Shown piece by piece: positions 1 through 64,000 of a DNA stretch of 64,000 bases (position 1 is the first letter of the stretch; the number at the start of each line of letters is the position of its first letter). The stretch is from Lacrimispora xylanolytica. Its GTDB lineage: Bacteria > Bacillota > Clostridia > Lachnospirales > Lachnospiraceae. Where the stretch lies: assembly GCF_026723765.1 (NCBI RefSeq), contig NZ_CP113524.1, positions 1,163,001-1,227,000 on the forward strand. Direction: 5' to 3'. The notes under the pieces are model-generated. The model ran no database searches. It saw nothing but the letters and a program-made list of their open reading frames with translations, and was not told the DNA's origin. A program made the translations under genes and the position numbers.

Positions 1-723
1 GTAAGAGAGCCTGTTTATAAACAGAGGGGCGCCAGCAGAGGCGCTAAGGATTATGGGAATACATATGTGGAGATCAACTTGACGGCTCAGCATATCTACT
101 ATTATAAAGACGGCAAGCTAATTGTGGAATCTGATTTCGTATCAGGCAATGAATCCAAGGGCTGGTCTACTCCAGCAGGAGCTTACGCCCTTACTTATAA
201 AGAACGCAATGCCACACTTAAGGGAGAGAATTACAGAACTCCTGTGGATTACTGGATGCCATTTAACGGCAATATCGGTCTTCACGATGCCAAATGGCGG
301 AGCACCTTTGGAGGTTCTATCTATAAGACCAGCGGCTCTCATGGCTGTATCAATCTTCCTCCAGCCGTTGCAAAGACCATTTTTGAGAACATAGGTGCAG
401 GAATTCCGGTCCTTTGTTATCATCTGCCAGGAACCGAGTCTCTGACTACTTCCAATGGAACCGGAAAAAAGGAAGAGACAAAAGGCGCCCAGCAGCCAAC
501 GACTCAGGCAGGTACCCAGCCAACCACCCAGGCAGCTACTCAGCCAGCCACACAACCAACCACCGCAGCACCTACGACAGCAGCGCCAACAACAGCAGCT
601 CCGACTACGGCTCCGGCGGCAACCACCCCAACCACAGTTTCAGCCCATCCTTCCTTTGACCAGGAGGCAGGGCCTGGCGCATCGAAAAGTACGGGAAAGA
701 ATAAGTCCGGACCTGGGATGTAG
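1..723 (+). CDS. L,D-transpeptidase (YkuD domain), 5' end outside the window
   Basis: The reading frame is open from base 1, so the gene starts upstream; the GTG at 67 is internal. The visible part is the catalytic YkuD domain, which makes 3-3 cross-links in peptidoglycan or attaches proteins to it outside the membrane. The active-site motif SHGCINLPP is present, with the nucleophile Cys encoded at 346-348. After the domain, roughly bases 465-640 encode a low-complexity Thr/Pro/Ala/Gln tail with PTTAA and QPTTQ repeats, a flexible wall-spanning or glycosylatable extension common in Firmicutes cell-wall enzymes. A strong terminator follows. The family is clear from the motif; upstream repeats or a membrane anchor cannot be seen. 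Confidence 0.9.
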   Translation, partial: VREPVYKQRGASRGAKDYGNTYVEINLTAQHIYYYKDGKLIVESDFVSGNESKGWSTPAGAYALTYKERNATLKGENYRTPVDYWMPFNGNIGLHDAKWRSTFGGSIYKTSGSHGCINLPPAVAKTIFENIGAGIPVLCYHLPGTESLTTSNGTGKKEETKGAQQPTTQAGTQPTTQAATQPATQPTTAAPTTAAPTTAAPTTAPAATTPTTVSAHPSFDQEAGPGASKSTGKNKSGPGM

Positions 724-749
724 GGGAAAGGAATCTAATAATAAAATCA

Positions 750-790
750 GAGGCAGTCTCCGGATATTTAATAGGAGGCTGCCTCTTTTT
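750..790 (+). terminator. Rho-independent terminator after the L,D-transpeptidase
   Basis: Arms GAGGCAGTCTCC (750-761) and GGAGGCTGCCTC (774-785) form a 12-bp stem with one G-U pair, followed by a T run. Confidence 0.85.
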
Positions 791-850
791 GCTGTAATAA
801 AGAATACTGCCTCCTGTCTTCCCTTCGTCTCCTTCCCTTATGAACTTTAC

Positions 851-877
851 TTGACAAGTATATCAGACTGATATAAT
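851..877 (+). promoter_or_regulatory. Promoter of the glycosyltransferase-padR operon
   Basis: TTGACA (851-856) and TATAAT (872-877), both perfect consensus hexamers but only 15 bp apart. The -10 lies inside the first of two palindromic operators, so a bound repressor would block it. Confidence 0.6.
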
Positions 878-900
878 ATAAAATATATCAATCTGATATA
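859..900 (+). promoter_or_regulatory. Two tandem palindromic operators, probable PadR-family sites
   Basis: TATATCAGACTGATATA (859-875) is a perfect 17-bp palindrome around a central A. TATATCAATCTGATATA (884-900) is a near-identical second copy. Their starts are 25 bp apart, and they cover the -10 and the start of the transcript, just before the ribosome site. The operon's second gene is a PadR-family repressor, so autoregulation is the natural reading. Confidence 0.75.
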
Positions 901-913
901 GTAGGAGGAGCGT

Positions 914-2119
914 ATGTCTAATATACTGTTTGTTAATGGCAATCTTCATGGTCATGTAAATCCAACCCTGCCTTTGGTAGAAGAACTTGTGAACCGAGGA
1001 GATAAGGTATGGTACTTTGGAGCTGATTCTTTCCGTAATTCCTTGTCGGAGGCTGGGGCTATCTGCATAAATGGAGGTGAGGAACTGGAGGAATTTTATA
1101 AGGGATACCGTCCCACGGGAAATCACCCGTTTTTCACCATACTGGAATATATGATCCGCCTTGATGAGATACTGATTCCGATGATTTTAGAGGTCTGGAA
1201 GGAGAGGACCTTTGACTGTCTGATATGTGACAGCGTTCTGGGAGCCGGCCAGTTTTTGAGAGGAATTCTTAGCGTGCCTGTGATTGGTTCTGTCTCCTCC
1301 TTTGCCTTAAGCAGCCTTCCCATTCCTGACAGCATGTTAGAGCGGGGGACCCATCCCCAGCTTGATGAGTTTTACCGCAGACTTCATGAGCTTTGCTCTT
1401 CCTATCAATTGCCGGTTCCTGATCCTCTGTCCTTTTTTCAAAATCAGGGGGACTTAAATATGGTTTATACTTCAAAGGCATTTAACCCAGGCAGCCAGCT
1501 CCTTGACGATTCCTACCGGTTTGTAAGCCCAATGCTCCGGGAGGAGGACATGGGAGATTTCCCAATAGAACAGCTTCAGGATAAGAAGGTGATTTACATT
1601 TCCCTTGGGACCATAAACAATCAGATATCGGAATTTTATGAAATGTGCATGGAAGCCTTTAAAGACTTTGATGGTGTAGTGGTTCTTTCTGTGGGAAAAA
1701 AGTGTCAGATATCTGATTTTACTCATATCCCAGCCAATTTCATGGTAAGGCCATATGTGCCTCAGCTGGAGGTCTTAAAGCATGCCAGCTTGTTTCTTAC
1801 CCACAGCGGCTTAAACAGCGTCAAAGAGGCCATTCTAAGCGTTGTACCCATGCTCCTGTTCCCCATGGTCAATGACCAGTTCCTGGTGGCGAAACAGGTG
1901 GAATCCATGGGCTGCGGAATCAGGATGATATGGAAGGAAGCAACTTCTTCCATTATAAAAGAAAAGGCCTGGGAGGTCATGAATGAGCCAAATTATGAGA
2001 AAGCCTGTCAGAAGCTTCGTCTTGAGTTTGAGAAAACAGGAGGTATGAAACAGGCAGCAGATGAGATTCATAAGCTGCTTGCAGAATGGAAGGAGAAAAA
2101 AGATGTCAGTGAAGAATAA
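914..2119 (+). CDS. GT1-family (MGT-type) glycosyltransferase
   Basis: A 401-residue cytoplasmic glycosyltransferase of the UDP-sugar-dependent GT-B fold, MGT/macrolide-glycosyltransferase type. The N-terminus has the typical start of these enzymes (ILFVNGNLHGHVNPTLPLV), where the early His is the usual catalytic base. The C-terminal half has the nucleotide-sugar signature around residues 297-325 (LTHSGLNSVKEAI, then MLLFPMVNDQ). Relatives glycosylate small hydrophobic molecules such as macrolides, flavonoids or sterols, often as detoxification. The ATG has an excellent AGGAGG site. The gene overlaps the following padR gene by 17 bases, and both sit behind tandem operators, suggesting induction by a toxic or antibiotic-like ligand. 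The acceptor is unknown. Confidence 0.85.
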   Translation: MSNILFVNGNLHGHVNPTLPLVEELVNRGDKVWYFGADSFRNSLSEAGAICINGGEELEEFYKGYRPTGNHPFFTILEYMIRLDEILIPMILEVWKERTFDCLICDSVLGAGQFLRGILSVPVIGSVSSFALSSLPIPDSMLERGTHPQLDEFYRRLHELCSSYQLPVPDPLSFFQNQGDLNMVYTSKAFNPGSQLLDDSYRFVSPMLREEDMGDFPIEQLQDKKVIYISLGTINNQISEFYEMCMEAFKDFDGVVVLSVGKKCQISDFTHIPANFMVRPYVPQLEVLKHASLFLTHSGLNSVKEAILSVVPMLLFPMVNDQFLVAKQVESMGCGIRMIWKEATSSIIKEKAWEVMNEPNYEKACQKLRLEFEKTGGMKQAADEIHKLLAEWKEKKDVSEE

Positions 2120-2651
2120 AACACGCTACGCTATTTTAGGTGTCTTAAATAGTTCCCCCTGTACTGGCTATGATATTAAGAAATACTGCGACCGGATCAT
2201 CGCCCATTTCTGGAATGAGAATTACGGCCATATCTATCCGGTGCTCAAAGCGCTGCAGGAGGAAGGTCTCATAGAGCGGGTGGAAGAGGAGACGAATGAC
2301 AGGAAAAAGAAGTATGCCATAACCGGAAAAGGCAGAGAGGAATTCTTAAGCTGGCTAAAAGAACCGGCCCATTATCAGCCTGCCAGATCGGAGTTTCTGT
2401 TAAAGCTATCCTTCTCCAAGGATCTTCATAAAGATGAGATCAGGAGCATGATTTTAAAATACAAAGAAGATTACGTGAAAAAACTCGATGGATATGGTAA
2501 AATGGAAGAATATATGAAACAAAAGGAAGGGGCTCTGGAAACACAGCAGGGATTCTTCCTATATGCCCCCCTAAGATATGGAATCCGTTCTGCAGAGTCT
2601 GCCATCGCATGGTGCGATGAGATGCTGAACGAAATTGATTTACTGAAATAA
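2103..2651 (+). CDS. PadR-family transcriptional regulator
   Basis: A 182-residue repressor with an N-terminal winged helix (YAILGVLNSSPCTGYDIKK, then YPVLKALQEEGLI and a wing rich in Lys/Arg) and a C-terminal helical dimerisation domain of the PadR/Vir_act type. The frame is open from 2061, but the ATG at 2103 is preceded by AAGGAG and starts at the conserved N-terminus, so it was chosen. It overlaps the end of the glycosyltransferase gene, implying translational coupling. PadR proteins usually repress their own operon and release it on binding a small aromatic or drug-like compound. The palindromes at 859-900 are the likely targets. Confidence 0.88.
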   Translation: MSVKNKTRYAILGVLNSSPCTGYDIKKYCDRIIAHFWNENYGHIYPVLKALQEEGLIERVEEETNDRKKKYAITGKGREEFLSWLKEPAHYQPARSEFLLKLSFSKDLHKDEIRSMILKYKEDYVKKLDGYGKMEEYMKQKEGALETQQGFFLYAPLRYGIRSAESAIAWCDEMLNEIDLLK

Positions 2652-2661
2652 GGAGAAGGCC

Positions 2662-2937
2662 ATGCTAAAAAAAGAGACATTCGTGCCCATACAGTTTTTT
2701 AAAAAAGAAGCGTACACCGGAAGCATGATGGGAATGCGCTACCGGATCAAAAAAGAAGAAGAGGGACTGGAAGCTACGGTATACCCGGAACCTTACTGTT
2801 ATGAGGCAACTCCTGACGAACAAAAAACAAAAGAAGTCTTTCCATTTTCGGAAGAAGGACGGGAACAGGCCGTGGACTGGATCAACCAGCAGTATGAAGA
2901 GAAAATAGAAATATGGGAATCCGCCAGAAGAAAGTAA
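2662..2937 (+). CDS. Small hypothetical protein, third gene of the padR operon
   Basis: 91 residues, highly charged, no membrane segment or signal peptide. It opens with MLKKETFVPIQFFKKEAYTG and ends in a predicted helix rich in Glu, Trp and Lys. AAGGAG lies 6 bases before the ATG, and the gene starts 10 bases after the padR stop, so it is probably cotranscribed. I do not recognise the family. Its size and composition resemble small soluble proteins of Lachnospiraceae with no assigned role. Confidence 0.6.
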   Translation: MLKKETFVPIQFFKKEAYTGSMMGMRYRIKKEEEGLEATVYPEPYCYEATPDEQKTKEVFPFSEEGREQAVDWINQQYEEKIEIWESARRK

Positions 2938-3032
2938 AAATGAGCAAATCCCTGTTCTTTTCCCCCTTTTCTAAATGGATGAAGTATGGTATGATAATGT
3001 ATTATTGGAAATACTGACATGGAGGAAGAGAG

Positions 3033-4706
3033 ATGGAAGATAACAAAGAAGAAATTGTTTCTAAAAACTTTATTGAACAGGAGATAGACAAGGATCTTTC
3101 CGAAGGAGTTTATAATCACGTGCAAACGAGATTTCCTCCGGAACCAAACGGTTATCTGCATATTGGACATGCAAAGTCTATATTGCTTAACTATGGCCTG
3201 GCTCAGAAGTATGGTGGAAAATTCAACCTCCGTTTTGATGATACAAACCCGACAAAAGAGAAGACAGAATTCGTGGAATCCATTATGGAAGACGTAAAGT
3301 GGCTGGGAGCTGACTTTTCAGACCGCCTTTTCTTTGCTTCCAATTATTTTCAGGAAATGTATGACTGTGCCGTTCTTTTAATTAAAAAAGGAAAAGCATT
3401 TGTCTGTGATTTAACTGCGGAGGAAATCAGAGAATACCGCGGTGATTTCAAAACTCCGGGAAAAGAGAGTCCATACAGAAACCGAAGTGTGGAAGAAAAC
3501 TTAAAGCTGTTTGAAGAGATGAAGGCTGGAATATACAAGGACGGAGAAAAGGTGCTCCGTGCGAAGATTGATATGGCTTCTCCAAACATTAACATGCGTG
3601 ATCCGGTTATTTACCGTGTGGCCCGCATGACCCATCATAATACCGGAGATGCATGGTGCATTTATCCCATGTATGATTTTGCCCACCCCATTGAGGACGC
3701 TATTGAAAACATTACTCATTCTATCTGTACGCTGGAATTTGAAGACCACAGACCTCTTTATGACTGGGTGGTTAAGGAATGTGAATATCCAAATCCTCCC
3801 CGTCAGATCGAATTTGCAAAGCTTTATCTTACCAATGTAATAACCGGTAAGCGGTATATAAAGAAGCTGGTTGAGGATAACGTTGTAGATGGATGGGATG
3901 ATCCTCGTCTTGTTTCTATTGCAGCTTTAAGAAGAAGAGGCTATACTCCGGAAGCACTTCGTATGTTCGTGGATTTAGTAGGTGTTTCAAAAGCCAACAG
4001 TTCCGTGGATTATGCCATGCTTGAATATTGTATCCGGGAAGATTTAAAGCTGAAAAAACCAAGAGTGATGGCTATTTTAGATCCCATTAAGCTTATCATT
4101 GATAATTATCCGGAAGATACCATTGAGTATCTGGATGCTCCCAATAACCTGGAAAATCCAGAGCTTGGAGAGAGAAAGATACCGTTTGGCAAGGAGCTTT
4201 ATATTGAACGGGAAGACTTTATGGAAGAGCCTGTGAAAAAGTATTTCCGCCTTTTCCCTGGCAATGAAGTTCGCCTTATGAATGCTTACTTTGTGACCTG
4301 TACAAGCTGTGAAAAAGATGCAGATGGCAATGTAACCGTCGTACACTGTACCTATGATCCTGAGACAAGAAGCGGTTCCGGCTTTGAAGGAAGAAAGGTA
4401 AAGGGCACCATTCACTGGGTGGCAGCAAAAACGGCTGAAGTGGCAGAATGCCGTCTGTATGAAAACATTGTGGATGAGGAAAAAGGGAAATTAAACGAAG
4501 ACGGAAGCTTAAACTTAAATCCCAACTCTCTGACCATTATAAAGAACTGTTTTGTGGAACCTGAGCTTGCAAAAGCAAGAGCTTATGACAGCTTCCAGTT
4601 TGTTAGAAACGGATTTTTCTGCGTGGACTGTAAAGACAGTACACCAGAACATTTAGTATTTAACCGGATTGTATCCTTAAAGAGTTCCTTTAAAATAACA
4701 AAATAA
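3033..4706 (+). CDS. glnS: Glutaminyl-tRNA synthetase
   Basis: 557 residues; charges tRNA-Gln with glutamine in the cytoplasm. The class I signature [12 protein letters not shown] (residues 36-47) is present, followed by the Rossmann domain and the conserved WDDPR and [11 protein letters not shown] segments, then the two C-terminal anticodon-binding beta-barrels. The second class I motif is unusual: where E. coli GlnRS has VMSKR, this protein has VITGKR (about residue 268), keeping only the Lys. I recall the same variant in other Lachnospiraceae GlnRS, so it is probably functional. Many Firmicutes lack GlnRS and amidate Glu-tRNA-Gln instead, so its presence points to a lineage that acquired glnS. 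A good ribosome site (GAGGAAGAG) precedes the ATG. Confidence 0.96.
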
Positions 4707-4746
4707 TGATGACAGGCTAGATGCCGGTCAAAGGAAGAAGTGCTGC

Positions 4747-6237
4747 ATGACCGAGAAAAGAAAGGGCGTGTGGCATTTTTTCCTTTGGAAGCAGAAAGGA
4801 GACGATATCTTGGAGCTGATGATTCCTCTGAAAAATCAGGCTGGTCTTTCCTATTACAGCCAGATTTATACTTATATCAAAGAAGAGATTAAGAAAGGTA
4901 ATCTAAAGCCGGCGACCCGTCTTCCTTCCACCAGATTATTGGCGGAGCATTTAAAGGTGAGCCGGAGCACCACCCAGATGGCATACGAACAATTGCTGTC
5001 AGAAGGCTATATTGAGGCAGTTCCCTATAAAGGCTATTACGTCTTAGAGATTGATGGTCTGGTGCATACCGGACAGGAGTTAAAAGAAAAGGGAGCTTCC
5101 CTGTTACAATCAGGCTTTCCTCATTCCATGACCGGGTCAGGCATTCTTGTGGATTTTTCACCAAGAGGAATTGATCTTGGTGCATTTCCTTTCAATACCT
5201 GGAGGAAAATATCGAAAAACACCCTGGTGGATGATAACAGAGAGATGTTTGTTACCGGGGATCCAAAAGGAGAGGCTGGTTTTCGGGAAGCCATCCGCAC
5301 ATATCTCCATTCTGCCCGAGGCGTGAACTGCCTGGCGGAGCAGATCATTGTTGGTGCAGGAAGCGAATACCTTCTTATGCTGCTGTCCCAGATTCTCTCC
5401 AGTGACCGGATTATAGCCATGGAAAATCCAACCTACAAACAGGCCTACCGGGTCTTTTACAGCTTAAACTATCAGGTAGTCCCTGTATTCATGGACCAGC
5501 AGGGGATGGATGTGAGACTTTTAGAGGAAAGCGGAGCCGATACCGCCTATGTTATGCCCTCCCACCAGTATCCAACGGGAATTGTCATGCCGGTGAAGCG
5601 CCGCCAGGAGCTGCTTTCCTGGGCCTGTAAAAAAGAAGGCAGATATTTAATTGAAGACGATTATGACAGTGAATTCCGCTATAAGGGACAGCCCATTCCA
5701 GCCTTACAGGGTATGGATCAAAAGGATAAGGTCATTTACATCGGGACCTTTTCTAAATCCATCGCACCCGCTATTCGGGTGAGCTACATGGTGCTTCCAA
5801 AATCTTTGCTGTCAGTTTACCGGGAAAAGGTTAGCTTTTATGCCTCCACGGTTTCCCGCATCGACCAGAATATTCTTTATCAGTTTATGGAGGAAGGCCA
5901 TTATGAGCGTCATTTAAACCGGATGAGAGCCGTATATAAGGCAAAGCATGATGTTTTAATTGCAGGTCTTAAGCCATTTGAGGAGCAGTTTCTCATAAAG
6001 GGAGAATACGCAGGCCTTCATCTGCTGCTTACGGATTTAAAGGGACGGACCGAAGAAGAACTTATCAATCAGGCAGAACAGGCGGGGGTTAAGGTATATG
6101 GAATGTCAGGATACTTTATTCATGAGGAACATAATAACTACCCACCGACCATAGTACTGGGCTTTGCAAGCCTTAATGAAGAAGAGATCACCAGAGGCCT
6201 AGATCTTCTTAAAAAGGCCTGGAGGGTGGAAGAATAG
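4747..6237 (+). CDS. MocR/GabR-type PLP-dependent transcriptional regulator
   Basis: Fusion of an N-terminal GntR winged helix (LPSTRLLAEHLKVSRSTTQ, about residues 60-80) to a fold-type I aminotransferase domain. The aminotransferase part has YVMPSHQYPTG, the Asp-containing IEDDYDSEFRY, and the PLP-binding Lys in GTFSKSIAP (about residue 338). MocR proteins use PLP and an amino compound as effector and often control vitamin B6, GABA or amino-acid genes. Two starts are possible: ATG 4747, used here, and TTG 4810, which has an AAAGGAG site at ideal distance and begins right at the conserved N-terminus; the shorter form may be correct. The target is unknown; neither neighbour is an obvious PLP gene. 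Confidence 0.88.
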   Translation: MTEKRKGVWHFFLWKQKGDDILELMIPLKNQAGLSYYSQIYTYIKEEIKKGNLKPATRLPSTRLLAEHLKVSRSTTQMAYEQLLSEGYIEAVPYKGYYVLEIDGLVHTGQELKEKGASLLQSGFPHSMTGSGILVDFSPRGIDLGAFPFNTWRKISKNTLVDDNREMFVTGDPKGEAGFREAIRTYLHSARGVNCLAEQIIVGAGSEYLLMLLSQILSSDRIIAMENPTYKQAYRVFYSLNYQVVPVFMDQQGMDVRLLEESGADTAYVMPSHQYPTGIVMPVKRRQELLSWACKKEGRYLIEDDYDSEFRYKGQPIPALQGMDQKDKVIYIGTFSKSIAPAIRVSYMVLPKSLLSVYREKVSFYASTVSRIDQNILYQFMEEGHYERHLNRMRAVYKAKHDVLIAGLKPFEEQFLIKGEYAGLHLLLTDLKGRTEEELINQAEQAGVKVYGMSGYFIHEEHNNYPPTIVLGFASLNEEEITRGLDLLKKAWRVEE

Positions 6238-6250
6238 AGGGAGGGATGCT

Positions 6251-7114
6251 GTGAATCATAAATGGAACGAAATAAAAAAACAGGATAATATCCGGGTACT
6301 GGCTGCCATCGGACTGACCGCTCTTTTGTTATTTCTCTTATCCGTGGCAGGTACTCTTCAAAATGGGAAACCGGCCCCGGCCCCAGTCCCGGCCCAGAAA
6401 GAGGCTCCTGTGGCAAAGGCGAAAACCGGCGGAGAATCGGTGCCTGATAAGACAGAAGTCCCCCTTACGGAGGCGGATAAAGAGTTTTTAAATAGTCTTA
6501 CTTTATATTTTGATAGCGGGGATTTGGAAGGAGCAGCCAGGCTGATAGACAGCTATCCGCTTAGCTGGACAGAATTTCCTATCATGTATGATGGAACTGC
6601 TTTATCAAAGGAGATGACTGGAACAAAAGGCATGGTGTTTTTAAAGAGGACCACTGTTTTTTATGGAGAATTTGCGGGAGGGCTTCCACAGGGAAAGTGT
6701 ACGGCTCTCCAGGTGATTACTCTTGACGAAGGAAAGCGGTACGATTACTCTTACGGTACCTGGTCTCAGGGAAGAATGAACGGAAGCGGTGCAAGCGGCT
6801 ATAATTATTATGACGGAGCAATGGGAGATATTAATAAGAAGAGTGCAAAAGAAGGAAATTTTAAAGACGATCTCATGGAGGGGGAAGTGATATATACCAC
6901 CACCAATGCTTCTGGTGAGACTGCCAAATGGGATTTTCAGACGGCTGATGGTGTGATTGTGCCAGATGACCGCTGGATACAGGAACATGACGATGAGGGG
7001 AAAGTCATTTATAAACGGATGGCAGACCAGGATGAAAATCACGCCTATACCTTAAGTGAGAGCGATATAAAAGAAGATAGGTGGAAGAATTTTATCCAGT
7101 TTTCAACAGATTAA
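6251..7114 (+). CDS. Membrane-anchored hypothetical protein with MORN-like repeats
   Basis: 287 residues starting at GTG 6251 with GAGGGAGGG upstream (the nearby ATG at 6245 meets a stop). A single N-terminal membrane segment (about residues 17-36) is followed by a Pro/Ala linker and a soluble domain facing outward. The second half has three Gly/Tyr-rich units resembling degenerate MORN repeats: YGEFAGGLPQGKC, YGTWSQGRMNGSG and EGNFKDDLMEGEV. Bacterial MORN-like proteins are mostly unassigned. It is only 13 bases from the MocR gene and 16 bases before an AraC gene, suggesting one operon. No function can be stated. Confidence 0.6.
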   Translation: MNHKWNEIKKQDNIRVLAAIGLTALLLFLLSVAGTLQNGKPAPAPVPAQKEAPVAKAKTGGESVPDKTEVPLTEADKEFLNSLTLYFDSGDLEGAARLIDSYPLSWTEFPIMYDGTALSKEMTGTKGMVFLKRTTVFYGEFAGGLPQGKCTALQVITLDEGKRYDYSYGTWSQGRMNGSGASGYNYYDGAMGDINKKSAKEGNFKDDLMEGEVIYTTTNASGETAKWDFQTADGVIVPDDRWIQEHDDEGKVIYKRMADQDENHAYTLSESDIKEDRWKNFIQFSTD

Positions 7115-7130
7115 AAGGAGGCTTTGCCCT

Positions 7131-8105
7131 GTGAATCAGGAAATCATTGACCGTCTTGGAGTCATAACGGATGAGGAACGGGAAATCATAAACGGTCGGA
7201 CAGAGATAGATATAAAGCGGTATACTGAAGGCAGAGATCTGGTCATCGACAGTAAAAAGATGCTGGAACACGGGAAAATGATTCGGATCCGGCCTCATAC
7301 CAGATTTGTTCATTTTCCAAGGCACAAGCATAATTACATTGAAGTGATTTACATGTGCAAAGGAGAAACCACTCATATCATTGATGGAGAGCGGGTAGTT
7401 TTAAAAACAGGAGAGCTGCTGTTTTTAAATCAGCATGCCGATCAGGAGATTTTCCCGGCAGGAGAAGGTGATATTGCGGTGAATTTCATCATTCTTCCTG
7501 AATTTTTTGATACTGCCTTTGAGATGATGGGAGAAGAAGAAAACCTTTTGCGGGATTTTTTAGTGGGCAGCCTCTGCTTTGATCCCCGGTATGCCAGCTA
7601 CCTACATTTTCAGGTGGCAGATGTACTTCCCATTCAGAATCTGGTGGAAAATATGGTGTGGACCTTACTTTATGACCAGCCCAATAAAAGAAGCATCAAT
7701 CAGGTAACCATGGGGCTCTTGTTTTTGCAGCTGATGCATTATACCGATAAGATCAGCCATACAAGGGAAGGCTTTGAGCAAAAGCTTATTTTTCAGGTTC
7801 TTACATTCATTGATGAAAATTATAAAGAAGGGGAACTTACGGAGCTGGCAAAATCCTTAAACTATAATATATACTGGTTAAGCAGAGCCATAAAGAAGCT
7901 GACCGGACGGACTTATAAGGAATTATTGCAGATCAAACGGCTAAATCAGGCCTCCTTTCTTTTACTCAATACCAGGTTATCTGTTACTGATATTTCCATA
8001 GCTGTAGGTTATGATAATACCAGTTATTTTCACAGAATCTTTCGAGGTTATTACAGTATGTCACCGAAAGAATACAGGGAAAAGAATAAAACAGCTAATT
8101 CTTAG
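7131..8105 (+). CDS. AraC-family transcriptional regulator with cupin sensor domain
   Basis: 324 residues, GTG start with AAAGGAGG at 7113-7120. The N-terminal part (about residues 60-130) is a cupin with the HKHNYIEVIYMCKG signature, the usual sugar or metabolite sensor of AraC regulators. The last 100 residues carry the double helix-turn-helix (LTELAKSLNYNIYWLSRAI and VTDISIAVGYDNTSYFHRIF). Such proteins usually activate carbohydrate genes. No sugar operon is adjacent; the rhamnose genes are about 5 kb downstream beyond terminators, so a link to them would be speculation. Confidence 0.9.
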   Translation: MNQEIIDRLGVITDEEREIINGRTEIDIKRYTEGRDLVIDSKKMLEHGKMIRIRPHTRFVHFPRHKHNYIEVIYMCKGETTHIIDGERVVLKTGELLFLNQHADQEIFPAGEGDIAVNFIILPEFFDTAFEMMGEEENLLRDFLVGSLCFDPRYASYLHFQVADVLPIQNLVENMVWTLLYDQPNKRSINQVTMGLLFLQLMHYTDKISHTREGFEQKLIFQVLTFIDENYKEGELTELAKSLNYNIYWLSRAIKKLTGRTYKELLQIKRLNQASFLLLNTRLSVTDISIAVGYDNTSYFHRIFRGYYSMSPKEYREKNKTANS

Positions 8106-8191
8106 AATACATTGTTAAATTCTAAACTTTCAACTCCTTAAAAATGGTTCTATTCCTGAACTTAACGTTTAAGTAATATCTTAAATATCAA

Positions 8192-8215
8192 AAAAAGTTT
8201 AAGTTAAAACTTTTT
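8192..8215 (+). terminator. A/T-only hairpin, possible terminator after the AraC gene
   Basis: AAAAAGTTT (8192-8200) and AAACTTTTT (8207-8215) pair perfectly around a 6-base loop, ending in Ts. The stem has only one G-C pair, so termination would be weak. Confidence 0.4.
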
Positions 8216-8308
8216 CAAAATGGATATGTATGGTAATAAATAAAATAGAGTTGGCATATATTTGTTATATAAGGTTGACAAATAATTTCTGTAAAGGAGA
8301 GAACCGAA

Positions 8309-8551
8309 ATGCCAAGAGGAGTAAGAAAGACACCGCTTGAGAAGTTAAGCGAAGAATTAAAAGAGGTAAGAGAATCCATGAAACAGTATAAGGATTGTCT
8401 GGTTACATTAGAGGAAAAAGAAAAAGAAATTCAGGATAAGATAAAACTGGAACAGTTTAAAGAAGTATCCTCTATATTGGACGAGCACGAAATGTCTATT
8501 ATGGATTTAAAAGAACTGTTGATCTCATCAAAAACGGAGCCAGCAGAATAA
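8309..8551 (+). CDS. Small coiled-coil protein
   Basis: 80 residues, very rich in Glu and Lys. It starts MPRGVRKTPLEKL and continues as one long amphipathic helix with heptad spacing of Leu/Ile, predicting a coiled coil. AAAGGAGAG precedes the ATG, and a perfect terminator follows, so it is a monocistronic unit. Proteins with this basic N-terminus plus coiled coil are common and uncharacterised in Clostridia. I do not recognise a defined function. Confidence 0.65.
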   Translation: MPRGVRKTPLEKLSEELKEVRESMKQYKDCLVTLEEKEKEIQDKIKLEQFKEVSSILDEHEMSIMDLKELLISSKTEPAE

Positions 8552-8610
8552 CATAATCATGGAAGTTAACGTGTTATAATCATTCATGATAAGAAGTTAA
8601 TCGATGATCA

Positions 8611-8648
8611 GGCCAGAACCTTTTAAGAAGGGCTCTGGTCTTTTTTTA
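8611..8648 (+). terminator. Rho-independent terminator after the coiled-coil gene
   Basis: GGCCAGAACC (8611-8620) pairs with GGCTCTGGTC (8631-8640) using G-U pairs, followed by eight Ts. Confidence 0.85.
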
Positions 8649-8769
8649 TTTATATTTAGGGCAAAAGAAACCTATTCTTGTTTTTTATAAGAGCATTCCT
8701 AAATTTCATTATGCAAGGGGCATAAAGGGAGGATAAAATCATAGGAGAGTCATATAAGGAGGCATACTT

Positions 8770-10725
8770 GTGGGAAAATCATTAACACATAAGATTATTA
8801 AGTCGCATTTAATTTCAGGAAACATGATTCCTGGAGAGGAAGTATTTGTAAAGGTGGACCAGACACTGACTCATGACATCAATGCAGTCATGACTTACCT
8901 TGCCTTCGAGGCGGTGGGAATTGACCGTGTAAAAACTGAGTGCAGCGTCAGCTATCTGGATCACAACTTATTGTACGTAGATCATAAAACACCGGATGAC
9001 CACATTTATCTCCAGTCCGTTGCAAAACGCTACGGAGTCTATGTATCACGTCCAGGCAACGGAATCTGCCATTCGGTCCATGTGGCCCGGTTTGGAGTTC
9101 CGGGGAAAATCAGTATGGGCGGTGACAGCCATACGCCTCATGGTGGCTCCATTGGCATGCTCTGTATCGGAGTAGGGGGCATGGATGTGGCTACCGCAAT
9201 GACAGGAGTTCCCATGCGCCTTACCATGCCAAGGGTTATCAAGGTGAATCTGACTGGTGCATTAAAGCCAGGCTGTAATTCCAAGGAAATCATTCTGGAG
9301 CTTTTGCGCCGTGTCAGCATCAAAGGCGGCCTTTTAAATGTATATGAATATGTAGGACCAGGTGCGGAGGCATTAGAAGTCTCTGCCAGGGCAACCATTG
9401 CAAATATGGGGGCAGAAACGGGGGCAACAACGTCAATCTTTCCAGCAGATGAACAGGTTCGTAAGTTTTTAGCCTCCCAGGGGCGTGAACAGGATTACAA
9501 AGAGCTGCTTCCTGATTTAGATGCGGAATATGATGACTGTATGGAAATCAATTTAAGTGAGCTGGAGCCTTTGGTTTCCTGCCCCCACCAGCCAGATAAC
9601 GTGAAGCGTATCCGAGATGTGGAAAAAAAGCCTGTGCAGCAGGTATTTATCGGAAGCTGCACCAATGCCAGTTATTCTGATATCGCAAAAGCTGCACTGG
9701 TATTAAAGGGTCATCTGGTAAATGAAACGGTAAGCTGTACCTGTGCAGTGGCGTCAAAACAGATATATAAAAAGCTGATGCAGGATGGATATATTGATAT
9801 GCTGCTTGATGCAGGAGTGCGGATGCTGGAAATTGCCTGCGGTCCCTGTTGTGCCATCGGGCAGACTCCTGCCACCAAAGGAATTGCCGTTCGTACCACC
9901 AACCGGAATTTTATAGGAAGAGCAGGAAATCCCACGGCTGAAATCTATTTGGTAAGCCCAGAAAGCGCTGCCGCTACCGCCATTGCAGGTACCTTTGCTA
10001 CGGCAGAGGATATTATGGGAGAAGAAATTTGGAAACTGGGAGAGGTAAGAGAGCCTGAAGAATTTGGAATTGATGACGGAATGCTCATTAAGCCCCTTTC
10101 AGAGGAGGAAGGGGTGGAAGTTTCTGTGGTGCGGGGCCCCAATATTAAGCCCCTTCCAATACCCGATGCACCGGAGCAATATCTGTGCGCCCCCATCAGC
10201 TTAAAAGGCGGAGATAACATTTCCACAGATGACATTACACCGGCAAGTGCAGAATTCAGCAGCATGCGCTCCAATATCCCGCTGATGTCGCAGTACTGCT
10301 ACCATCGCTATGCACCTGATTTTGCGGCGCGCGCAAAAGCCATGGGGAAAAGCATTATCATTGCCGGAGAAAATTATGGACAAGGTTCTTCCAGAGAGCA
10401 TGCGGCCATAAATCCCATGTATCTTGGGGTAAAGGCAGTCATTGCAAAGAGCATCGCCAGAATTCATAAGGGGAATTTAATCAATCATGGCATCATTCCC
10501 ATGATATTTGCAAACTCTGAGGATTACCAGGGATTGGAGCTGGAAGATGAACTGGAAATTGAAAACCTGCTGGAACAGATTCCTACAAGAACCGTAACCA
10601 TAAAGAATAAAACACGCCATTTTCTGTTTGATGTGAAGCTTGAAATAACGGACAATGAGATGGAGGTCGTCTTAAACGGAGGACAGCTGGCTTATTTAAA
10701 AAAACAGCTGACAAAGGAGGCATAA
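8770..10725 (+). CDS. Aconitate hydratase, short monomeric LeuC/LeuD-like type
   Basis: 651 residues; interconverts citrate and isocitrate through a [4Fe-4S] cluster. Cluster ligands are seen in GSCTNAS (about residue 297) and CGPCCAIG (about 357-361). The C-terminal swivel domain has GENYGQGSSREH (about residues 534-545). At about 650 residues it is shorter than classical AcnA/AcnB (about 900) and belongs to the compact aconitase group found in Clostridia and thermophiles. GTG start with AAGGAGG upstream. It ends 3 bases before the isocitrate dehydrogenase gene, making a two-step unit from citrate to 2-oxoglutarate, probably for glutamate synthesis. Homoaconitase or isopropylmalate isomerase is less likely given the partner. 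Confidence 0.9.
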   Translation: MGKSLTHKIIKSHLISGNMIPGEEVFVKVDQTLTHDINAVMTYLAFEAVGIDRVKTECSVSYLDHNLLYVDHKTPDDHIYLQSVAKRYGVYVSRPGNGICHSVHVARFGVPGKISMGGDSHTPHGGSIGMLCIGVGGMDVATAMTGVPMRLTMPRVIKVNLTGALKPGCNSKEIILELLRRVSIKGGLLNVYEYVGPGAEALEVSARATIANMGAETGATTSIFPADEQVRKFLASQGREQDYKELLPDLDAEYDDCMEINLSELEPLVSCPHQPDNVKRIRDVEKKPVQQVFIGSCTNASYSDIAKAALVLKGHLVNETVSCTCAVASKQIYKKLMQDGYIDMLLDAGVRMLEIACGPCCAIGQTPATKGIAVRTTNRNFIGRAGNPTAEIYLVSPESAAATAIAGTFATAEDIMGEEIWKLGEVREPEEFGIDDGMLIKPLSEEEGVEVSVVRGPNIKPLPIPDAPEQYLCAPISLKGGDNISTDDITPASAEFSSMRSNIPLMSQYCYHRYAPDFAARAKAMGKSIIIAGENYGQGSSREHAAINPMYLGVKAVIAKSIARIHKGNLINHGIIPMIFANSEDYQGLELEDELEIENLLEQIPTRTVTIKNKTRHFLFDVKLEITDNEMEVVLNGGQLAYLKKQLTKEA

Positions 10726-10728
10726 GAT

Positions 10729-11913
10729 ATGGCCGGAGTAAAAGGAGAAATCATGGATTATAGAAAAATAGCCGAGGAGACCTTCGGAAGCTTAATTCAA
10801 GGAGAGTATGAAAGAATTGAGCGCATGAAATCCAATACAGAAGTGACGGATTTTAATGAGCTTCCAAAGATCATAGTGGGAATCCTGCCTGGAGACGGCA
10901 TTGGTCCTATTATCATGGAACAGGCGCTTCGGGTGGTGAAAAGGCTGGTTTCAGAAGAAATTGACCAGGGGAAAATAGAATTAAGGACCATAGAAGGAAT
11001 GACCATTGAAAACCGGGTGGAAAAAAGGAACAGCCTGCCTGAGGAGGTATTGAAAGAGATTAAAAAATGTCATGTTCTGGTAAAAGGCCCCATGGTAACG
11101 CCTAAGGAAGGAGACGGGCTGCCAAATCTCATCAGTGCCAACAGTCTGCTAAGGAGAGGGCTGGACCTGTTTGCAGCAGTCCGCCCAGTAAAGATACCAG
11201 AAAAAAATATTGACTGGACATTCTTCCGGGAAAATATTGAAGGAGAGTATATCTGGGGGAACAAGGGAATTCAGGTGAATGAAGATCTTGCAATTGATTT
11301 TAAGATCCAGACAACAAGAGGCAGTGAACGCATTGCGAAAGCTGCGTTTGACTTTGCAAGAAAGAATGGAAAAAAGAATATTACTGTGGTGACAAAAGCA
11401 AATATCGTCAAACTGACCGACGGAAACTTCAGTAAAATGGTTCATAAGGTGGGAGAGGAATACCCGGAAATTAAAGTTCAGGACCGGTTCGTGGATGCCA
11501 TGTGTGCCAAAATGATGGATCCGGAATTTAATAAAGAAATGGAAGTAATCATTCTTCCTAATTTATATGGGGATATTGTCACCGATGTTGCAGCGGAACA
11601 TCAGGGAGGACTTGGCACTGCCTCGTCTGCCAATATAGGCAATCAATATGCCATGTTTGAAGCAATCCATGGGACAGCCCCCTATCTAATGTCCCAGGGC
11701 AGAGGGGAATATGCAGATCCATGCAGCTTAATCCGGGCTATGGGGCAGATGCTCCAGCATATTGGATATGGAGAAAAGAAAGCACTTTTGGATCAGGCAC
11801 TCAATATTTGTACGGTGACAGAGAAAAAAACAGTGGTCACGACCAGAATAGAAGATGCCAGTGCGGCTGAATTTACGGATTACCTTCTTAATACCATAGA
11901 TCAAATAGGATAA
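10729..11913 (+). CDS. Isocitrate dehydrogenase (IDH/IMDH superfamily)
   Basis: 394 residues of the beta-decarboxylating dehydrogenase family: GDGIGP near residue 55, the substrate loop FRENIEGEYIWG, the Lys/Asp motif region VTKANIVKLTDG, metal-binding DAMCAKM and NLYGDIVTD, and the C-terminal AIHGTAPY. It oxidises isocitrate to 2-oxoglutarate and CO2. The loop differs from the NADP enzyme of E. coli, so NAD+ may be the cofactor; this is inference. Two starts are possible, both with good sites: ATG 10729 (AAAGGAGG inside the aconitase end) and ATG 10753 (AAAGGAG). The aconitase partner argues for isocitrate rather than isopropylmalate as substrate. Confidence 0.87.
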   Translation: MAGVKGEIMDYRKIAEETFGSLIQGEYERIERMKSNTEVTDFNELPKIIVGILPGDGIGPIIMEQALRVVKRLVSEEIDQGKIELRTIEGMTIENRVEKRNSLPEEVLKEIKKCHVLVKGPMVTPKEGDGLPNLISANSLLRRGLDLFAAVRPVKIPEKNIDWTFFRENIEGEYIWGNKGIQVNEDLAIDFKIQTTRGSERIAKAAFDFARKNGKKNITVVTKANIVKLTDGNFSKMVHKVGEEYPEIKVQDRFVDAMCAKMMDPEFNKEMEVIILPNLYGDIVTDVAAEHQGGLGTASSANIGNQYAMFEAIHGTAPYLMSQGRGEYADPCSLIRAMGQMLQHIGYGEKKALLDQALNICTVTEKKTVVTTRIEDASAAEFTDYLLNTIDQIG

Positions 11914-11966
11914 CCTCTTTTTCACGTGTAACTTCCTCCTTGTATGGAAGGAAAAGGTCTGATAAA

Positions 11967-12875
11967 ATGGAGGAAACGGACAAAGAGGTAAAGGCAATGA
12001 AAGATTCTGATTGGGTGATCCTGTATGAGCTTTACAAAAATCCAAATATGTCAAAGGTGGCCAGCCTGTTATTTATGACCCAGCCTTCCCTCACAAAAAG
12101 GCTGAAGCAGATGGAGTCAGAATTTCAGGTGACCATTGTAAACAGAACCCCAAAGGGCCTGGAGTTTACGAAAGAAGGTGAATTTCTGGCAAACCAGGCA
12201 AATGTATATCTGGATTTTATGAAAGAGACCAATCGGGGACTGGCTGAATTAAAAGAAAGCGGTGAAGAGACCATTGTTATAGGCTCTTCCTACACCTATA
12301 GTAAATATACCCTGACTGATGTTTTATACCAATACAATCAAACCCACCCCAATGTGAATTTTCACATTGTGAATGATCAAAGCAATATCCTGTTCCGAAA
12401 GATGTTAGAGGAAGCGGTAGACGTTGCTTTTATCCGCGGTGATTATGAGGGCGCTGTCAATAAAGCTCTGATTGCTGAGGATCAGGCATATCTCATTACC
12501 AAGGAAAAGGTTGATATGGACCAGCTTCCCGGTCTGCAGTGGATTGCATACAGCACCAATGACCGAACCAAGGAGCTTTTAGGTGATTGGTGGCAGGATC
12601 GTTTTCATACAGCTCCCCCTTTGGGTATGGAAGTGGGGTTTATTGATTTCGCCTGGCAGCTGATTGGCAAGGGACTAGGGTATACTTTATGTTTTCTTCC
12701 CAGTAACTTTGTGAACGAACATGATCTTTGTCTGACTCCCTTGACAAAAAGGAATGGAGCTCCGGTACTTAGAAATACATGGTTTATCTATTCGAAAAAC
12801 AAGAGAAAATCAAAGATGCTGGAAGATTTTATTCGTTATATAGAAGAGAAGCTTGTAATTGTATCATCGCGATGA
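11967..12875 (+). CDS. LysR-family transcriptional regulator
   Basis: About 302 residues from ATG 11967. An upstream TTG (11940) and an internal ATG (11997) are alternatives; 11967 has AAGG at suitable distance. The N-terminal helix-turn-helix reads MSKVASLLFMTQPSLTKRLKQ, followed by the periplasmic-binding-protein-like effector domain. It lies downstream of aconitase and isocitrate dehydrogenase in the same direction and ends in a strong terminator. In Firmicutes the citrate-branch LysR regulator CcpC plays this role, so control of the two upstream genes is plausible but unproven. Confidence 0.87.
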   Translation: MEETDKEVKAMKDSDWVILYELYKNPNMSKVASLLFMTQPSLTKRLKQMESEFQVTIVNRTPKGLEFTKEGEFLANQANVYLDFMKETNRGLAELKESGEETIVIGSSYTYSKYTLTDVLYQYNQTHPNVNFHIVNDQSNILFRKMLEEAVDVAFIRGDYEGAVNKALIAEDQAYLITKEKVDMDQLPGLQWIAYSTNDRTKELLGDWWQDRFHTAPPLGMEVGFIDFAWQLIGKGLGYTLCFLPSNFVNEHDLCLTPLTKRNGAPVLRNTWFIYSKNKRKSKMLEDFIRYIEEKLVIVSSR

Positions 12876-12880
12876 TGTGC

Positions 12881-12923
12881 AAATAAGGACGTTGTTTTAA
12901 ATAAACAGCGTCCTTATTTTTTA
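12881..12923 (+). terminator. Rho-independent terminator after the LysR gene
   Basis: AATAAGGACGTTGTTT pairs with AAACAGCGTCCTTATT with one wobble; the T run continues to 12922. Confidence 0.9.
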
Positions 12924-12970
12924 TAGAAAAATAAACTATGATTAGAATAAGAAAACTAGGAGGGGTAAGC

Positions 12971-14407
12971 ATGGAGAAATACTATCTTGCCGTAGACATT
13001 GGTGCTTCCAGCGGACGTCATATTCTTGGAACTGTAAAAGATGGAAACATGGTTCTGGAGGAGATATACCGCTTTGAAAATGGCATGAAACGGATGGGGG
13101 AAAGGCTTTGCTGGGATGTGGAGTCCTTATTTGCAGAAATCAAAGAAGGCATGAAAGCGTGTAAAAAGCTAGGTAAGATACCTGTGAGCATGGGCATTGA
13201 TACCTGGGCTGTGGATTTTGTTCTCCTTGACCGGGAAGGAAAGCTTCTCTCCGAAGCTGTTGGATACCGGGATGACCGCACAAAGGGGATGGATGAGGAA
13301 GTATATAAGACTATACCTCTTTTAAGCCTTTATGAAAGAACCGGAATCCAGAAGCAGATTTTTAATACCATTTATCAGCTGATGGCAGTAAAGAAACAAA
13401 CTCCTGAGCATTTAAAAGAGGCAGAAACATTTTTAATGATTCCGGATTATTTTCATTATCTCCTTACCGGAGTAAAAAAGCAGGAATACACAAATGCTAC
13501 CACCACACAGCTGGTGAGTCCGGAGACAGGAACCTGGGATTATGATTTGATTCAGAGCCTGGGACTTCCAGAGGGGCTGTTTTTACCCCTTTCCATGCCA
13601 GGAACACTGGCAGGCGGGCTGGCTCCTCAAATAATAGAAGAAGTAGGCTTTGATTGTCAGGTAGTGCTTCCTGCCACTCATGATACGGCATCAGCCGTAA
13701 TGGCTGTTCCTGTGGTCCCAGGCGGTTCCATGGAAGACCTTCTTTATATCAGCTCCGGTACCTGGTCCCTCATGGGCACAGAGCTTTTAAAAGCAGATTG
13801 TTCCGTCAAAAGCATGGAAGCAAATTTTACCAACGAGGGCGGCTATGACTACCGTTACCGGTATTTAAAAAATATCATGGGACTTTGGATGATCCAGTCC
13901 GTAAGAAAAGAGCTTTCCAGGCAAGGAGAGGAATATTCCTTTGCACAGCTTTGTGATATGGCTTCCAGGGAATCCATCTCTTCTCTCGTAGACTGTAATG
14001 ACAGCGTATTTCTGGCACCGGAGAGCATGATACAGGCAGTAAGGGAGTATTGCAGAAATCACAATCAGCAGGAGCCAAAGACACCGGGGGAGATTTCAGC
14101 GGTTATCTATAACAGTCTGGCAGTCTGTTATGAAAAAACGATCAAGGAATTAGAGTCCATTACCGGGAAAACATATCCTGCCATTCATGTGGTAGGCGGC
14201 GGCTCCCAAGCGGAATATTTAAACCAGCTGACAGCAGATATGACTGGAAGAACCGTCTATGCAGGACCAGGAGAGGCAACTGCCATTGGAAACTTACTGG
14301 CTCAGATGCTTTCGTTCCATGAATTTGACGATTTAAAGCAGGCAAGAGAAGGCGTATACCGTTCTTTTGCAGTAAAGGAATACAGGCCCCAAAAAGGGAA
14401 AAAATAA
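12971..14407 (+). CDS. rhaB: Rhamnulokinase
   Basis: 478 residues, FGGY sugar-kinase family. It phosphorylates L-rhamnulose to L-rhamnulose 1-phosphate. The phosphate-1 motif AVDIGASSGRH is at the N-terminus, GIDTWAVDF follows, and the adenosine-binding VVGGGSQAEYLNQL is near residue 400. The frame is open from 12938, but ATG 12971 has AGGAGGGG just upstream and matches the family start. It is the first gene of a rhaB-rhaM-rhaA-rhaD operon with all intergenic gaps under 25 bases. No dedicated rhamnose transporter or RhaR/RhaS regulator is adjacent. Confidence 0.95.
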   Translation: MEKYYLAVDIGASSGRHILGTVKDGNMVLEEIYRFENGMKRMGERLCWDVESLFAEIKEGMKACKKLGKIPVSMGIDTWAVDFVLLDREGKLLSEAVGYRDDRTKGMDEEVYKTIPLLSLYERTGIQKQIFNTIYQLMAVKKQTPEHLKEAETFLMIPDYFHYLLTGVKKQEYTNATTTQLVSPETGTWDYDLIQSLGLPEGLFLPLSMPGTLAGGLAPQIIEEVGFDCQVVLPATHDTASAVMAVPVVPGGSMEDLLYISSGTWSLMGTELLKADCSVKSMEANFTNEGGYDYRYRYLKNIMGLWMIQSVRKELSRQGEEYSFAQLCDMASRESISSLVDCNDSVFLAPESMIQAVREYCRNHNQQEPKTPGEISAVIYNSLAVCYEKTIKELESITGKTYPAIHVVGGGSQAEYLNQLTADMTGRTVYAGPGEATAIGNLLAQMLSFHEFDDLKQAREGVYRSFAVKEYRPQKGKK

Positions 14408-14420
14408 AGGAGGAAATTTT

Positions 14421-14735
14421 ATGATCCGAAAATCATTTAAAATGTATCTAAATGAAGGAATGGCAGAGGAATATGAAAAAAGACATAACATGCTATGGCC
14501 GGAGATGAAAGAGATGATACGCCAGTGCGGCGGCCATAATTATTCCATCTTCTTAGACGAAGAGACCAACGTACTCTACGGATACATTGAAATTGAGGAC
14601 GAAGAGCGGTGGGCTGAATCAGCCGATACTGCCATCAACCGCAAATGGTGGGATTTCATGGCAGACATTATGAAGACCAATTCGGATAACAGTCCGGTTT
14701 CGGTTGGCTTAACACCAGTATTTCATCTGGATTAA
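14421..14735 (+). CDS. rhaM: L-rhamnose mutarotase
   Basis: 104 residues, the usual family length. It interconverts the alpha and beta anomers of L-rhamnose, feeding the isomerase. The typical features are an N-terminal strand, [14 protein letters not shown] with the catalytic His, and the C-terminal [17 protein letters not shown] precedes the ATG. It lies 13 bases after rhaB and 23 before rhaA, an uncommon middle position but clearly the same operon. Confidence 0.93.
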
Positions 14736-14758
14736 TAGGGAAAAGGAGAAGGAAAGCG

Positions 14759-16009
14759 ATGACAATAAAAGAGAGATATGAGGCAGCAAAAGAAAGCTAC
14801 AAAGGGATTGGTGTGGATACCGATGCCGCTATAAGTGCATTAAAGGCGATTCCCATTTCCATGCACTGCTGGCAGGGGGATGACGTAACTGGATTTGATG
14901 GGGCAGGCGCTCTTTCCGGAGGAATCCAGACCACGGGAAATTATCCGGGCCGTGCCAGAAACCCACAGGAATTAATGGCGGATATGGATCAGGCATTAAA
15001 CTTGATTCCTGGAAAGCACCGCATTAACTTACATGCCAGCTATGCCATATTTGAAGAAGGAGAATGGGCTGACAGAGATAAGCTGGAACCAAAGCATTTT
15101 AAAAAATGGGTAGAGTTTGCAAAGGAACGGGGCATTGGCATTGATTTTAACCCCACATTATTCTCACATGCCAATGCAGAGCATGCCACCTTATCAAGCG
15201 AAGATCCTAAGATTCGCTCATTCTGGATCGACCATGTAAAAGCATGCATCCGAATTTCAGAGTATTTAGCCACAGAGCAGGGAACCCCTTGTACCATGAA
15301 TATCTGGATTCCTGACGGATTTAAGGACATTCCTGCTGACCGTACCTCTCCAAGAGCAAGACTTAAGGATTCTCTGGACCAGATCCTTTCCATGGAGTAT
15401 GATAAAACAAAGGTGCTTGTAGCCGTGGAATCAAAGGTATTTGGAATCGGTATGGAAAGCTGTACCGTAGGCTCCCATGAATTCTATATGAACTACGCCT
15501 CTAAAAATGACATCCTCTGCCTCCTTGACAGCGGACATTATCATCCGACCGAGGTGGTTTCAGATAAGATTTCATCCATGCTTTTATTCTTTGACAAGGT
15601 TGCCCTGCACGTAACACGACCGGTGCGCTGGGATAGTGACCACGTAGTTTTATTTGATGATGAGACAAAGGAAATTGCAAAAGAAATTATCCGCGGCGGC
15701 TCAGACCGTGTGCTTTTAGCCCTTGACTTTTTCGATGCCAGCATTAACCGCATCAGTGCCTGGGTGGTTGGAATGAGAAACATGCAGAAGGCCTTGTTAA
15801 ATGCACTGCTTTTACCAAATGAAAAACTGGCTGAGCTTCAAAATACCAGAAGCTTTACGGAGCTTATGATGCTTCAGGAAGAATTAAAGCTTTATCCCAT
15901 TGGAGATGTGTGGAACTATTTCTGTGAGCTAAATGGAGTCCCGGCTAAGGAAGACTGGTTTAAAACAGTGGCTGCTTATGAAAAAGACGTACTGTTAAAC
16001 CGGAAATAA
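14759..16009 (+). CDS. rhaA: L-rhamnose isomerase
   Basis: 416 residues, matching the E. coli enzyme (419). It converts L-rhamnose to L-rhamnulose with two divalent metals. Conserved parts are [15 protein letters not shown] near residue 40, LHASYA, the metal-ligand stretch [11 protein letters not shown], and the C-terminal [11 protein letters not shown]. Start ATG 14759 with AAGGAGAAGG upstream. Central gene of the rhamnose operon. Confidence 0.97.
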
Positions 16010-16022
16010 GGAGAAAAAGAAC

Positions 16023-16850
16023 ATGAAAATTTTAGATGCAGAATTTGTAAAAGGCTTTATCCGTTTGTGTGATGATGGATTTCAACAGAACTGGCATGAG
16101 AGAAACGGCGGCAACTTAAGCTACCGGATCAAGCCGGAAGAGGTGGATTCTATTAAAGAGGAGCTTACCTTTGATGCTCCATGGCAGCCCATTGGAACAA
16201 CGGTAAAGGGGCTTTCCGGGGAGTGCTTTATGGTAACGGGAAGCGGAAAGTATTTCCGCAATGTAATTCTAGAGCCGGAAGTCAATACCTGCATCATAGA
16301 ACTGGATGAAAGCGGAGAAAACTACAGAATCCTTTGGGGACTGACAAAAGGCGGACGCCCAACCAGTGAACTTCCTTCTCATTTGATGAACCATGAGGTA
16401 AAAAAGGAAGCCACAGGCGGAGCACACAGGGTCATTTACCATGCCCACCCAACCAACATCATTGCCCTTACCTTTGTTCTTCCCTTAGAGGATAAGATAT
16501 TTACAAGAGAATTATGGGAAATGGCTACCGAATGCCCCGTGGTATTCCCAGCGGGTGTTGGTGTAGTAGGCTGGATGGTGCCGGGCGGACGTGAAATTGC
16601 AGTGGCTACCAGCGAGCTTATGAAAAAGTATGATGTGGCTATCTGGGCTCATCACGGTTTGTTTGCTTCCGGAGAAGACTTTGACTTAACCTTTGGCCTG
16701 ATGCATACGGTGGAGAAATCTGCTGAAATTCTCGTAAAGGTTCTCTCCATAAGACCGGATAAGCTGCAGACCATCACAGCAGGTAATTTCCGTGATCTGG
16801 CTCGTGATTTTAAGGTAACGCTGCCAGAAGAATTTCTTTATGAGAAATAA
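16023..16850 (+). CDS. rhaD: Rhamnulose-1-phosphate aldolase
   Basis: 275 residues, class II (zinc) aldolase. It splits L-rhamnulose 1-phosphate into dihydroxyacetone phosphate and L-lactaldehyde. The zinc ligands are visible: HAHPTN (His 140 and 142) and AHHGLF (His 210/211), at the spacing of E. coli RhaD (141, 143, 212). NGGNLSYR near the N-terminus binds the phosphate. Last gene of the operon, ended by a bidirectional terminator. Lactaldehyde would need a reductase or oxidase encoded elsewhere. Confidence 0.96.
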   Translation: MKILDAEFVKGFIRLCDDGFQQNWHERNGGNLSYRIKPEEVDSIKEELTFDAPWQPIGTTVKGLSGECFMVTGSGKYFRNVILEPEVNTCIIELDESGENYRILWGLTKGGRPTSELPSHLMNHEVKKEATGGAHRVIYHAHPTNIIALTFVLPLEDKIFTRELWEMATECPVVFPAGVGVVGWMVPGGREIAVATSELMKKYDVAIWAHHGLFASGEDFDLTFGLMHTVEKSAEILVKVLSIRPDKLQTITAGNFRDLARDFKVTLPEEFLYEK

Positions 16851-16885
16851 TAGTTAAACCAAAAATCTTATCCATACCAAAAGGA

Positions 16886-16947
16886 AAATGAAAACAGCGT
16901 TTTGTTCTGCTTAAAACCAGACCAACACGCTGTTCTTCATTTTTTTG
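16886..16947. terminator. Bidirectional terminator between rhaD and the PrpR-like gene
   Basis: ATGAAAACAGCGT (from 16888) pairs with ACGCTGTTCTTCAT (16927-16940), followed by seven Ts. The convergent minus-strand gene ends at 16965, so the hairpin can serve both. Confidence 0.75.
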
Positions 16948-16964
16948 GAGAATCTAAATCTAAT

Positions 16965-18755
16965 CTATATCCCATTATGAGTCTTTAATATTCTCCATAA
17001 AGTGCTTCGGCTGATACCAAGCCTGTTTGCAGTCTTTTCTTTATTTTCGTGCTCCTCAGCCAATACAGTTAATATAATTTGATAGTTGATTTCATCTAGA
17101 GTCTGAGTTAGATCAAAGTCAGAGGAAGGAAGCGAGGGTATTTTTGGTGTTTCCTGATCAAGGAAATATTTCACATCGTTGTAGGTGATATAAGGCGTTT
17201 TCGTAACTACAGCAAGTTCCTTAAGCACGTGCTGCAGTTGATCTAAGTTGTGAGTCCAGGGAAAAGCAGTGAAAAGTTCCATGGCCTCTGCTTCTAAACC
17301 AATAATCTGTTTTCCGAGTGATACATTTAATTTATGAAGATATAATGCGGTAATGCTGGGGATATCGTCACTTCTCTCTCTTAGTGGAAGCAGATTTAAG
17401 GTTAAACAGGAGAGTCGCTTTTCTAAGTGACTTTTCATGGCTGTTGCTTCTGGGGATATCTCATTGGTAATCAAAAGAGAGAATATCATGCGATTTCGTT
17501 TTACCAGGTCAGTGTGATCCATATAGTGAAATAGTTTTTCAAGCTGAGAATGAGAGAGCATGCAGATATTTTTAATGTATATGGTAGAATGTACATCTGC
17601 AAGAGGAGAATTCTCATTATTCATAATATGGTTCCATTTACGCTCGCTGATAAATTTACAGTCTATGACATAAAAAGGTGATGTACTATATGGACCATTT
17701 TCGTACATAAGAGATGCCACCTTATCTTTGCCAGTGCCATCTTCTCCCGTAATTAAAACGGGCAGATAGCTTTTACTGTATTCCTCTATGATATGAGCAG
17801 TAATACCGATTTTATTGGAACCTCCAAAGAAGCTTGAAAAATTTGCAGAATCCGAATCTGGTTTATTATAAATGGTGATTCCAATGTCATCCTCCGTAAA
17901 AAGTGCAGGCTTTTGGTTTATAATGATAGCAGTATATTTTTGCTCATCAATATAGAGATGACGGCATGTGAACGTGTAAACTTTATCACGTATCTGTCTG
18001 GCAACACTTTGGTTTGGAACCTTTAAGAAGGCTTTTAAGTATGTTTGAACCACATTCATCAGCGATACATTCATTCCGTCAATAGAAAAGCTTGAAAACC
18101 ATAGAGAACCTGCAGGATCATAAATCAGGAACTCCCGGTCCTCATCCGTGAGAAGGCTCTGAAAAAGATTCTTTTGCTTGTGCACATGATTGGAAGAATG
18201 GACTATTTTTTTCGCTTCATTGATGGCATCGTTAATGCTTTCCGTACCTGAAGTTATGAGAATGGAGTTCATATTTAATATTTTTGCATAATTTGCACCA
18301 GTCATATCACAAAGTACCAGAGATGCGCCGTTGCTTCTTGCCTGGCGAAGAGCAGCAAGTGCACCATCCTCGCTTGTAAAAGTAATTATGTTAATATCAT
18401 ATTGAAGCAGATCACAGAGCACCCTTGCCTGCTTGGTAATTCCGGAAAATCCAGCAATCACAAGCTTGCCAGAGTAACTTTCGGCCATTTTAATACTACG
18501 AAGAATGTCGTAGCCCGAAATCGAAATATCAACAACGGGAATTTCCACAGAGGATCGAATCAGCTCAGCCGTACCACCTCTTGAAATAATGACATCATAA
18601 TTCTTATGAGCTAAGTTTTCAACAATTTTTCGCCCGGTATTTAAATCTCCAGTTTGAATTGTCAATTCTATATCTTCACGATTTTTGGAAATATTCTCAA
18701 ATATTTCTGTCATTCCCTCGTATGGGGCAATGACAAGTATCTTAACCTTCTGCAT
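16965..18755 (-). CDS. PrpR-type sensor/AAA+/Fis-HTH regulator without the sigma-54 contact loop
   Basis: 596 residues from ATG 18755 (GGGAG five bases upstream); a TTG four codons earlier is the alternative. Domains in order: PrpR N-terminal ligand-binding domain (about 1-185), a PAS-like region, a degenerate AAA+ domain with Walker A GEDGTGKD (about 345), and a C-terminal Fis-type helix-turn-helix (EKTANRLGISRSTLWRILK). The AAA+ part is abnormal: Walker B reads STIYIKNI rather than the usual LFLDEI, and the region that should hold the GAFTGA loop is about 20 residues too short and lacks it. It therefore probably does not activate sigma-54. It is divergent from the acid-sugar catabolic genes and is their likely ligand-responsive regulator. 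Confidence 0.85.
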   Translation of the reverse strand: MQKVKILVIAPYEGMTEIFENISKNREDIELTIQTGDLNTGRKIVENLAHKNYDVIISRGGTAELIRSSVEIPVVDISISGYDILRSIKMAESYSGKLVIAGFSGITKQARVLCDLLQYDINIITFTSEDGALAALRQARSNGASLVLCDMTGANYAKILNMNSILITSGTESINDAINEAKKIVHSSNHVHKQKNLFQSLLTDEDREFLIYDPAGSLWFSSFSIDGMNVSLMNVVQTYLKAFLKVPNQSVARQIRDKVYTFTCRHLYIDEQKYTAIIINQKPALFTEDDIGITIYNKPDSDSANFSSFFGGSNKIGITAHIIEEYSKSYLPVLITGEDGTGKDKVASLMYENGPYSTSPFYVIDCKFISERKWNHIMNNENSPLADVHSTIYIKNICMLSHSQLEKLFHYMDHTDLVKRNRMIFSLLITNEISPEATAMKSHLEKRLSCLTLNLLPLRERSDDIPSITALYLHKLNVSLGKQIIGLEAEAMELFTAFPWTHNLDQLQHVLKELAVVTKTPYITYNDVKYFLDQETPKIPSLPSSDFDLTQTLDEINYQIILTVLAEEHENKEKTANRLGISRSTLWRILKTHNGI

Positions 18756-18885
18756 AAGCTCTCCCAATGTGTAAAAACTGTTTTGTTCGTTGATTTTAAT
18801 CTTATTATATGATCAAATGTCGCAAAAAGCAACGATTTAAAAATAATATGTATTAATATAAGACGTAAATTGGAAAGTATATCGC

Positions 18886-18915
18886 TTGAATCGCCACACT
18901 GTGATAGTGTAAGAT
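18886..18915 (+). promoter_or_regulatory. Candidate promoter and operator of the acid-sugar operon
   Basis: TTGAAT (18886-18891) and TAAGAT (18910-18915) are spaced 18 bp. Between them lies a small inverted repeat, ACACT-GTGAT-AGTGT (18896-18910). A second site with half GCAAC lies at 18818-18834 nearer the regulator gene. Both are weak on sequence alone. Confidence 0.4.
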
Positions 18916-18972
18916 AGGTATATGAAAAAAATGTTTTATATTGAGACGAGAAAATAACTAGGAGGAACTGAA

Positions 18973-20127
18973 ATGAGCTACCAAATTAAAATTCCATCTT
19001 GCGTATATGGCGGACCAGGAAGTATTGAACATGTAAATGCCATAATAAAGAAAGAAGATTCAAAGAAAATTATTATATTTACAGATAAAGGGATACGTGA
19101 ACATGGATTCTTAGATATTTTGACAAACCATTTCGATGAAATGAATACGCAGTATAAGGTATATGATGATTTGATACCAGAACCTGCTTATCAGGATGCA
19201 GAAAGAGTGATAAAAGAAGCCGAGGATTATGATGGTGATTTGATCATTGCCATTGGTGGTGGCAGCGTTATGGATGTTGCAAAACTTTGCTCTGTTTTAA
19301 AAGGTGCCACATACACCGTAAAAGATTTACTCAATGATCCGACACAGGCAAGAAAACAACTGAAAACAATCATGATTCCTACTACTTGCGGTACTGGCTC
19401 CGAGGCGACTTGTAATGCAATTGTTGCAATTCCAGAAGAACAATCGAAAAAAGGAATTGTTAATGACAATATGATTCCGGATTACGTAATCCTTGATGCA
19501 AATTTCATCAAGAAGCTTCCAAGATCAATCGTTGCAGCGACTGGTGTGGATGCACTGGCTCACGTTGTCGAGTGTTATACATCAAAAAAAGCAACTCCAT
19601 TATCTGACACCTATGCGCTTGCAGGAGCTAAATTAATTTTTAATAATATCAGAGAAGCATATGATGATGCTGATAATTTAGAAGCAAAAAACAATCTGCT
19701 CTTAGGTGCCTTTTATGGTGGTGTCGCCATTACTGGAAGCGGTACAACAGCAGTTCATGCGCTATCTTACCCCCTTGGAGGAAAATATCATATTGCCCAT
19801 GGTGTATCCAATGCAATTTTATTTGCGCATGTTATGGAATTTAATAAAGATGCATGTGAAGACAGACTTGCTAAGTTATATGATGCGGTATTCCATGGTA
19901 TACCAGTAAAAACCCAGGCTGAGAAAGCACAGTATGTCATTGATCAGATTGCTGATATTGTGAAAACCACCAACATTCCTACAGATCTAAAAGAATTTGG
20001 TGTTAAGAAGGAAGATTTAGAAACTTTAGTAGAAGCAGGAAGCAAACAACAGAGATTACTTGTTAATAATAGGAAGGAATTAAGCCTTGAAGATATAAGA
20101 AATATTTACTTAAAGGTTCTTAAATAA
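18973..20127 (+). CDS. Iron-containing (group III) alcohol dehydrogenase
   Basis: 384 residues. The NAD(P)-binding motif AIGGGSVMD is at about residues 91-99, TTCGTGSEAT at about 137, and the metal-ligand Asp/His set is in VDALAHVVE, AVHALSYPLGG and HIAHGVSNA. The enzyme reduces an aldehyde or oxidises an alcohol. It is the first gene of the operon divergent from the PrpR-like regulator, 13 bases before the PdxA2-like gene, so its substrate should be an intermediate of the same acid-sugar pathway. A semialdehyde of a four-carbon acid is one candidate (inference). AGGAGG precedes the ATG. Confidence 0.9.
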   Translation: MSYQIKIPSCVYGGPGSIEHVNAIIKKEDSKKIIIFTDKGIREHGFLDILTNHFDEMNTQYKVYDDLIPEPAYQDAERVIKEAEDYDGDLIIAIGGGSVMDVAKLCSVLKGATYTVKDLLNDPTQARKQLKTIMIPTTCGTGSEATCNAIVAIPEEQSKKGIVNDNMIPDYVILDANFIKKLPRSIVAATGVDALAHVVECYTSKKATPLSDTYALAGAKLIFNNIREAYDDADNLEAKNNLLLGAFYGGVAITGSGTTAVHALSYPLGGKYHIAHGVSNAILFAHVMEFNKDACEDRLAKLYDAVFHGIPVKTQAEKAQYVIDQIADIVKTTNIPTDLKEFGVKKEDLETLVEAGSKQQRLLVNNRKELSLEDIRNIYLKVLK

Positions 20128-20140
20128 GGAAGGTGAGACA

Positions 20141-21181
20141 ATGAAGAAAAGACCGATTATTGGAATCACTATGGGTGATCCGGCTGGTAATGGATCTGAG
20201 TTATCCGTAAAGGTATTGCTGGATAAAAAGGTATATGAAACGTGTCGTCCTATCATAATCGGGGATGCCAGTTGTATGGATGAAATCGTAAAAAGACTGA
20301 ATAAGGAAAATGAAATTAAAATCCATGGGGTTAAGAAGGTGGAAGATGCAGTCTTTGAATATGGAACCATTGATGTTTATGACATGGGTCTGGTTGATAT
20401 GGAAAAGCATATCTATGGGAAAATATCTAAGATGTGCGGTGAAGCAGCATTTCAATATGTTGTCAAAGTAATTGAACTGGCAATGAATGGATCCATTGAT
20501 GCAACGGTAACCAATGCATTAAATAAAGAAGCAATCAACATGGCTGGACATCATTACTCAGGACATACGGAAATCTATGCAGAATACACTCATACCGATC
20601 GATATACCATGATGCTGGCCCATGAAGATTTAAGGGTGGTCCATGTATCCACTCATGTTTCTCTTCGTCAGGCCTGTGATAGAGTGAAAAAAGCCAGAGT
20701 GTTAGAAGTAATTAGAATTGCAAATGAGGGCTGTAAAGCCATTGGTATCGAAAATCCGAAAATCGGAGTGGCTGGATTAAATCCCCATTGCGGAGAAAAT
20801 GGTCTGTTTGGTACAGAGGAGATCGAAGAGATTCAACCAGCAATTGATGAGGCCATAGCAGAAGGTATCTGCATACCCGAAGGAATCCCCACACCTCCTG
20901 ATACTATTTTTTCAAAAGCCTTAGGCGGCTGGTATGATATTGTTGTTGCAATGTATCACGATCAGGGACATATCCCCTTAAAGGTTAAGGGCTTTCAATA
21001 TAATAAGGAGCTTAAAAAATGGGATGCTGTATCAGGGGTAAATATCACACTTGGTATTCCAATTATAAGAGTGTCTGTGGACCATGGAACAGGCTTTGAC
21101 CTGGCTGGAAAAGGAATCTCCAGCGAATTAAGCCTTGCTCATTCAATTGACTATGCGATTCGCCTGGCGTCAAATAAGTAA
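20141..21181 (+). CDS. PdxA2-type 4-phosphate-erythronate/threonate dehydrogenase
   Basis: 346 residues of the PdxA family: ITMGDPAGNGSE at the N-terminus and metal ligands His in SGHTE, LNPHCGE and MYHDQGHIP. True PdxA makes pyridoxal precursors. The PdxA2 branch, paired with DUF1537 kinases, oxidises and decarboxylates D-threonate 4-phosphate or D-erythronate 4-phosphate to dihydroxyacetone phosphate. Here the next gene is a DUF1537 kinase, so the catabolic role is much more likely than vitamin B6 synthesis. AAGGAAGGTGAG ribosome site. Confidence 0.85.
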   Translation: MKKRPIIGITMGDPAGNGSELSVKVLLDKKVYETCRPIIIGDASCMDEIVKRLNKENEIKIHGVKKVEDAVFEYGTIDVYDMGLVDMEKHIYGKISKMCGEAAFQYVVKVIELAMNGSIDATVTNALNKEAINMAGHHYSGHTEIYAEYTHTDRYTMMLAHEDLRVVHVSTHVSLRQACDRVKKARVLEVIRIANEGCKAIGIENPKIGVAGLNPHCGENGLFGTEEIEEIQPAIDEAIAEGICIPEGIPTPPDTIFSKALGGWYDIVVAMYHDQGHIPLKVKGFQYNKELKKWDAVSGVNITLGIPIIRVSVDHGTGFDLAGKGISSELSLAHSIDYAIRLASNK

Positions 21182-21199
21182 TCTAAGGAGGGGGATTGT

Positions 21200-22453
21200 A
21201 TGGGTAAGATGTTGATCATAGCAGATGATATTACTGGGGCGTTAGATACAGGCATACAATTTGCCAAACGTGGGATACGTACTCAGGTTTTCACAGAAGG
21301 TAAGCTAAATGAAAGTGATGTAAAAACAGACACTGAAATTATTGTGGTAGATTCAGAGTCCAGACCAATGTCAGCAGAGGATTCTTATGAGGTCGTATAC
21401 AGCATTGCTGATTGGGCGCACAAAAAAGGAATCGAAATTATATTTAAAAAAACGGATTCCGCCTTACGTGGAAATATTGGTTCCGAACTTCAGGCGGTAG
21501 CTGATGCGGTAAAAGGCGTTCCGATTTATTTTCTCCCAGGGCATCCGGAAATTGGAAGAATTACAAAGGGCGGTGTCCACTATATATCTGGAGAGTTACT
21601 GGAGAACAGTGTGTTTGGAAAAGATCCATTTGATCCAGTTACTAAGTCCTATATCCCAGATATTATAAAGGACCAGAGTGACATTTCTGTTATTTGTAAA
21701 AGTGCAGAAGAACCCATTACGGATGAGAAGAATTCCATGTCAGAAATAATTGTATGCGACACTCTATCTGTGAGAGATATTGATTATAGATTAGACGAAT
21801 TAGTCAAAATGAATGGGCTCAAACTCATCGCAGGCTGTGCAGTGCTTGGAGAGCGATTGGCAGAAAAGGTTTTATGCAATTCCAAAGAGGTATCATCCTA
21901 TGAAAAGACGGATGGTTTGTATGTGGCTTGTGGAAGCCTAAATAAGATTACACTCAACCAATTAGAATATGCAGAACGTAATGATAGCTTTATAAGAAAA
22001 AAGCTCACTATGGAGCAAAAGTACGATACTGATTATTACAATACTTTGGAAGGCAAGAAATTCTTAGAAGAAATCGTAACTATGTGTAGAACCAACAAAA
22101 AAGTAATTGTGGATTCTTTTGACACGGAAGAAAATATTGTGAATTTTGTGGCTGACAAAAGTAAGAATATTGATGAGCTAAGAACATTGATCCCACAGGC
22201 ACATGGACATATTGTAAAAGCTCTTGCAGAGGAAAAGATTGACTTGACCATCCTTATGACAGGAGGAGATACACTGATGGGATATATGAAACTAGTTGGG
22301 TGTACCCATATAGAACCAGTGTGTGAGATAGAATCAGGGTTAGTTGTTTCTAAGCTTATATGGAATGGGTATAACCAACAGATTATCTCGAAGTCTGGAG
22401 GATTTGGAACCGAGGATATTTTGTGTAGAATTGCACTAAAAATAATAAAATAA
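21200..22453 (+). CDS. Four-carbon acid sugar kinase (DUF1537 family)
   Basis: 417 residues. N-terminal SBD-type domain with ADDITGALDTG and KKTDSALRGNIG; C-terminal nucleotide-binding domain with MTGGDTLMGYM near residue 355 and KSGGFG at the end. Family members phosphorylate C4 sugar acids such as D-threonate, L-threonate or D-erythronate at O4 using ATP. The upstream PdxA2-like enzyme would convert the product to a triose phosphate. Identity of the C4 acid cannot be read from sequence. AAGGAGGGGG upstream; 18 bases from the previous gene. Confidence 0.88.
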   Translation: MGKMLIIADDITGALDTGIQFAKRGIRTQVFTEGKLNESDVKTDTEIIVVDSESRPMSAEDSYEVVYSIADWAHKKGIEIIFKKTDSALRGNIGSELQAVADAVKGVPIYFLPGHPEIGRITKGGVHYISGELLENSVFGKDPFDPVTKSYIPDIIKDQSDISVICKSAEEPITDEKNSMSEIIVCDTLSVRDIDYRLDELVKMNGLKLIAGCAVLGERLAEKVLCNSKEVSSYEKTDGLYVACGSLNKITLNQLEYAERNDSFIRKKLTMEQKYDTDYYNTLEGKKFLEEIVTMCRTNKKVIVDSFDTEENIVNFVADKSKNIDELRTLIPQAHGHIVKALAEEKIDLTILMTGGDTLMGYMKLVGCTHIEPVCEIESGLVVSKLIWNGYNQQIISKSGGFGTEDILCRIALKIIK

Positions 22454-22472
22454 GTCTAGGAGGACAATTATA

Positions 22473-23381
22473 ATGAAAAAAGTAGAATTAAAAGGTATCA
22501 TTACCCCAATTTTAACACCAATGAATGCAGATGAGTCTGTAAATCTTACAGAACTTCGCAATCAGGTTGAACGCCTTATTAGCGGTGGAGTACATGGAAT
22601 CTTCCCATTTGGAACCAATGGGGAAGGCTACATATTAAGCGAAAACGAAAAGATTGAAGTACTGGAAGCTACCATCGATCAGGTGAAGGGAAGAGTACCT
22701 GTATATGCTGGCTCCGGTTTAATCTCTACAAAAGATACAATCCGTATGAGTAAGAAAGCAGAAGAGCTGGGCGCAGATGTTTTATCAATTATCACTCCAA
22801 GTTTTGCAGTTGCGTCACAGAAAGAATTATATGATCACTATGTTGAAATAGCAAAGCATGTTGATACGCCAATCGTACTTTATAATATACCTGCACGTAC
22901 TGGCAACAAGCTGCTGCCTGAAACCATTGCAAAACTTGCAAAGGACGTAGATTTAATTGTTGGAGCCAAGGATTCAAGCGGTGATTGGGATAATCTAAAA
23001 GCTTATATTACGGAAACACGTGAACTTGAAAAAGACTTCTATGTACTTTCCGGTAATGATTCTCTGATTCTTCCATGCCTAAAAGAAGGTGGCTTTGGTG
23101 GTATTGCGGGTTGCTCTAATGTATATCCAGAAGTATTATCATCCATTTACAACTTATTTATTGATGGTAAATTAGAAGAGGCAGAAGTGGTTCAGGAATC
23201 CATTGCAAGTTTTAGAGCTGTATTTAAATATGGCAATCCGAATACGGTTGTTAAGAAAGCAGTGGCTATGTTAGGCTACCCAGTAGGCGATTGCAGAAGA
23301 CCATTTAACTACCTTTGTGAGGAAGGAATTGAAGCTCTATCAAAAGTGCTTAAGGAAAATACAGATAAGGGCATGAAATAA
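22473..23381 (+). CDS. DapA/NAL-superfamily aldolase
   Basis: 302 residues, class I (Schiff-base) TIM barrel. Catalytic Tyr 137 in YNIPARTG and Lys 166 in GAKDSSGD, the family geometry of DapA (Tyr133, Lys161). The loop FGTNGEG replaces the GTTGE of dihydrodipicolinate synthase and resembles 2-keto-3-deoxy sugar-acid aldolases. The Arg that binds the carboxylate of a 2-oxo acid is kept. In this operon it probably splits a 2-keto-3-deoxy acid into pyruvate and an aldehyde, rather than acting in lysine synthesis. 19 bases after the kinase, AGGAGG ribosome site. Confidence 0.85.
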   Translation: MKKVELKGIITPILTPMNADESVNLTELRNQVERLISGGVHGIFPFGTNGEGYILSENEKIEVLEATIDQVKGRVPVYAGSGLISTKDTIRMSKKAEELGADVLSIITPSFAVASQKELYDHYVEIAKHVDTPIVLYNIPARTGNKLLPETIAKLAKDVDLIVGAKDSSGDWDNLKAYITETRELEKDFYVLSGNDSLILPCLKEGGFGGIAGCSNVYPEVLSSIYNLFIDGKLEEAEVVQESIASFRAVFKYGNPNTVVKKAVAMLGYPVGDCRRPFNYLCEEGIEALSKVLKENTDKGMK

Positions 23382-23437
23382 TAAAGAATCTGTTCAGACT
23401 GTTTTCGCATTATGCATAAAAAAGCGGGAGAAGAAAA

Positions 23438-26092
23438 ATGCAAAAAGAGTATTTAATGGAGTCAACTGATGTACTTAAAAATCTAGAAACATCGACTCAG
23501 GGGCTTTCCAGTGCGCAGGTGGAGGAACGAAAATCAAAATATGGTTTAAATAAATTAAAAGAAGGTGTAAAACCCAGCCTGATTCAAAAGTTTTTTAACG
23601 AACTGATCAATTTTATGAACGTTGTACTTATCATTGCAGCAGTTATTTCAGGAATTACTTCACTCTATGTGGGTGAAAGCATGATAGATACTGTCATTAT
23701 TCTTCTTGTTGTTACCATCAATGCAGCACTTGGAGTATATCAGGAATCAAAAGCAGAAGCCGCCATAGAAGCGCTTCAGGATATGGCAGCCGCCACATCA
23801 AATGTGATAAGAAATGATAAAATCGAAAGTGTTCGTTCCGAAGATCTTGTTCCAGGAGATATTATTCTATTAGAAGCAGGGGATGCAGTACCTGCAGATT
23901 CAAGATTAATTGAATGTGCCAGTTTAAAAGTGGAAGAGGCTGCCCTGACAGGAGAATCAACATCTGTAACAAAAACGGAAAAAACCATAGGAACAGGCTT
24001 TCAGGAAGTTACTCTGGGTGATAGAAAAAACATGGTATATACCGGCTCTACCATCGTTTATGGAAGAGGAAAAGCCGTTGTATGTTATACAGGAATGGAT
24101 ACAGAGATTGGGCGTATTGCTGATGCAATTAACACCGCGAAAGAGGAAGAGACTCCATTGCAGTTAAAGCTCAATCAGCTATCAAAGGCATTATCCATTA
24201 TGGTTCTGGCTATTTGCGCCGTTATGTTTGCTACCGATATTGCTAGAATTCTCATAGCTGGTGGTGAGATTCACCTTGATGCGCTCATTGATACGTTTAT
24301 GATTGCTGTTTCTCTTGCAGTAGCTGCTATTCCGGAAGGCCTCGCAGCCGTTGTTACCATACTTCTCTCCATTGGCGTTACAAAAATGTCAAAAGAACAT
24401 GCAATTATAAGGAAGCTTACCGCAGTAGAAACTCTTGGATGTACGCAGATAATCTGTTCTGATAAAACCGGAACCTTGACTCAGAATAAGATGACCGTTG
24501 TGGAACATTCCTGTTCTGATGAGAAGCTTCTTATGACTGCAATGTCTCTTTGCTCTGATGCAGAGATTGATTTAGATACATCACAGGCAATTGGAGAACC
24601 TACAGAATGTGCGCTTGTGAATGATGCATTTAAAAATGGCTTGTCAAAGCCAGAGCTTGCAAAGGAATATGTTCGAGTTGCCGAGGCACCTTTTGATTCT
24701 GTTAGAAAAATGATGTCAACGCTTCATAAAAAGTCTGATGGTACTGTCCTTCAGTTTACCAAGGGTGCTCCAGATGAGGTGCTAAAAAGATGCAGCAAGG
24801 CTTACGTGAATGGCAATATAGTAGAAATGACAGAGGAACTGCGTAGGTCTATTATCGCATCCAATAAGCAAATGGCAGATAAAGCACTTCGGGTTTTATG
24901 CGCTTCCATGAAAGAATGGTCCATATTGCCTTCTGCCATTGAACCTGGTGAAATAGAACATGATTTAATATACCTTGGCTTATCTGGCATGATAGACCCA
25001 GTAAGACCTGAAGTGAAATTTGCAATTGTTGAATGTAAGGAAGCTGGAATCCGTGCGATCATGATTACTGGAGATCACAAGGATACAGCCGTTGCCATTG
25101 CGAAAGAGCTTGGTATCCTTGAAGATGAAAGTATGGCAATAACCGGAGCAGAGTTAAACAAATTATCTGAGGAAGAACTTGAAAAAAGCATACAGAATTA
25201 TTCCGTGTATGCCAGAGTACAGCCAGAGCATAAGGTGCGCATTGTAAAAACGTGGAAGAAATTATCTAAGGTAACCGCCATGACTGGAGACGGCGTTAAT
25301 GATGCTCCATCCATTAAAGAAGCGGATATCGGCGTTGGTATGGGAATTACTGGAACCGATGTGACCAAGGATGTAGCAGATATGGTTCTGGCAGATGATA
25401 ATTTTGCAACTATTGTAAGTGCGGTTGCAGAAGGAAGACGTATTTATGATAATATAAGAAAAGCCATACAATTCCTTCTATCATCTAACCTTGCAGAAGT
25501 CATTGCCGTCTTCATTGCCAGCTTACTTGGCTTTACCATATTAAAACCAGTTCACCTTTTATGGATTAACTTAATTACAGACTGTTTCCCAGCCATAGGG
25601 ATAGGCATGGAGGAACAGGAAGCCGATATTATGAAGCGTAATCCAAGAAATGCTGGAGATGGGATTTTTGCAGATGGGGTTGCTGGTGAAACATTATTCC
25701 AGGGAGCCGTCATTGGATCTCTGACTCTGTTGGCATATTTTGTAGGGCATTACATGGAAAGCGGATTATGGGAAATTGCACAAAGTGCTGACGGCATGAC
25801 AATGGCGTTCCTATCTCTGTCACTTCTTGAAATGTTCCACTCCTTTAATATGCGTTCCAGACATGAGTCAATCTTTCGGTTAAAGACGAAAAATAAGTTT
25901 TTATTTGGATCGCTTCTGGCATCATTTGTACTGACGACTGCAGTTATCTATGTACCATTTTTAAGAAGAGCATTTGAGTTTGAGCATATTTCACTAACGG
26001 AATATTTTGTAGCAATTCTAATAGCTGTTTCTATCATTCCTATCATGGAAGTCATGAAGCTTATTAGACGTAACCAGCTAAAAAATAAGTAA
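23438..26092 (+). CDS. P-type cation ATPase, Ca2+ (P2) type
   Basis: 884 residues with the full family architecture: actuator motif LTGES (about 171), phosphorylation site DKTGTLTQNK (Asp about 342), ITGDH, and hinge TGDGVNDAPS (about 615). About ten membrane segments flank these, including the PEGL motif in AAIPEGLAAVV, which with the later N/D pattern suits Ca2+ (SERCA/PMCA-like). It would pump Ca2+, or possibly Mn2+, out of the cell. It starts 56 bases after the aldolase with no terminator between, so it appears to be the last gene of a catabolic operon, an odd position. A strong terminator follows. Confidence 0.9.
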   Translation: MQKEYLMESTDVLKNLETSTQGLSSAQVEERKSKYGLNKLKEGVKPSLIQKFFNELINFMNVVLIIAAVISGITSLYVGESMIDTVIILLVVTINAALGVYQESKAEAAIEALQDMAAATSNVIRNDKIESVRSEDLVPGDIILLEAGDAVPADSRLIECASLKVEEAALTGESTSVTKTEKTIGTGFQEVTLGDRKNMVYTGSTIVYGRGKAVVCYTGMDTEIGRIADAINTAKEEETPLQLKLNQLSKALSIMVLAICAVMFATDIARILIAGGEIHLDALIDTFMIAVSLAVAAIPEGLAAVVTILLSIGVTKMSKEHAIIRKLTAVETLGCTQIICSDKTGTLTQNKMTVVEHSCSDEKLLMTAMSLCSDAEIDLDTSQAIGEPTECALVNDAFKNGLSKPELAKEYVRVAEAPFDSVRKMMSTLHKKSDGTVLQFTKGAPDEVLKRCSKAYVNGNIVEMTEELRRSIIASNKQMADKALRVLCASMKEWSILPSAIEPGEIEHDLIYLGLSGMIDPVRPEVKFAIVECKEAGIRAIMITGDHKDTAVAIAKELGILEDESMAITGAELNKLSEEELEKSIQNYSVYARVQPEHKVRIVKTWKKLSKVTAMTGDGVNDAPSIKEADIGVGMGITGTDVTKDVADMVLADDNFATIVSAVAEGRRIYDNIRKAIQFLLSSNLAEVIAVFIASLLGFTILKPVHLLWINLITDCFPAIGIGMEEQEADIMKRNPRNAGDGIFADGVAGETLFQGAVIGSLTLLAYFVGHYMESGLWEIAQSADGMTMAFLSLSLLEMFHSFNMRSRHESIFRLKTKNKFLFGSLLASFVLTTAVIYVPFLRRAFEFEHISLTEYFVAILIAVSIIPIMEVMKLIRRNQLKNK

Positions 26093-26155
26093 GAATGTGA
26101 CTATGTACTTTCGTATCGTACGCAATGCATAGTTTTAAGATTGACACAAAGAATA

Positions 26156-26195
26156 AAAAACGGAAACAGATTATTATCTGGTTTCCGTTTTTTTT
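26156..26195 (+). terminator. Rho-independent terminator after the P-type ATPase
   Basis: ACGGAAACAGAT and ATCTGGTTTCCGT form a stem around TATT, ending in eight Ts. Confidence 0.9.
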
Positions 26196-26503
26196 GTACG
26201 TATCAGATAAAAATATAAATTTTTTGAAAATAAATTATATGGTTATCATAAACACATTTCAATTTTAAACACTATTTTTATCAATGTTGTTCTAAAATGC
26301 AACATATTTGAAATTTATTTTGATGTAAATTACCAACTGATATGTCATAATGTGAACAAGATTAAAACAGTTCTTCTCAATCAGCAATCTGTCTGGCAGT
26401 AGAAGAAGAGGGGAGGGTGATTACAACTACTTGATAACTTATCTGGCATTCATATTTGTAATCGCGAATCATTTTATATTTACTGGTAATAAGGAGGAAA
26501 CGT
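26196..26503 (+). promoter_or_regulatory. AT-rich leader of the sialidase-fold gene, possible regulator site
   Basis: About 300 bases without an ORF. One inverted repeat stands out: TGTTG (26285-26289), 10 bases, CAACA (26300-26304), whose right half AAAATGCAAC resembles AAAAAGCAAC at 18824-18833 in the regulator/operon gap, so it may be a shared operator. Core promoter elements are weak. The start is preceded by a good AAGGAGGA site. Confidence 0.35.
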
Positions 26504-27664
26504 ATGCAATATCCAAAACTTCCAGGTCTCACCTGGGATGGAACAATCTACGAGAATGAAGAAATGAAAGTATATGAAGCATTGCTGCCTGATGGTGGTT
26601 ATCCCACTGCCCACGCCCCGGCATTGCTGGAACTTCCCAATGGTGATCTTCTTTGCTGCTGGTTTGCAGGAAGCTATGAAGGCAGCGCTGATGTTCATAT
26701 TATCTGCTCCATACTTCCAGAAGGAAGCACAAGATGGCTGCCTCCAGAAGATATTTCCAACGATCCAACACGTAGTGAACAAAATCCTTCTCTGTTTTAT
26801 GGTCCTGATCATAAGGTATGGGCAATGTACACGGCTCAGCTTGATCGCCAGGAGGGGAAAGATAACATGCAGTATACTGCAGTCGTCCGCTGTCAAAAAA
26901 GCAGTGATGGCGGAAAAACCTGGGGACCATATGAAACCTATTTCCCTGAGGAAGGTACCTTTTGTAGACAGCCGATTCAGGTTCTTTCAAACGGGACATG
27001 GATATTTTCAAACTGGATTTGTACCGATTCTTTAGACGGTCTGTCAGGTGACCCAACTGCTTTTCGTATCTCGTATGATCAGGGAGAAACCTGGAAGACA
27101 GTTATGATGCCTAAGAGCAACGGGCATGTTCATGCCAATGTTGTTGAGCTTGATTCAGGACACTTAGTGGCTTTTATGCGGAATCGGGAAGCTTACCGCA
27201 TTCATCGAAGCGAATCCTTTGACTGGGGGGAGACCTGGAGTGAGCCGGTACCAACACCTTTGCCAAATAATAACTCCAGCATAAGCGCCATAAAGCTTCA
27301 AAGCGGACGTATTGCTATTGCTTACAATCCAACCGCTACCCCATCTCCTGAGCCTGGAAAAGCAGCCTGGCCAGGTCTGCGTTGTCCTGTGGCAGTAGCC
27401 CTATCAGAAGATGGAGGCCAGACCTTCCCTGTGATACGCTTAATGGAGCGGGGAGAAGGATTTGTGGGGGATGAGAATAAGACAAACAACAAGCAGTATG
27501 AATATCCCTATCTCATGCAAAGCAGAGACGGAATGTTACATCTTGCATATGCTGCACGTACTCGCAAAGGAGTAAAGTATATAAAGTTTAGTGAAAAAGA
27601 TGTTCTTGGGGATAAACGTGAGCAGGTCGGTCTGTACAATCCTACAGCAGCTAAGAGCCACTGA
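26504..27664 (+). CDS. Intracellular sialidase-fold protein (BNR/Asp-box repeats)
   Basis: 386 residues, no signal peptide. Four Asp-boxes mark a beta-propeller: SSDGGKTW (about 132), SYDQGETW (about 189), SFDWGETW (about 238) and SEDGGQTF (about 301). The N-terminus reads AHAPALLELPNGDLLCCWF, followed by Glu/Asp-rich YEGSADVHI. This is the BNR_2-type family pattern with a His where true sialidases have the Arg of FRIP. The usual Arg triad is not evident, so classical sialidase activity is doubtful. With an aldolase, an acid kinase and an anion transporter around it, it probably acts in the cytoplasm on the same imported acidic compound, perhaps as a glycosidase, lyase or isomerase. Confidence 0.8.
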   Translation: MQYPKLPGLTWDGTIYENEEMKVYEALLPDGGYPTAHAPALLELPNGDLLCCWFAGSYEGSADVHIICSILPEGSTRWLPPEDISNDPTRSEQNPSLFYGPDHKVWAMYTAQLDRQEGKDNMQYTAVVRCQKSSDGGKTWGPYETYFPEEGTFCRQPIQVLSNGTWIFSNWICTDSLDGLSGDPTAFRISYDQGETWKTVMMPKSNGHVHANVVELDSGHLVAFMRNREAYRIHRSESFDWGETWSEPVPTPLPNNNSSISAIKLQSGRIAIAYNPTATPSPEPGKAAWPGLRCPVAVALSEDGGQTFPVIRLMERGEGFVGDENKTNNKQYEYPYLMQSRDGMLHLAYAARTRKGVKYIKFSEKDVLGDKREQVGLYNPTAAKSH

Positions 27665-27717
27665 TATTTATTGCTATGTTACACCTTGAAGTGATACACA
27701 AAAAATATAACGAAATG

Positions 27718-27737
27718 TGTCATAAATGTACATGACA
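27718..27737. promoter_or_regulatory. Inverted repeat upstream of the transporter
   Basis: TGTCAT and ATGACA separated by 8 bases, 50 bp before the transporter start. A half-like TGTCATAATGT also occurs at 26343-26353 before the previous gene. Possible operator. Confidence 0.35.
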
Positions 27738-27787
27738 TAGAGTAAACCGTGCACGATGACACCAAGAAAGGCTAGAGGGAAAATAAT

Positions 27788-29065
27788 ATGACACCTCAAA
27801 TGATGATAGCTTTAGCAATCACTGTATTCATGATTATACTGATTATGACAGACAAACTACCATTCGGCGCGCCTCCACTACTGGCCTGCCTGCTGCTTGT
27901 CATATTTGGAATCACTGATATTAAGGGCGCATTTGCTGGATTTTCAAACTCCACAATTATTATGCTCGCCGAGTTTATGGCAATTATTGCAGCACTTCAA
28001 AAAACCAGTTTTATTACTGCCTTTAAGCGTTCCATGTTTAACATAGCAAATAAAGGGAAATTTAAAGCATTTTTATTGATCATTTTAATTGTTATGATTG
28101 GCTGCAGCTTATTCGGAACTGGTTCCACTGCATATTACGTACTGACCATAGGTTTACTTTCCACGTTACCAGAAAACAAACAGCTGCCTCCTTCAAAAGT
28201 CATTATGACTGCCGGATTTGCAGCAAACCACCCATTATTACCGTTTAACACTGCATTGCAGTATGGAATCGTAATAGCAGTACTTAACAGTGCAGGTGTT
28301 CTTGCACAGGTATCAGTCGTAAAGTTTGCAATTATTAACTTAATATTATCTCTTGGTTTTTTACTTAACTGTGTGATCCAGTATAAGTTCCTTCCAGATC
28401 ATCCCATTGCTAAGGCAACAGAGGCTGCAAAAGCTCAGGGAGAAACAGTTAGTACCCTTCCAAAGTGGAAAGAGCAGGTAACATACATTGCTTTCGTAGC
28501 CGCAGTAATAGGAATGATACTCCAGAGCTTTATTGGTGATGCAGGTTATGCAATTCCTGGTCTGTCTGTTGCAGTAATTCTTGTCATTGGAGTTATGGAC
28601 TTTAAAGAAATACGTGATGCGATATGCGCACCTATTATATTGATGTCTGCTGGTGTTATAGGCATTGCTGATGCACTTGGAAGCACTGGATTGACCAATC
28701 TGGTTGGCTCCACCGTAGCAGGTATGCTTGGAACTAATATCAATCCTTTCCTTATGATCCTTGCATTTTGTATTCTTACAAGCGTGCTGGCAACAATGAC
28801 GGGATCAACCATTGGAACCGTTTATGTATTTACACCACTTGCCATTGCCACCTGTACCAGTCTTGGACTTGATCCTACGGCTGCTGCATGTGCCATCGTA
28901 ATATCTGGCTGGTGTGGACATTTCCTTCCTATTGATGGTATGCCTGCAATGGTTATGGGCGTTGGAAATTATAAGATTTCGGAATTCTGGAAATTTACGA
29001 TTCCCCAATATTTTATTCGTCTGATTGCCTTGACAGCCGGTTCCCTCCTGATGTTCCCTATGTAG
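27788..29065 (+). CDS. SLC13/ArsB-superfamily anion transporter
   Basis: 425 residues, about 11 membrane helices, no soluble domain. The pattern fits the ion-transporter superfamily (SLC13/DASS, CitMHS, ArsB): an early loop FAGFSNSTIIML and a later re-entrant region with TGSTIGTVYVF and SGWCGHFLPIDG. These carriers move di- and tricarboxylates or related organic anions, usually with Na+. It follows the sialidase-fold gene by 123 bases and precedes a VOC gene, so it is the likely uptake system for the acid degraded by the neighbouring enzymes. Exact family and substrate are uncertain. Confidence 0.75.
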   Translation: MTPQMMIALAITVFMIILIMTDKLPFGAPPLLACLLLVIFGITDIKGAFAGFSNSTIIMLAEFMAIIAALQKTSFITAFKRSMFNIANKGKFKAFLLIILIVMIGCSLFGTGSTAYYVLTIGLLSTLPENKQLPPSKVIMTAGFAANHPLLPFNTALQYGIVIAVLNSAGVLAQVSVVKFAIINLILSLGFLLNCVIQYKFLPDHPIAKATEAAKAQGETVSTLPKWKEQVTYIAFVAAVIGMILQSFIGDAGYAIPGLSVAVILVIGVMDFKEIRDAICAPIILMSAGVIGIADALGSTGLTNLVGSTVAGMLGTNINPFLMILAFCILTSVLATMTGSTIGTVYVFTPLAIATCTSLGLDPTAAACAIVISGWCGHFLPIDGMPAMVMGVGNYKISEFWKFTIPQYFIRLIALTAGSLLMFPM

Positions 29066-29114
29066 GGACAAAGAAGAAACCCCAAAAAACTTAAATATAG
29101 AAAGAGGTATCATT

Positions 29115-29462
29115 GTGAAAGCCAAGTTTGAATTAGAGCATGTTGGGATTAACACACCCGATGCTAAAGAGGCAGAGAAGCTTGCACAGCTTTTAGCCAT
29201 GATGTTTAATATAGAACCACGCCATGGACAGAAATCTGAATTTGCCGGTCCATACTTTGAATGTATGAAAGCCCCGTTCCTTGGTTGTAATGGCCATATC
29301 GCTATGAGGACTCCTGATCTGACCGCTGCCACAGAAGAACTGAAAGAGAAAGGCTTCTCCTTTAACATGGATACTGCCGCTTATACTGAGGAAGGGAAAT
29401 TAAAGAACGTCTATTTAGACGGTGAGTTTGGCGGCTTTGCCATTCACATTATGGAAAAATAA
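29115..29462 (+). CDS. VOC-family protein (glyoxalase/bleomycin-resistance fold)
   Basis: 115 residues, GTG start with AAAGAGG upstream. One VOC module pair: FELEHVGINTPDAKEAEKL at the start, GHIAMRTPD in the middle, FGGFAIHIM at the end. I recall very similar domains fused to, or next to, KHG/KDPG aldolases in Lachnospiraceae, which suits a locus with a DapA-like aldolase, perhaps as an isomerase or metal-dependent auxiliary of a 2-keto acid pathway. Last gene of the cluster; a long hairpin follows. Confidence 0.75.
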   Translation: MKAKFELEHVGINTPDAKEAEKLAQLLAMMFNIEPRHGQKSEFAGPYFECMKAPFLGCNGHIAMRTPDLTAATEELKEKGFSFNMDTAAYTEEGKLKNVYLDGEFGGFAIHIMEK

Positions 29463-29530
29463 CAGATTATCTATAGAAGAAACTTCTTCTTAACATACAT
29501 GAAACTGTCAAAGTAGTTCTGAAAACAAAA

Positions 29531-29578
29531 TAAGGAGCTGTTTCCCATGATGTAATATCAATGGGAAACAGCTCCTTA
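29531..29578. terminator. Strong 18-bp hairpin between convergent genes
   Basis: A perfect 18-bp stem, 29531-29548 against 29561-29578, with a 12-base loop. The minus-strand side is followed by TTATTTT-like sequence, so it ends the YtxH-like gene and may also stop the VOC transcript. Confidence 0.85.
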
Positions 29579-29595
29579 TCCTGTTAATTCTAAAA

Positions 29596-30156
29596 TTATT
29601 CGATGTCATCCTCTTCGATGGTAGTCGTATCGTCTTCAGATGCTTCTTTTATAGAGTCTGTCACCTGCTCCTGCTCTGTCATGACTTCCTCTTCCTCGGG
29701 CAGAGCCTGGGATGCGGTATAATCAAGACCGCCGTCTTCTGTGATATCCTCTGTGTCTTCTTCGGTATCTTCTTTTTCTAATGTGGAGTCAAACATGTCC
29801 TTTGCCGTAAATGCCACAGCAGAAGCTGCTTCCTTTGCCGTATCGCTTACGATGTTAGCTGCGTCTTTTACAAGGTTCTTAGCAGCAACGGCTGCATCCT
29901 TGGCTGCGTCAGCCATATCGGAAGCTGCGGTCTTAAGCTCGTCCTTGTTGGCATTTAAAGAAACATAGTTACGGTTCATCGTGCTGTCAATTTTGGAAAT
30001 ATCGTCATTGCCATCATCTTCAAAGTCATGAAAATTTTCTTCCAGCTCTTTGTGAAAAGATTTGTATTTCGTAAAATAAGAGATGCCTGCTGCTACTGCG
30101 CCGGCGATTGTGGCGAATGCCACGAATTTCCCAAAACCATAACCTTTTTTTGCCAT
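29596..30156 (-). CDS. YtxH-like membrane-anchored acidic helical protein
   Basis: 186 residues. A Gly-rich hydrophobic N-terminal segment (about 10-28) anchors it. A long Ala/Lys/Asp helix follows (DMADAAKDAAVAAKNLVKDA), similar to YtxH and LEA-like stress proteins, then a very acidic Glu/Asp/Thr tail. AAAGGAGTG precedes the ATG on the minus strand. It is next to the heat-shock operon but divergently transcribed. Related Bacillus proteins are general-stress proteins of unknown mechanism. Confidence 0.7.
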   Translation of the reverse strand: MAKKGYGFGKFVAFATIAGAVAAGISYFTKYKSFHKELEENFHDFEDDGNDDISKIDSTMNRNYVSLNANKDELKTAASDMADAAKDAAVAAKNLVKDAANIVSDTAKEAASAVAFTAKDMFDSTLEKEDTEEDTEDITEDGGLDYTASQALPEEEEVMTEQEQVTDSIKEASEDDTTTIEEDDIE

Positions 30157-30300
30157 AAAATAACACTCCTTTCATTCTCCTTGTTATTGTAATACTTCTA
30201 TTGGAAAAAAGAAAGGTATATAATAAGAAAATTTCTATAAACTAAGTAGGTAAGGCAAAAAATGGGTCTAGTATGGCAAAAATGTAAAAAAAATATAAAG

Positions 30301-30327
30301 TTAGCACTCAACTATTGACAGTGCTAA
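30301..30327 (+). promoter_or_regulatory. CIRCE element (HrcA operator)
   Basis: TTAGCACTC, 9 bases, CAGTGCTAA. This matches the consensus TTAGCACTC-N9-GAGTGCTAA except for one base at the start of the right arm. Position before groES fits HrcA repression. Confidence 0.93.
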
Positions 30328-30343
30328 TAATGAGTGATATAAC
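30315..30343 (+). promoter_or_regulatory. groESL promoter
   Basis: TTGACA (30315-30320), 17 bp, TATAAC (30338-30343). The -35 lies inside the CIRCE element. Confidence 0.8.
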
Positions 30344-30424
30344 TTAGTATGTGAATAATAAAAAAACTTCTTTCGGGAGGCCAAAAGAAAGAAAATAAGC
30401 AGAAAGCTATGAGGAGGAATTGCA

Positions 30425-30715
30425 ATGAAATTAGTACCATTATTTGACAAAGTTGTGTTAAAACCATTGGTTGCAGAGGAGACAACAAAGTCCGGTATTG
30501 TTCTGCCGGGTCAGGCAAAAGAAAAGCCACAGCAGGCGGAAGTCATCGCAGTAGGACCTGGCGGTTTGGTAGACGGCAAGGAAGTTACCATGCAGGTTAA
30601 GGTTGGCGATAAGGTAATCTTCTCCAAGTATTCAGGAACAGAAATTGAGACTGGCGAAGAAGACGAGAAGTTCGTAATCGTAAAGCAGAACGATATTTTA
30701 GCAGTGATCGAATAA
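30425..30715 (+). CDS. groES: Co-chaperonin GroES (Cpn10)
   Basis: 96 residues, full length. It caps the GroEL ring during folding. The N-terminus has VPLFDKVVLKPLVAEETTKSG with the mobile loop, then GIVLPGQAKEKPQQAEV and KVIFSKYSGTEIE. AGGAGGA precedes the ATG. First gene of the CIRCE-controlled operon, 85 bases before groEL. Confidence 0.98.
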   Translation: MKLVPLFDKVVLKPLVAEETTKSGIVLPGQAKEKPQQAEVIAVGPGGLVDGKEVTMQVKVGDKVIFSKYSGTEIETGEEDEKFVIVKQNDILAVIE

Positions 30716-30797
30716 ATAAAGTGACGGACATTTCGTCAACCACTCAGAAAGCCCATATTGAGCTTTCTATCATTTTAGAAGAAAACTGGAGGAATGA

Positions 30798-32420
<1,623 letters not shown>

Positions 32421-32504
32421 GACATATTCCTACAGAAGAAACACCTTTAAGGTAGTCTTCATGCCCTGGTAATGTGGGCAGGGAAGAAAGGATCCAGTAT
32501 CATT

Positions 32505-33014
32505 ATGAATGAAATGTATGCAGAATGGCTTGTGAAGCGCAAAGCTCCGGCCTACACCATGGTGCTTAAGATTTTAATGGGAGTTTTATGCGTCATCGCA
32601 TTTTTACTATCCATTTCTCCGGCTTTTGGGATTTTCGGAGTAATCATTCTCTTTGCTGTGGGAGGTGCCACCTATCTGGTATTTAGAAACAGTGAGGTGG
32701 AATATGAGTACCTGTTTGTCACTGGCTCATTGTCCATTGACCGTATTTACGGCAAAAGCAAGAGAAAGAAGGCCTGGGAAGCCACCATGGAAGAGATACA
32801 GATCGTCGCTCCCACCGGCTCCACAGAAGCCAGGGATCATGAGACTAAGGAAATGAAGGTACTGGACTTTTCCTCTAAGACTCCTGGTGCCAGCACTTAT
32901 ACACTGATCAGCCAGTCCAGCTCAGAAAGAACAAAGATTATTTTTGAGCCCAATGACAAGCTGCTTAAATGTATGAAGATGACAGCCCCTCGTAAGGTTG
33001 TTTCGCAGTTATAA
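32505..33014 (+). CDS. Membrane protein, DUF6106-like
   Basis: 169 residues from ATG 32505; the frame is open from 32472 but the conserved start MNEMYAEWLVKRK suits 32505. Two adjacent membrane helices (about residues 16-58) are followed by a cytoplasmic or external beta-rich domain. I recall this arrangement as a Lachnospiraceae/Clostridia family of unknown function named DUF6106, next to guaB or groEL in several genomes. Nothing shows its activity. A symmetric terminator follows. Confidence 0.65.
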   Translation: MNEMYAEWLVKRKAPAYTMVLKILMGVLCVIAFLLSISPAFGIFGVIILFAVGGATYLVFRNSEVEYEYLFVTGSLSIDRIYGKSKRKKAWEATMEEIQIVAPTGSTEARDHETKEMKVLDFSSKTPGASTYTLISQSSSERTKIIFEPNDKLLKCMKMTAPRKVVSQL

Positions 33015-33025
33015 AGGGAAAAAGG

Positions 33026-33060
33026 CAGGGACAGTTTAAACTGTCCCTGTTCTTTTTCTC
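33026..33060 (+). terminator. Rho-independent terminator, perfect 12-bp stem
   Basis: CAGGGACAGTTT (33026-33037) directly followed by AAACTGTCCCTG (33038-33049), then T-rich sequence. Confidence 0.88.
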
Positions 33061-33084
33061 TTTTTATATTATGCCTGATTTGTT

Positions 33085-33097
33085 GTCCACCCTGGAC
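33085..33097. promoter_or_regulatory. Small inverted repeat upstream of the guaB promoter
   Basis: GTCCA-CCC-TGGAC, centred about 30 bp before the -35. A second GTCC half lies at 33115-33118. Possible operator, weak evidence. Confidence 0.25.
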
Positions 33098-33120
33098 GGA
33101 AATATACAATAAAATGTCCG

Positions 33121-33149
33121 TTGACAACCCTTACAAAATTTGTTAAACT
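33121..33149 (+). promoter_or_regulatory. guaB promoter
   Basis: TTGACA (33121-33126), 17 bp, TAAACT (33144-33149). Confidence 0.7.
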
Positions 33150-33176
33150 ATGTAACTAAATAAACAAATCGCATGA

Positions 33177-34673
<1,497 letters not shown>

Positions 34674-34684
34674 AAATAGGAAAA

Positions 34685-34719
34685 GGCGGAGAATGCATTT
34701 GCATCCCCCGTCTTTTTTT
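34685..34719 (+). terminator. Rho-independent terminator after guaB
   Basis: GGCGGAGAATGC pairs with GCATCCCCCGTC around ATTT, with G-U and one mismatch, then seven Ts. Confidence 0.75.
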
Positions 34720-34735
34720 ACACCAAAGCCGAGTT

Positions 34736-36145
34736 TTATTTTGACTGATGAGGCAGCCGTCCGCGAAACAGCCTCTTTTTTAATTCCTTGATATGAAATG
34801 GGATCAGCGGATAGATATAACTCTTGCCGGCTATGGTCTTATTAAATATGACGGCACACACGGTCAGAGCTACACCTGCAATAAAGCCCCAGAGATTAAA
34901 GATTGCCGTTAAGATCAGCATAATCATACGCATGAACTTAAAGGCGTAGCCCAGCTCAAAGCTCGACTGGGAATAGTTGGCTACGGTGACAAAGGACATA
35001 TAAAGCATGGTCTCACTATTAAACCACCCTGATTTTACCGAATATTCTCCAAGGACAATACCTGCGATAATACTTAACGGTGTGGTCAGCATGCTTGGGG
35101 TATTGATTGCAGCAAGCTTTAATCCGTCAATGGCAAATTCAAAGATAAGAAGCTGAAACAAAAGAGGTACCTGAGGCTCTTCCGATAGCTTTATAAATTG
35201 AAGCCAGGAAGGAATGTAATCTGCATTCTGCATAAAAAGCAGCCAGAGGGGGGTAAGAAAAAGGGTCAGGAGCGAAATCAGAAATCTGGATAAACGAAGG
35301 TAGGTTCCTGTCACCGGAGGGAAATAATAATCATCAGCTTCTTCAATGATGTCAAAGATGGAAGAAGGAAGTATCATGGCGGAAGGAGAATTATCCACCA
35401 GAATAACAATATTGCCCTCTAAAATACAAGCGGCAGCCGTATCCGGGCGCTCAGAATATTTGAACTTTGGAAATGGGTTGAACCACATATGGGGATAAAG
35501 ACACTCGGCAAGACTTTCCTGATTCATGGTAAGTGCATCTACTTTTACATTTTTAATCTTGCTTTTGACTTTGTTTAAGAGTGCATCATCCACTCTGCCT
35601 TTAAAGTAACAGATGGCAATGTCTGTGTGAGAACTTTCTCCCATATTCATGATTTCCACCGTCATTTTCGGATCCCTGATTCTTCTACGGATCAGGGCGG
35701 TGTTAAAGGTCAGAGTTTCCACAAAACCGTCTCTGGAGCCCCGCATTACCTTGTCTTTTTCCGGTTCCGCAACACTTCTTGCAGGATAACTTCTGCTGTC
35801 AACGACAAAGCACCGGTCATAGCCGTCGATGAATAGACAGGAAAGGCCGGAGAGCAGATTTTTAATCATGGTAAATTCGTCTTTGACCAGACTCACCTGA
35901 GTATAGGGAAAATATTTTTTAGCAAATTCATGGATATCAGGGGGCATGTCCTCGGGAGTGATCGAGGAGAAGTCCTCCATGAGCTTCTGCCACACATCAT
36001 TTTTGGTAAATCCTTCTATCGTATACAGGCAGGCAACTTTGCCGCCTACGTAAAAGGTGCGGTAATTGAGATCAAAGTTCCCATCCACATCCAGCTTGTT
36101 GTTTAGATAATTCATATTGTCGGAAATGCTAGTCGAAAATTCCAT
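34736..36145 (-). CDS. GerA-family spore germination protein, SpoVAF-like
   Basis: 469 residues from ATG 36145, which has AAGGAG nine bases upstream; the frame is open 28 codons further but without a ribosome site. The N-terminal soluble half has GSRDGFVETLTFNTALIRRR, diagnostic of the GerA A-subunit/SpoVAF family. The C-terminal half carries five or six membrane helices from about residue 290. These proteins sit in the spore inner membrane and act in germinant sensing or ion release. No B or C subunit genes follow, which favours the SpoVAF type over a complete GerABC receptor. It shows the organism forms spores. Confidence 0.88.
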   Translation of the reverse strand: MEFSTSISDNMNYLNNKLDVDGNFDLNYRTFYVGGKVACLYTIEGFTKNDVWQKLMEDFSSITPEDMPPDIHEFAKKYFPYTQVSLVKDEFTMIKNLLSGLSCLFIDGYDRCFVVDSRSYPARSVAEPEKDKVMRGSRDGFVETLTFNTALIRRRIRDPKMTVEIMNMGESSHTDIAICYFKGRVDDALLNKVKSKIKNVKVDALTMNQESLAECLYPHMWFNPFPKFKYSERPDTAAACILEGNIVILVDNSPSAMILPSSIFDIIEEADDYYFPPVTGTYLRLSRFLISLLTLFLTPLWLLFMQNADYIPSWLQFIKLSEEPQVPLLFQLLIFEFAIDGLKLAAINTPSMLTTPLSIIAGIVLGEYSVKSGWFNSETMLYMSFVTVANYSQSSFELGYAFKFMRMIMLILTAIFNLWGFIAGVALTVCAVIFNKTIAGKSYIYPLIPFHIKELKKRLFRGRLPHQSK

Positions 36146-36329
36146 GGCAGATATCTCCTTATTATAAAATAGCCGGGATTTGGCAATAAGGAAAGTATGT
36201 GCAATTTTTCTGAAAATATGTTTTAACAAATTACCATGACGGAAAAGGGCAGATTTTGACAGATGTGTAAAAATATATGGGAAAGCGTACCGAGACAGTC
36301 TGTTTTTTGGGTAAAATAGACTAAAAACA

Positions 36330-36358
36330 TTGACTTTGTTGGCAATCTATGGTATTAT
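36330..36358 (+). promoter_or_regulatory. Promoter of the small transcript upstream of yitT
   Basis: TTGACT (36330-36335), 17 bp, TATTAT (36353-36358), both one base from consensus. Confidence 0.65.
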
Positions 36359-36364
36359 CGTCTA

Positions 36365-36500
36365 TGTAAAAAGCACAAAGAGGTGTCTTATGTGCTTGAT
36401 ATCGGCATGGGGATGCCGTGTAGCGAAAACGATATGACGTGACGGTTTTAGATCGTGGCGGAGGATTGCCTTCTGTGGGGGAAAGGCAATCCTCTTTTTT
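36365..36500 (+). ncRNA. Putative small structured RNA, about 135 nt
   Basis: It is bounded by its own promoter and a strong terminator. Between them are AGCACA/TGTGCT and GGCAT/ATGCC hairpins, and no ORF with a ribosome site. The next gene, yitT, has a separate promoter downstream, so this RNA is probably not its leader. I could not match it to SRP RNA, 6S RNA, tmRNA, T-box or a riboswitch class I know. Confidence 0.45.
36461..36500 (+). terminator. Terminator of the small transcript
   Basis: GAGGATTGCCTT (36461-36472) and AAGGCAATCCTC (36483-36494) form a perfect 12-bp stem, then six Ts. Confidence 0.9.
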
Positions 36501-36510
36501 GCGTAGTCAG

Positions 36511-36545
36511 AAATGATAATGGGCAAGGATAGCCTATCATTTTTA
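36511..36545 (+). terminator. Second hairpin with T run before yitT
   Basis: AAATGATA (36511-36518) pairs with TATCATTT (36535-36542), extended by GGC/GCC across a small bulge, ending in Ts. Backs up the terminator just upstream. Confidence 0.5.
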
Positions 36546-36553
36546 TAAAAAGT

Positions 36554-36582
36554 TTGATATGGTTAGAGAACTTACATATAAT
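36554..36582 (+). promoter_or_regulatory. yitT promoter
   Basis: TTGATA (36554-36559), 17 bp, TATAAT (36577-36582). Confidence 0.75.
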
Positions 36583-36607
36583 ACTTGTATCGATAAGGAG
36601 GAATATT

Positions 36608-37480
36608 ATGCTTAAAAAACTAAGGAAAGATAAGCGGGTAAGAAATGTGATGACAACGTTCGCGGTTATCTTATCTGCTCTTTTACAGACGTATGTGATT
36701 CAGGCCTTTATCCAACCTGCAGGACTGTTGTCCGGTGGATTTACGGGAATTGCCATTTTGATTGACCGGATTACTTCCCTGTTTGGAATTAATATATCCA
36801 CTTCCCTTGGTATGATCGTACTCAATATTCCGGTGGCCTGGGCATGCAGCAGAAGCATCAGCAAGCGATTTACTTTTTTTTCTCTGTTACAGGTTCTCTT
36901 AGCCAGTACATTTCTAAGAATATTCCACTTCAGTCCTCTTTTTGACGATGAGGTACTGAATGTAATTTATGGCGGCGTTCTGTTTGGCTTTGCCATTTTA
37001 TTGGCTCTTCGGGGAAATGCATCCACTGGAGGAACGGATTTTATTGCCCTTTATGTGTCCAATAAGACCGGGAACTCCATATGGACGTCTGTATTTATTG
37101 GAAATGTGGTTCTGCTTTGTATCTTTGGAGCTATCTTTGGCTGGAAATACGCCGGTTACTCCATCCTGTTTCAGTTTGTGTCAACAAAGATTATATCAAC
37201 CTTTCATCACCGGTATGAGCGGGTCACATTACAGATCACAACCGCAAAAGGTCCGGAGCTCTCTGAAAAATATGTGGAAACCTTTCATCATGGAATCTCC
37301 TGTGTGGATGCCGTGGGTGGTTACAGCAAGAAAAAGATGTACCTTCTTCATACGGTGGTCTCCTCATATGAGGTGGCTGATATTATTACCTTGTTCCACG
37401 AGGTGGATGAGAATGTAATTGTCAATCTTTTTCGGACGGAACAATTTTATGGTTCCTTTTACCGGGCTCCTATGGAATAG
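36608..37480 (+). CDS. YitT-family membrane protein (DUF161 + DUF2179)
   Basis: 290 residues from ATG 36608, which has AAGGAGG six bases upstream. Five or six membrane helices in the first 200 residues include FIQPAGLLSGGFTGIAIL and GNASTGGTDFIALYV, the two Gly-rich signatures of the family. The last 80 residues form the soluble DUF2179 domain. YitT proteins are widespread in Firmicutes; transport is suspected but substrates are not established. Single-gene unit with its own promoter. Confidence 0.9.
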   Translation: MLKKLRKDKRVRNVMTTFAVILSALLQTYVIQAFIQPAGLLSGGFTGIAILIDRITSLFGINISTSLGMIVLNIPVAWACSRSISKRFTFFSLLQVLLASTFLRIFHFSPLFDDEVLNVIYGGVLFGFAILLALRGNASTGGTDFIALYVSNKTGNSIWTSVFIGNVVLLCIFGAIFGWKYAGYSILFQFVSTKIISTFHHRYERVTLQITTAKGPELSEKYVETFHHGISCVDAVGGYSKKKMYLLHTVVSSYEVADIITLFHEVDENVIVNLFRTEQFYGSFYRAPME

Positions 37481-37496
37481 GAGTCCGGCCTCTGAT

Positions 37497-38885
37497 TTAT
37501 TTTTTTAAGCGGAGGGGAAAGCTGCGGCTTTTCAGCCGGCTGAAAAAGAAGAAATAAATGAAAAACAGAACTGAGGTAGTGACCCAGGTCATAGGGTAAC
37601 TGAATATCACAGTTTCAATGGTACGGTGAAGGGGAACCACAGTCCAGATCCATACGACCCGAAGAATGCAGACTCCCATGCAGGTAAGGAGCATAGGGAT
37701 CCAGCAGTCCCCGGTCCCGCGAAGTGACCCGGAGAAAATCTCTATGGAAATATATGTGATGTAAACCGGAACCAGATAACGGAGAATATCCGTACCAATG
37801 GAAATGACATCGGTATCCGTGGTAAACAAAAGATAAATGTGGTTTCCGAACGTATAGAGAAGTATACTGAGTACAATGGAGGCTGCAAAGCACATGGCCA
37901 TGCAGACACGGATTCCCTTATAGACCCTGTCCTTTTTCCCTGCCCCGTAATTTTGTCCTACAAAGGTGGTTATGGAGATACCAAAGGCGCTTATGATAGT
38001 AAAGAATACGCTGTCGATCTTTCCATACGCGGTCCAGGCTGCTATGGTGTTGGTTCCAAGGGTGTTGATGCTGGACTGAATGATAATATTTGAAAAAGAG
38101 TACATAACGGACTGGAGTCCAGCCGGAAATCCTATGCGGATGATACGCTTTAACATACCTTTATCAATTCTTAAATTACGTAGAACCAATCGGTAGGATT
38201 CCTTTGTGCGGGTCAGTACAAGCACCACAAGCACAGCGCTTAAGAGCTGGGAGAGAATAGTGGCCAGTGCAGCTCCCCTTACCCCAAAGGGCAGGTATAC
38301 CACGAACAGGATATCCAAAAGGATATTGGTAAAGCAGCTTGCAATAAGAAAATAAAGAGGCCGTTTGGAGTCTCCAACGGCCCGGAGGATTCCGGCTCCC
38401 ATATTGTAGATGAGGTTTGCAGTCACACCCATAAAATACACTCTCATAAAGGCGACTGCGTGGTGCAGGATATCTTCAGGAGTCCCCATGGCCTTTAGGG
38501 CAAGGGGCGCGAACACGATTCCGATGATGGTAAAGAGGATACCGGAGACGATTGAGAAAGCGATGGCGGTATGGACCGCCTGGCTGACCTTTTCCTTTTG
38601 ATTTCCTCCGTAATGCTGTGAAATAATAACCGTTGCACCAGAAGAAAGCCCTATGAAGAATCCGATCAGCAAATTGATCAGGGTTCCCGTAGGACCTCCC
38701 ACTGCAGCAAGTGCTTCCTTTCCCACAAATCTGCCGACAATGACGGCGTCTATGGTATTATAAAGCTGTTGAAAAAAGGTTCCGAATAAAATGGGAAAGA
38801 AAAACAGAAGAAGCTGTTTCCAAATCACTCCCTCTGTAATCCCGTTATGCCCCAGCGCATCTTGTGCTTTTGTAGTTTGTTCCAT
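37497..38885 (-). CDS. MATE-family multidrug/metabolite efflux transporter
   Basis: 462 residues, 12 membrane helices in two homologous halves. Typical segments are the first helix with FPILFGTFFQQLYNTIDAVI and VGRFVGKEALAAVGG, and the second-half equivalent around FTIISAFGISITTFVGQNYG. Exports cationic drugs or metabolites by Na+ or H+ antiport. GAGGAAAA ribosome site. It has its own promoter overlapped by an inverted repeat, suggesting dedicated repression. The substrate is unknown. Confidence 0.93.
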   Translation of the reverse strand: MEQTTKAQDALGHNGITEGVIWKQLLLFFFPILFGTFFQQLYNTIDAVIVGRFVGKEALAAVGGPTGTLINLLIGFFIGLSSGATVIISQHYGGNQKEKVSQAVHTAIAFSIVSGILFTIIGIVFAPLALKAMGTPEDILHHAVAFMRVYFMGVTANLIYNMGAGILRAVGDSKRPLYFLIASCFTNILLDILFVVYLPFGVRGAALATILSQLLSAVLVVLVLTRTKESYRLVLRNLRIDKGMLKRIIRIGFPAGLQSVMYSFSNIIIQSSINTLGTNTIAAWTAYGKIDSVFFTIISAFGISITTFVGQNYGAGKKDRVYKGIRVCMAMCFAASIVLSILLYTFGNHIYLLFTTDTDVISIGTDILRYLVPVYITYISIEIFSGSLRGTGDCWIPMLLTCMGVCILRVVWIWTVVPLHRTIETVIFSYPMTWVTTSVLFFIYFFFFSRLKSRSFPLRLKK

Positions 38886-38920
38886 GGTTCATTTTCCTCG
38901 TTCATGTAATTATGTATCCC

Positions 38921-38953
38921 ATTTTTTCATTATACTGTTTTCAATGAAAAAAT
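38921..38953. promoter_or_regulatory. Inverted repeat overlapping the MATE promoter
   Basis: ATTTTTTCATT (38921-38931) and AATGAAAAAAT (38943-38953), a perfect 11-bp pair with 11-base spacing, covering the -10 and most of the spacer. Candidate repressor site, or part of a terminator for the upstream minus-strand gene. Confidence 0.5.
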
Positions 38954-38957
38954 ACAA
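38929..38957 (-). promoter_or_regulatory. MATE gene promoter
   Basis: On the minus strand: TTGTAT (38957-38952), 17 bp, TATAAT (38934-38929). Confidence 0.65.
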
Positions 38958-38964
38958 TCCCTCC

Positions 38965-39405
38965 TTATTCAGCCTTTACTGCCTTAGTAAGCGCCTGATC
39001 CACAGCCTTTAAAAGAACGCCTGAGGTGTAGCGGGATTCCGTTGGATAGGAGATGTTTTTGGTGGACTGGTTTTTCACGATCTGCTCCGATAAGTTCTCC
39101 ATTGCAGGCTGCATGAGCGGATACATGGTTGTGACAGCTTCGCTTAGGGGAACCAGGTTCACAGAGGCAATCTTTCCGGAATCTACGGTAACCTGAACAT
39201 TAATATCCTGGTTGTTCAGTGTTATGGCAGAGGTATAGACCCCAGGAACATAATGCACGGCGTCACCAGACGTGGGAACCGAATCCTTTTTCGGGCGGAA
39301 CATGACTAAAAACAAAGTAATAAGGAGTATTCCAAGGCCGACGAAGATTGCTGTGTAAATGATTTCTTTCATTCGTAAAACTACGATTTTTGTTTTTGAG
39401 CTCAT
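38965..39405 (-). CDS. Membrane-anchored FMN-binding-like protein
   Basis: 146 residues from ATG 39405, chosen because GGAGGG lies eight bases upstream; the longer frame to 39531 has no site. One membrane helix (about residues 13-34), then an external domain with YVPGVYTSAITLNNQDINVQ and IASVNLVPLSEAV, resembling the small FMN_bind fold where flavin is attached to Thr. A Ser/Thr-Gly motif for covalent FMN is seen only loosely (TSGVLLKAVDQAL). Function not established. Confidence 0.7.
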   Translation of the reverse strand: MSSKTKIVVLRMKEIIYTAIFVGLGILLITLFLVMFRPKKDSVPTSGDAVHYVPGVYTSAITLNNQDINVQVTVDSGKIASVNLVPLSEAVTTMYPLMQPAMENLSEQIVKNQSTKNISYPTESRYTSGVLLKAVDQALTKAVKAE

Positions 39406-39474
39406 ATAAAAAGCCCTCCGTACAGTTTTGTTATAGTCTATTATTTTGATTTGTGTTTCATGCCTAAGATTTGA

Positions 39475-39503
39475 TTGTTGTAAGGGGAAAACTATGTTAA
39501 GAT
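39475..39503 (+). promoter_or_regulatory. addBA promoter
   Basis: TTGTTG (39475-39480), 17 bp, TAAGAT (39498-39503). Confidence 0.5.
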
Positions 39504-39563
39504 GATAAGCAAACAAGTGTTTTGTTTTCATAGGAATGATTAGAAAAAGGAGACAAAAAGACG

Positions 39564-42500
39564 ATGTCCCTTCAATTTATTTTAGGCGGATCAGGGTCAG
39601 GAAAGACCTACCGCCTTTATACAGAGCTTATCCGAATGTCCATAGAGGATCCGGATACCAGATATATTGCCATCGTACCGGAACAGTTCACCATGCAGAC
39701 CCAGAAGGAGATTGTTACCCTTCATCCCCGTCATGGTGTTATGAATATAGATATTGTCAGCTTTAACCGTTTGGCTTACCGTATTTTCGAAGAGCTTGCC
39801 ATTGAAAATCCCCAGGTCCTTGACGACATGGGAAAATCCATGGTCTTAAGAAAGGTCGCCGCCGGAAAGAAAAAAGAGCTGGTGCTTTATAAAGAGCATC
39901 TGTCAAAGAACGGATTTATCTCTCAGTTAAAGTCCATGCTTTCAGAGATGTATCAGTATGGAATCACCCCTGATATGTTAAAAGAAGAGCTGCCACAGTC
40001 CATGAGTCCTATGCTGAAACAGAAGCTGTTTGACATCTCCGTGATGTACCAGGGATTTAAGGATTATATTAAGGACAAGTATATCACCACAGAAGAAATT
40101 CTTGATGTATTCTGCCGGGTACTGCCTCAGTCAGAGTTAATCAAAAACAGTGTTATCACCCTTGACGGCTATACCGGATTTACTCCGGTCCAGTACCGGA
40201 TTCTCGGTCTGTTTCTTCGTTTTTGCAAAAAGGTCATTGTGACCGTAACCATTGATCCCCAGGAGAACATGAGCAGGCGGACCGGAATTCAGGAGCTGTT
40301 TTACATGAGCCGTCAGATGATATGGAAGCTAAATGATCTGGCTGAGGAAGAGAATGCCGTAAGAGAAAAAGATATTCTGATCATGGAGCATCCTGCCGTC
40401 CGTTTCCGTCAGGCAGGAGAGAACATGGAAAATCCTCTGGATTTTCTGGAGCAGAATCTATACCGTTATAAGGGTAAGGTATCAAAGGACTTTACATCCA
40501 TTCGTTTGGTAAAGGCATTAAACCCATCCGAAGAGATTTTATTTGTGATCCATTCCATGGAAGAAGCCATACGGACCAGGGGACTTCAATACCGGGATAT
40601 GGCGGTGATTACGGGAGATTTAGGAAGCTATGCCAATGAGATCATTCATCAGTTCCAGGTAAATGGCATTCCGTTCTTTCTGGACGATAAAAAAAGCATT
40701 TTAAAAAATCCCATGGTGGAGCTAATCAGGGCGGCCACCCAGATGATACAAAAGGATTTTACGTATGAATCCGTGTTCCGTTATGTTAGAACTGCTCTCA
40801 TCGTTTCGGATGAGGAGAAGGAAAAGACAGACCGGCTGGAGAACTATGTCATTGCCATGGGGATTCGCGGCTTTAAACGATGGGATTCCACCTGGGAAGG
40901 CTGGTACCGTGGAGCCAAAGAGCTTAATCTGGAGGAATTAAATGAATTCCGGGAAAGGATCATTGCCCCCCTACGAGGGCTCAGAGAGGCATTTCGAAAG
41001 GAAGATTCCACCGTAAGAACCATGACAGCAGCAGTCACAGAGCTTTTAATGGAGCTTGGAATCGAAGAAAAACTCCTCGCCTATGAAGCCAGATTTAAGG
41101 ATATGGGAGAAATGATACTTGCAAAGGAATACAGTCAGGTCTATGGCCTGGTCATGGATTTATTCGACCGTCTGGCAGGACTTTTAGGAGAGGAACACGT
41201 AAGCGGGAAAGAGTATGGAGAAATCCTGGATGCCGGTTTTTCTGAAATAAAAGTGGGACTGATTCCTGCATCCGTGGACCGGGTGGTGGTTGGAGATATA
41301 ACCAGAACAAGGCTTGATCATGTAAAGATTCTCTTTTTTGTAGGAGTCAATGACGGAATCGTACCGGTAAAAAAGGAAAAGAGCAGCTTATTTACGGACA
41401 GGGAACGGGAATTTTTAGGAGCTCAGGCCATAGAGCTTGCACCTACAAGCAAGGAAGAGGGCTTTCGCCAGAGATTTTATCTATATCTTGCCCTCACAAA
41501 GCCGGAGCAGGAGCTTTGCTTATCTTATTCCGCCATGGATGGATCAGGAAAGAGCCTTCGTCCCTCCACTCTCATTGGAGAACTGAAAAAGCTGTTCCCA
41601 GGGCTGACTGAATCGATCCCTCAAAAGGATCAGGTTCCTCTGTCCATGAGAGAGGCAAAGGATTCTCTCCTCCATGGGCTTCGGGAATACCGGATGAATG
41701 GAGAGAACAACCGGTTTCTGGAGCTTTTTAAGGCATTTCTTTTATCGGACCGTTACAGCGGGGAGGGGAAGAAGCTTTTAGATGCAGCCTTTTATACTTA
41801 CGAGGAAAAGGGAATCGGAAAGGTGGCAGCCAGAGCTCTCTACGGCTCGGTCATCAGCGGAAGTGTCACTAGAATGGAACAGTATGCTTCCTGCGCTTAT
41901 GCCCATTTCTTAAATTACGGTCTGGAGTTAATGGAGCGGCAGGAGTATGAGCTGGCAGCCATGGATATCGGGAATCTGTTTCATGATTCCATTGATTTAT
42001 GCTTTCAGAAGATCAAGGAGGAAGGAAAGGATTTTAAGACATTATCCGAGGAAGAGCGAAAATCACTGGTACATGAATGCGTTTCCCTTGTGACTGGAGA
42101 ATACGGAAATACCATTCTTAAAAGTTCAGCCAGAAATGCTTATCTGGCTGGAAAGGTAGAACGGATCACCGACCGAACCATGTGGGCACTGACCGAACAG
42201 CTGAAAAAGGGTGATTTTGTTCCTGTTGGGTTTGAAGTAGCTTTTTCCGCCTCCGATCATCTAAAGGCCATGCGGATTCCCCTCTCAGGAGAGGAGGCTA
42301 TCCATCTGCGGGGAAGAATTGACCGCCTGGATCTTTGTGAGGATGAGGATGCGGTGTATGTAAAGATCATCGATTATAAATCAGGCAGCACTGCCTTTGA
42401 CTTAACTTCTCTATTCTATGGGTTGCAGCTCCAGCTTGTAGTCTATATGGATGCAGCCCTTGAAATGGAGGAGAGGCACAGGCCGGAAAAACAGATAATT

Positions 42501-43007
42501 CCTGCGGGAATCTTCTATTATAACATCGGCGATCCAGTGGTGGACAAGGAAGGAAATATGACAGACTCTCAGATTGACCAAAGGATGTTAAAGCAGCTTC
42601 GCATGAACGGTCTTGTCAACACGGATTTAAACTCCATCTCCCATCTGGACCGGGAGATCGAGACAGAGTCTGATGTCATACCAGTTGCCATGAAAAACGG
42701 CATCATACAGGAAGCAAGGTCCTCGGTTGCCGGGGGAAACCGGTTCAAAGCTCTCCGCCAGTTCGTGCAGGAGAAGCTAAAGACAGAGGGGCAGGAGATT
42801 TTAGACGGTGTCATTGATGTAAAGCCTTATAAGCAGGGAAACAGAAGTGCCTGCGATTATTGTCCCTATCATGCTGTCTGTGGCTTTGACCTAAAGACAG
42901 AAGGATATGGCTACCGCAAGTTTAAGGCTTTGAAATCAGATGAAATATGGCCAGTTATTGAAGGCGAAAAGGAGGCTAAGGACGATGGCGATCAGCTGGA
43001 CGGATGA
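39564..43007 (+). CDS. addB: ATP-dependent helicase/deoxyribonuclease subunit B
   Basis: 1147 residues, usual AddB length. With AddA it resects double-strand ends for recombination until it meets a Chi site. Walker A GGSGSGKT is at residues 8-15 in an inactive UvrD-like helicase fold. The C-terminal RecB-type nuclease has IIDYKSG. The four-Cys iron-sulfur cluster is split: one Cys in YASCAYAH (about 777), three in CDYCPYHAVC (about 1097). AAAAGGAG precedes the ATG. Overlaps addA by 23 bases. Confidence 0.96.
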   Translation: MSLQFILGGSGSGKTYRLYTELIRMSIEDPDTRYIAIVPEQFTMQTQKEIVTLHPRHGVMNIDIVSFNRLAYRIFEELAIENPQVLDDMGKSMVLRKVAAGKKKELVLYKEHLSKNGFISQLKSMLSEMYQYGITPDMLKEELPQSMSPMLKQKLFDISVMYQGFKDYIKDKYITTEEILDVFCRVLPQSELIKNSVITLDGYTGFTPVQYRILGLFLRFCKKVIVTVTIDPQENMSRRTGIQELFYMSRQMIWKLNDLAEEENAVREKDILIMEHPAVRFRQAGENMENPLDFLEQNLYRYKGKVSKDFTSIRLVKALNPSEEILFVIHSMEEAIRTRGLQYRDMAVITGDLGSYANEIIHQFQVNGIPFFLDDKKSILKNPMVELIRAATQMIQKDFTYESVFRYVRTALIVSDEEKEKTDRLENYVIAMGIRGFKRWDSTWEGWYRGAKELNLEELNEFRERIIAPLRGLREAFRKEDSTVRTMTAAVTELLMELGIEEKLLAYEARFKDMGEMILAKEYSQVYGLVMDLFDRLAGLLGEEHVSGKEYGEILDAGFSEIKVGLIPASVDRVVVGDITRTRLDHVKILFFVGVNDGIVPVKKEKSSLFTDREREFLGAQAIELAPTSKEEGFRQRFYLYLALTKPEQELCLSYSAMDGSGKSLRPSTLIGELKKLFPGLTESIPQKDQVPLSMREAKDSLLHGLREYRMNGENNRFLELFKAFLLSDRYSGEGKKLLDAAFYTYEEKGIGKVAARALYGSVISGSVTRMEQYASCAYAHFLNYGLELMERQEYELAAMDIGNLFHDSIDLCFQKIKEEGKDFKTLSEEERKSLVHECVSLVTGEYGNTILKSSARNAYLAGKVERITDRTMWALTEQLKKGDFVPVGFEVAFSASDHLKAMRIPLSGEEAIHLRGRIDRLDLCEDEDAVYVKIIDYKSGSTAFDLTSLFYGLQLQLVVYMDAALEMEERHRPEKQIIPAGIFYYNIGDPVVDKEGNMTDSQIDQRMLKQLRMNGLVNTDLNSISHLDREIETESDVIPVAMKNGIIQEARSSVAGGNRFKALRQFVQEKLKTEGQEILDGVIDVKPYKQGNRSACDYCPYHAVCGFDLKTEGYGYRKFKALKSDEIWPVIEGEKEAKDDGDQLDG

Positions 43008-46000
43008 GCAAAAAGCGGTCATTGAAAGCAGAAACAGGAATCTTCTTGTCTCAGCGGCAGCAGGAAGCGGAAAGACAGCCGTTTTGGTGGAACGAATTAT
43101 CCGTATGATCACAGAGGGGGAAGAGCCTTTAAAGATCGATCAGCTTTTAGTTATGACCTTTACAAAGGCAGCGGCAGATGAGATGCGGGAACGTGTCTTA
43201 AAGGCGGTAGATGAAAAGCTTATGGAACAACCGGACAATACTCATCTGCAGATACAGGCTGCTATGATTCCTTATGCCCAGATCACGACCATCGACAGCT
43301 TTTGTCTTGGACTCATAAGAGAGCATTACAACAAGCTGGACATTGATCCCGCTTTCCGGGTGGGAGACGAAGGGGAGCTTATTCTCCTTCGGGCAGATGT
43401 GATGAAGGAGATGCTGGAAGATTTTTATGAGGCAGCAGACCCTCAGTTTGAGAAGTTTGTGGAGACCTATGCCACCGGTAAAACGGATTATGGCATTGAA
43501 GATTATATCATGCAGGTTTATACCTTTTCCCAAAGCAATCCGTGGCCGGGGGAATGGATTGACCGCTGTCGGGCAGAGCTTTTGGCTGATGACATGGAAG
43601 GAATGATGGAAACGGAATGGATGAAATTTCTCATGCATGATAGGAAGCTTCAGATTTCTGAGTTAATAATCCAGATAGAGCGAGCCGCAGAGGTGTGCGA
43701 GGAAGAAAATGGGCCAGAGGCATATCTGCCCATGATGATCAGTGATCAGCGCCTGTTAAAGCGGCTTTTAGACGCAGAAAATTATGAGGCTTTTAACAGA
43801 GAGTTAAAGGAGGTTTCCTTTGACCGTCTGGCCTCCATTCGGAAAAAAGACATTGATGCGGAGAAAAAGGCTTATGTAACAGGAATCAGGGACCGTGTGA
43901 AAAAGGCAGTTTCAAAGCTTTCTGATCTTTACTGCTTTGAGTCCCCGGATGAAGTTCTCTCAGACATACAGGGAACCAGGGAAGCCGTATCCATGCTCCT
44001 TGATCTTGCTTTGGAATATGCCAGAAGGTATCAGGAGAAAAAGCGGGAAAAGAATCTGGTGGATTTTAATGACTTAGAGCATTATGCCCTTGAAATCCTG
44101 TTAAAGCAGAAGGGGGATGAACGAATTCCATCCGATGCAGCCGATGAGTTAAGCAAGCAGTTCGTTGAGATTTTGGTGGATGAGTATCAGGACAGCAATG
44201 ATGTTCAGGAGGCTTTAATCACCAGTATATCAAGGGAGCGGTTCGGTACACCCAATGTTTTTATGGTAGGAGATGTGAAGCAGAGTATTTATCAGTTCCG
44301 TCTGGCCAGACCTCAGCTTTTTTTGGATAAATACGAGACCTACCAAAAGGAAGAGGGATTATACCAGAAAATAGAGCTACATCAGAATTTCCGAAGCAGA
44401 AATGAGGTTCTTACCGGAATCAATGAAGTGTTTTATCAGATTATGACAAAGAATCTGGGAAATATTCGTTATACCAGAGATACCGCTCTTCACCCCGGAG
44501 CCTTTTACCCGGAAGGGGAAGGCAGGATAGGAGAAAAGCCGGAGCTTATGATGATTCATGCAGAAGGCGATCTCTTAAAGCAGCTTGATGAGGATGGGGG
44601 AGAGTTTACCAGCCGTGAATTGGAGGCAAAGGCGATTGCTGCCAGGATTCGTGAATTCGTTCATCCGGAAACAGGACTTATGGTCTTTGATAAGAATTTA
44701 GGCGGCGGGGGTGGTTATCGGACGGCACAGTATGGAGATATGGTTATTTTGCTAAGAAGCTTAAGCGGCTGGGCAGAGGATTTTGTAAACGTATTGATGA
44801 ACGAAGGAATTCCGGCTTATGCGGAAAGAAAAACCGGTTATTTTACTGCCATTGAGGTAGAGGTAATACTTTCCCTTCTTAACATCATAGATAACCCCAT
44901 GCAGGATATCCCTCTGGCAGCCGTGTTAAAATCCCCTGTCTGTGAGGTAACAGACGAAGAGATGGCCCACATGACCGCTCTCTTTAAAAAGAAGGCAAAG
45001 AAGGGACAGGACCGGGGAATCTATGGAGCCTGGCAGCAGTACCTTTTGGAATATGAAGAAGCAGAGGATATGGCTTATCCTTATTTATATAGGAAACTGG
45101 AGCGATTATCTCACATGCTGATGACCTACCGGGCAAAGGCAGCTTATTTATCCATCCATGAACTGCTTTATGATATATACGAAGGAACCGGGTACTATGA
45201 TTACGTTTCAGCCATGCCAGCCGGAGAAGTAAGAAGGGCCAATTTAGCCATGCTGGTGGAAAAAGCATCTGCTTATGAAAAAACCAGCTACACCGGGCTG
45301 TTTCATTTCATCCGTTACATTGAAAATCTTAAAAAATACGATACGGATTTTGGAGAGGCTTCCCTGTCCGGGGAGGATAATACCGTTCGTGTCATGAGTA
45401 TCCATAAGAGTAAGGGACTGGAATTTCCCGTTGTATTCTTAGCGGGTATGGGGAAAAAGTTTAATAAACAGGACGCATATGGAAAAGTGCTCATTGATCC
45501 GGACCTTGGGATTGGAACCGATTATCTGGATCTGGAGCGGCGTATCAAAGCCCCCACCCTAAAAAAGCATGTCTTACGCCGAAAAACAGAGCTTGGGGCT
45601 ATGGGAGAAGAGCTTAGGGTTCTCTATGTTGCCATGACCAGAGCAAAGGAAAAGCTGGTCATGACTGGACTGGACCGTTATCTGGAAAAGAAGATGGAGC
45701 GGTATCAGGAGGTCTTTCGGGTAGACGGAGCCATTCCGTTTACCATTCTCTCTACTGCAGATTCTTATTTAGACTGGATGCTCATGAGTCTTTCGGGGAA
45801 ATATTCGGATACAGCCATTCTTTTGGAGGAAGGTCAGGATACGGGCAGCCTGATTGTAAAGGAATTGCCTGTGACCCATCTGGTAGGTAGGGAGGTTGAG
45901 CGCCAGGCAGGAAAGAAACTGACCAAGGAGCGGCTGCTCTCCCTTAATACAGAAGAAATCTATGATGAGGAGCTTCAAAAGGAGTTACATGCAGCGTTTC

Positions 46001-46680
46001 ACTACCAATATCCTCATGCAGCTGAAATAGGACTTCACACCAAGCTGTCAGTTTCAGAGCTAAAGAAACAGGGACAGTTTCTCGATGAGGAGGAAAGCGA
46101 GTTTCTGCCTACCATTCCCATGTTCCTAAAAGAAGAAGGGGAGGGGGATTCCGTTAAAGGTGCTTACCGTGGAACCGCCTATCACCGCGTGCTGGAGCTG
46201 CTTAACTTTGGAGAGGTACACACAAAGGGAGAGATTTTAGAAGCCATCGATGGTTTTCGAAGAGAAAAGCGTATGGATGAGGAAAGCATTTCCCTCCTGT
46301 CAGAAACCATACTTTTTAACTTTTTAATGTCTCCTCTTGGAAAACGGCTGTCCCTGGCACAAAGGGAAGGAAGATTAAAGAAAGAACAACAGTTCGTTAT
46401 TGGGATTCCTGCAAGAGAAATGGACCTTGGAGATTCAGATGAGCTTATTTTAGTCCAGGGTATTATTGACGCTTATATGGAAGAAGAGGACGGGCTGGTT
46501 TTAGTGGATTATAAAACGGACCGCATCAGAGAAGGGGAAGAAGAGATCTTAAAAAACAGGTATCAGGTGCAGATTAATTACTATACCCGGGCTCTGGAGC
46601 AGATGACTGGAAAAAAGGTAAAAGAAGCAGTCATTTATTCCTTGTCCCTTCAAAAAGAAGTGATAGTAAGCAGTTCATAA
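42985..46680 (+). CDS. addA: ATP-dependent helicase/nuclease subunit A
   Basis: 1231 residues from ATG 42985 (AGGAGG and AAGG upstream); the frame opens 15 codons earlier. UvrD/Rep superfamily 1 helicase: Walker A SAAAGSGKT (about 24-32), Walker B VDEYQDSND (about 398), motif VAMTRAKEKL near residue 885, and the C-terminal RecB nuclease with LVDYKTDR (about 1173). The 3'-5' motor of the AddAB machine. Start overlaps addB, implying coupled translation. Confidence 0.96.
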   Translation: MAISWTDEQKAVIESRNRNLLVSAAAGSGKTAVLVERIIRMITEGEEPLKIDQLLVMTFTKAAADEMRERVLKAVDEKLMEQPDNTHLQIQAAMIPYAQITTIDSFCLGLIREHYNKLDIDPAFRVGDEGELILLRADVMKEMLEDFYEAADPQFEKFVETYATGKTDYGIEDYIMQVYTFSQSNPWPGEWIDRCRAELLADDMEGMMETEWMKFLMHDRKLQISELIIQIERAAEVCEEENGPEAYLPMMISDQRLLKRLLDAENYEAFNRELKEVSFDRLASIRKKDIDAEKKAYVTGIRDRVKKAVSKLSDLYCFESPDEVLSDIQGTREAVSMLLDLALEYARRYQEKKREKNLVDFNDLEHYALEILLKQKGDERIPSDAADELSKQFVEILVDEYQDSNDVQEALITSISRERFGTPNVFMVGDVKQSIYQFRLARPQLFLDKYETYQKEEGLYQKIELHQNFRSRNEVLTGINEVFYQIMTKNLGNIRYTRDTALHPGAFYPEGEGRIGEKPELMMIHAEGDLLKQLDEDGGEFTSRELEAKAIAARIREFVHPETGLMVFDKNLGGGGGYRTAQYGDMVILLRSLSGWAEDFVNVLMNEGIPAYAERKTGYFTAIEVEVILSLLNIIDNPMQDIPLAAVLKSPVCEVTDEEMAHMTALFKKKAKKGQDRGIYGAWQQYLLEYEEAEDMAYPYLYRKLERLSHMLMTYRAKAAYLSIHELLYDIYEGTGYYDYVSAMPAGEVRRANLAMLVEKASAYEKTSYTGLFHFIRYIENLKKYDTDFGEASLSGEDNTVRVMSIHKSKGLEFPVVFLAGMGKKFNKQDAYGKVLIDPDLGIGTDYLDLERRIKAPTLKKHVLRRKTELGAMGEELRVLYVAMTRAKEKLVMTGLDRYLEKKMERYQEVFRVDGAIPFTILSTADSYLDWMLMSLSGKYSDTAILLEEGQDTGSLIVKELPVTHLVGREVERQAGKKLTKERLLSLNTEEIYDEELQKELHAAFHYQYPHAAEIGLHTKLSVSELKKQGQFLDEEESEFLPTIPMFLKEEGEGDSVKGAYRGTAYHRVLELLNFGEVHTKGEILEAIDGFRREKRMDEESISLLSETILFNFLMSPLGKRLSLAQREGRLKKEQQFVIGIPAREMDLGDSDELILVQGIIDAYMEEEDGLVLVDYKTDRIREGEEEILKNRYQVQINYYTRALEQMTGKKVKEAVIYSLSLQKEVIVSSS

Positions 46681-46683
46681 AAG

Positions 46684-46786
46684 AAGGATTCTCTGCCGGT
46701 AAGCATAAAAACCCGGCAAAGCAGTATAATAAGAAACAGCAATCCGGCATAACTTAAGCGGGTATAAAATCTGGCAGAGAATCCTT
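46684..46786. repeat. Long inverted repeat downstream of addA
   Basis: A 16-base arm (46684-46699, AAGGATTCTCTGCCGG) and its complement (46771-46786), 15 of 16 matching, enclose 71 bases with further CCGGC/GCCGG motifs. It is transcribed with addA, but no T run follows on the + strand. Could be an mRNA-stabilising structure or a small MITE-like element. Confidence 0.6.
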
Positions 46787-46898
46787 GATAGAAGTATTAT
46801 TATGAAACGCAATTTCTGGAGAAAAATTAACTGATAATTACAGATAATGGATTAAAAATCAGCAATAATATTGGAAGTGCACAAGAATAAAAATAGCG

Positions 46899-46928
46899 TT
46901 GACAAATAGTTTTACAATATGTTATAGT
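46899..46928 (+). promoter_or_regulatory. Promoter of the guanine-riboswitch transcript
   Basis: TTGACA (46899-46904), 18 bp, TATAGT (46923-46928). The aptamer starts about 45 bases downstream. Confidence 0.7.
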
Positions 46929-46972
46929 CGACCTGTCAGAGATCACAAAATTTAAATTGTTACAGTATCAAT

Positions 46973-47042
46973 GAAGCTTATATATGCTCATAATTGGTTG
47001 AGTGTTTCTACCAGCTACCGGAATAGTTGTCTATAAGTTTTC
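46973..47042 (+). promoter_or_regulatory. Purine riboswitch aptamer, guanine class
   Basis: The three-way junction is recognisable: P1 from CTTATA and TATAAG, P2 from CTCA/TGAG, the J2/3 core GTTTCTACC, P3 AGCTA-CCGGAA-TAGTT, and J3/1 GTCTAT. The specificity base is C in TCTAT, as in guanine/hypoxanthine sensors, where adenine sensors have T. The usual core is intact, so 2'-deoxyguanosine variants are less likely. No clear terminator was found between it and the gene; a stem CGCAGCC/GGCTGTG lies at about 47056-47075, so the platform is unresolved. Confidence 0.88.
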
Positions 47043-47195
47043 GCATGGATTACGGCGCAGCCCTTGTTGGCTGTGATTTGTGGTGCGTGAGCAGGAGGAT
47101 AGAGAAAAACGGTGGTTTTTTATTGCGCATGGAACAAACACGCTGCAATGGAAACTGCCGTATTGTATTTTATGGATAGCAGAGCAGGAGGTTTT

Positions 47196-48476
47196 ATGGC
47201 TGAACGAAAAAATTTTGTCTTAAAAGGAAACATATGCTACAGTGAGGATATTCATCTGTTACGGACAGTGGAACAAGGGTATTTGGTATGTTTGGAGGGA
47301 AAAACAGAAGGTGTTTATAAAGAGCTGCCAGAGCAGTTTAAAGCCCTTCCCCTTACGGACTGGGGAGATATGCTTATCATTCCTGGTCTTGTGGACCTTC
47401 ACATTCATGCCCCCCAGTTTTCATTCCGCGGGCTAAATATGGATCTGGAGCTTTTGGACTGGCTCAATACCAACACGTTTCCGGAAGAAGCCAAGTACAA
47501 GGATCTGGATTATGCAAAAAAGGCCTATCAGATTTTTGCCGATACAATGAAGAAAAGTGCAACGACAAGAGCCTGCATTTTTGCCACCATACACCGTCCG
47601 GCCACGGAGCTTTTAATGGATCTTATGGAAGAGACCGGGTTAAAGACGATGGTGGGAAAGGTGAATATGGACAGGAATTCTCCTGATTATTATTGCGAAA
47701 AAAGCCCCAAAGAGTCGGAACGGGATACCATAGAGTGGCTGGAGTCTGTTATGTCGAAATACGACAATGTCACCCCCATACTTACTCCCAGGTTTATTCC
47801 ATGCTGTACGGATGAGTTGATGGAACGCCTGTCAAGGATACAGAAGAAGTACAGGATACCGGTTCAGTCACATCTGTCGGAAAATAAAAGTGAGATTCAT
47901 TGGGTGAAGGAGCTTTGTCCGACCTCAAGGTTTTACGGAGATGCCTACGACCAGTTTGGTCTGTTTGGCAAGCCTGCTAAGACCGTTATGGCACATTGCG
48001 TTTATTCTACCCATGAGGAGATAGACCTAATGGAGGAACAGGGAGTCTTTATTGCCCATTGTCCTCAGTCCAATACCAATTTGTCTTCTGGAATTGCGCC
48101 AGTGAGAACTTATCTGGAGCGTAAGATGAACATTGGTCTTGGAACTGATGTGGCAGGAGGCAGTGGGGAATCCATATTCCGCGCCATGGTAGATGCCGTT
48201 TCCGTATCTAAATTAAGGTGGCGCCTTCTTGATGAAAGCTTAAGGCCGGTAACCATGGAGGAGGCATTTTACATGGGTACCTTAGGTGGAGGAGCTTTCT
48301 TCGGAAAGGTTGGAAGCTTTTTAAAAGGCTATGAGTTTGATGCTCTGATACTGGATGACAGCAGTCTGCCTCATCCACAGCCACTTTCCTTAAAAGAGAG
48401 GCTGGAACGTTTTATTTACCTGTCTGATGACAGGCATATTAAAGGAAAATTTACAGAAGGAAGCCGGATCTTTTAA
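47196..48476 (+). CDS. guaD: Guanine deaminase (TRZ/ATZ amidohydrolase family)
   Basis: 426 residues from ATG 47196, preceded by AGGAGG; the frame is open from GTG 47112, but that start has a poorer site. The enzyme deaminates guanine to xanthine with zinc. Metal ligands are HIHAP (His 69, 71), HLSENKSE, HCVYSTHEE and the Asp in GLGTDVAGG. PGLVDLHIHAPQFSFRG is typical of guanine deaminases rather than other family members. It lies behind a guanine-class riboswitch and before a purine permease. Confidence 0.87.
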   Translation: MAERKNFVLKGNICYSEDIHLLRTVEQGYLVCLEGKTEGVYKELPEQFKALPLTDWGDMLIIPGLVDLHIHAPQFSFRGLNMDLELLDWLNTNTFPEEAKYKDLDYAKKAYQIFADTMKKSATTRACIFATIHRPATELLMDLMEETGLKTMVGKVNMDRNSPDYYCEKSPKESERDTIEWLESVMSKYDNVTPILTPRFIPCCTDELMERLSRIQKKYRIPVQSHLSENKSEIHWVKELCPTSRFYGDAYDQFGLFGKPAKTVMAHCVYSTHEEIDLMEEQGVFIAHCPQSNTNLSSGIAPVRTYLERKMNIGLGTDVAGGSGESIFRAMVDAVSVSKLRWRLLDESLRPVTMEEAFYMGTLGGGAFFGKVGSFLKGYEFDALILDDSSLPHPQPLSLKERLERFIYLSDDRHIKGKFTEGSRIF

Positions 48477-48506
48477 AGGTAGGTTCCGGCATCAGGAGGT
48501 ACGAAC

Positions 48507-49901
48507 ATGGCAACGAAAGATAGGGGAAGTTTTTTAGATAAGACATTCCACTTGTCACAAAACCACACGGATGTAAAAACCGAGGTGGTGGCTGGTATTA
48601 CCACGTTTATGACAACTGCTTACATTCTTGCAGTGAACCCCAGCATCTTAAGTGCAGCTGGAATGGACAGCGGTGCTGTATTTACAGCCACTGCACTGGC
48701 ATCATTGTTGGGAACACTTTTGATGGCCTGGCTTGCAAACTATCCGTTTGTACTGGCTCCGGGTATGGGACTGAATGCTTTTTTTGCTTACACCGTAGTA
48801 CTCAACATGGGATACACCTGGCAGATGGCTCTGGCGGCCGTATTCATTGAAGGTCTGCTATTTATCGTTCTTTCTCTTACCAGTGTCAGAGAAGGAATTT
48901 TCAATGCAATTCCAATTAATTTAAAGCATGCGGTTTCTGTAGGAATCGGTCTTTTTATTGCATTTATCGGAATGCAGAATGCTAAAATTGTTGTAGACAG
49001 CTCCACTCTTGTTTCCTTTTATTCATTTAAACATTCTTTTACAGATGGAACCTTCCATACCGTTGGTATTACTGTTTTACTTGCAATCATCGGTATTCTT
49101 GTTACATCCATACTTGTAATTAAGAATGTAAAAGGCAACATGTTATGGGGAATTTTAATTACCTGGATCCTTGGTATGATTTGTGAAGCGACTGGCCTGT
49201 ACCAGCCAAATCCAGAGCTTGGTATGTTCAGTGTTTTCCCGGATTTAAGTGCAGGATTTGGAATTAAAAGCATGGCTCCTACCTTTATGAAGATGGATTT
49301 CTCCAGAGTATTTTCCCTGGACTTTCTGGTAGTTATGTTTGCATTCCTGTTCGTTGACCTATTCGATACCCTGGGAACTCTCATTGGAGTTGCATCAAAA
49401 GCGAACATGCTTGATAAAGACGGAAGACTTCCTAACGTCAAAGGCTCTCTCTTATCAGATGCCATTGCAACAACCGCAGGTGCTGTATTCGGAACCTCTA
49501 CAGTGGTTGCATTCGTTGAAAGTGCAGCTGGTGTAGCAGAAGGCGGAAGAACAGGACTTACTGCAGTCGTAGCCAGTATTTTGTTTGGTTTATCCCTGTT
49601 TTTATCTCCCATTTTCCTGGCGATTCCGTCCTTTGCGACGGCACCGGCTCTGGTTGTGGTAGGATTTTTAATGCTGACTTCCATTGTAAAGATTGATTTT
49701 AATGATTTTACAGAGGCGATTCCGGCTTATATTACCATCGTTGCCATGCCGTTTATGTACAGCATTTCTGAAGGTATCTCCATGGGAGTCATTTCCTATG
49801 TTATCATTAATGTTGTTACAGGAAAGAGCAAGGAGAAGAAGATCAGTACCCTGATGTATATTCTGGCGGTTCTGTTTGTTCTAAAGTATATATTGATCTA
49901 G
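48507..49901 (+). CDS. NCS2-family guanine/hypoxanthine (or xanthine) permease
   Basis: 464 residues, about 13 membrane helices. AzgA-like branch signatures: EVVAGITTFMTTAYILAVNP near residue 30, APGMGLNAFFAY near residue 90, and VDLFDTLGTLIGV near residue 275. Imports purine bases by H+ or Na+ symport. Thirty bases after guaD with AGGAGG, so both genes share the riboswitch. Terminated by a large bidirectional hairpin. Confidence 0.93.
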   Translation: MATKDRGSFLDKTFHLSQNHTDVKTEVVAGITTFMTTAYILAVNPSILSAAGMDSGAVFTATALASLLGTLLMAWLANYPFVLAPGMGLNAFFAYTVVLNMGYTWQMALAAVFIEGLLFIVLSLTSVREGIFNAIPINLKHAVSVGIGLFIAFIGMQNAKIVVDSSTLVSFYSFKHSFTDGTFHTVGITVLLAIIGILVTSILVIKNVKGNMLWGILITWILGMICEATGLYQPNPELGMFSVFPDLSAGFGIKSMAPTFMKMDFSRVFSLDFLVVMFAFLFVDLFDTLGTLIGVASKANMLDKDGRLPNVKGSLLSDAIATTAGAVFGTSTVVAFVESAAGVAEGGRTGLTAVVASILFGLSLFLSPIFLAIPSFATAPALVVVGFLMLTSIVKIDFNDFTEAIPAYITIVAMPFMYSISEGISMGVISYVIINVVTGKSKEKKISTLMYILAVLFVLKYILI

Positions 49902-49927
49902 GTGATCAATGATCTTAAGATAAAAAT

Positions 49928-49990
49928 AGCCGAAGACAGTACTACGGAAAAAGCTTATGCCTTTTTCGTAGTATTGCCTCCGGCTTTTTA
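49928..49990. terminator. Bidirectional terminator between the permease and TspO genes
   Basis: AGCCGAAGACAGTACTACG pairs with CGTAGTATTGCCTCCGGCT across an extended stem including AAAAAG/CTTTTT, then Ts. Confidence 0.88.
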
Positions 49991-49998
49991 TTTGTCAA

Positions 49999-50463
49999 TT
50001 AGTTTAAAAAGATAATGGCCAGGTTTAAATATGCGGCGAACGTAAGCCACAAAAGATAGGGAATCTGCAAAAGTGCAGCTGTGGGATCCACACGGAAAAA
50101 GATGCGGATCATCCTAAATACAACGTACCATAAGACAATTAAGACCAGGAATGCCAGAACGTAATTTCCAAGGCCAAAGAAAATCGGGCTCCAGATGAAA
50201 TTAAGGAACAGCTGGAGGGCATAAAGCATGAGGGCTTCCCGTTTCTTTGGAGAGGGAGAGGTGGCAACTAAATAGGAGCTGACTCCCATGAGTATGTATA
50301 AAATGGTCCAGACTACCGGAAACAGCCAGCCAGGAGGAGAAAGAGCAGGCTGGTTCAAGGTGTTGTAAGTAGTCATGCTGTTTCGTGTAAGTATCCCTGC
50401 AACTGCTCCAACAGCCAGGGGAAGTATGATAAAGGCCAAAAGCTTTCTTCTGTTTGCATTCAT
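49999..50463 (-). CDS. TspO/MBR-family membrane protein
   Basis: 154 residues from ATG 50463, with AGGAGG six bases upstream; seven upstream codons were left out. Five membrane helices. The hallmark loop PALSPPGWLFPVVWTILY is present, as are conserved WSPIFFG and YLLWLTFAAYLN. TspO proteins bind porphyrins and cholesterol-like ligands and influence tetrapyrrole or stress responses. Convergent with the permease. Confidence 0.93.
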   Translation of the reverse strand: MNANRRKLLAFIILPLAVGAVAGILTRNSMTTYNTLNQPALSPPGWLFPVVWTILYILMGVSSYLVATSPSPKKREALMLYALQLFLNFIWSPIFFGLGNYVLAFLVLIVLWYVVFRMIRIFFRVDPTAALLQIPYLLWLTFAAYLNLAIIFLN

Positions 50464-50603
50464 AGGCAGCCTCCTGTATATCATTTGATAATATCATATT
50501 CTTTATATAAACAGATTATCCTAAAAGTAGGTATTTTGTTATTTTTTCTATGCTATAATAGGATAAAGCAAGTTCAAAGACCAATAACAATGGAGGGTAT
50601 CAT

Positions 50604-51122
50604 ATGTTAAGAGAAGTAGAACTAAACCAGTGTAAATTAGATCCGCTCACATTGATCGGAGAGGAATGGATGCTTGTTTCTGCCGGGAATGAAAAAGGTT
50701 ATAATATGATGACTGCAAGCTGGGGCGGAATTGGAGTCATGTGGGGGAAGCCGGTAACGACCATTGTACTTCGCCCACAAAGATACACCCTGGAATTTGT
50801 AGACAGGGAGGATTATTATACCTTAAGCTTTTTTGATGAAACCTACAAGAAAGCTCTGGGATATTGCGGTTCTCATTCCGGCCGGGATGTGGATAAGGAA
50901 AAAGAAACGGGCCTTACTCCCTTATTCGACGGAGATGCTCCCTATTTTAAAGAAGCGAAGCTTGTGCTCATCTGCCGTAAGCTGTTTAAGCAGGGCATTG
51001 ATCCGGAGGGGTTTGTAGATAAGGCGTTAGATGGAAAGAACTATCCGGATAAGGATTATCATCAATGCTTTGTTGGTGAAATCGTAAAGATTTTAAAAGA
51101 TGATGATTCCAAGTCTTCATAA
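50604..51122 (+). CDS. Flavin reductase-like FMN-binding protein
   Basis: 172 residues, split-barrel fold of the flavin reductase/flavoredoxin group. MTASWGGIGVMWGKP near residue 40 is the FMN-phosphate loop, and FVDREDYYTLSFF and CFVGEIVKI complete the pattern. Uses FMN for electron transfer to unknown partners. ATG with GGAGGG. Single gene with a terminator. Confidence 0.85.
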   Translation: MLREVELNQCKLDPLTLIGEEWMLVSAGNEKGYNMMTASWGGIGVMWGKPVTTIVLRPQRYTLEFVDREDYYTLSFFDETYKKALGYCGSHSGRDVDKEKETGLTPLFDGDAPYFKEAKLVLICRKLFKQGIDPEGFVDKALDGKNYPDKDYHQCFVGEIVKILKDDDSKSS

Positions 51123-51208
51123 GGATTCTTCTGCCTGTTCTTACTTATAGGGTGCTATTTTATACATGATCCCACCTTTTTTTCAAATTTAGTTTATATT
51201 GTAATAGG

Positions 51209-51245
51209 ACCAAAGAAGGGCTGATGATCGGCCCTTCCTTTTGGT
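51209..51245 (+). terminator. Rho-independent terminator
   Basis: ACCAAAGAAGGGC (51209-51221) pairs with GCCCTTCCTTTTGGT (51231-51245) with a small bulge. Confidence 0.65.
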
Positions 51246-51278
51246 GTTACAATATTTTTCTGAGTGAGGTATTATGTT

Positions 51279-51605
51279 ATGAAAGACAAATTTGAGACAG
51301 TGGAAGGGATCACTTTAACGTGCTCCATGGGAAGCTGCTCCAGCCCTTTAAAGGTTCCGGCCAGCCGCAGTTTTGATGAGGGGGGAAGGCGGCTGGTTAC
51401 TGTCATGGATTATAAACCTGGGACTAATATCACCTCTTTTGGCACGTGTACAAGGATGACGCCACCCCAGCCATGTGTTCCGGTGGTCTTAATTCCATGG
51501 ATGGTAAAAGATAATAAAGTTAAGATAAATGGGGATGCAGCCCTGTCCGATCAATATGTCTTATCCTGTTTGTGCGGCGGAGTCATTCGGCTTAACAAGC
51601 TATAA
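51279..51605 (+). CDS. PAAR-like DUF4280-type protein
   Basis: 108 residues from ATG 51279 (GAGG upstream); a GTG five codons earlier is possible. The pattern of DUF4280 is clear: TCSMGSCSSPLKV, VMDYKPGTNITSFGTC, PPQPCVPVVLIPW and the C-terminal LSCLCGGVIRL, with paired Cys at both ends. PAAR-like proteins cap the spike of contractile injection systems. This one stands alone, convergent with a PNPOx-like gene, but lies about 5 kb before a cluster of sheath- and tube-like genes. Assignment to the family is good; the role is inference. Confidence 0.7.
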   Translation: MKDKFETVEGITLTCSMGSCSSPLKVPASRSFDEGGRRLVTVMDYKPGTNITSFGTCTRMTPPQPCVPVVLIPWMVKDNKVKINGDAALSDQYVLSCLCGGVIRLNKL

Positions 51606-52037
51606 TTCACCCGCTGCCGCTTGGCAGTCTATCCATAAGTAGCTCGTGGTGTGAAAGATCAGGACGCAGTAACCGGGATCATCTGGGCTGTTAAAGTGGT
51701 TTGCCATGCCGGAATACCACATCTCATGCCGGATGTCAGGGGCTGTTGAAACTTCCATCCAGCCGGTTAAGGTAATGTTATAGTCTCCCCCGGTATTAAA
51801 GCATACACTGGCTTTGGTACAGTCAAAAATCCGTTTTGACTTAGTGCTTCCAAGACCGGTACAAAAGCTGATCCACTGAATTCCCTGGGCTTTTGATGGT
51901 GTAATGGTGGAAGCCGTAGGACCTCCATTCTTATCCATGAGAGCCAGAACGCAATAAGGATTAAAGCCTTCCGGTCCGGAGTGCACCGTAGTTTGCTGAA
52001 TAATAGCCTCTGCTTTTTTAAGAATATCTTCGTTCAT
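51600..52037 (-). CDS. Pyridoxamine 5'-phosphate oxidase-like flavoprotein
   Basis: 145 residues from ATG 52037 with GGAGGTGGG upstream. PNPOx-type split barrel: ALMDKNGGPTASTITPSK followed by ISFCTGLGSTKSKRI, a pattern typical of general-stress-protein-26-like flavoproteins. Probably binds FMN; reaction unknown. Ends inside the last codons of the convergent PAAR-like gene (6-base overlap). Confidence 0.8.
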   Translation of the reverse strand: MNEDILKKAEAIIQQTTVHSGPEGFNPYCVLALMDKNGGPTASTITPSKAQGIQWISFCTGLGSTKSKRIFDCTKASVCFNTGGDYNITLTGWMEVSTAPDIRHEMWYSGMANHFNSPDDPGYCVLIFHTTSYLWIDCQAAAGEL

Positions 52038-52063
52038 ACCCACCTCCATAATTTCTATGAATA

Positions 52064-52771
52064 TTATCCCTTTATAAACTTAATTATTTTCTTAGAGTCA
52101 GCGTTTGGATTAAGGAGTAGGATCTGCTCTGTAATCTGCTTAATTGCATCCTCTTTCTTGATTTTTGCTGCCTCTTCAAAAACGTCTGCTCCCCAAAAGG
52201 TTTCTGTGGAACAGAAAACAGTGGAAGACCAGCCGTATTCCTCTCCCTTTAGGGATCGCTTCTGTTTTCTTCCACACATGGTCACATACAGCTTCATCTG
52301 CAATTCCACCAGGGAACGGTCAAACAGAGACTTGTCTTCTTTTCCAAAACCCGCAAGCTCCTTAATGGAATGGAGAGGCAATGAGATATGCTCCACAATG
52401 GTTTCATAAATCCTTTTTGCAGGACTGCTGATAAGCCCGTCCCGATATTCTTCCTCCAAAGTTCTGCCATTTCTTCGGACAGCAAGGAATAGAGGAGCCC
52501 AGTCTTTTGTTATAAATCCGCTTTTCTTAAAGAACAGCTTGGAATAAGCGATGTCATTACGCTCATCTAAAACACGAATTCTCCATTCCCAGGGATCGGT
52601 CTCCCAGCTTCCAGTGTGCCAGGTTATTGGTGTCTCATATGGGGGCGACTGATTCCAACCCCAGTTTATAATGGAATAGATTCCTTCGCTGTTTCCTCCC
52701 CCCATGGAAAAACCGGCTTCCAATAAGGTTTCTAAAAAATCTTCGTAGCTTCTAATTTCACGATGAATCAA
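52064..52771 (-). CDS. AlkZ-related protein
   Basis: About 235 residues from TTG 52771, which has AAAGGAGGG seven bases upstream; the ATG at 52798 lies before this site and is less likely. Key segments are WHTGSWETDPWEWR and RNDIAYSKLFFKKSGF. I recall this as the family called AlkZ-related, distant from the DNA glycosylase AlkZ, of unproven function. No catalytic QxQ motif is obvious, so glycosylase activity should not be assumed. Confidence 0.65.
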   Translation of the reverse strand: MIHREIRSYEDFLETLLEAGFSMGGGNSEGIYSIINWGWNQSPPYETPITWHTGSWETDPWEWRIRVLDERNDIAYSKLFFKKSGFITKDWAPLFLAVRRNGRTLEEEYRDGLISSPAKRIYETIVEHISLPLHSIKELAGFGKEDKSLFDRSLVELQMKLYVTMCGRKQKRSLKGEEYGWSSTVFCSTETFWGADVFEEAAKIKKEDAIKQITEQILLLNPNADSKKIIKFIKG

Positions 52772-52831
52772 ATGAATTCCCTCCTTTAACATAATCATAC
52801 CACGGGAAACATGACAGCAGTATGTCCTGTT

Positions 52832-53737
52832 CTATTTATAATTCTCAACTATTTTACCAGCAATCTCTTTCATCTCCATTGCCAGATCAAGAGGCTTTAG
52901 TACGGTTACCTTTTCTCCGAAGCCAAGAAGCCATGAAATCGTATAATCCCGGTTCGTATACCCGATTTCAAGGCGCAAAAGACCTTCCTTTGTTTCCTTA
53001 TAGCAGTGAGGACCATAGGTTTCAATGAGCTGATAACGGACGGAAGGGTGGAATAGGGCCACTAAGGGCTTGTCATCTGGAAGCGTGTCATTTAAGTTTC
53101 TTTTATCCCCTGGAATCTCCCTAGGAAGAAAGGATTCCTTACAAGAATGAAGATTCCACAGACGCATGAGCTTAAATAGCCGCCAGTCTTCTTTCTCCCG
53201 GCAGTAGCCAAGGAGATACCAGGAAGTCCACTGATAAACGACCAGATATGGCTCCACCTGCCTGCGACTCACTCCCTTTTCATAATAATAGTCAAATTCC
53301 ACAAGGTGTGATTCCAGAATAGCCGATTTAATCAGCCGGATTTTTTCTGTCAGGCTTCCTTTATAATGGGAGGCAAGATCAATGACAACAGGCTCCTGTA
53401 AGGGCACTGTCTTTTCCTTGCCGGCAGATAATTTATCAAGTGTCTGTTCCATATAAGACTGGTCCATAACACTTCCCATACCCTTTAAGCCCGCAATGAT
53501 CCCGGAGAGCTCGTCTGGGGTCAATAGGCTTTTATCCAGCTTGTACCCCTCAGCGATACAGATACCGCCGCCGCTTCCCTGTTGTGTGATGACAGGAATC
53601 CCTGCCTGACACAAAGCTTCAATATCACGGTTAATGGTACGCCTGGATACTTCAAATTTCTCAGCCAGATAAGGAGCTGTCACCTTGTCGTTTTTTAGCA
53701 GAGTGGTCAGTATTCCAAGTAACCGGTCAAGTTTCAT
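52832..53737 (-). CDS. WYL-domain transcriptional regulator
   Basis: 301 residues. N-terminal winged helix (DRLLGILTTLLKNDKVTAPY, then LAEKFEVSRRTINRDIEAL), WYL ligand-binding domain (about 135-220, with EPYLVVYQWTSWYLLGY), and a C-terminal WCX region. Such proteins bind nucleotides or nucleic acid ligands and control DNA-damage, defence or metabolic genes. A palindrome overlaps its promoter, suggesting autoregulation. AAAGGAG upstream. Confidence 0.9.
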   Translation of the reverse strand: MKLDRLLGILTTLLKNDKVTAPYLAEKFEVSRRTINRDIEALCQAGIPVITQQGSGGGICIAEGYKLDKSLLTPDELSGIIAGLKGMGSVMDQSYMEQTLDKLSAGKEKTVPLQEPVVIDLASHYKGSLTEKIRLIKSAILESHLVEFDYYYEKGVSRRQVEPYLVVYQWTSWYLLGYCREKEDWRLFKLMRLWNLHSCKESFLPREIPGDKRNLNDTLPDDKPLVALFHPSVRYQLIETYGPHCYKETKEGLLRLEIGYTNRDYTISWLLGFGEKVTVLKPLDLAMEMKEIAGKIVENYK

Positions 53738-53804
53738 CGCTTTCTGACTCCTTTTTCCATCCTGTGAGACAGGTTTTTTTTAAAAATATAATTTCTTAAA
53801 GCTT

Positions 53805-53833
53805 ATTATACAATAGATTGTATAAAAGGTGAA
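53805..53833 (-). promoter_or_regulatory. Promoter of the WYL gene with overlapping palindrome
   Basis: On the minus strand: TTCACC (53833-53828), 17 bp, TATAAT (53810-53805). TATACAATAGATTGTATA (53807-53824) is a perfect 8+2+8 palindrome lying over the -10 and spacer. Confidence 0.6.
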
Positions 53834-54227
53834 ACAAAGTTTTTTCGGAGCAATAATGGCAAAAGATTACATGCAAATTTTGGCAGTCAAAGTGTATAAT
53901 TTTAGCACTTAGGTTGAAAAATGTCGGTTTTCATTATATGCTGAAAAAGATATAAATACTTAAATTTGTAACAATAATACATTGATTTCTATGGGATGCT
54001 GACGAAGAATCGTGCTGTGAAAAGTGTGCTGCAAGAGAGGCAATGGTAAAAAGTATCCATGAGATCTGTGTGTATGAAAAGATGGAACTATGAATTCTGT
54101 AAATCTTAACGGTGTGTCAGCACTTTCGTAAAATCTATAAAAAAACCTATAATCCATAAAATCAATGGCTAGCATGTGAAAAATATAAGGTTCTTTTAAA
54201 CAATACAGAATAGTGGGAGGTAAGACT
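53834..54227. other. Intergenic region without a recognised gene
   Basis: About 390 AT-rich bases between the divergent WYL and response-regulator genes. A minus-strand ORF at 53960-54175 lacks a ribosome site and looks accidental. A TATAAT occurs at 53895 but no good -35 is seen. I find no other structure. Confidence 0.5.
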
Positions 54228-54950
54228 ATGTTAGAAATTGGAGTCTGCGATGATGACCGTCTGCTGCTGTGGGAAATGGAGAAATATCTGCTGGAATTAG
54301 GGGAGGAGACCGGGGTGAAATTGGAGGTCGATACTTATGCAGACGGGGAAGAGATTGTAAGAGCAGTGATGAAAGGAAAGCGTTTTGATATTATTTTCAT
54401 GGATATCGAGATGCAGCATTTAAGCGGCATGTGTGCAGCAAAAAGAATCAGGGAGATGGACCGTACCGTGCAGCTTGTTTTTGTAACGTCTCATGAAAGC
54501 TATATGAAGGAAGCATTTCTCGCTGCTCCCATTGGCTTTCTTTTAAAACCGCTAAGTAAGACAGAATTTACGGATACGTTTCATCATATTTTAAGGATGA
54601 TCGGGACGGAGGATCAGTTTTATCGTTTCCGCTATGACCGGTCTGATTATAAGGTGCTTTTAAAAGAGGTCATTTACTTTGAAAGCAAAGGGAGAATGAC
54701 AGAGATTGTCTGGGAAGGAGGCCGTTACAGGCTCTATAAAAACCTGGAGACCATTGAAGAGGAATTAAGAAGTCAGAAGATGCGCTTTGTGCGTATCCAT
54801 AAGTCTTATTTGGTTAACTACTGGCGAATTTCCAGATTTTCTGCGGATTTTGTGGAATTAATGGATGGAATCTGTCTTCCTATCAGCAGAAGCCGCAGAA
54901 AAGAGGTGGAAGTCAATTTATATGATGCAATGGAATGGTGCCATGTATGA
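54228..54950 (+). CDS. LytTR-type response regulator (AgrA-like)
   Basis: 240 residues from ATG 54228 (GGGAGGT upstream); a GTG five codons earlier is less likely. Receiver domain with phosphoacceptor Asp in FMDIEMQ (about residue 61), the Thr/Ser in VFVTSH and Lys in LLKPLSK. C-terminal LytTR DNA-binding domain (about 135-235) with FVRIHKSYLVNY. Pairs with the kinase whose start overlaps its stop. No AgrB or AgrD-type peptide genes are visible, so the signal is unknown. Confidence 0.92.
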   Translation: MLEIGVCDDDRLLLWEMEKYLLELGEETGVKLEVDTYADGEEIVRAVMKGKRFDIIFMDIEMQHLSGMCAAKRIREMDRTVQLVFVTSHESYMKEAFLAAPIGFLLKPLSKTEFTDTFHHILRMIGTEDQFYRFRYDRSDYKVLLKEVIYFESKGRMTEIVWEGGRYRLYKNLETIEEELRSQKMRFVRIHKSYLVNYWRISRFSADFVELMDGICLPISRSRRKEVEVNLYDAMEWCHV

Positions 54951-56254
54951 ACGAGGGGATGAGAATGACTGCCAGCGTATTATTTTCGCTTTTTAGTGTA
55001 TGGATCATGAAGCTGTATTTAGATACGTTCCTTACAAAAAGAAGCGGATTTAGAAAGGCAGCAGGATGGCTGCTTTTCTTTTTATGGCAGATGTATGGAA
55101 GGCTTTATCTGGCCGGAGATTCACCGATTTATTACCTGTTTGGTTCCTTTGCTGTTATTGGTCTGGTCGGAATCGTTGGCTATACTTCAGCCATCTGGAA
55201 CCAGGTGACCTTTTCTGCGCTTTTTGCAGCGCTGTGGGAGCTTATGGACATGTTTTTTCTGCTGGGAACAAGGCTGTTTCTGGGAGGAGAGGCTGATGGG
55301 ACAGTGACCGCTATGTGGCTGTCAAAGCTGTGCCTGTTTTCTTTGATTCTGGGAATTCGAAGGTATATGAAGGCGAAAGGAAGTATAAGCAATCTGCCTG
55401 CTCAGGGACTCTCCTTTCTTCTTCCCTTTACTGCTTTGATGACTGTATATTTTGCATTTTATATGATAGCCGAGCATTCTGTGTTCCAGGGTGGTAACAT
55501 GCTCTTTTGGCTTCTTTTAGGCACATCTGGCATGATACTGCTGAATCTTTTGGTGTATCCTGCTTATCTTCTTCGGGTAGAGGAAGCACGGATCAAGAAA
55601 AATGAGTGCATGTATATCAAACAACTGGAACTATTTAAAAAACAAAAACAACTGGAAGCCCAGGAAACCATAGAGCTACAGACAAAGCGTCATGATATGA
55701 AGCAGAAGCTGATATACATACACGAATTAGCCCAAAAAGAAGAGATGGACAGGCTGATGGCAGTCCTGGATGAGATGATTGGAGAAACATCTAAAAAGGA
55801 GCATTTAGACGAGTGGACAGGAAATCTGGTGGTGGATTCTCTGGTTAATCATCTATACCGGGTAACCCAGGCGAAGAAAATCAAGCTGGATACCAGAATC
55901 AAGGTTCCGCAGGAGCTGAACATTGAGGATACAGATCTTTGCATCCTTCTTGGTAATGCCTTTGACAATGCAGTGGAAGCCCTGGAATATGTGGAAGAAG
56001 AGAAACGGGATATGCGGGTGGATATGAAATATGAGAGAGGCTGCCTGCTTTTGTGCGTTAGAAACAAGTTTGCAGATGAGCTTAAAATGGACGAAGAGGG
56101 AAGGCTTAAGACCAGGAAAACAGAAGGAGTCCATGGTCTTGGAATCCGGTCCATGAAAAAGGTGACAGAACGGTATCACGGTGTCCTGATGACTGAAGGT
56201 GAGGATGATCTGTTTACTTTGAAGGCGATTTTATACGAACCTAAGAAAGCATAA
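54947..56254 (+). CDS. GHKL-type sensor histidine kinase (AgrC-like)
   Basis: 435 residues. Start taken at ATG 54947, overlapping the regulator's stop as ATGA; ATG 54965 with GAGGGG is an alternative. Six membrane helices in the first 220 residues, then a coiled-coil dimerisation segment with the phospho-His in KRHDMKQKL (about 250), and the GHKL ATPase with LLGNAFDNAVEAL (N-box) and GLGIRSM (G-box). Membrane topology resembles peptide-sensing AgrC/ComD kinases. The next gene is the VWA protein of the secretion-like cluster, so control of that cluster is a reasonable guess. Confidence 0.9.
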   Translation: MNEGMRMTASVLFSLFSVWIMKLYLDTFLTKRSGFRKAAGWLLFFLWQMYGRLYLAGDSPIYYLFGSFAVIGLVGIVGYTSAIWNQVTFSALFAALWELMDMFFLLGTRLFLGGEADGTVTAMWLSKLCLFSLILGIRRYMKAKGSISNLPAQGLSFLLPFTALMTVYFAFYMIAEHSVFQGGNMLFWLLLGTSGMILLNLLVYPAYLLRVEEARIKKNECMYIKQLELFKKQKQLEAQETIELQTKRHDMKQKLIYIHELAQKEEMDRLMAVLDEMIGETSKKEHLDEWTGNLVVDSLVNHLYRVTQAKKIKLDTRIKVPQELNIEDTDLCILLGNAFDNAVEALEYVEEEKRDMRVDMKYERGCLLLCVRNKFADELKMDEEGRLKTRKTEGVHGLGIRSMKKVTERYHGVLMTEGEDDLFTLKAILYEPKKA

Positions 56255-56261
56255 GAGAAGT

Positions 56262-56296
56262 GGGAGGTAAGATTGATACAGTTGCCTCCTATTTTC
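56262..56296 (+). terminator. Rho-independent terminator after the kinase
   Basis: GGGAGGTAA (56262-56270) and TTGCCTCCT (56282-56290), then ATTTT. Confidence 0.6.
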
Positions 56297-56466
56297 ATGC
56301 CAAAAAAAGAAAAAAGTTTCACATAATGCCTTGTAAATGACAAAATAATACATATTATGACCAAAAGTTACATATAACCTGCTATTTCATACGTGAATGA
56401 TTTTTTTGTCGTTTTTTATAGTATATTGTAATAAGTAAAAAACAAAAACAAAGGTGTGTTAGATCG

Positions 56467-58488
56467 ATGAAGAGATTAAAAAGGGTTCTGTTTGTACTAT
56501 TTTGCTTTGTTTTTCTCTCGGGTTCACAAAGGGTCATAGCAAAGGAAATCCGGAGTGAGCAAAATGGTCTGGATGTCATATTTGTTATGGATTACAGCGG
56601 TTCCATGAATGCCAATGATCCGGATCATACGGCAAGTGGAATGGTAAAGGCATTTATTGATACGGTTCACAGTGCAGATATCCGGATCGGCTTTGTTGCA
56701 TACAATGACAGAATCGTATCTTCGGCAGCACCGGTTTCTGTTAAGACCCAGGAGGAACGTGACGCCCTAAAGGCACAGATGGATTCTGCCGGATATTCCG
56801 GAAACACAGATATCGGTCTGGGGTTAAATTACGCTTATGGTCTTTCCGGTCAGGAAACAGGACGTAAGCGCATGATCGTCCTTATTTCAGACGGCGAGTC
56901 TGATTTAAAAGGCTCCAAAACAGGAAGATCCTTAGAAATCTCAAACGCAGATCTTAAGAATACGGTAGATGCCTGCCAGTCTCAGGGAATTCCCATTTAC
57001 ACCGTAGCATTTGGGAAATACGACGGAAGCAAGGAAGTATTAAAGGAAATTGCGAAGCAGACCAATGCAGGTAATTATACGGTGGAACAGCCGGAGACCT
57101 TAATTGACGTCTTGTACGGAATATTTCACTCCAACATGGCTTACCGGATTCAGGAGATAACCAATGGCATCTACGGAGCGGGCAGCCAGAGCATAAGGGT
57201 AAAGCTTGACGATGCCTATCTGGATGAGATGGATGTACTGATGATTTCTCCCCAGCAGATTCTTGATACTACAGTGATTTACGGGGACCAGCAGATAAAG
57301 CCGGTAAACCTGGTTCATTACTCGGTAGCGAAGCTGTCGGATGTGAAAAGTGAGATCAAGGAATTAAACATACAGACAAACACGTCTAAAGATCAGGGTT
57401 TAAAGGTTTATTTGATCAGCTATCGGGATCTGGTTCCGGTTCTGGAGATTGAGACCGATATGACAAGAAATAAGCCCCTTCCATTCCGGATTTATTTTAA
57501 AGATAAAGGCGGCAGTGTCATTACCGATGAAGCATTTTATAAAAACTTTACTCCCAAAATTGAGATTTATGCCGATGGTCAGTCTGCCAATGGCCGGACA
57601 CCTTTAAATACAGAAATTAAGAACGGTGTGATAGCCGGCGAAGTAAAGCTTGGCAGTTCCGGAACGTATTACATAGACAGCCGTTTGGATGATGTGATGG
57701 AGTCCTGTGTGTTCGATACCGTAAGGGTACAGGTGGTCAATACACCTCCTGCCGGTGAGCTTCCGGACAAGCTTTCGTTAAATCCTTTAAGCAAAGAGAA
57801 AAAGCTAAGGCTTGATGATTTTTTTCATGATTCCGATGGGGATGCACTTACCTATTCCATGGAAGAAAGCACAAAGAATGCGGCAGCCGTGACTCTTGAT
57901 AAAGGCGTTCTTACGGTAAAGCCTTTAAAGTCAGGAAGGGAAAGCCTTGTAATCAAAGTGGCTGACGGAGAATCTGCCATTTCCTACCGTTACAGCTTTG
58001 AAGTAATTCCTCTTTGGAAGGCATATTGGTGGGCGTTTGCACTGGGCATTTTGTTGCTTGGGGCGATAATATGGAGAATTTTCCATAAGCCAAGACCAGA
58101 GCTTGAGGTAATCACAGAAAAGAAAGCCCAAAACCGCTTTCAGGGAAAGATGGATGCCTACTTTGTCGGGCAGCCGGAGGAGGAAGAGGAGATTCCGCCT
58201 CTCACATTCCCTATGTACAAAATCAAGGATAACCGTGTGAGCATTGGAGACTTAATGAAGGAATTCCCTGAAGCCTCTGAATCACTGGGGCTTGACCGGA
58301 TCTTTCTGATTGCAGATGAAGAACGTCGGATGATCCTTTATCATTCTTCGGATTCTGTCATTATGCTGGGAAGCTCTATTGTATGCAAAAAGATTCAGTA
58401 CAGCGTAAGCTTTGGAGACATTATTTCTATTACTGCTCCGGAAGGAGATTACGACTTGGAGATCCACTATATCTCCATGATCCAGTAG
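56467..58488 (+). CDS. VWA-domain protein, secreted with a C-terminal membrane anchor
   Basis: 673 residues. Signal peptide 1-25, then a von Willebrand A domain (about 35-220) with an intact metal site: DYSGSM (residue 42), the Thr in NTDIG, and ISDGES. A middle region of beta-sandwich type includes a cadherin-like stretch (FFHDSDGDALTYSM). One membrane helix lies at about 518-538, followed by a 135-residue cytoplasmic tail of unknown fold. The tail could contact the FHA or phosphatase proteins encoded downstream. The region after the kinase terminator forms a new unit. In Gram-negative type VI systems the kinase PpkA can carry a VWA domain, a loose parallel only. Confidence 0.8.
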   Translation: MKRLKRVLFVLFCFVFLSGSQRVIAKEIRSEQNGLDVIFVMDYSGSMNANDPDHTASGMVKAFIDTVHSADIRIGFVAYNDRIVSSAAPVSVKTQEERDALKAQMDSAGYSGNTDIGLGLNYAYGLSGQETGRKRMIVLISDGESDLKGSKTGRSLEISNADLKNTVDACQSQGIPIYTVAFGKYDGSKEVLKEIAKQTNAGNYTVEQPETLIDVLYGIFHSNMAYRIQEITNGIYGAGSQSIRVKLDDAYLDEMDVLMISPQQILDTTVIYGDQQIKPVNLVHYSVAKLSDVKSEIKELNIQTNTSKDQGLKVYLISYRDLVPVLEIETDMTRNKPLPFRIYFKDKGGSVITDEAFYKNFTPKIEIYADGQSANGRTPLNTEIKNGVIAGEVKLGSSGTYYIDSRLDDVMESCVFDTVRVQVVNTPPAGELPDKLSLNPLSKEKKLRLDDFFHDSDGDALTYSMEESTKNAAAVTLDKGVLTVKPLKSGRESLVIKVADGESAISYRYSFEVIPLWKAYWWAFALGILLLGAIIWRIFHKPRPELEVITEKKAQNRFQGKMDAYFVGQPEEEEEIPPLTFPMYKIKDNRVSIGDLMKEFPEASESLGLDRIFLIADEERRMILYHSSDSVIMLGSSIVCKKIQYSVSFGDIISITAPEGDYDLEIHYISMIQ

Positions 58489-58592
58489 GACAGACTTTTT
58501 ATCCGTAACCATGTTGTTTACGCTTCTTATCCCAATTAAGACGGTAAGAGCGAATAAATAAAAGTAACAAGTAAGAAAGAGGGAGAGCGCCG

Positions 58593-60761
58593 ATGGAAAC
58601 GATTACACAAACAAACCGGACGATTCTATTTTCCGAAATTAATCCTGAAAAGCTGAATCTTTTAACGCTGATCGGAGATGTGAGAGGAAAGACAAGTCTT
58701 GATGACGACAAGATTAAGGAAATCAATGAAGTACTTCTGGTTGAGAGCTTTGAAGAATTTTTAGAGAAATTTGCACCAGTCGTTTATTCCTGGTGTGATG
58801 CCAACACTGGCTCCATCCAGTACAGCCTCATGAAACCAGAGAATTTACCGGACAACTGTATCACTGAGATACCTCTTAACGAAACAAATGATCTGCTGAA
58901 CATGCTGATCACCCTTCAGGGGGCAAAAGGCGCATTGGGAGTCGCAAACGTTGACTTTAAATTCAGCAATATCCTGGATATGATTTCTCCTAAGAAGATC
59001 ATGGAAGACATCCGTCAGGTGAGAAGAGAAATCCAGTATACCTACGGTAAATACATGGAGCTTGACGACGAAGATCCAAAGAGACTGGATATGGGGGATA
59101 AGCTGAATTATCAGTTCGAACAGGCCAGCCACAACTACAACAACGTATTGGCGATGCTTCCTCTTGCCATTGAAGATATTAAGACCCGTCTGCTCCTTGG
59201 AAGCGGTGAATCTGCTCAGGGCGGTCAGGAATTTAAGGCAGGTCTTTTAAGCATGGGTGACGACGGTGAGCTTAAGATCCTTGAGATGAAGCAGGAGGAA
59301 GGAACTCAGCTTGCTCTGGTGGATGACCATATTAATACAAGCCTCATTGAGACCTTTAAGGATGATTACGATGCCCTTAACGATACGCCTTCCGATTATG
59401 TAAGAGAGCTGGTAGTAAGAACCTTTTGTCCTCTTACTTCTACGGTGGAAAGCAGTGTGGACCGTGAGGTAGAGGTGAAGAACTACAATACATACTTAGA
59501 GTTCTATAAAAAGAGCAAGGATGATTTCGTCAAAGCAGTGAAACCTTTGATTGAGAAAATCCTGGGAGTAAAGTCCTTCTTTGATCAGTATCAGGTAAAG
59601 GAAAAAGGAATGCAGCCAAAGCTTCTCATTACCAATACACCTCTTGAGATGATGGTAAAGTCAAGCAATCTGCCAAGACTTTTGACTTACTTAAATACCA
59701 CCAATGATAAGAATGAATTTGAAAATACATTGTGGTTCGGCATTGTTCCTGACGTGGAATTCAATCAGTCAGGCGGTGGAAAACTCCAGAGAATGCGTTT
59801 TGCAGGAAATCAAAAGGAGAAAAAGCCGGGAACCAATACCATGGAAAGCCTTGCAACCTTAATGAATGCAATCAATCCATACAAGATTACTACCTTCTTC
59901 AGCTTTGCCACAGGAGAGGAAAGTACCTTCAGCTATGTAGCAACCGAAGGAATCGGCATCTTTAAGGATAAGTGCACTCCTCTTATGAAGAGAGATTTCA
60001 GCGAATTCGTAGTTCCCTGCATTCCCAATGTGACCATTATTCCAAAAGATAAGTCTGGTCTTATCCTTGATAAGCGGATGCTCATCGATGACGAAGGAAG
60101 AGTGGCTCTTTCTGAGGAAAAAGAAGATGTTATGAAGATGTGGATCGAGGGCGTATACGTGGGAGCCTCCTACGGAGCAGCCGGAATCACAGCTGCATGG
60201 CAGTGTCCAGAGTATTTAAAACAGAGATTTGGCAATACAACCAAGGAATATCCGGGTGTACGCTATGACATAGAAGCTGGTGACAATGCACTCTTAGTAA
60301 CCACCAGTATGACAAAAGAGATTTCAGGCTTTACCAACACCATTAAAAATTCCATTAATAATACTGGCTTTGGTTTTGTATTTACCTCAGACAATGCTCA
60401 GTGTAAGGGGCGGGAGATCAAGAATATCATGGTCTACAAGGCTAGGAATCTTTTAAGCAATGGAAATGAGTTTGAGCCAATCTATAAAACGCTTGTAGTT
60501 ACATACATTGAGCGTATGCTTCGTTTTTACAGCGGAGACTTTAAGCAGGATAAGATTCTTCAGTTCTTCAGCAACAATCCAAGCAGTCAGAAGAGCAAAT
60601 GGGATGCCAACCGTCAGTATGTCAATTCTCTTTTACAGGATGGAGACGAGCTGGACTTTAATATTGATGAGAAGAATGGAATCTGTAATGTACTTCTGAC
60701 CTTCAGCAATACCACAAGAAATTTAAAGGTAGAGCTGACAAGAAAAGGACAGACAGCATAA
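58593..60761 (+). CDS. Sheath-like protein (candidate TssB-TssC-type fusion)
   Basis: 722 residues, soluble, no signal. I do not recognise it from a named family with certainty. Reasons for a contractile-sheath reading: it directly precedes two tube-like genes; the C-terminal third has the order seen in sheath proteins, a VPCIPNVTIIPKDKSG strand pair, a GVYVGASYGAAGITAAW helix region, and a final domain with KTLVVTYIERMLRFYSGDF. The N-terminal 200 residues contain LITLQGAKGALGVANVDF, reminiscent of the C-terminal helix of TssB. Its size equals TssB plus TssC. AGAAAGAGGGAG upstream. An imperfect hairpin lies 40 bases before the start (58521-58552). Confidence 0.5.
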   Translation: METITQTNRTILFSEINPEKLNLLTLIGDVRGKTSLDDDKIKEINEVLLVESFEEFLEKFAPVVYSWCDANTGSIQYSLMKPENLPDNCITEIPLNETNDLLNMLITLQGAKGALGVANVDFKFSNILDMISPKKIMEDIRQVRREIQYTYGKYMELDDEDPKRLDMGDKLNYQFEQASHNYNNVLAMLPLAIEDIKTRLLLGSGESAQGGQEFKAGLLSMGDDGELKILEMKQEEGTQLALVDDHINTSLIETFKDDYDALNDTPSDYVRELVVRTFCPLTSTVESSVDREVEVKNYNTYLEFYKKSKDDFVKAVKPLIEKILGVKSFFDQYQVKEKGMQPKLLITNTPLEMMVKSSNLPRLLTYLNTTNDKNEFENTLWFGIVPDVEFNQSGGGKLQRMRFAGNQKEKKPGTNTMESLATLMNAINPYKITTFFSFATGEESTFSYVATEGIGIFKDKCTPLMKRDFSEFVVPCIPNVTIIPKDKSGLILDKRMLIDDEGRVALSEEKEDVMKMWIEGVYVGASYGAAGITAAWQCPEYLKQRFGNTTKEYPGVRYDIEAGDNALLVTTSMTKEISGFTNTIKNSINNTGFGFVFTSDNAQCKGREIKNIMVYKARNLLSNGNEFEPIYKTLVVTYIERMLRFYSGDFKQDKILQFFSNNPSSQKSKWDANRQYVNSLLQDGDELDFNIDEKNGICNVLLTFSNTTRNLKVELTRKGQTA

Positions 60762-60876
60762 TAGCTGCGTGATGCCCGCAGGTACAAATGTGCATCAGGG
60801 TGGTGGATTTTCCGTGAAGCCGGGGGGCAGATGGGAAATTCCTGAATGAGTGGTTTTGTGATTTTATTTGATAAAT

Positions 60877-60911
60877 GAAAAGCAGATAATGAAATTTATC
60901 TGCTTTTCGAT
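60877..60911 (+). terminator. Hairpin between the sheath-like and tube-like genes
   Basis: GAAAAGCAGATAA (60877-60889) and TTATCTGCTTTTC (60896-60908), a perfect 13-bp stem. The T run is part of the stem, so it may be a partial terminator or an mRNA-end structure. The 275-base gap otherwise holds no ORF. Confidence 0.6.
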
Positions 60912-61036
60912 CCCCCAGTCATCGAATGAGATGCAGGATAGGTAAATCAGGGTGGATCATGATTCTGGTATCTGAAAGCAGGCATTGACCGGCTTATAGA
61001 TTACAAAAAACATTTATTAAGAATGGAGGATGAAAT

Positions 61037-61465
61037 ATGGGACTTAGAATGAAAATCACAGGAAGCGAATCCGTTGATTTGCGTGAGACAAGTATCGTTA
61101 AAGTGGTATTTGGGGCAGATATTCCTCATGATTCCAATGCAAGATCCACCGATCTTGGTTCAACCGTACTGGTTGAAGGAAAAATACTGGCAGCAGTAGG
61201 TGGGGAAGCAGCAGACGATACCAGCAAGCTGGCAAGATGGTCTTTAGTACCAGCTGAAAATTCCGATTGCTACCGCAACGTTCAGATCGATGTTGTCAAT
61301 GCATCACAGGTGGTAAGACAGATTACCGTTCCTAACGCATTTGTAGTGGATTACACAGAAGATTTTACAGATGAGACAGGAACCGGTGTGTTCAAGCTTC
61401 TGATCAAGCAGAAGAAGGACAAGATGACCACCTTAAAATTTGAAGGCGGATTCAGCGGAGAATAA
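61037..61465 (+). CDS. Tube-like protein, first copy
   Basis: 142 residues, soluble, mostly beta. With the next gene it forms a tandem pair: 86 of 141 ungapped positions are identical, including DSNARSTDLGSTV, WSLVPAE, SDCYR and PNAFVVDY. I recall close homologues in Lachnospiraceae annotated as membrane-associated protease 1, a name the sequence does not support: no membrane segment or protease motif is seen. The strand NAFVVDY near residue 105 recalls the Hcp/tail-tube pattern. AGGAGG before the ATG. Confidence 0.6.
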   Translation: MGLRMKITGSESVDLRETSIVKVVFGADIPHDSNARSTDLGSTVLVEGKILAAVGGEAADDTSKLARWSLVPAENSDCYRNVQIDVVNASQVVRQITVPNAFVVDYTEDFTDETGTGVFKLLIKQKKDKMTTLKFEGGFSGE

Positions 61466-61496
61466 TTTAAAACGAAGAGAAAGGAAGGGATAAATT

Positions 61497-61922
61497 ATGG
61501 GATTTACATTAAAAGTTGAAGGGCCGTCTACCGTCGACCTGGGTACCACAAGTATTACAGGAGTTAAATTTAGAACAGATATTCCTCTTGATTCCAATGC
61601 TCGTTCCACCGATTTAGGAAGCACAGTGGAAATCACAGGTAAGATTTTAACAGCAGTGGATGGAGATCCTTTTGATTCCACCAGACAGTTAGGTCTCTGG
61701 TCTTTAGTTCCGGCAGAAAAATCCGATTGCTACCGTAAGGTAACGATTGAAGTGATTGCTGCTTCCCAGGTGATTCGTAAATATACATATCCTAATGCAT
61801 TTGTCGTGGACTACAAGGAAGACTACGGTGATACAGAAGGCGTGGGAACATTCCGGCTGATCATCAAACAGAAGAAAGACAAGATGGCGCAAATCGCTGT
61901 GGAAGGCGGATACAGCGTGTAA
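61497..61922 (+). CDS. Tube-like protein, second copy
   Basis: 141 residues, paralogue of the preceding gene and 31 bases after it. Differences cluster in the N-terminal strand, the loop around residues 60-72 and the C-terminus, which are likely ring-interface or surface positions. AGAAAGGAAGG upstream. A strong terminator follows, so sheath-like and tube-like genes may be made in larger amount than the downstream genes. Two tube subunits could form a mixed or two-zone tube, or serve different lengths. Confidence 0.6.
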   Translation: MGFTLKVEGPSTVDLGTTSITGVKFRTDIPLDSNARSTDLGSTVEITGKILTAVDGDPFDSTRQLGLWSLVPAEKSDCYRKVTIEVIAASQVIRKYTYPNAFVVDYKEDYGDTEGVGTFRLIIKQKKDKMAQIAVEGGYSV

Positions 61923-61930
61923 ACATGCAG

Positions 61931-61957
61931 GGGCTGCCGGTTAGGCAGCCCCTTTCT
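61931..61957 (+). terminator. Rho-independent terminator after the tube-like pair
   Basis: GGGGCTGCC (61931-61939) and GGCAGCCCC (61945-61953), loop of 5, then TTTCT. The next start is only 17 bases further, so readthrough is expected. Confidence 0.8.
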
Positions 61958-61973
61958 GTAAAGGAAACATAAA

Positions 61974-62387
61974 ATGCTTGATTACTACAAAATTCTTCTC
62001 GTATCCCCGAATGCTACGGATAAAGATATTAAGGCATCCTATAGAAAGCTTGCCAAAAAGTATCACCCGGACGTAATAAAGGATGACCCGGAAGGAAACA
62101 AAAAGATGTACGAGATTCAGGAGGCTTACAGCGTCCTGAGTGACGAAGAAAAGAGAAAGAAATACGATGCAGCCCTGGCCGGAGACAAGGAACGAGGCAA
62201 AGAGGAAAGAAAAAGTGCCGAGTCTTCTAAGGCGGCTCCGGATATGAGCCAGTTTGAACGGTTCTTTGGCTTTCAGGCTGGAAAAGGTATGGAGACCTAC
62301 CGGGGCACAGGAGGGAGCGCCAAAAAGAATGCCGGCCCAGTGAATCCGGATGATCTGTTTGCCGCTTTTTTCGGGACAAAAAAATAG
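61974..62387 (+). CDS. J-domain (DnaJ-like) protein
   Basis: 137 residues. A J-domain fills residues 1-66 with the essential HPD in KKYHPDVI. The remainder is a charged linker ([12 protein letters not shown]) and a Gly/Phe-containing tail, without the zinc-finger or substrate domains of DnaJ. Such short J-proteins recruit DnaK to a particular client, here probably a component of the neighbouring sheath/tube machine (inference). AAAGGAAAC ribosome site. Confidence 0.9.
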
Positions 62388-62406
62388 GAAAGGAGCCGGA
62401 TTGTAT

Positions 62407-62961
62407 ATGGGACGGAAAAAAGCATTAAAAATCGGTTTTGATATTGCTATTTTAGTCAGCGTGGCATGTATTACTTTCCTGATTATCTACCGTGGAGGCT
62501 ACCCCTTGTGGCTGAAAGTCCTGATTCTTTTATTCGGCCTGTCCGCCGCCGCAGATTTAACACTTCTCCTTGGAGGGAGAGGGTCTGTGAGGGAATATGA
62601 AAGGGCAGTCTCATCCCATTCTTTAAAGGCAGGTCAGCTGGTGCTTTTAGATGAACATGACAAACCTTTAAAATCCTGGGATCTGGCTGGAAGAACGGCT
62701 CTTATCATTGGAAAGAAGAATGACCAGGAGGACGTGGATGTAGACCTGACGGAATGCGAATACGGTACCTTCATCGATGATCTGCATGGGGTACTAAATT
62801 ACTGTCTGGATTCCTGGTATATGGAGGATTTAGGTTCGACCAATGGAATTAAGATTAAAAAGGTAGAAGATGGCGGCTGTTATAAGGTAACGAACCGGCC
62901 ATGCAAAGTTTCGGCGGGAGATGTGATTTATGTTGCCAATACCCGCCTCTTACTGACATAA
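62407..62961 (+). CDS. Membrane protein with cytoplasmic FHA domain
   Basis: 184 residues from ATG 62407 (AAAGGAG 11 bases before); TTG 62401 is an alternative and the longer frame to 62350 overlaps the J-domain gene. Two membrane helices (about 8-28 and 33-53) are followed by an FHA domain with LIIGKKNDQED and the conserved DLGSTNGI. FHA domains bind phospho-threonine peptides. The usual Arg of the IGR motif is Lys here. It may tether phosphorylated partners at the membrane. Confidence 0.85.
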   Translation: MGRKKALKIGFDIAILVSVACITFLIIYRGGYPLWLKVLILLFGLSAAADLTLLLGGRGSVREYERAVSSHSLKAGQLVLLDEHDKPLKSWDLAGRTALIIGKKNDQEDVDVDLTECEYGTFIDDLHGVLNYCLDSWYMEDLGSTNGIKIKKVEDGGCYKVTNRPCKVSAGDVIYVANTRLLLT

Positions 62962-62984
62962 GAACAAAGATTGGAGATTGATAC

Positions 62985-63482
62985 ATGAGCTTAGTAAGAT
63001 GCCCCAATGGACATGTTTTTAACGCAAGGCGTTACGGCAATACCTGCCCTTACTGCCAGATGAAGCTAAAGGAAGAGGCAGAAGAGAAGAAGCCCCTTGG
63101 ATTTGAGCCTGCCATGGAGCTTTTGGAGGAGGACATCCTTCCGGTCTGCGGCTGGCTGGTATGTATCTCAGGTGCAAGAGTTGGAATGGACTATAAGATC
63201 CACAGCGGAAAGAACTTTGTAGGCAGGGGAGATGATATGGACATCCAGATTCTGGGAGATAACGAGATTAACCGGAAAAACCATACCATTATAGTCTATG
63301 ACCAGAAAAAGAGAAATACCGTCATACTGCCTGGAGATGCGGCAGGACTTGCCTATTTAAATGAAGAGGCTGTTTATGTGCCTACCGAATTAAGGCCCTA
63401 CGACGTAATAGAGCTGGGGAAAAGCCGGTTCCTGTTTGTTCCCTTGTGCGGAGAAAATTTTGAATGGAATGATCAGAAATGA
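62985..63482 (+). CDS. Zinc-ribbon plus FHA-domain protein
   Basis: 165 residues. An N-terminal zinc ribbon has CPNGH and CPYC. A FHA domain (about 75-160) follows with FVGRGDDMDIQI, then INRKNHTIIV where Asn-His replaces the usual Ser-x-x-His, and LNEEAVYV at the end. A typical Clostridia arrangement in phospho-threonine signalling. Stop overlaps the phosphatase start as ATGA. Confidence 0.88.
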   Translation: MSLVRCPNGHVFNARRYGNTCPYCQMKLKEEAEEKKPLGFEPAMELLEEDILPVCGWLVCISGARVGMDYKIHSGKNFVGRGDDMDIQILGDNEINRKNHTIIVYDQKKRNTVILPGDAAGLAYLNEEAVYVPTELRPYDVIELGKSRFLFVPLCGENFEWNDQK

Positions 63483-64000
63483 CGATGACGATATTAAGCG
63501 GACTGGGAGCTATATTATTCCTTTCTCTTTTAGGAAGAATTCTATTGTCTGCCAGTGAACATTTGAGCCAGGCTGGAAAGAATCACAAAGCGCTTGGCGG
63601 GGAAGCCGTGAGCCAGACCACGGGAGATCAGGAGATACAGGCAGATGTTGCTGAAATTATGAAAAGCCCGGCAGGAACTCTGGCAATTTTATCAGACGGA
63701 ATGGGACGGGCAAACACAGGAAAGGTATGTGCCGGGATTGCGGCAGATACTTTATTAGATGCTTACCGGTCCTATGAAGTTTTACAAAACCCGGAATATT
63801 TTTTTAAGACCTCCTTTCGTGAGGCCCACTCCCGGATTCAAAAGACCATTGGAGACCGCAGAGGAGGAGCCTGTTTAGCAGCTGTTTTTGTGAATGGCAA
63901 AACACTACATTACGGCCTGGCAGGTAACATTCGGGTGGCCCTTTTAAGAAACCAGGAGCTGATTCCCATAAGCAAAGGGCATACTCTTGATGTTCTTGCT
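63479..64000 (+). CDS. PP2C-type protein phosphatase, 3' end outside the window
   Basis: 174 codons are visible from ATG 63479, in frame to the last base. One N-terminal membrane helix, then a PP2C/SpoIIE-type catalytic domain: metal motif AILSDGMGRA (Asp about 81), RRGGACLAAVFVNGK and LHYGLAGNIRVALL, where many relatives have GDSR. It would remove phosphate from Ser/Thr residues, reversing an unseen kinase. With the FHA proteins it makes a phospho-threonine switch like PppA/Fha in type VI systems. Confidence 0.82.
   Translation, partial: MTMTILSGLGAILFLSLLGRILLSASEHLSQAGKNHKALGGEAVSQTTGDQEIQADVAEIMKSPAGTLAILSDGMGRANTGKVCAGIAADTLLDAYRSYEVLQNPEYFFKTSFREAHSRIQKTIGDRRGGACLAAVFVNGKTLHYGLAGNIRVALLRNQELIPISKGHTLDVLA

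What the first reader, a model, noticed from the sequence alone, without database searches (positions are those of the whole stretch)
51279..64000. Candidate contractile-injection (type VI-like) apparatus in a Gram-positive
Seen: VWA protein, 722-residue sheath-like protein, two tandem tube-like paralogues, J-domain protein, two FHA proteins and a PP2C phosphatase in one direction over 7.5 kb, plus a PAAR-like DUF4280 gene about 5 kb before. Established: PAAR caps spikes of contractile systems, and FHA plus PP2C plus a Thr kinase control some type VI systems. Inferred: the set is a contractile machine with phospho-control. Classical T6SS are Gram-negative; this gene set does not match the extracellular contractile systems I know. 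Baseplate, spike and AAA+ genes would have to lie beyond base 64000.
Basis: partly seen in the sequence, partly recalled or inferred. Interest (0 to 1): 0.88.

Follow-up and report, generated by a model that had tools for sequence, protein, structure and literature searches.

The report
Gram-positive contractile injection machine
A clostridial Gram-positive bacterium carries genes for what looks like a spring-loaded, toxin-tipped needle of the kind known as type VI secretion in Gram-negative bacteria, built from parts so divergent that standard family models hardly recognise them.

Summary
The window ends inside a one-directional cluster; I read the rest from the same genome. The 722-aa protein has a sheath-like fold: its three best PDB matches are contractile-injection chains, one a PVC sheath. 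The paired 141-142 aa proteins resemble TssD/Hcp tube protein (Pfam TssD in 30 of 36 members at E up to 1, best 9.9e-5). Past base 64000 lie a TssF-like wedge protein, two VgrG hubs, DUF4280-Ntox44, and VgrG-Rhs-nuclease beside a SUKH gene. Sheath, tube, FHA, PP2C and Hsp70-like genes stay together in 78-80 of 80 related Bacillota loci. No phage, plasmid or viral-contig match to the sheath was found. gp25/TssE, TssJLM and AAA+ families were not recognised in the cluster; an Hsp70-like ATPase and a J protein are there. I read it as a cell-bound, phospho-controlled antibacterial contractile system of its own lineage. Firing, anchoring and Hsp70/J recycling are inferred. Two papers had guessed that such a system exists (PMC5349215, PMC8651086).

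The parts
51264..51605 (+). DUF4280 (PAAR-like) protein, 113 aa, upstream of the main cluster
   Evidence: Pfam DUF4280 E 4.3e-19 over cut-off; a hit for it in 4 of 80 related loci, all close relatives
54213..56254 (+). LytTR response regulator and neighbouring sensor-kinase-like gene, possible regulators
   Evidence: Response_reg 7.8e-16 and LytTR 8.1e-16; tblastn E up to 1e-10: regulator relative in 21 of 80 loci, kinase relative in 14 of 80, many at low identity; sensor kinase label by eye; role inferred
56467..58488 (+). VWA protein, probably surface-exposed: N-terminal hydrophobic segment, MIDAS motif, one C-terminal transmembrane segment, cytoplasmic tail
   Evidence: VWA E 1.1e-17; hydropathy segments 7-25 and 521-539; DxSGSM in 41 of 46 relatives kept; gene hit in 63 of 80 loci
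58593..60761 (+). Contractile sheath, one 722-aa chain
   Evidence: AlphaFold2 model pTM 0.70, mean pLDDT 69; Foldseek PDB top three all contractile-injection chains, prob 0.98, 0.99, 0.82, E 0.0075-0.068; no credible Pfam family
61037..61465 (+). Tube protein 1, Hcp/TssD-like
   Evidence: TssD hit in 30 of 36 alignment members at E up to 1, best 9.9e-5; this member sub-threshold, E 0.019
61497..61922 (+). Tube protein 2, Hcp/TssD-like paralogue
   Evidence: 61% identical to tube 1; this member sub-threshold, E 0.025
61974..62387 (+). J-domain protein
   Evidence: DnaJ E 3.6e-24; HPD in 72 of 72 relatives kept; gene hit in 76 of 80 loci
62350..62961 (+). Membrane FHA protein with two predicted transmembrane segments
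   Evidence: FHA E 2.1e-5; segments 28-46 and 57-75; at least one segment in 60 of 60 relatives kept
62985..63482 (+). Soluble FHA protein
   Evidence: Yop-YscD_cpl E 1.4e-7 and FHA E 7e-4, both just under cut-off; no segment in 78 of 78 relatives kept
63479..64000 (+). First PP2C-like phosphatase, start only; the gene runs to window position 64339 and the cluster goes on beyond the window
   Evidence: PP2C E 7.5e-5 over cut-off; rest of the cluster read in L002 and L003

Best explanation
The cluster encodes a contractile injection system that works like a type VI secretion system but belongs to a lineage of its own, seen so far in Bacillota. Supported by sequence or predicted fold: a one-chain sheath, an Hcp/TssD-like tube in two paralogues, a TssF-like wedge protein (U429), VgrG hubs, DUF4280 spike tips, toxins fused to hub and tip with an immunity gene alongside, an Hsp70-like ATPase, a J protein, and FHA/PP2C proteins of which three carry predicted membrane segments. 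Inferred: the baseplate (U429, U237, U265) docks at the cytoplasmic membrane through FHA1, the PP2C proteins and, where present, the VWA protein; a Ser/Thr kinase and the PP2C pair set the FHA phosphorylation state and so license assembly; contact or envelope stress makes the sheath contract and drives the VgrG-DUF4280 tip with its toxin into a neighbouring bacterium; the Hsp70-like/J pair, instead of ClpV, assembles or recycles the sheath.
For: Sheath fold (BFVD top hit an uncharacterised myovirus protein, E 3.2e-4, prob 1.00). TssD in 30 of 36 tube members at E up to 1, best 9.9e-5. U429 model pTM 0.77, pLDDT 84; only two PDB matches at E up to 0.001, both contractile-system baseplates. VgrG1 Phage_base_V and VgrG2 Phage_GPD over cut-off; DUF4280-Ntox44. 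VgrG-Rhs with Tox-SHH 1e-9, SUKH-1 6e-7 next door (its own Phage_GPD stretch is sub-threshold, 2.9e-4). Hsp70-like domain: hhalign 96.6%, E 6.9e-10 against an Hsp70 of a related cluster; DCGGGT in 52 of 53 relatives kept. Gene neighbourhood kept from Lachnospiraceae to Paenibacillus. A divergent set in three genomes keeps sheath, tube, VgrG, an Hsp70-like gene, U237 and a U265 relative, with U429 recognised by profile in one. No sheath match found in phage records, plasmids or the viral-contig scan. Predicted membrane segments in FHA1 60 of 60, PP2Ca 75 of 77, PP2Cb 76 of 76 relatives kept. FHA/kinase/PP2C control of some T6SS is established (PMC10433429, passages).
Against: Fold matches are weak in absolute terms: sheath E 0.0075-0.068, TM to target 0.37-0.47, model of middling confidence; U429 TM below 0.3, and ribosomal chains follow it with prob up to 0.75 at E 0.13 and worse. 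The TssD count used a loose limit (E up to 1) and the two window members are sub-threshold. Sheath, tube, U429 and U237 show no profile similarity to canonical tail proteins of the same genome (hhalign probability 2.1% or less, single-sequence targets). No gp25/TssE in the cluster (the genome's one match, itself under cut-off, lies in a separate tail element), no TssJLM and no AAA+ recognised there except a chance-level TIP49 hit (E 0.058) inside VgrG2. No kinase seen in this cluster. PP2Cb matches PP2C only below NCBIfam's cut-off (2.9e-18). PP2Ca lacks some metal-site residues by eye (recalled motif). FHA, PP2C, J and VWA genes were not matched in the divergent set. U237, U265, U220 and the tube are not modelled.
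Confidence: 0.76

Rival explanations
1. A released particle (eCIS or tailocin): the tail is assembled in the cytoplasm, freed by lysis, and acts at a distance.
For: The sheath's closest solved relatives are PVC and Anabaena CIS chains; eCIS are known in Bacillota (PMC4122934, PMC8213781, passages).
Against: No gp25, Baseplate_J, LysM, tail fibre, holin or lysin family in the Pfam results for 23 of the 24 main-cluster proteins (the 210-aa one was scanned with NCBIfam only), while Pfam finds a sheath, tube, initiator, Baseplate_J, Gp48 and amidase readily in this genome's separate tail element. Membrane segments, FHA/PP2C control and an immunity gene suit a cell-bound weapon.
Confidence: 0.13
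2. An intracellular contractile device acting on the producer (as in Streptomyces: membrane-linked firing, cell death or development) rather than a weapon against neighbours.
For: Streptomyces CIS are Gram-positive, cytoplasmic, and linked to cell death; a membrane protein is needed for firing (PMC12237407, PMC10066040; listing titles and abstract starts). U429 also matches the Streptomyces CIS baseplate.
Against: Rhs-nuclease beside SUKH immunity and DUF4280-Ntox44 are antibacterial effector arrangements; an orphan DUF4280-VgrG island elsewhere in the genome resembles orphan T6SS islands.
Confidence: 0.07
3. Domesticated or decaying prophage tail with no injection function.
For: Contractile systems descend from phage tails (established).
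Against: Sheath frames carry no stop in the 17 matches and the 13, at identities from 88% down to 53%, with one at 29%, in the family sample; the gene set is kept over divergent Bacillota; no phage, plasmid or viral-contig match found.
Confidence: 0.03

Closest known systems
Type VI secretion system, classes i and iii
   Same: TssD/Hcp-like tube, VgrG hubs, DUF4280 tips, toxin fusions with immunity gene, orphan VgrG island, FHA and PP2C control as in some class i systems, TssF-like wedge protein
   Different: One-chain sheath without TssB/TssC family match; no TssE, TssJLM or ClpV recognised; Hsp70-like/J pair present; Bacillota hosts
T6SS class iv (Amoebophilus)
   Same: Described as lacking TssJML and ClpV (PMC10433429, passage)
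   Different: Class iv proteins were not compared here; host phylum differs, and FHA/PP2C/Hsp70 content is not known to me for class iv
Extracellular and related contractile injection systems (PVC, Anabaena, Streptomyces CIS)
   Same: Closest solved sheath-like chains; one-chain sheath; U429 also matches the Streptomyces CIS baseplate
   Different: Afp core families gp25, Baseplate_J, LysM, AAA+ and fibre not recognised; hub and tip carry toxins
Haloarchaeal contractile system reported as an archaeal T6SS (PMC11566945)
   Same: Contact-dependent contractile weapon outside Gram-negative bacteria
   Different: Only the listing and abstract start were seen; no sequences compared
Diffocin/PBSX-type tail element in the same genome (C1 about 999-1013 kb)
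   Same: Contractile tail logic
   Different: Recognised by standard families; no profile similarity to the cluster
'Unknown phage-like translocation system' of Gram-positives guessed from DUF4280 neighbours
   Same: PMC8651086 (passages) notes Phage_GPD genes next to Firmicutes DUF4280 without conserved eCIS/T6SS genes; PMC5349215 (whole text) raised the possibility in 2016
   Different: Neither names sheath, tube, baseplate or control genes in what I read; this cluster supplies candidates

Membership tests
Type VI secretion system | TssB/TssC sheath | tested here: not met
   One 722-aa chain, no TssB/TssC or phage-sheath Pfam hit; fold sheath-like, nearest to PVC and Anabaena chains
Type VI secretion system | Hcp/TssD tube | tested here: met
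   Remote: TssD hit in 30 of 36 members at E up to 1, best 9.9e-5; window members sub-threshold; T6SS_HCP PF05638 does not hit the genome
Type VI secretion system | VgrG spike with PAAR tip | tested here: met
   Phage_base_V (VgrG1) or Phage_GPD (VgrG2) over cut-off, DUF2345 sub-threshold, DUF4280 over cut-off
Type VI secretion system | TssF/TssG/TssK baseplate | tested here: inconclusive
   U429 fold matches a chain of the TssK-F-G subcomplex but has no credible Pfam family; U237: best Pfam hit SieB 0.0039 in 2 of 21 members, not taken as credible, not modelled; U265: no Pfam hit, not modelled
Type VI secretion system | TssE (gp25) | tested here: not met
   One gp25 match in the genome, under cut-off, in a separate tail element
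Type VI secretion system | TssJLM membrane complex | tested here: not met
   No such Pfam hit among cluster proteins; rest of the genome not searched for it
Type VI secretion system | ClpV AAA+ ATPase | tested here: not met
   No credible AAA+ hit among cluster proteins (one TIP49 hit at E 0.058 inside VgrG2); genome-wide not tested
Type VI secretion system | Contact-dependent injection from the cell | not testable with these tools
   Needs experiment
eCIS | At least ten Afp core genes with one of Afp12/13/14/16 (survey rule, PMC8213781, passage) | tested here: inconclusive
   gp25, Baseplate_J, LysM, fibre and AAA+ families absent from Pfam results on cluster proteins, which speaks against it; the Afp-specific profiles were not run
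eCIS | Contractile sheath | tested here: met
   Fold match to PVC sheath and Anabaena CIS chains, modest E
Hsp70/actin-type ATPase | Two phosphate motifs and adenosine motif (motifs recalled) | tested here: met
   DFGSSN, DCGGGTTD, LTGQS in the 826-aa protein; patterns kept in 43, 52 and 50 of 53 relatives; hhalign 96.6%; Pfam and NCBIfam give no significant Hsp70 hit to the protein itself

The most novel reading that the evidence does not exclude
This is a further class of cell-bound contractile secretion system, native to Bacillota of both single- and double-membrane kinds, in which the AAA+ recycling ATPase is replaced by a dedicated Hsp70-like/J chaperone pair, docking is by FHA/PP2C membrane proteins, and a surface VWA protein senses the target cell. 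It would be the missing delivery machine for DUF4280 and VgrG-Rhs toxins of Gram-positive gut and soil bacteria.
Probability: 0.45. Interest if true: 0.93.

Novelty: new variant of a known kind. Interest (0 to 1): 0.86.

Why it matters
T6SS had been described only in Gram-negative bacteria when PMC5349215 asked whether Gram-positives with DUF4280 proteins have something alike, and PMC8651086 found DUF4280 next to hub genes in Firmicutes without conserved T6SS or eCIS genes. A conserved sheath-tube-wedge-spike cluster with its own control genes makes that question directly testable, and the Hsp70-like/J pair suggests a different way to assemble or recycle a contractile sheath. Many of the relatives come from Lachnospiraceae, so it may matter for competition among gut bacteria.

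Tried and rejected
Profile searches against PDB sequences gave nothing credible for sheath (short NS1 segments, E 0.017-0.027, and one hit at 0.5), U429 (E 0.25 and worse) or the Hsp70-like protein (E 0.37 and worse). U237 hit designed PPR proteins with E down to 7.6e-17 but without one stretch that passes on its own, which I take as an artefact. NCBIfam and PHROGs did not recognise the sheath or the first tube protein, nor did PHROGs recognise the tube alignment. Comparing cluster parts with the genome's own canonical tail found no similarity, so a recent origin from such an element was dropped. VIA-align was not available.

Rows dropped before counts: for the motif and membrane-segment counts only + strand hits with a complete frame, no unknown residues and 0.6 to 1.6 times the reference length were kept: 72 of 76 J hits, 60 of 79 FHA1, 78 of 79 FHA2, 77 of 79 PP2Ca, 76 of 79 PP2Cb, 53 of 78 Hsp70-like, 46 of 63 VWA.

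Literature: searches (all ten allowed) listed no description of this cluster. They cover open-licence PMC papers only, no bioRxiv and few subscription papers; several lists were capped, and one search was swamped by unrelated hits. Against full novelty: a table in PMC3482391 (2012, passages) already names firmicutes among lineages with T6SS and with PVC toxins, without describing such a cluster in what I saw. PMC10266427 mentions both contractile injection and Lachnospiraceae; only its listing was seen. Passages of PMC12210884, PMC12056005 and PMC11027743 added nothing on the cluster.
Full report
What was there. The window is C1:1163001-1227000 of a 4.52-Mb single-contig genome. Its sheath is 100% identical (best segment) to those of Clostridium sp. 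12(A) and [Clostridium] aerotolerans, so the host is very close to them (Lachnospiraceae, recalled). The window stops inside the first PP2C gene. I fetched the following stretches and listed their frames.

Gene order, all + strand: VWA, sheath, tube 1, tube 2, J, FHA1, FHA2, PP2Ca, PP2Cb with TPR, Hsp70-like (826 aa), U429, U237, U265, U220, VgrG1, VgrG2, pentapeptide protein, an Imm11-family protein, DUF4280-Ntox44, two proteins of 386 and 406 aa with an N-terminal hydrophobic segment, a 210-aa protein, a 2431-aa VgrG-Rhs protein with C-terminal Tox-SHH nuclease, and a SUKH-1 gene. Of these 24 proteins 23 were scanned with Pfam. PP2Cb matches PP2C through NCBIfam only (2.9e-18, below that model's cut-off). 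Further on come glycosidase-like genes (by eye).

Sheath. No credible Pfam, NCBIfam or PDB sequence match. An AlphaFold2 model from 17 sequences has pTM 0.70 and mean pLDDT 69. In 350,542 PDB chains the first three Foldseek matches are a chain of the Anabaena contractile system (E 0.0075, prob 0.98), the contracted PVC sheath (E 0.0098, prob 0.99) and a second Anabaena chain (E 0.068, prob 0.82); the other 47 matches printed, of 364, reach at most prob 0.44. The Anabaena entry is titled a baseplate structure; that these chains are sheath subunits I infer from their length. Against BFVD the best hit is an uncharacterised Myoviridae protein, E 3.2e-4, prob 1.00; no BFVD hit shown is named a sheath. 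The E-values are modest, so the case rests on the ranking and the neighbours as well.

Tube. The two paralogues are 61% identical. With the limit at E 1, Pfam TssD is hit by 30 of 36 alignment members, best E 9.9e-5, and no other family by more than one member; one member hits T4 gp19 at 0.043. The PDB profile search gave only Hcp1, E 0.23. In the Paenibacillus and Aneurinibacillus loci both tube queries hit the same place, so these seem to have one tube gene.

Baseplate and spike. U429 gave a good model (pLDDT 84, pTM 0.77). Two PDB chains match at E up to 0.001: a chain of the T6SS TssK-TssF-TssG subcomplex (1.0e-4, prob 0.98; 532 residues, which by recall fits TssF) and a baseplate chain of the Streptomyces contractile system (1.5e-4, prob 0.89). 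TM-scores are below 0.3; a second Streptomyces chain follows (1.3e-3, prob 0.23), then ribosomal chains (E 0.13 and worse, prob up to 0.75). U237 follows U429 as tssG often follows tssF (recalled), but no family supports that. U265 is divergent (19-32% identity to the first of seven members) and unmodelled. VgrG1 and VgrG2 carry hub domains.

Effectors. DUF4280-Ntox44 (Ntox44 E 7.4e-6) and VgrG-Rhs-Tox-SHH (1e-9) next to SUKH-1 (6.3e-7) are toxin and immunity arrangements; the hub part of the Rhs protein is sub-threshold in Pfam (2.9e-4). A second island at C1:320.8-328.8 kb has DUF4280, two VgrG, Imm11-like, U220-like and pentapeptide-like genes; no sheath lies there, and the genome has one sheath match in all.

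Control and power. By hydropathy FHA1 has two membrane segments, PP2Ca and PP2Cb one each, FHA2 none; at least one segment is found in 60 of 60, 75 of 77, 76 of 76 and 0 of 78 relatives kept. A Ser/Thr kinase (Pkinase 2.3e-37 in Paenibacillus) has a relative upstream of the sheath in 11 of 80 loci. FHA, PpkA and PppA control T6SS assembly in some Gram-negatives (PMC10433429, passages). The 826-aa protein has an Hsp70-type ATPase domain (hhalign 96.6%, E 6.9e-10), although Pfam and NCBIfam miss it. No AAA+ family was credibly recognised among cluster proteins. That Hsp70-like and J proteins take over recycling is my inference; 4 of 80 loci show no J match, one of them truncated, and in one (L090) the J hit lies before the sheath.

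Distribution. Record titles span Lachnospiraceae, Clostridium, Peptostreptococcaceae, Pelosinus and Propionispira (double-membrane Negativicutes, recalled), Paenibacillus and Aneurinibacillus. In sampled genomes: 15 of 299 of the family and 13 of 398 of the phylum, own genome included in both. Other phyla were not searched except as far as genome contigs covers them. In the 80 loci, hits anywhere: tube 80; FHA1, FHA2, PP2Ca, PP2Cb 79; Hsp70-like 78; J 76; U429 71; U237 68; VWA 63; U265 43. Flanks stop 10 kb past the sheath, which cuts off U265 and some U237 genes; some loci without a U429 hit carry VgrG-like genes instead within that reach.

Divergent set. In three genomes (G675, G543, G068) the sheath matches at 26-29%. 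Tube, VgrG, U237, an Hsp70-like gene and a U265 relative are recognised in all three; U429 is recognised by profile in G675 only, with an unmatched protein of similar size in the same place in the other two. FHA, PP2C, J and VWA were not matched by BLAST in the stretches fetched. I take the shared set as the core machine and the rest as control.

What it is not. The sheath has no match in 50,697 phage records (E up to 1) or 72,556 plasmids (E up to 0.01), and the pattern-based viral-contig scan confirmed none of 96 candidates. The genome's canonical contractile tail element lies elsewhere, is recognised by standard families, and has no profile similarity to the cluster. Canonical eCIS are known in Firmicutes (PMC4122934, PMC8213781, passages), but their core Pfam families were not found here; Afp-specific profiles were not run.

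Literature. PMC5349215 (whole text) raised the possibility of a T6SS-like system in Gram-positives from DUF4280. [quoted passage not shown] PMC3482391 (passages) lists firmicutes under T6SS and PVC in a table. My ten searches listed no description of the cluster itself; subscription journals and preprints are outside that library.

Verdict. A contractile injection system is well supported; membership in T6SS proper is not, since the TssB/C, TssE, TssJLM and ClpV tests were not met. It works most like a T6SS. Cell-bound firing, sensing by VWA and Hsp70/J recycling remain to be shown.

Noticed in passing
L140 (G000:C1:997001-1017000), about 1950-15860: A separate contractile tail element with standard sheath, tube, gp25-type initiator, Baseplate_J, Gp48 and amidase genes, diffocin/PBSX-like by layout (recalled).
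   Followed up: partly
L139 (G000:C1:316001-336000), 4768-12844: Orphan island with DUF4280, two VgrG, Imm11-like, U220-like and pentapeptide-like genes and a 561-aa protein without Pfam hit: probable second spike and effector set.
   Followed up: partly
window 54213-56254: LytTR response regulator and sensor-kinase-like gene directly upstream of the VWA gene; a regulator relative is present in 21 of 80 related loci, often at low identity.
   Followed up: partly
L003 1761-4486: Two similar-looking proteins (386 and 406 aa) with an N-terminal hydrophobic segment between the DUF4280-Ntox44 and VgrG-Rhs genes; NCBIfam Rv1352/Rv1906c domain hits (1.1e-5 and 2.6e-4); possible immunity lipoproteins.
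   Followed up: no
L027: A MAG labelled Paenibacillaceae carries a sheath 93% identical to the window's, like Lacrimispora; the label is probably wrong or the contig misbinned.
   Followed up: no
L117, L118 (G675): Repeated transposase-like genes (by eye) lie among the genes of the divergent cluster, and a plain Hsp70 (PF00012 E 9.9e-56) follows its U237 gene.
   Followed up: no
L117 and L119, about 4600-7650 in cluster orientation: A protein of about 1000 aa precedes the DUF4280-like gene in two divergent clusters; the 1010-aa one has no Pfam hit at 0.01, the 994-aa one was not scanned.
   Followed up: no
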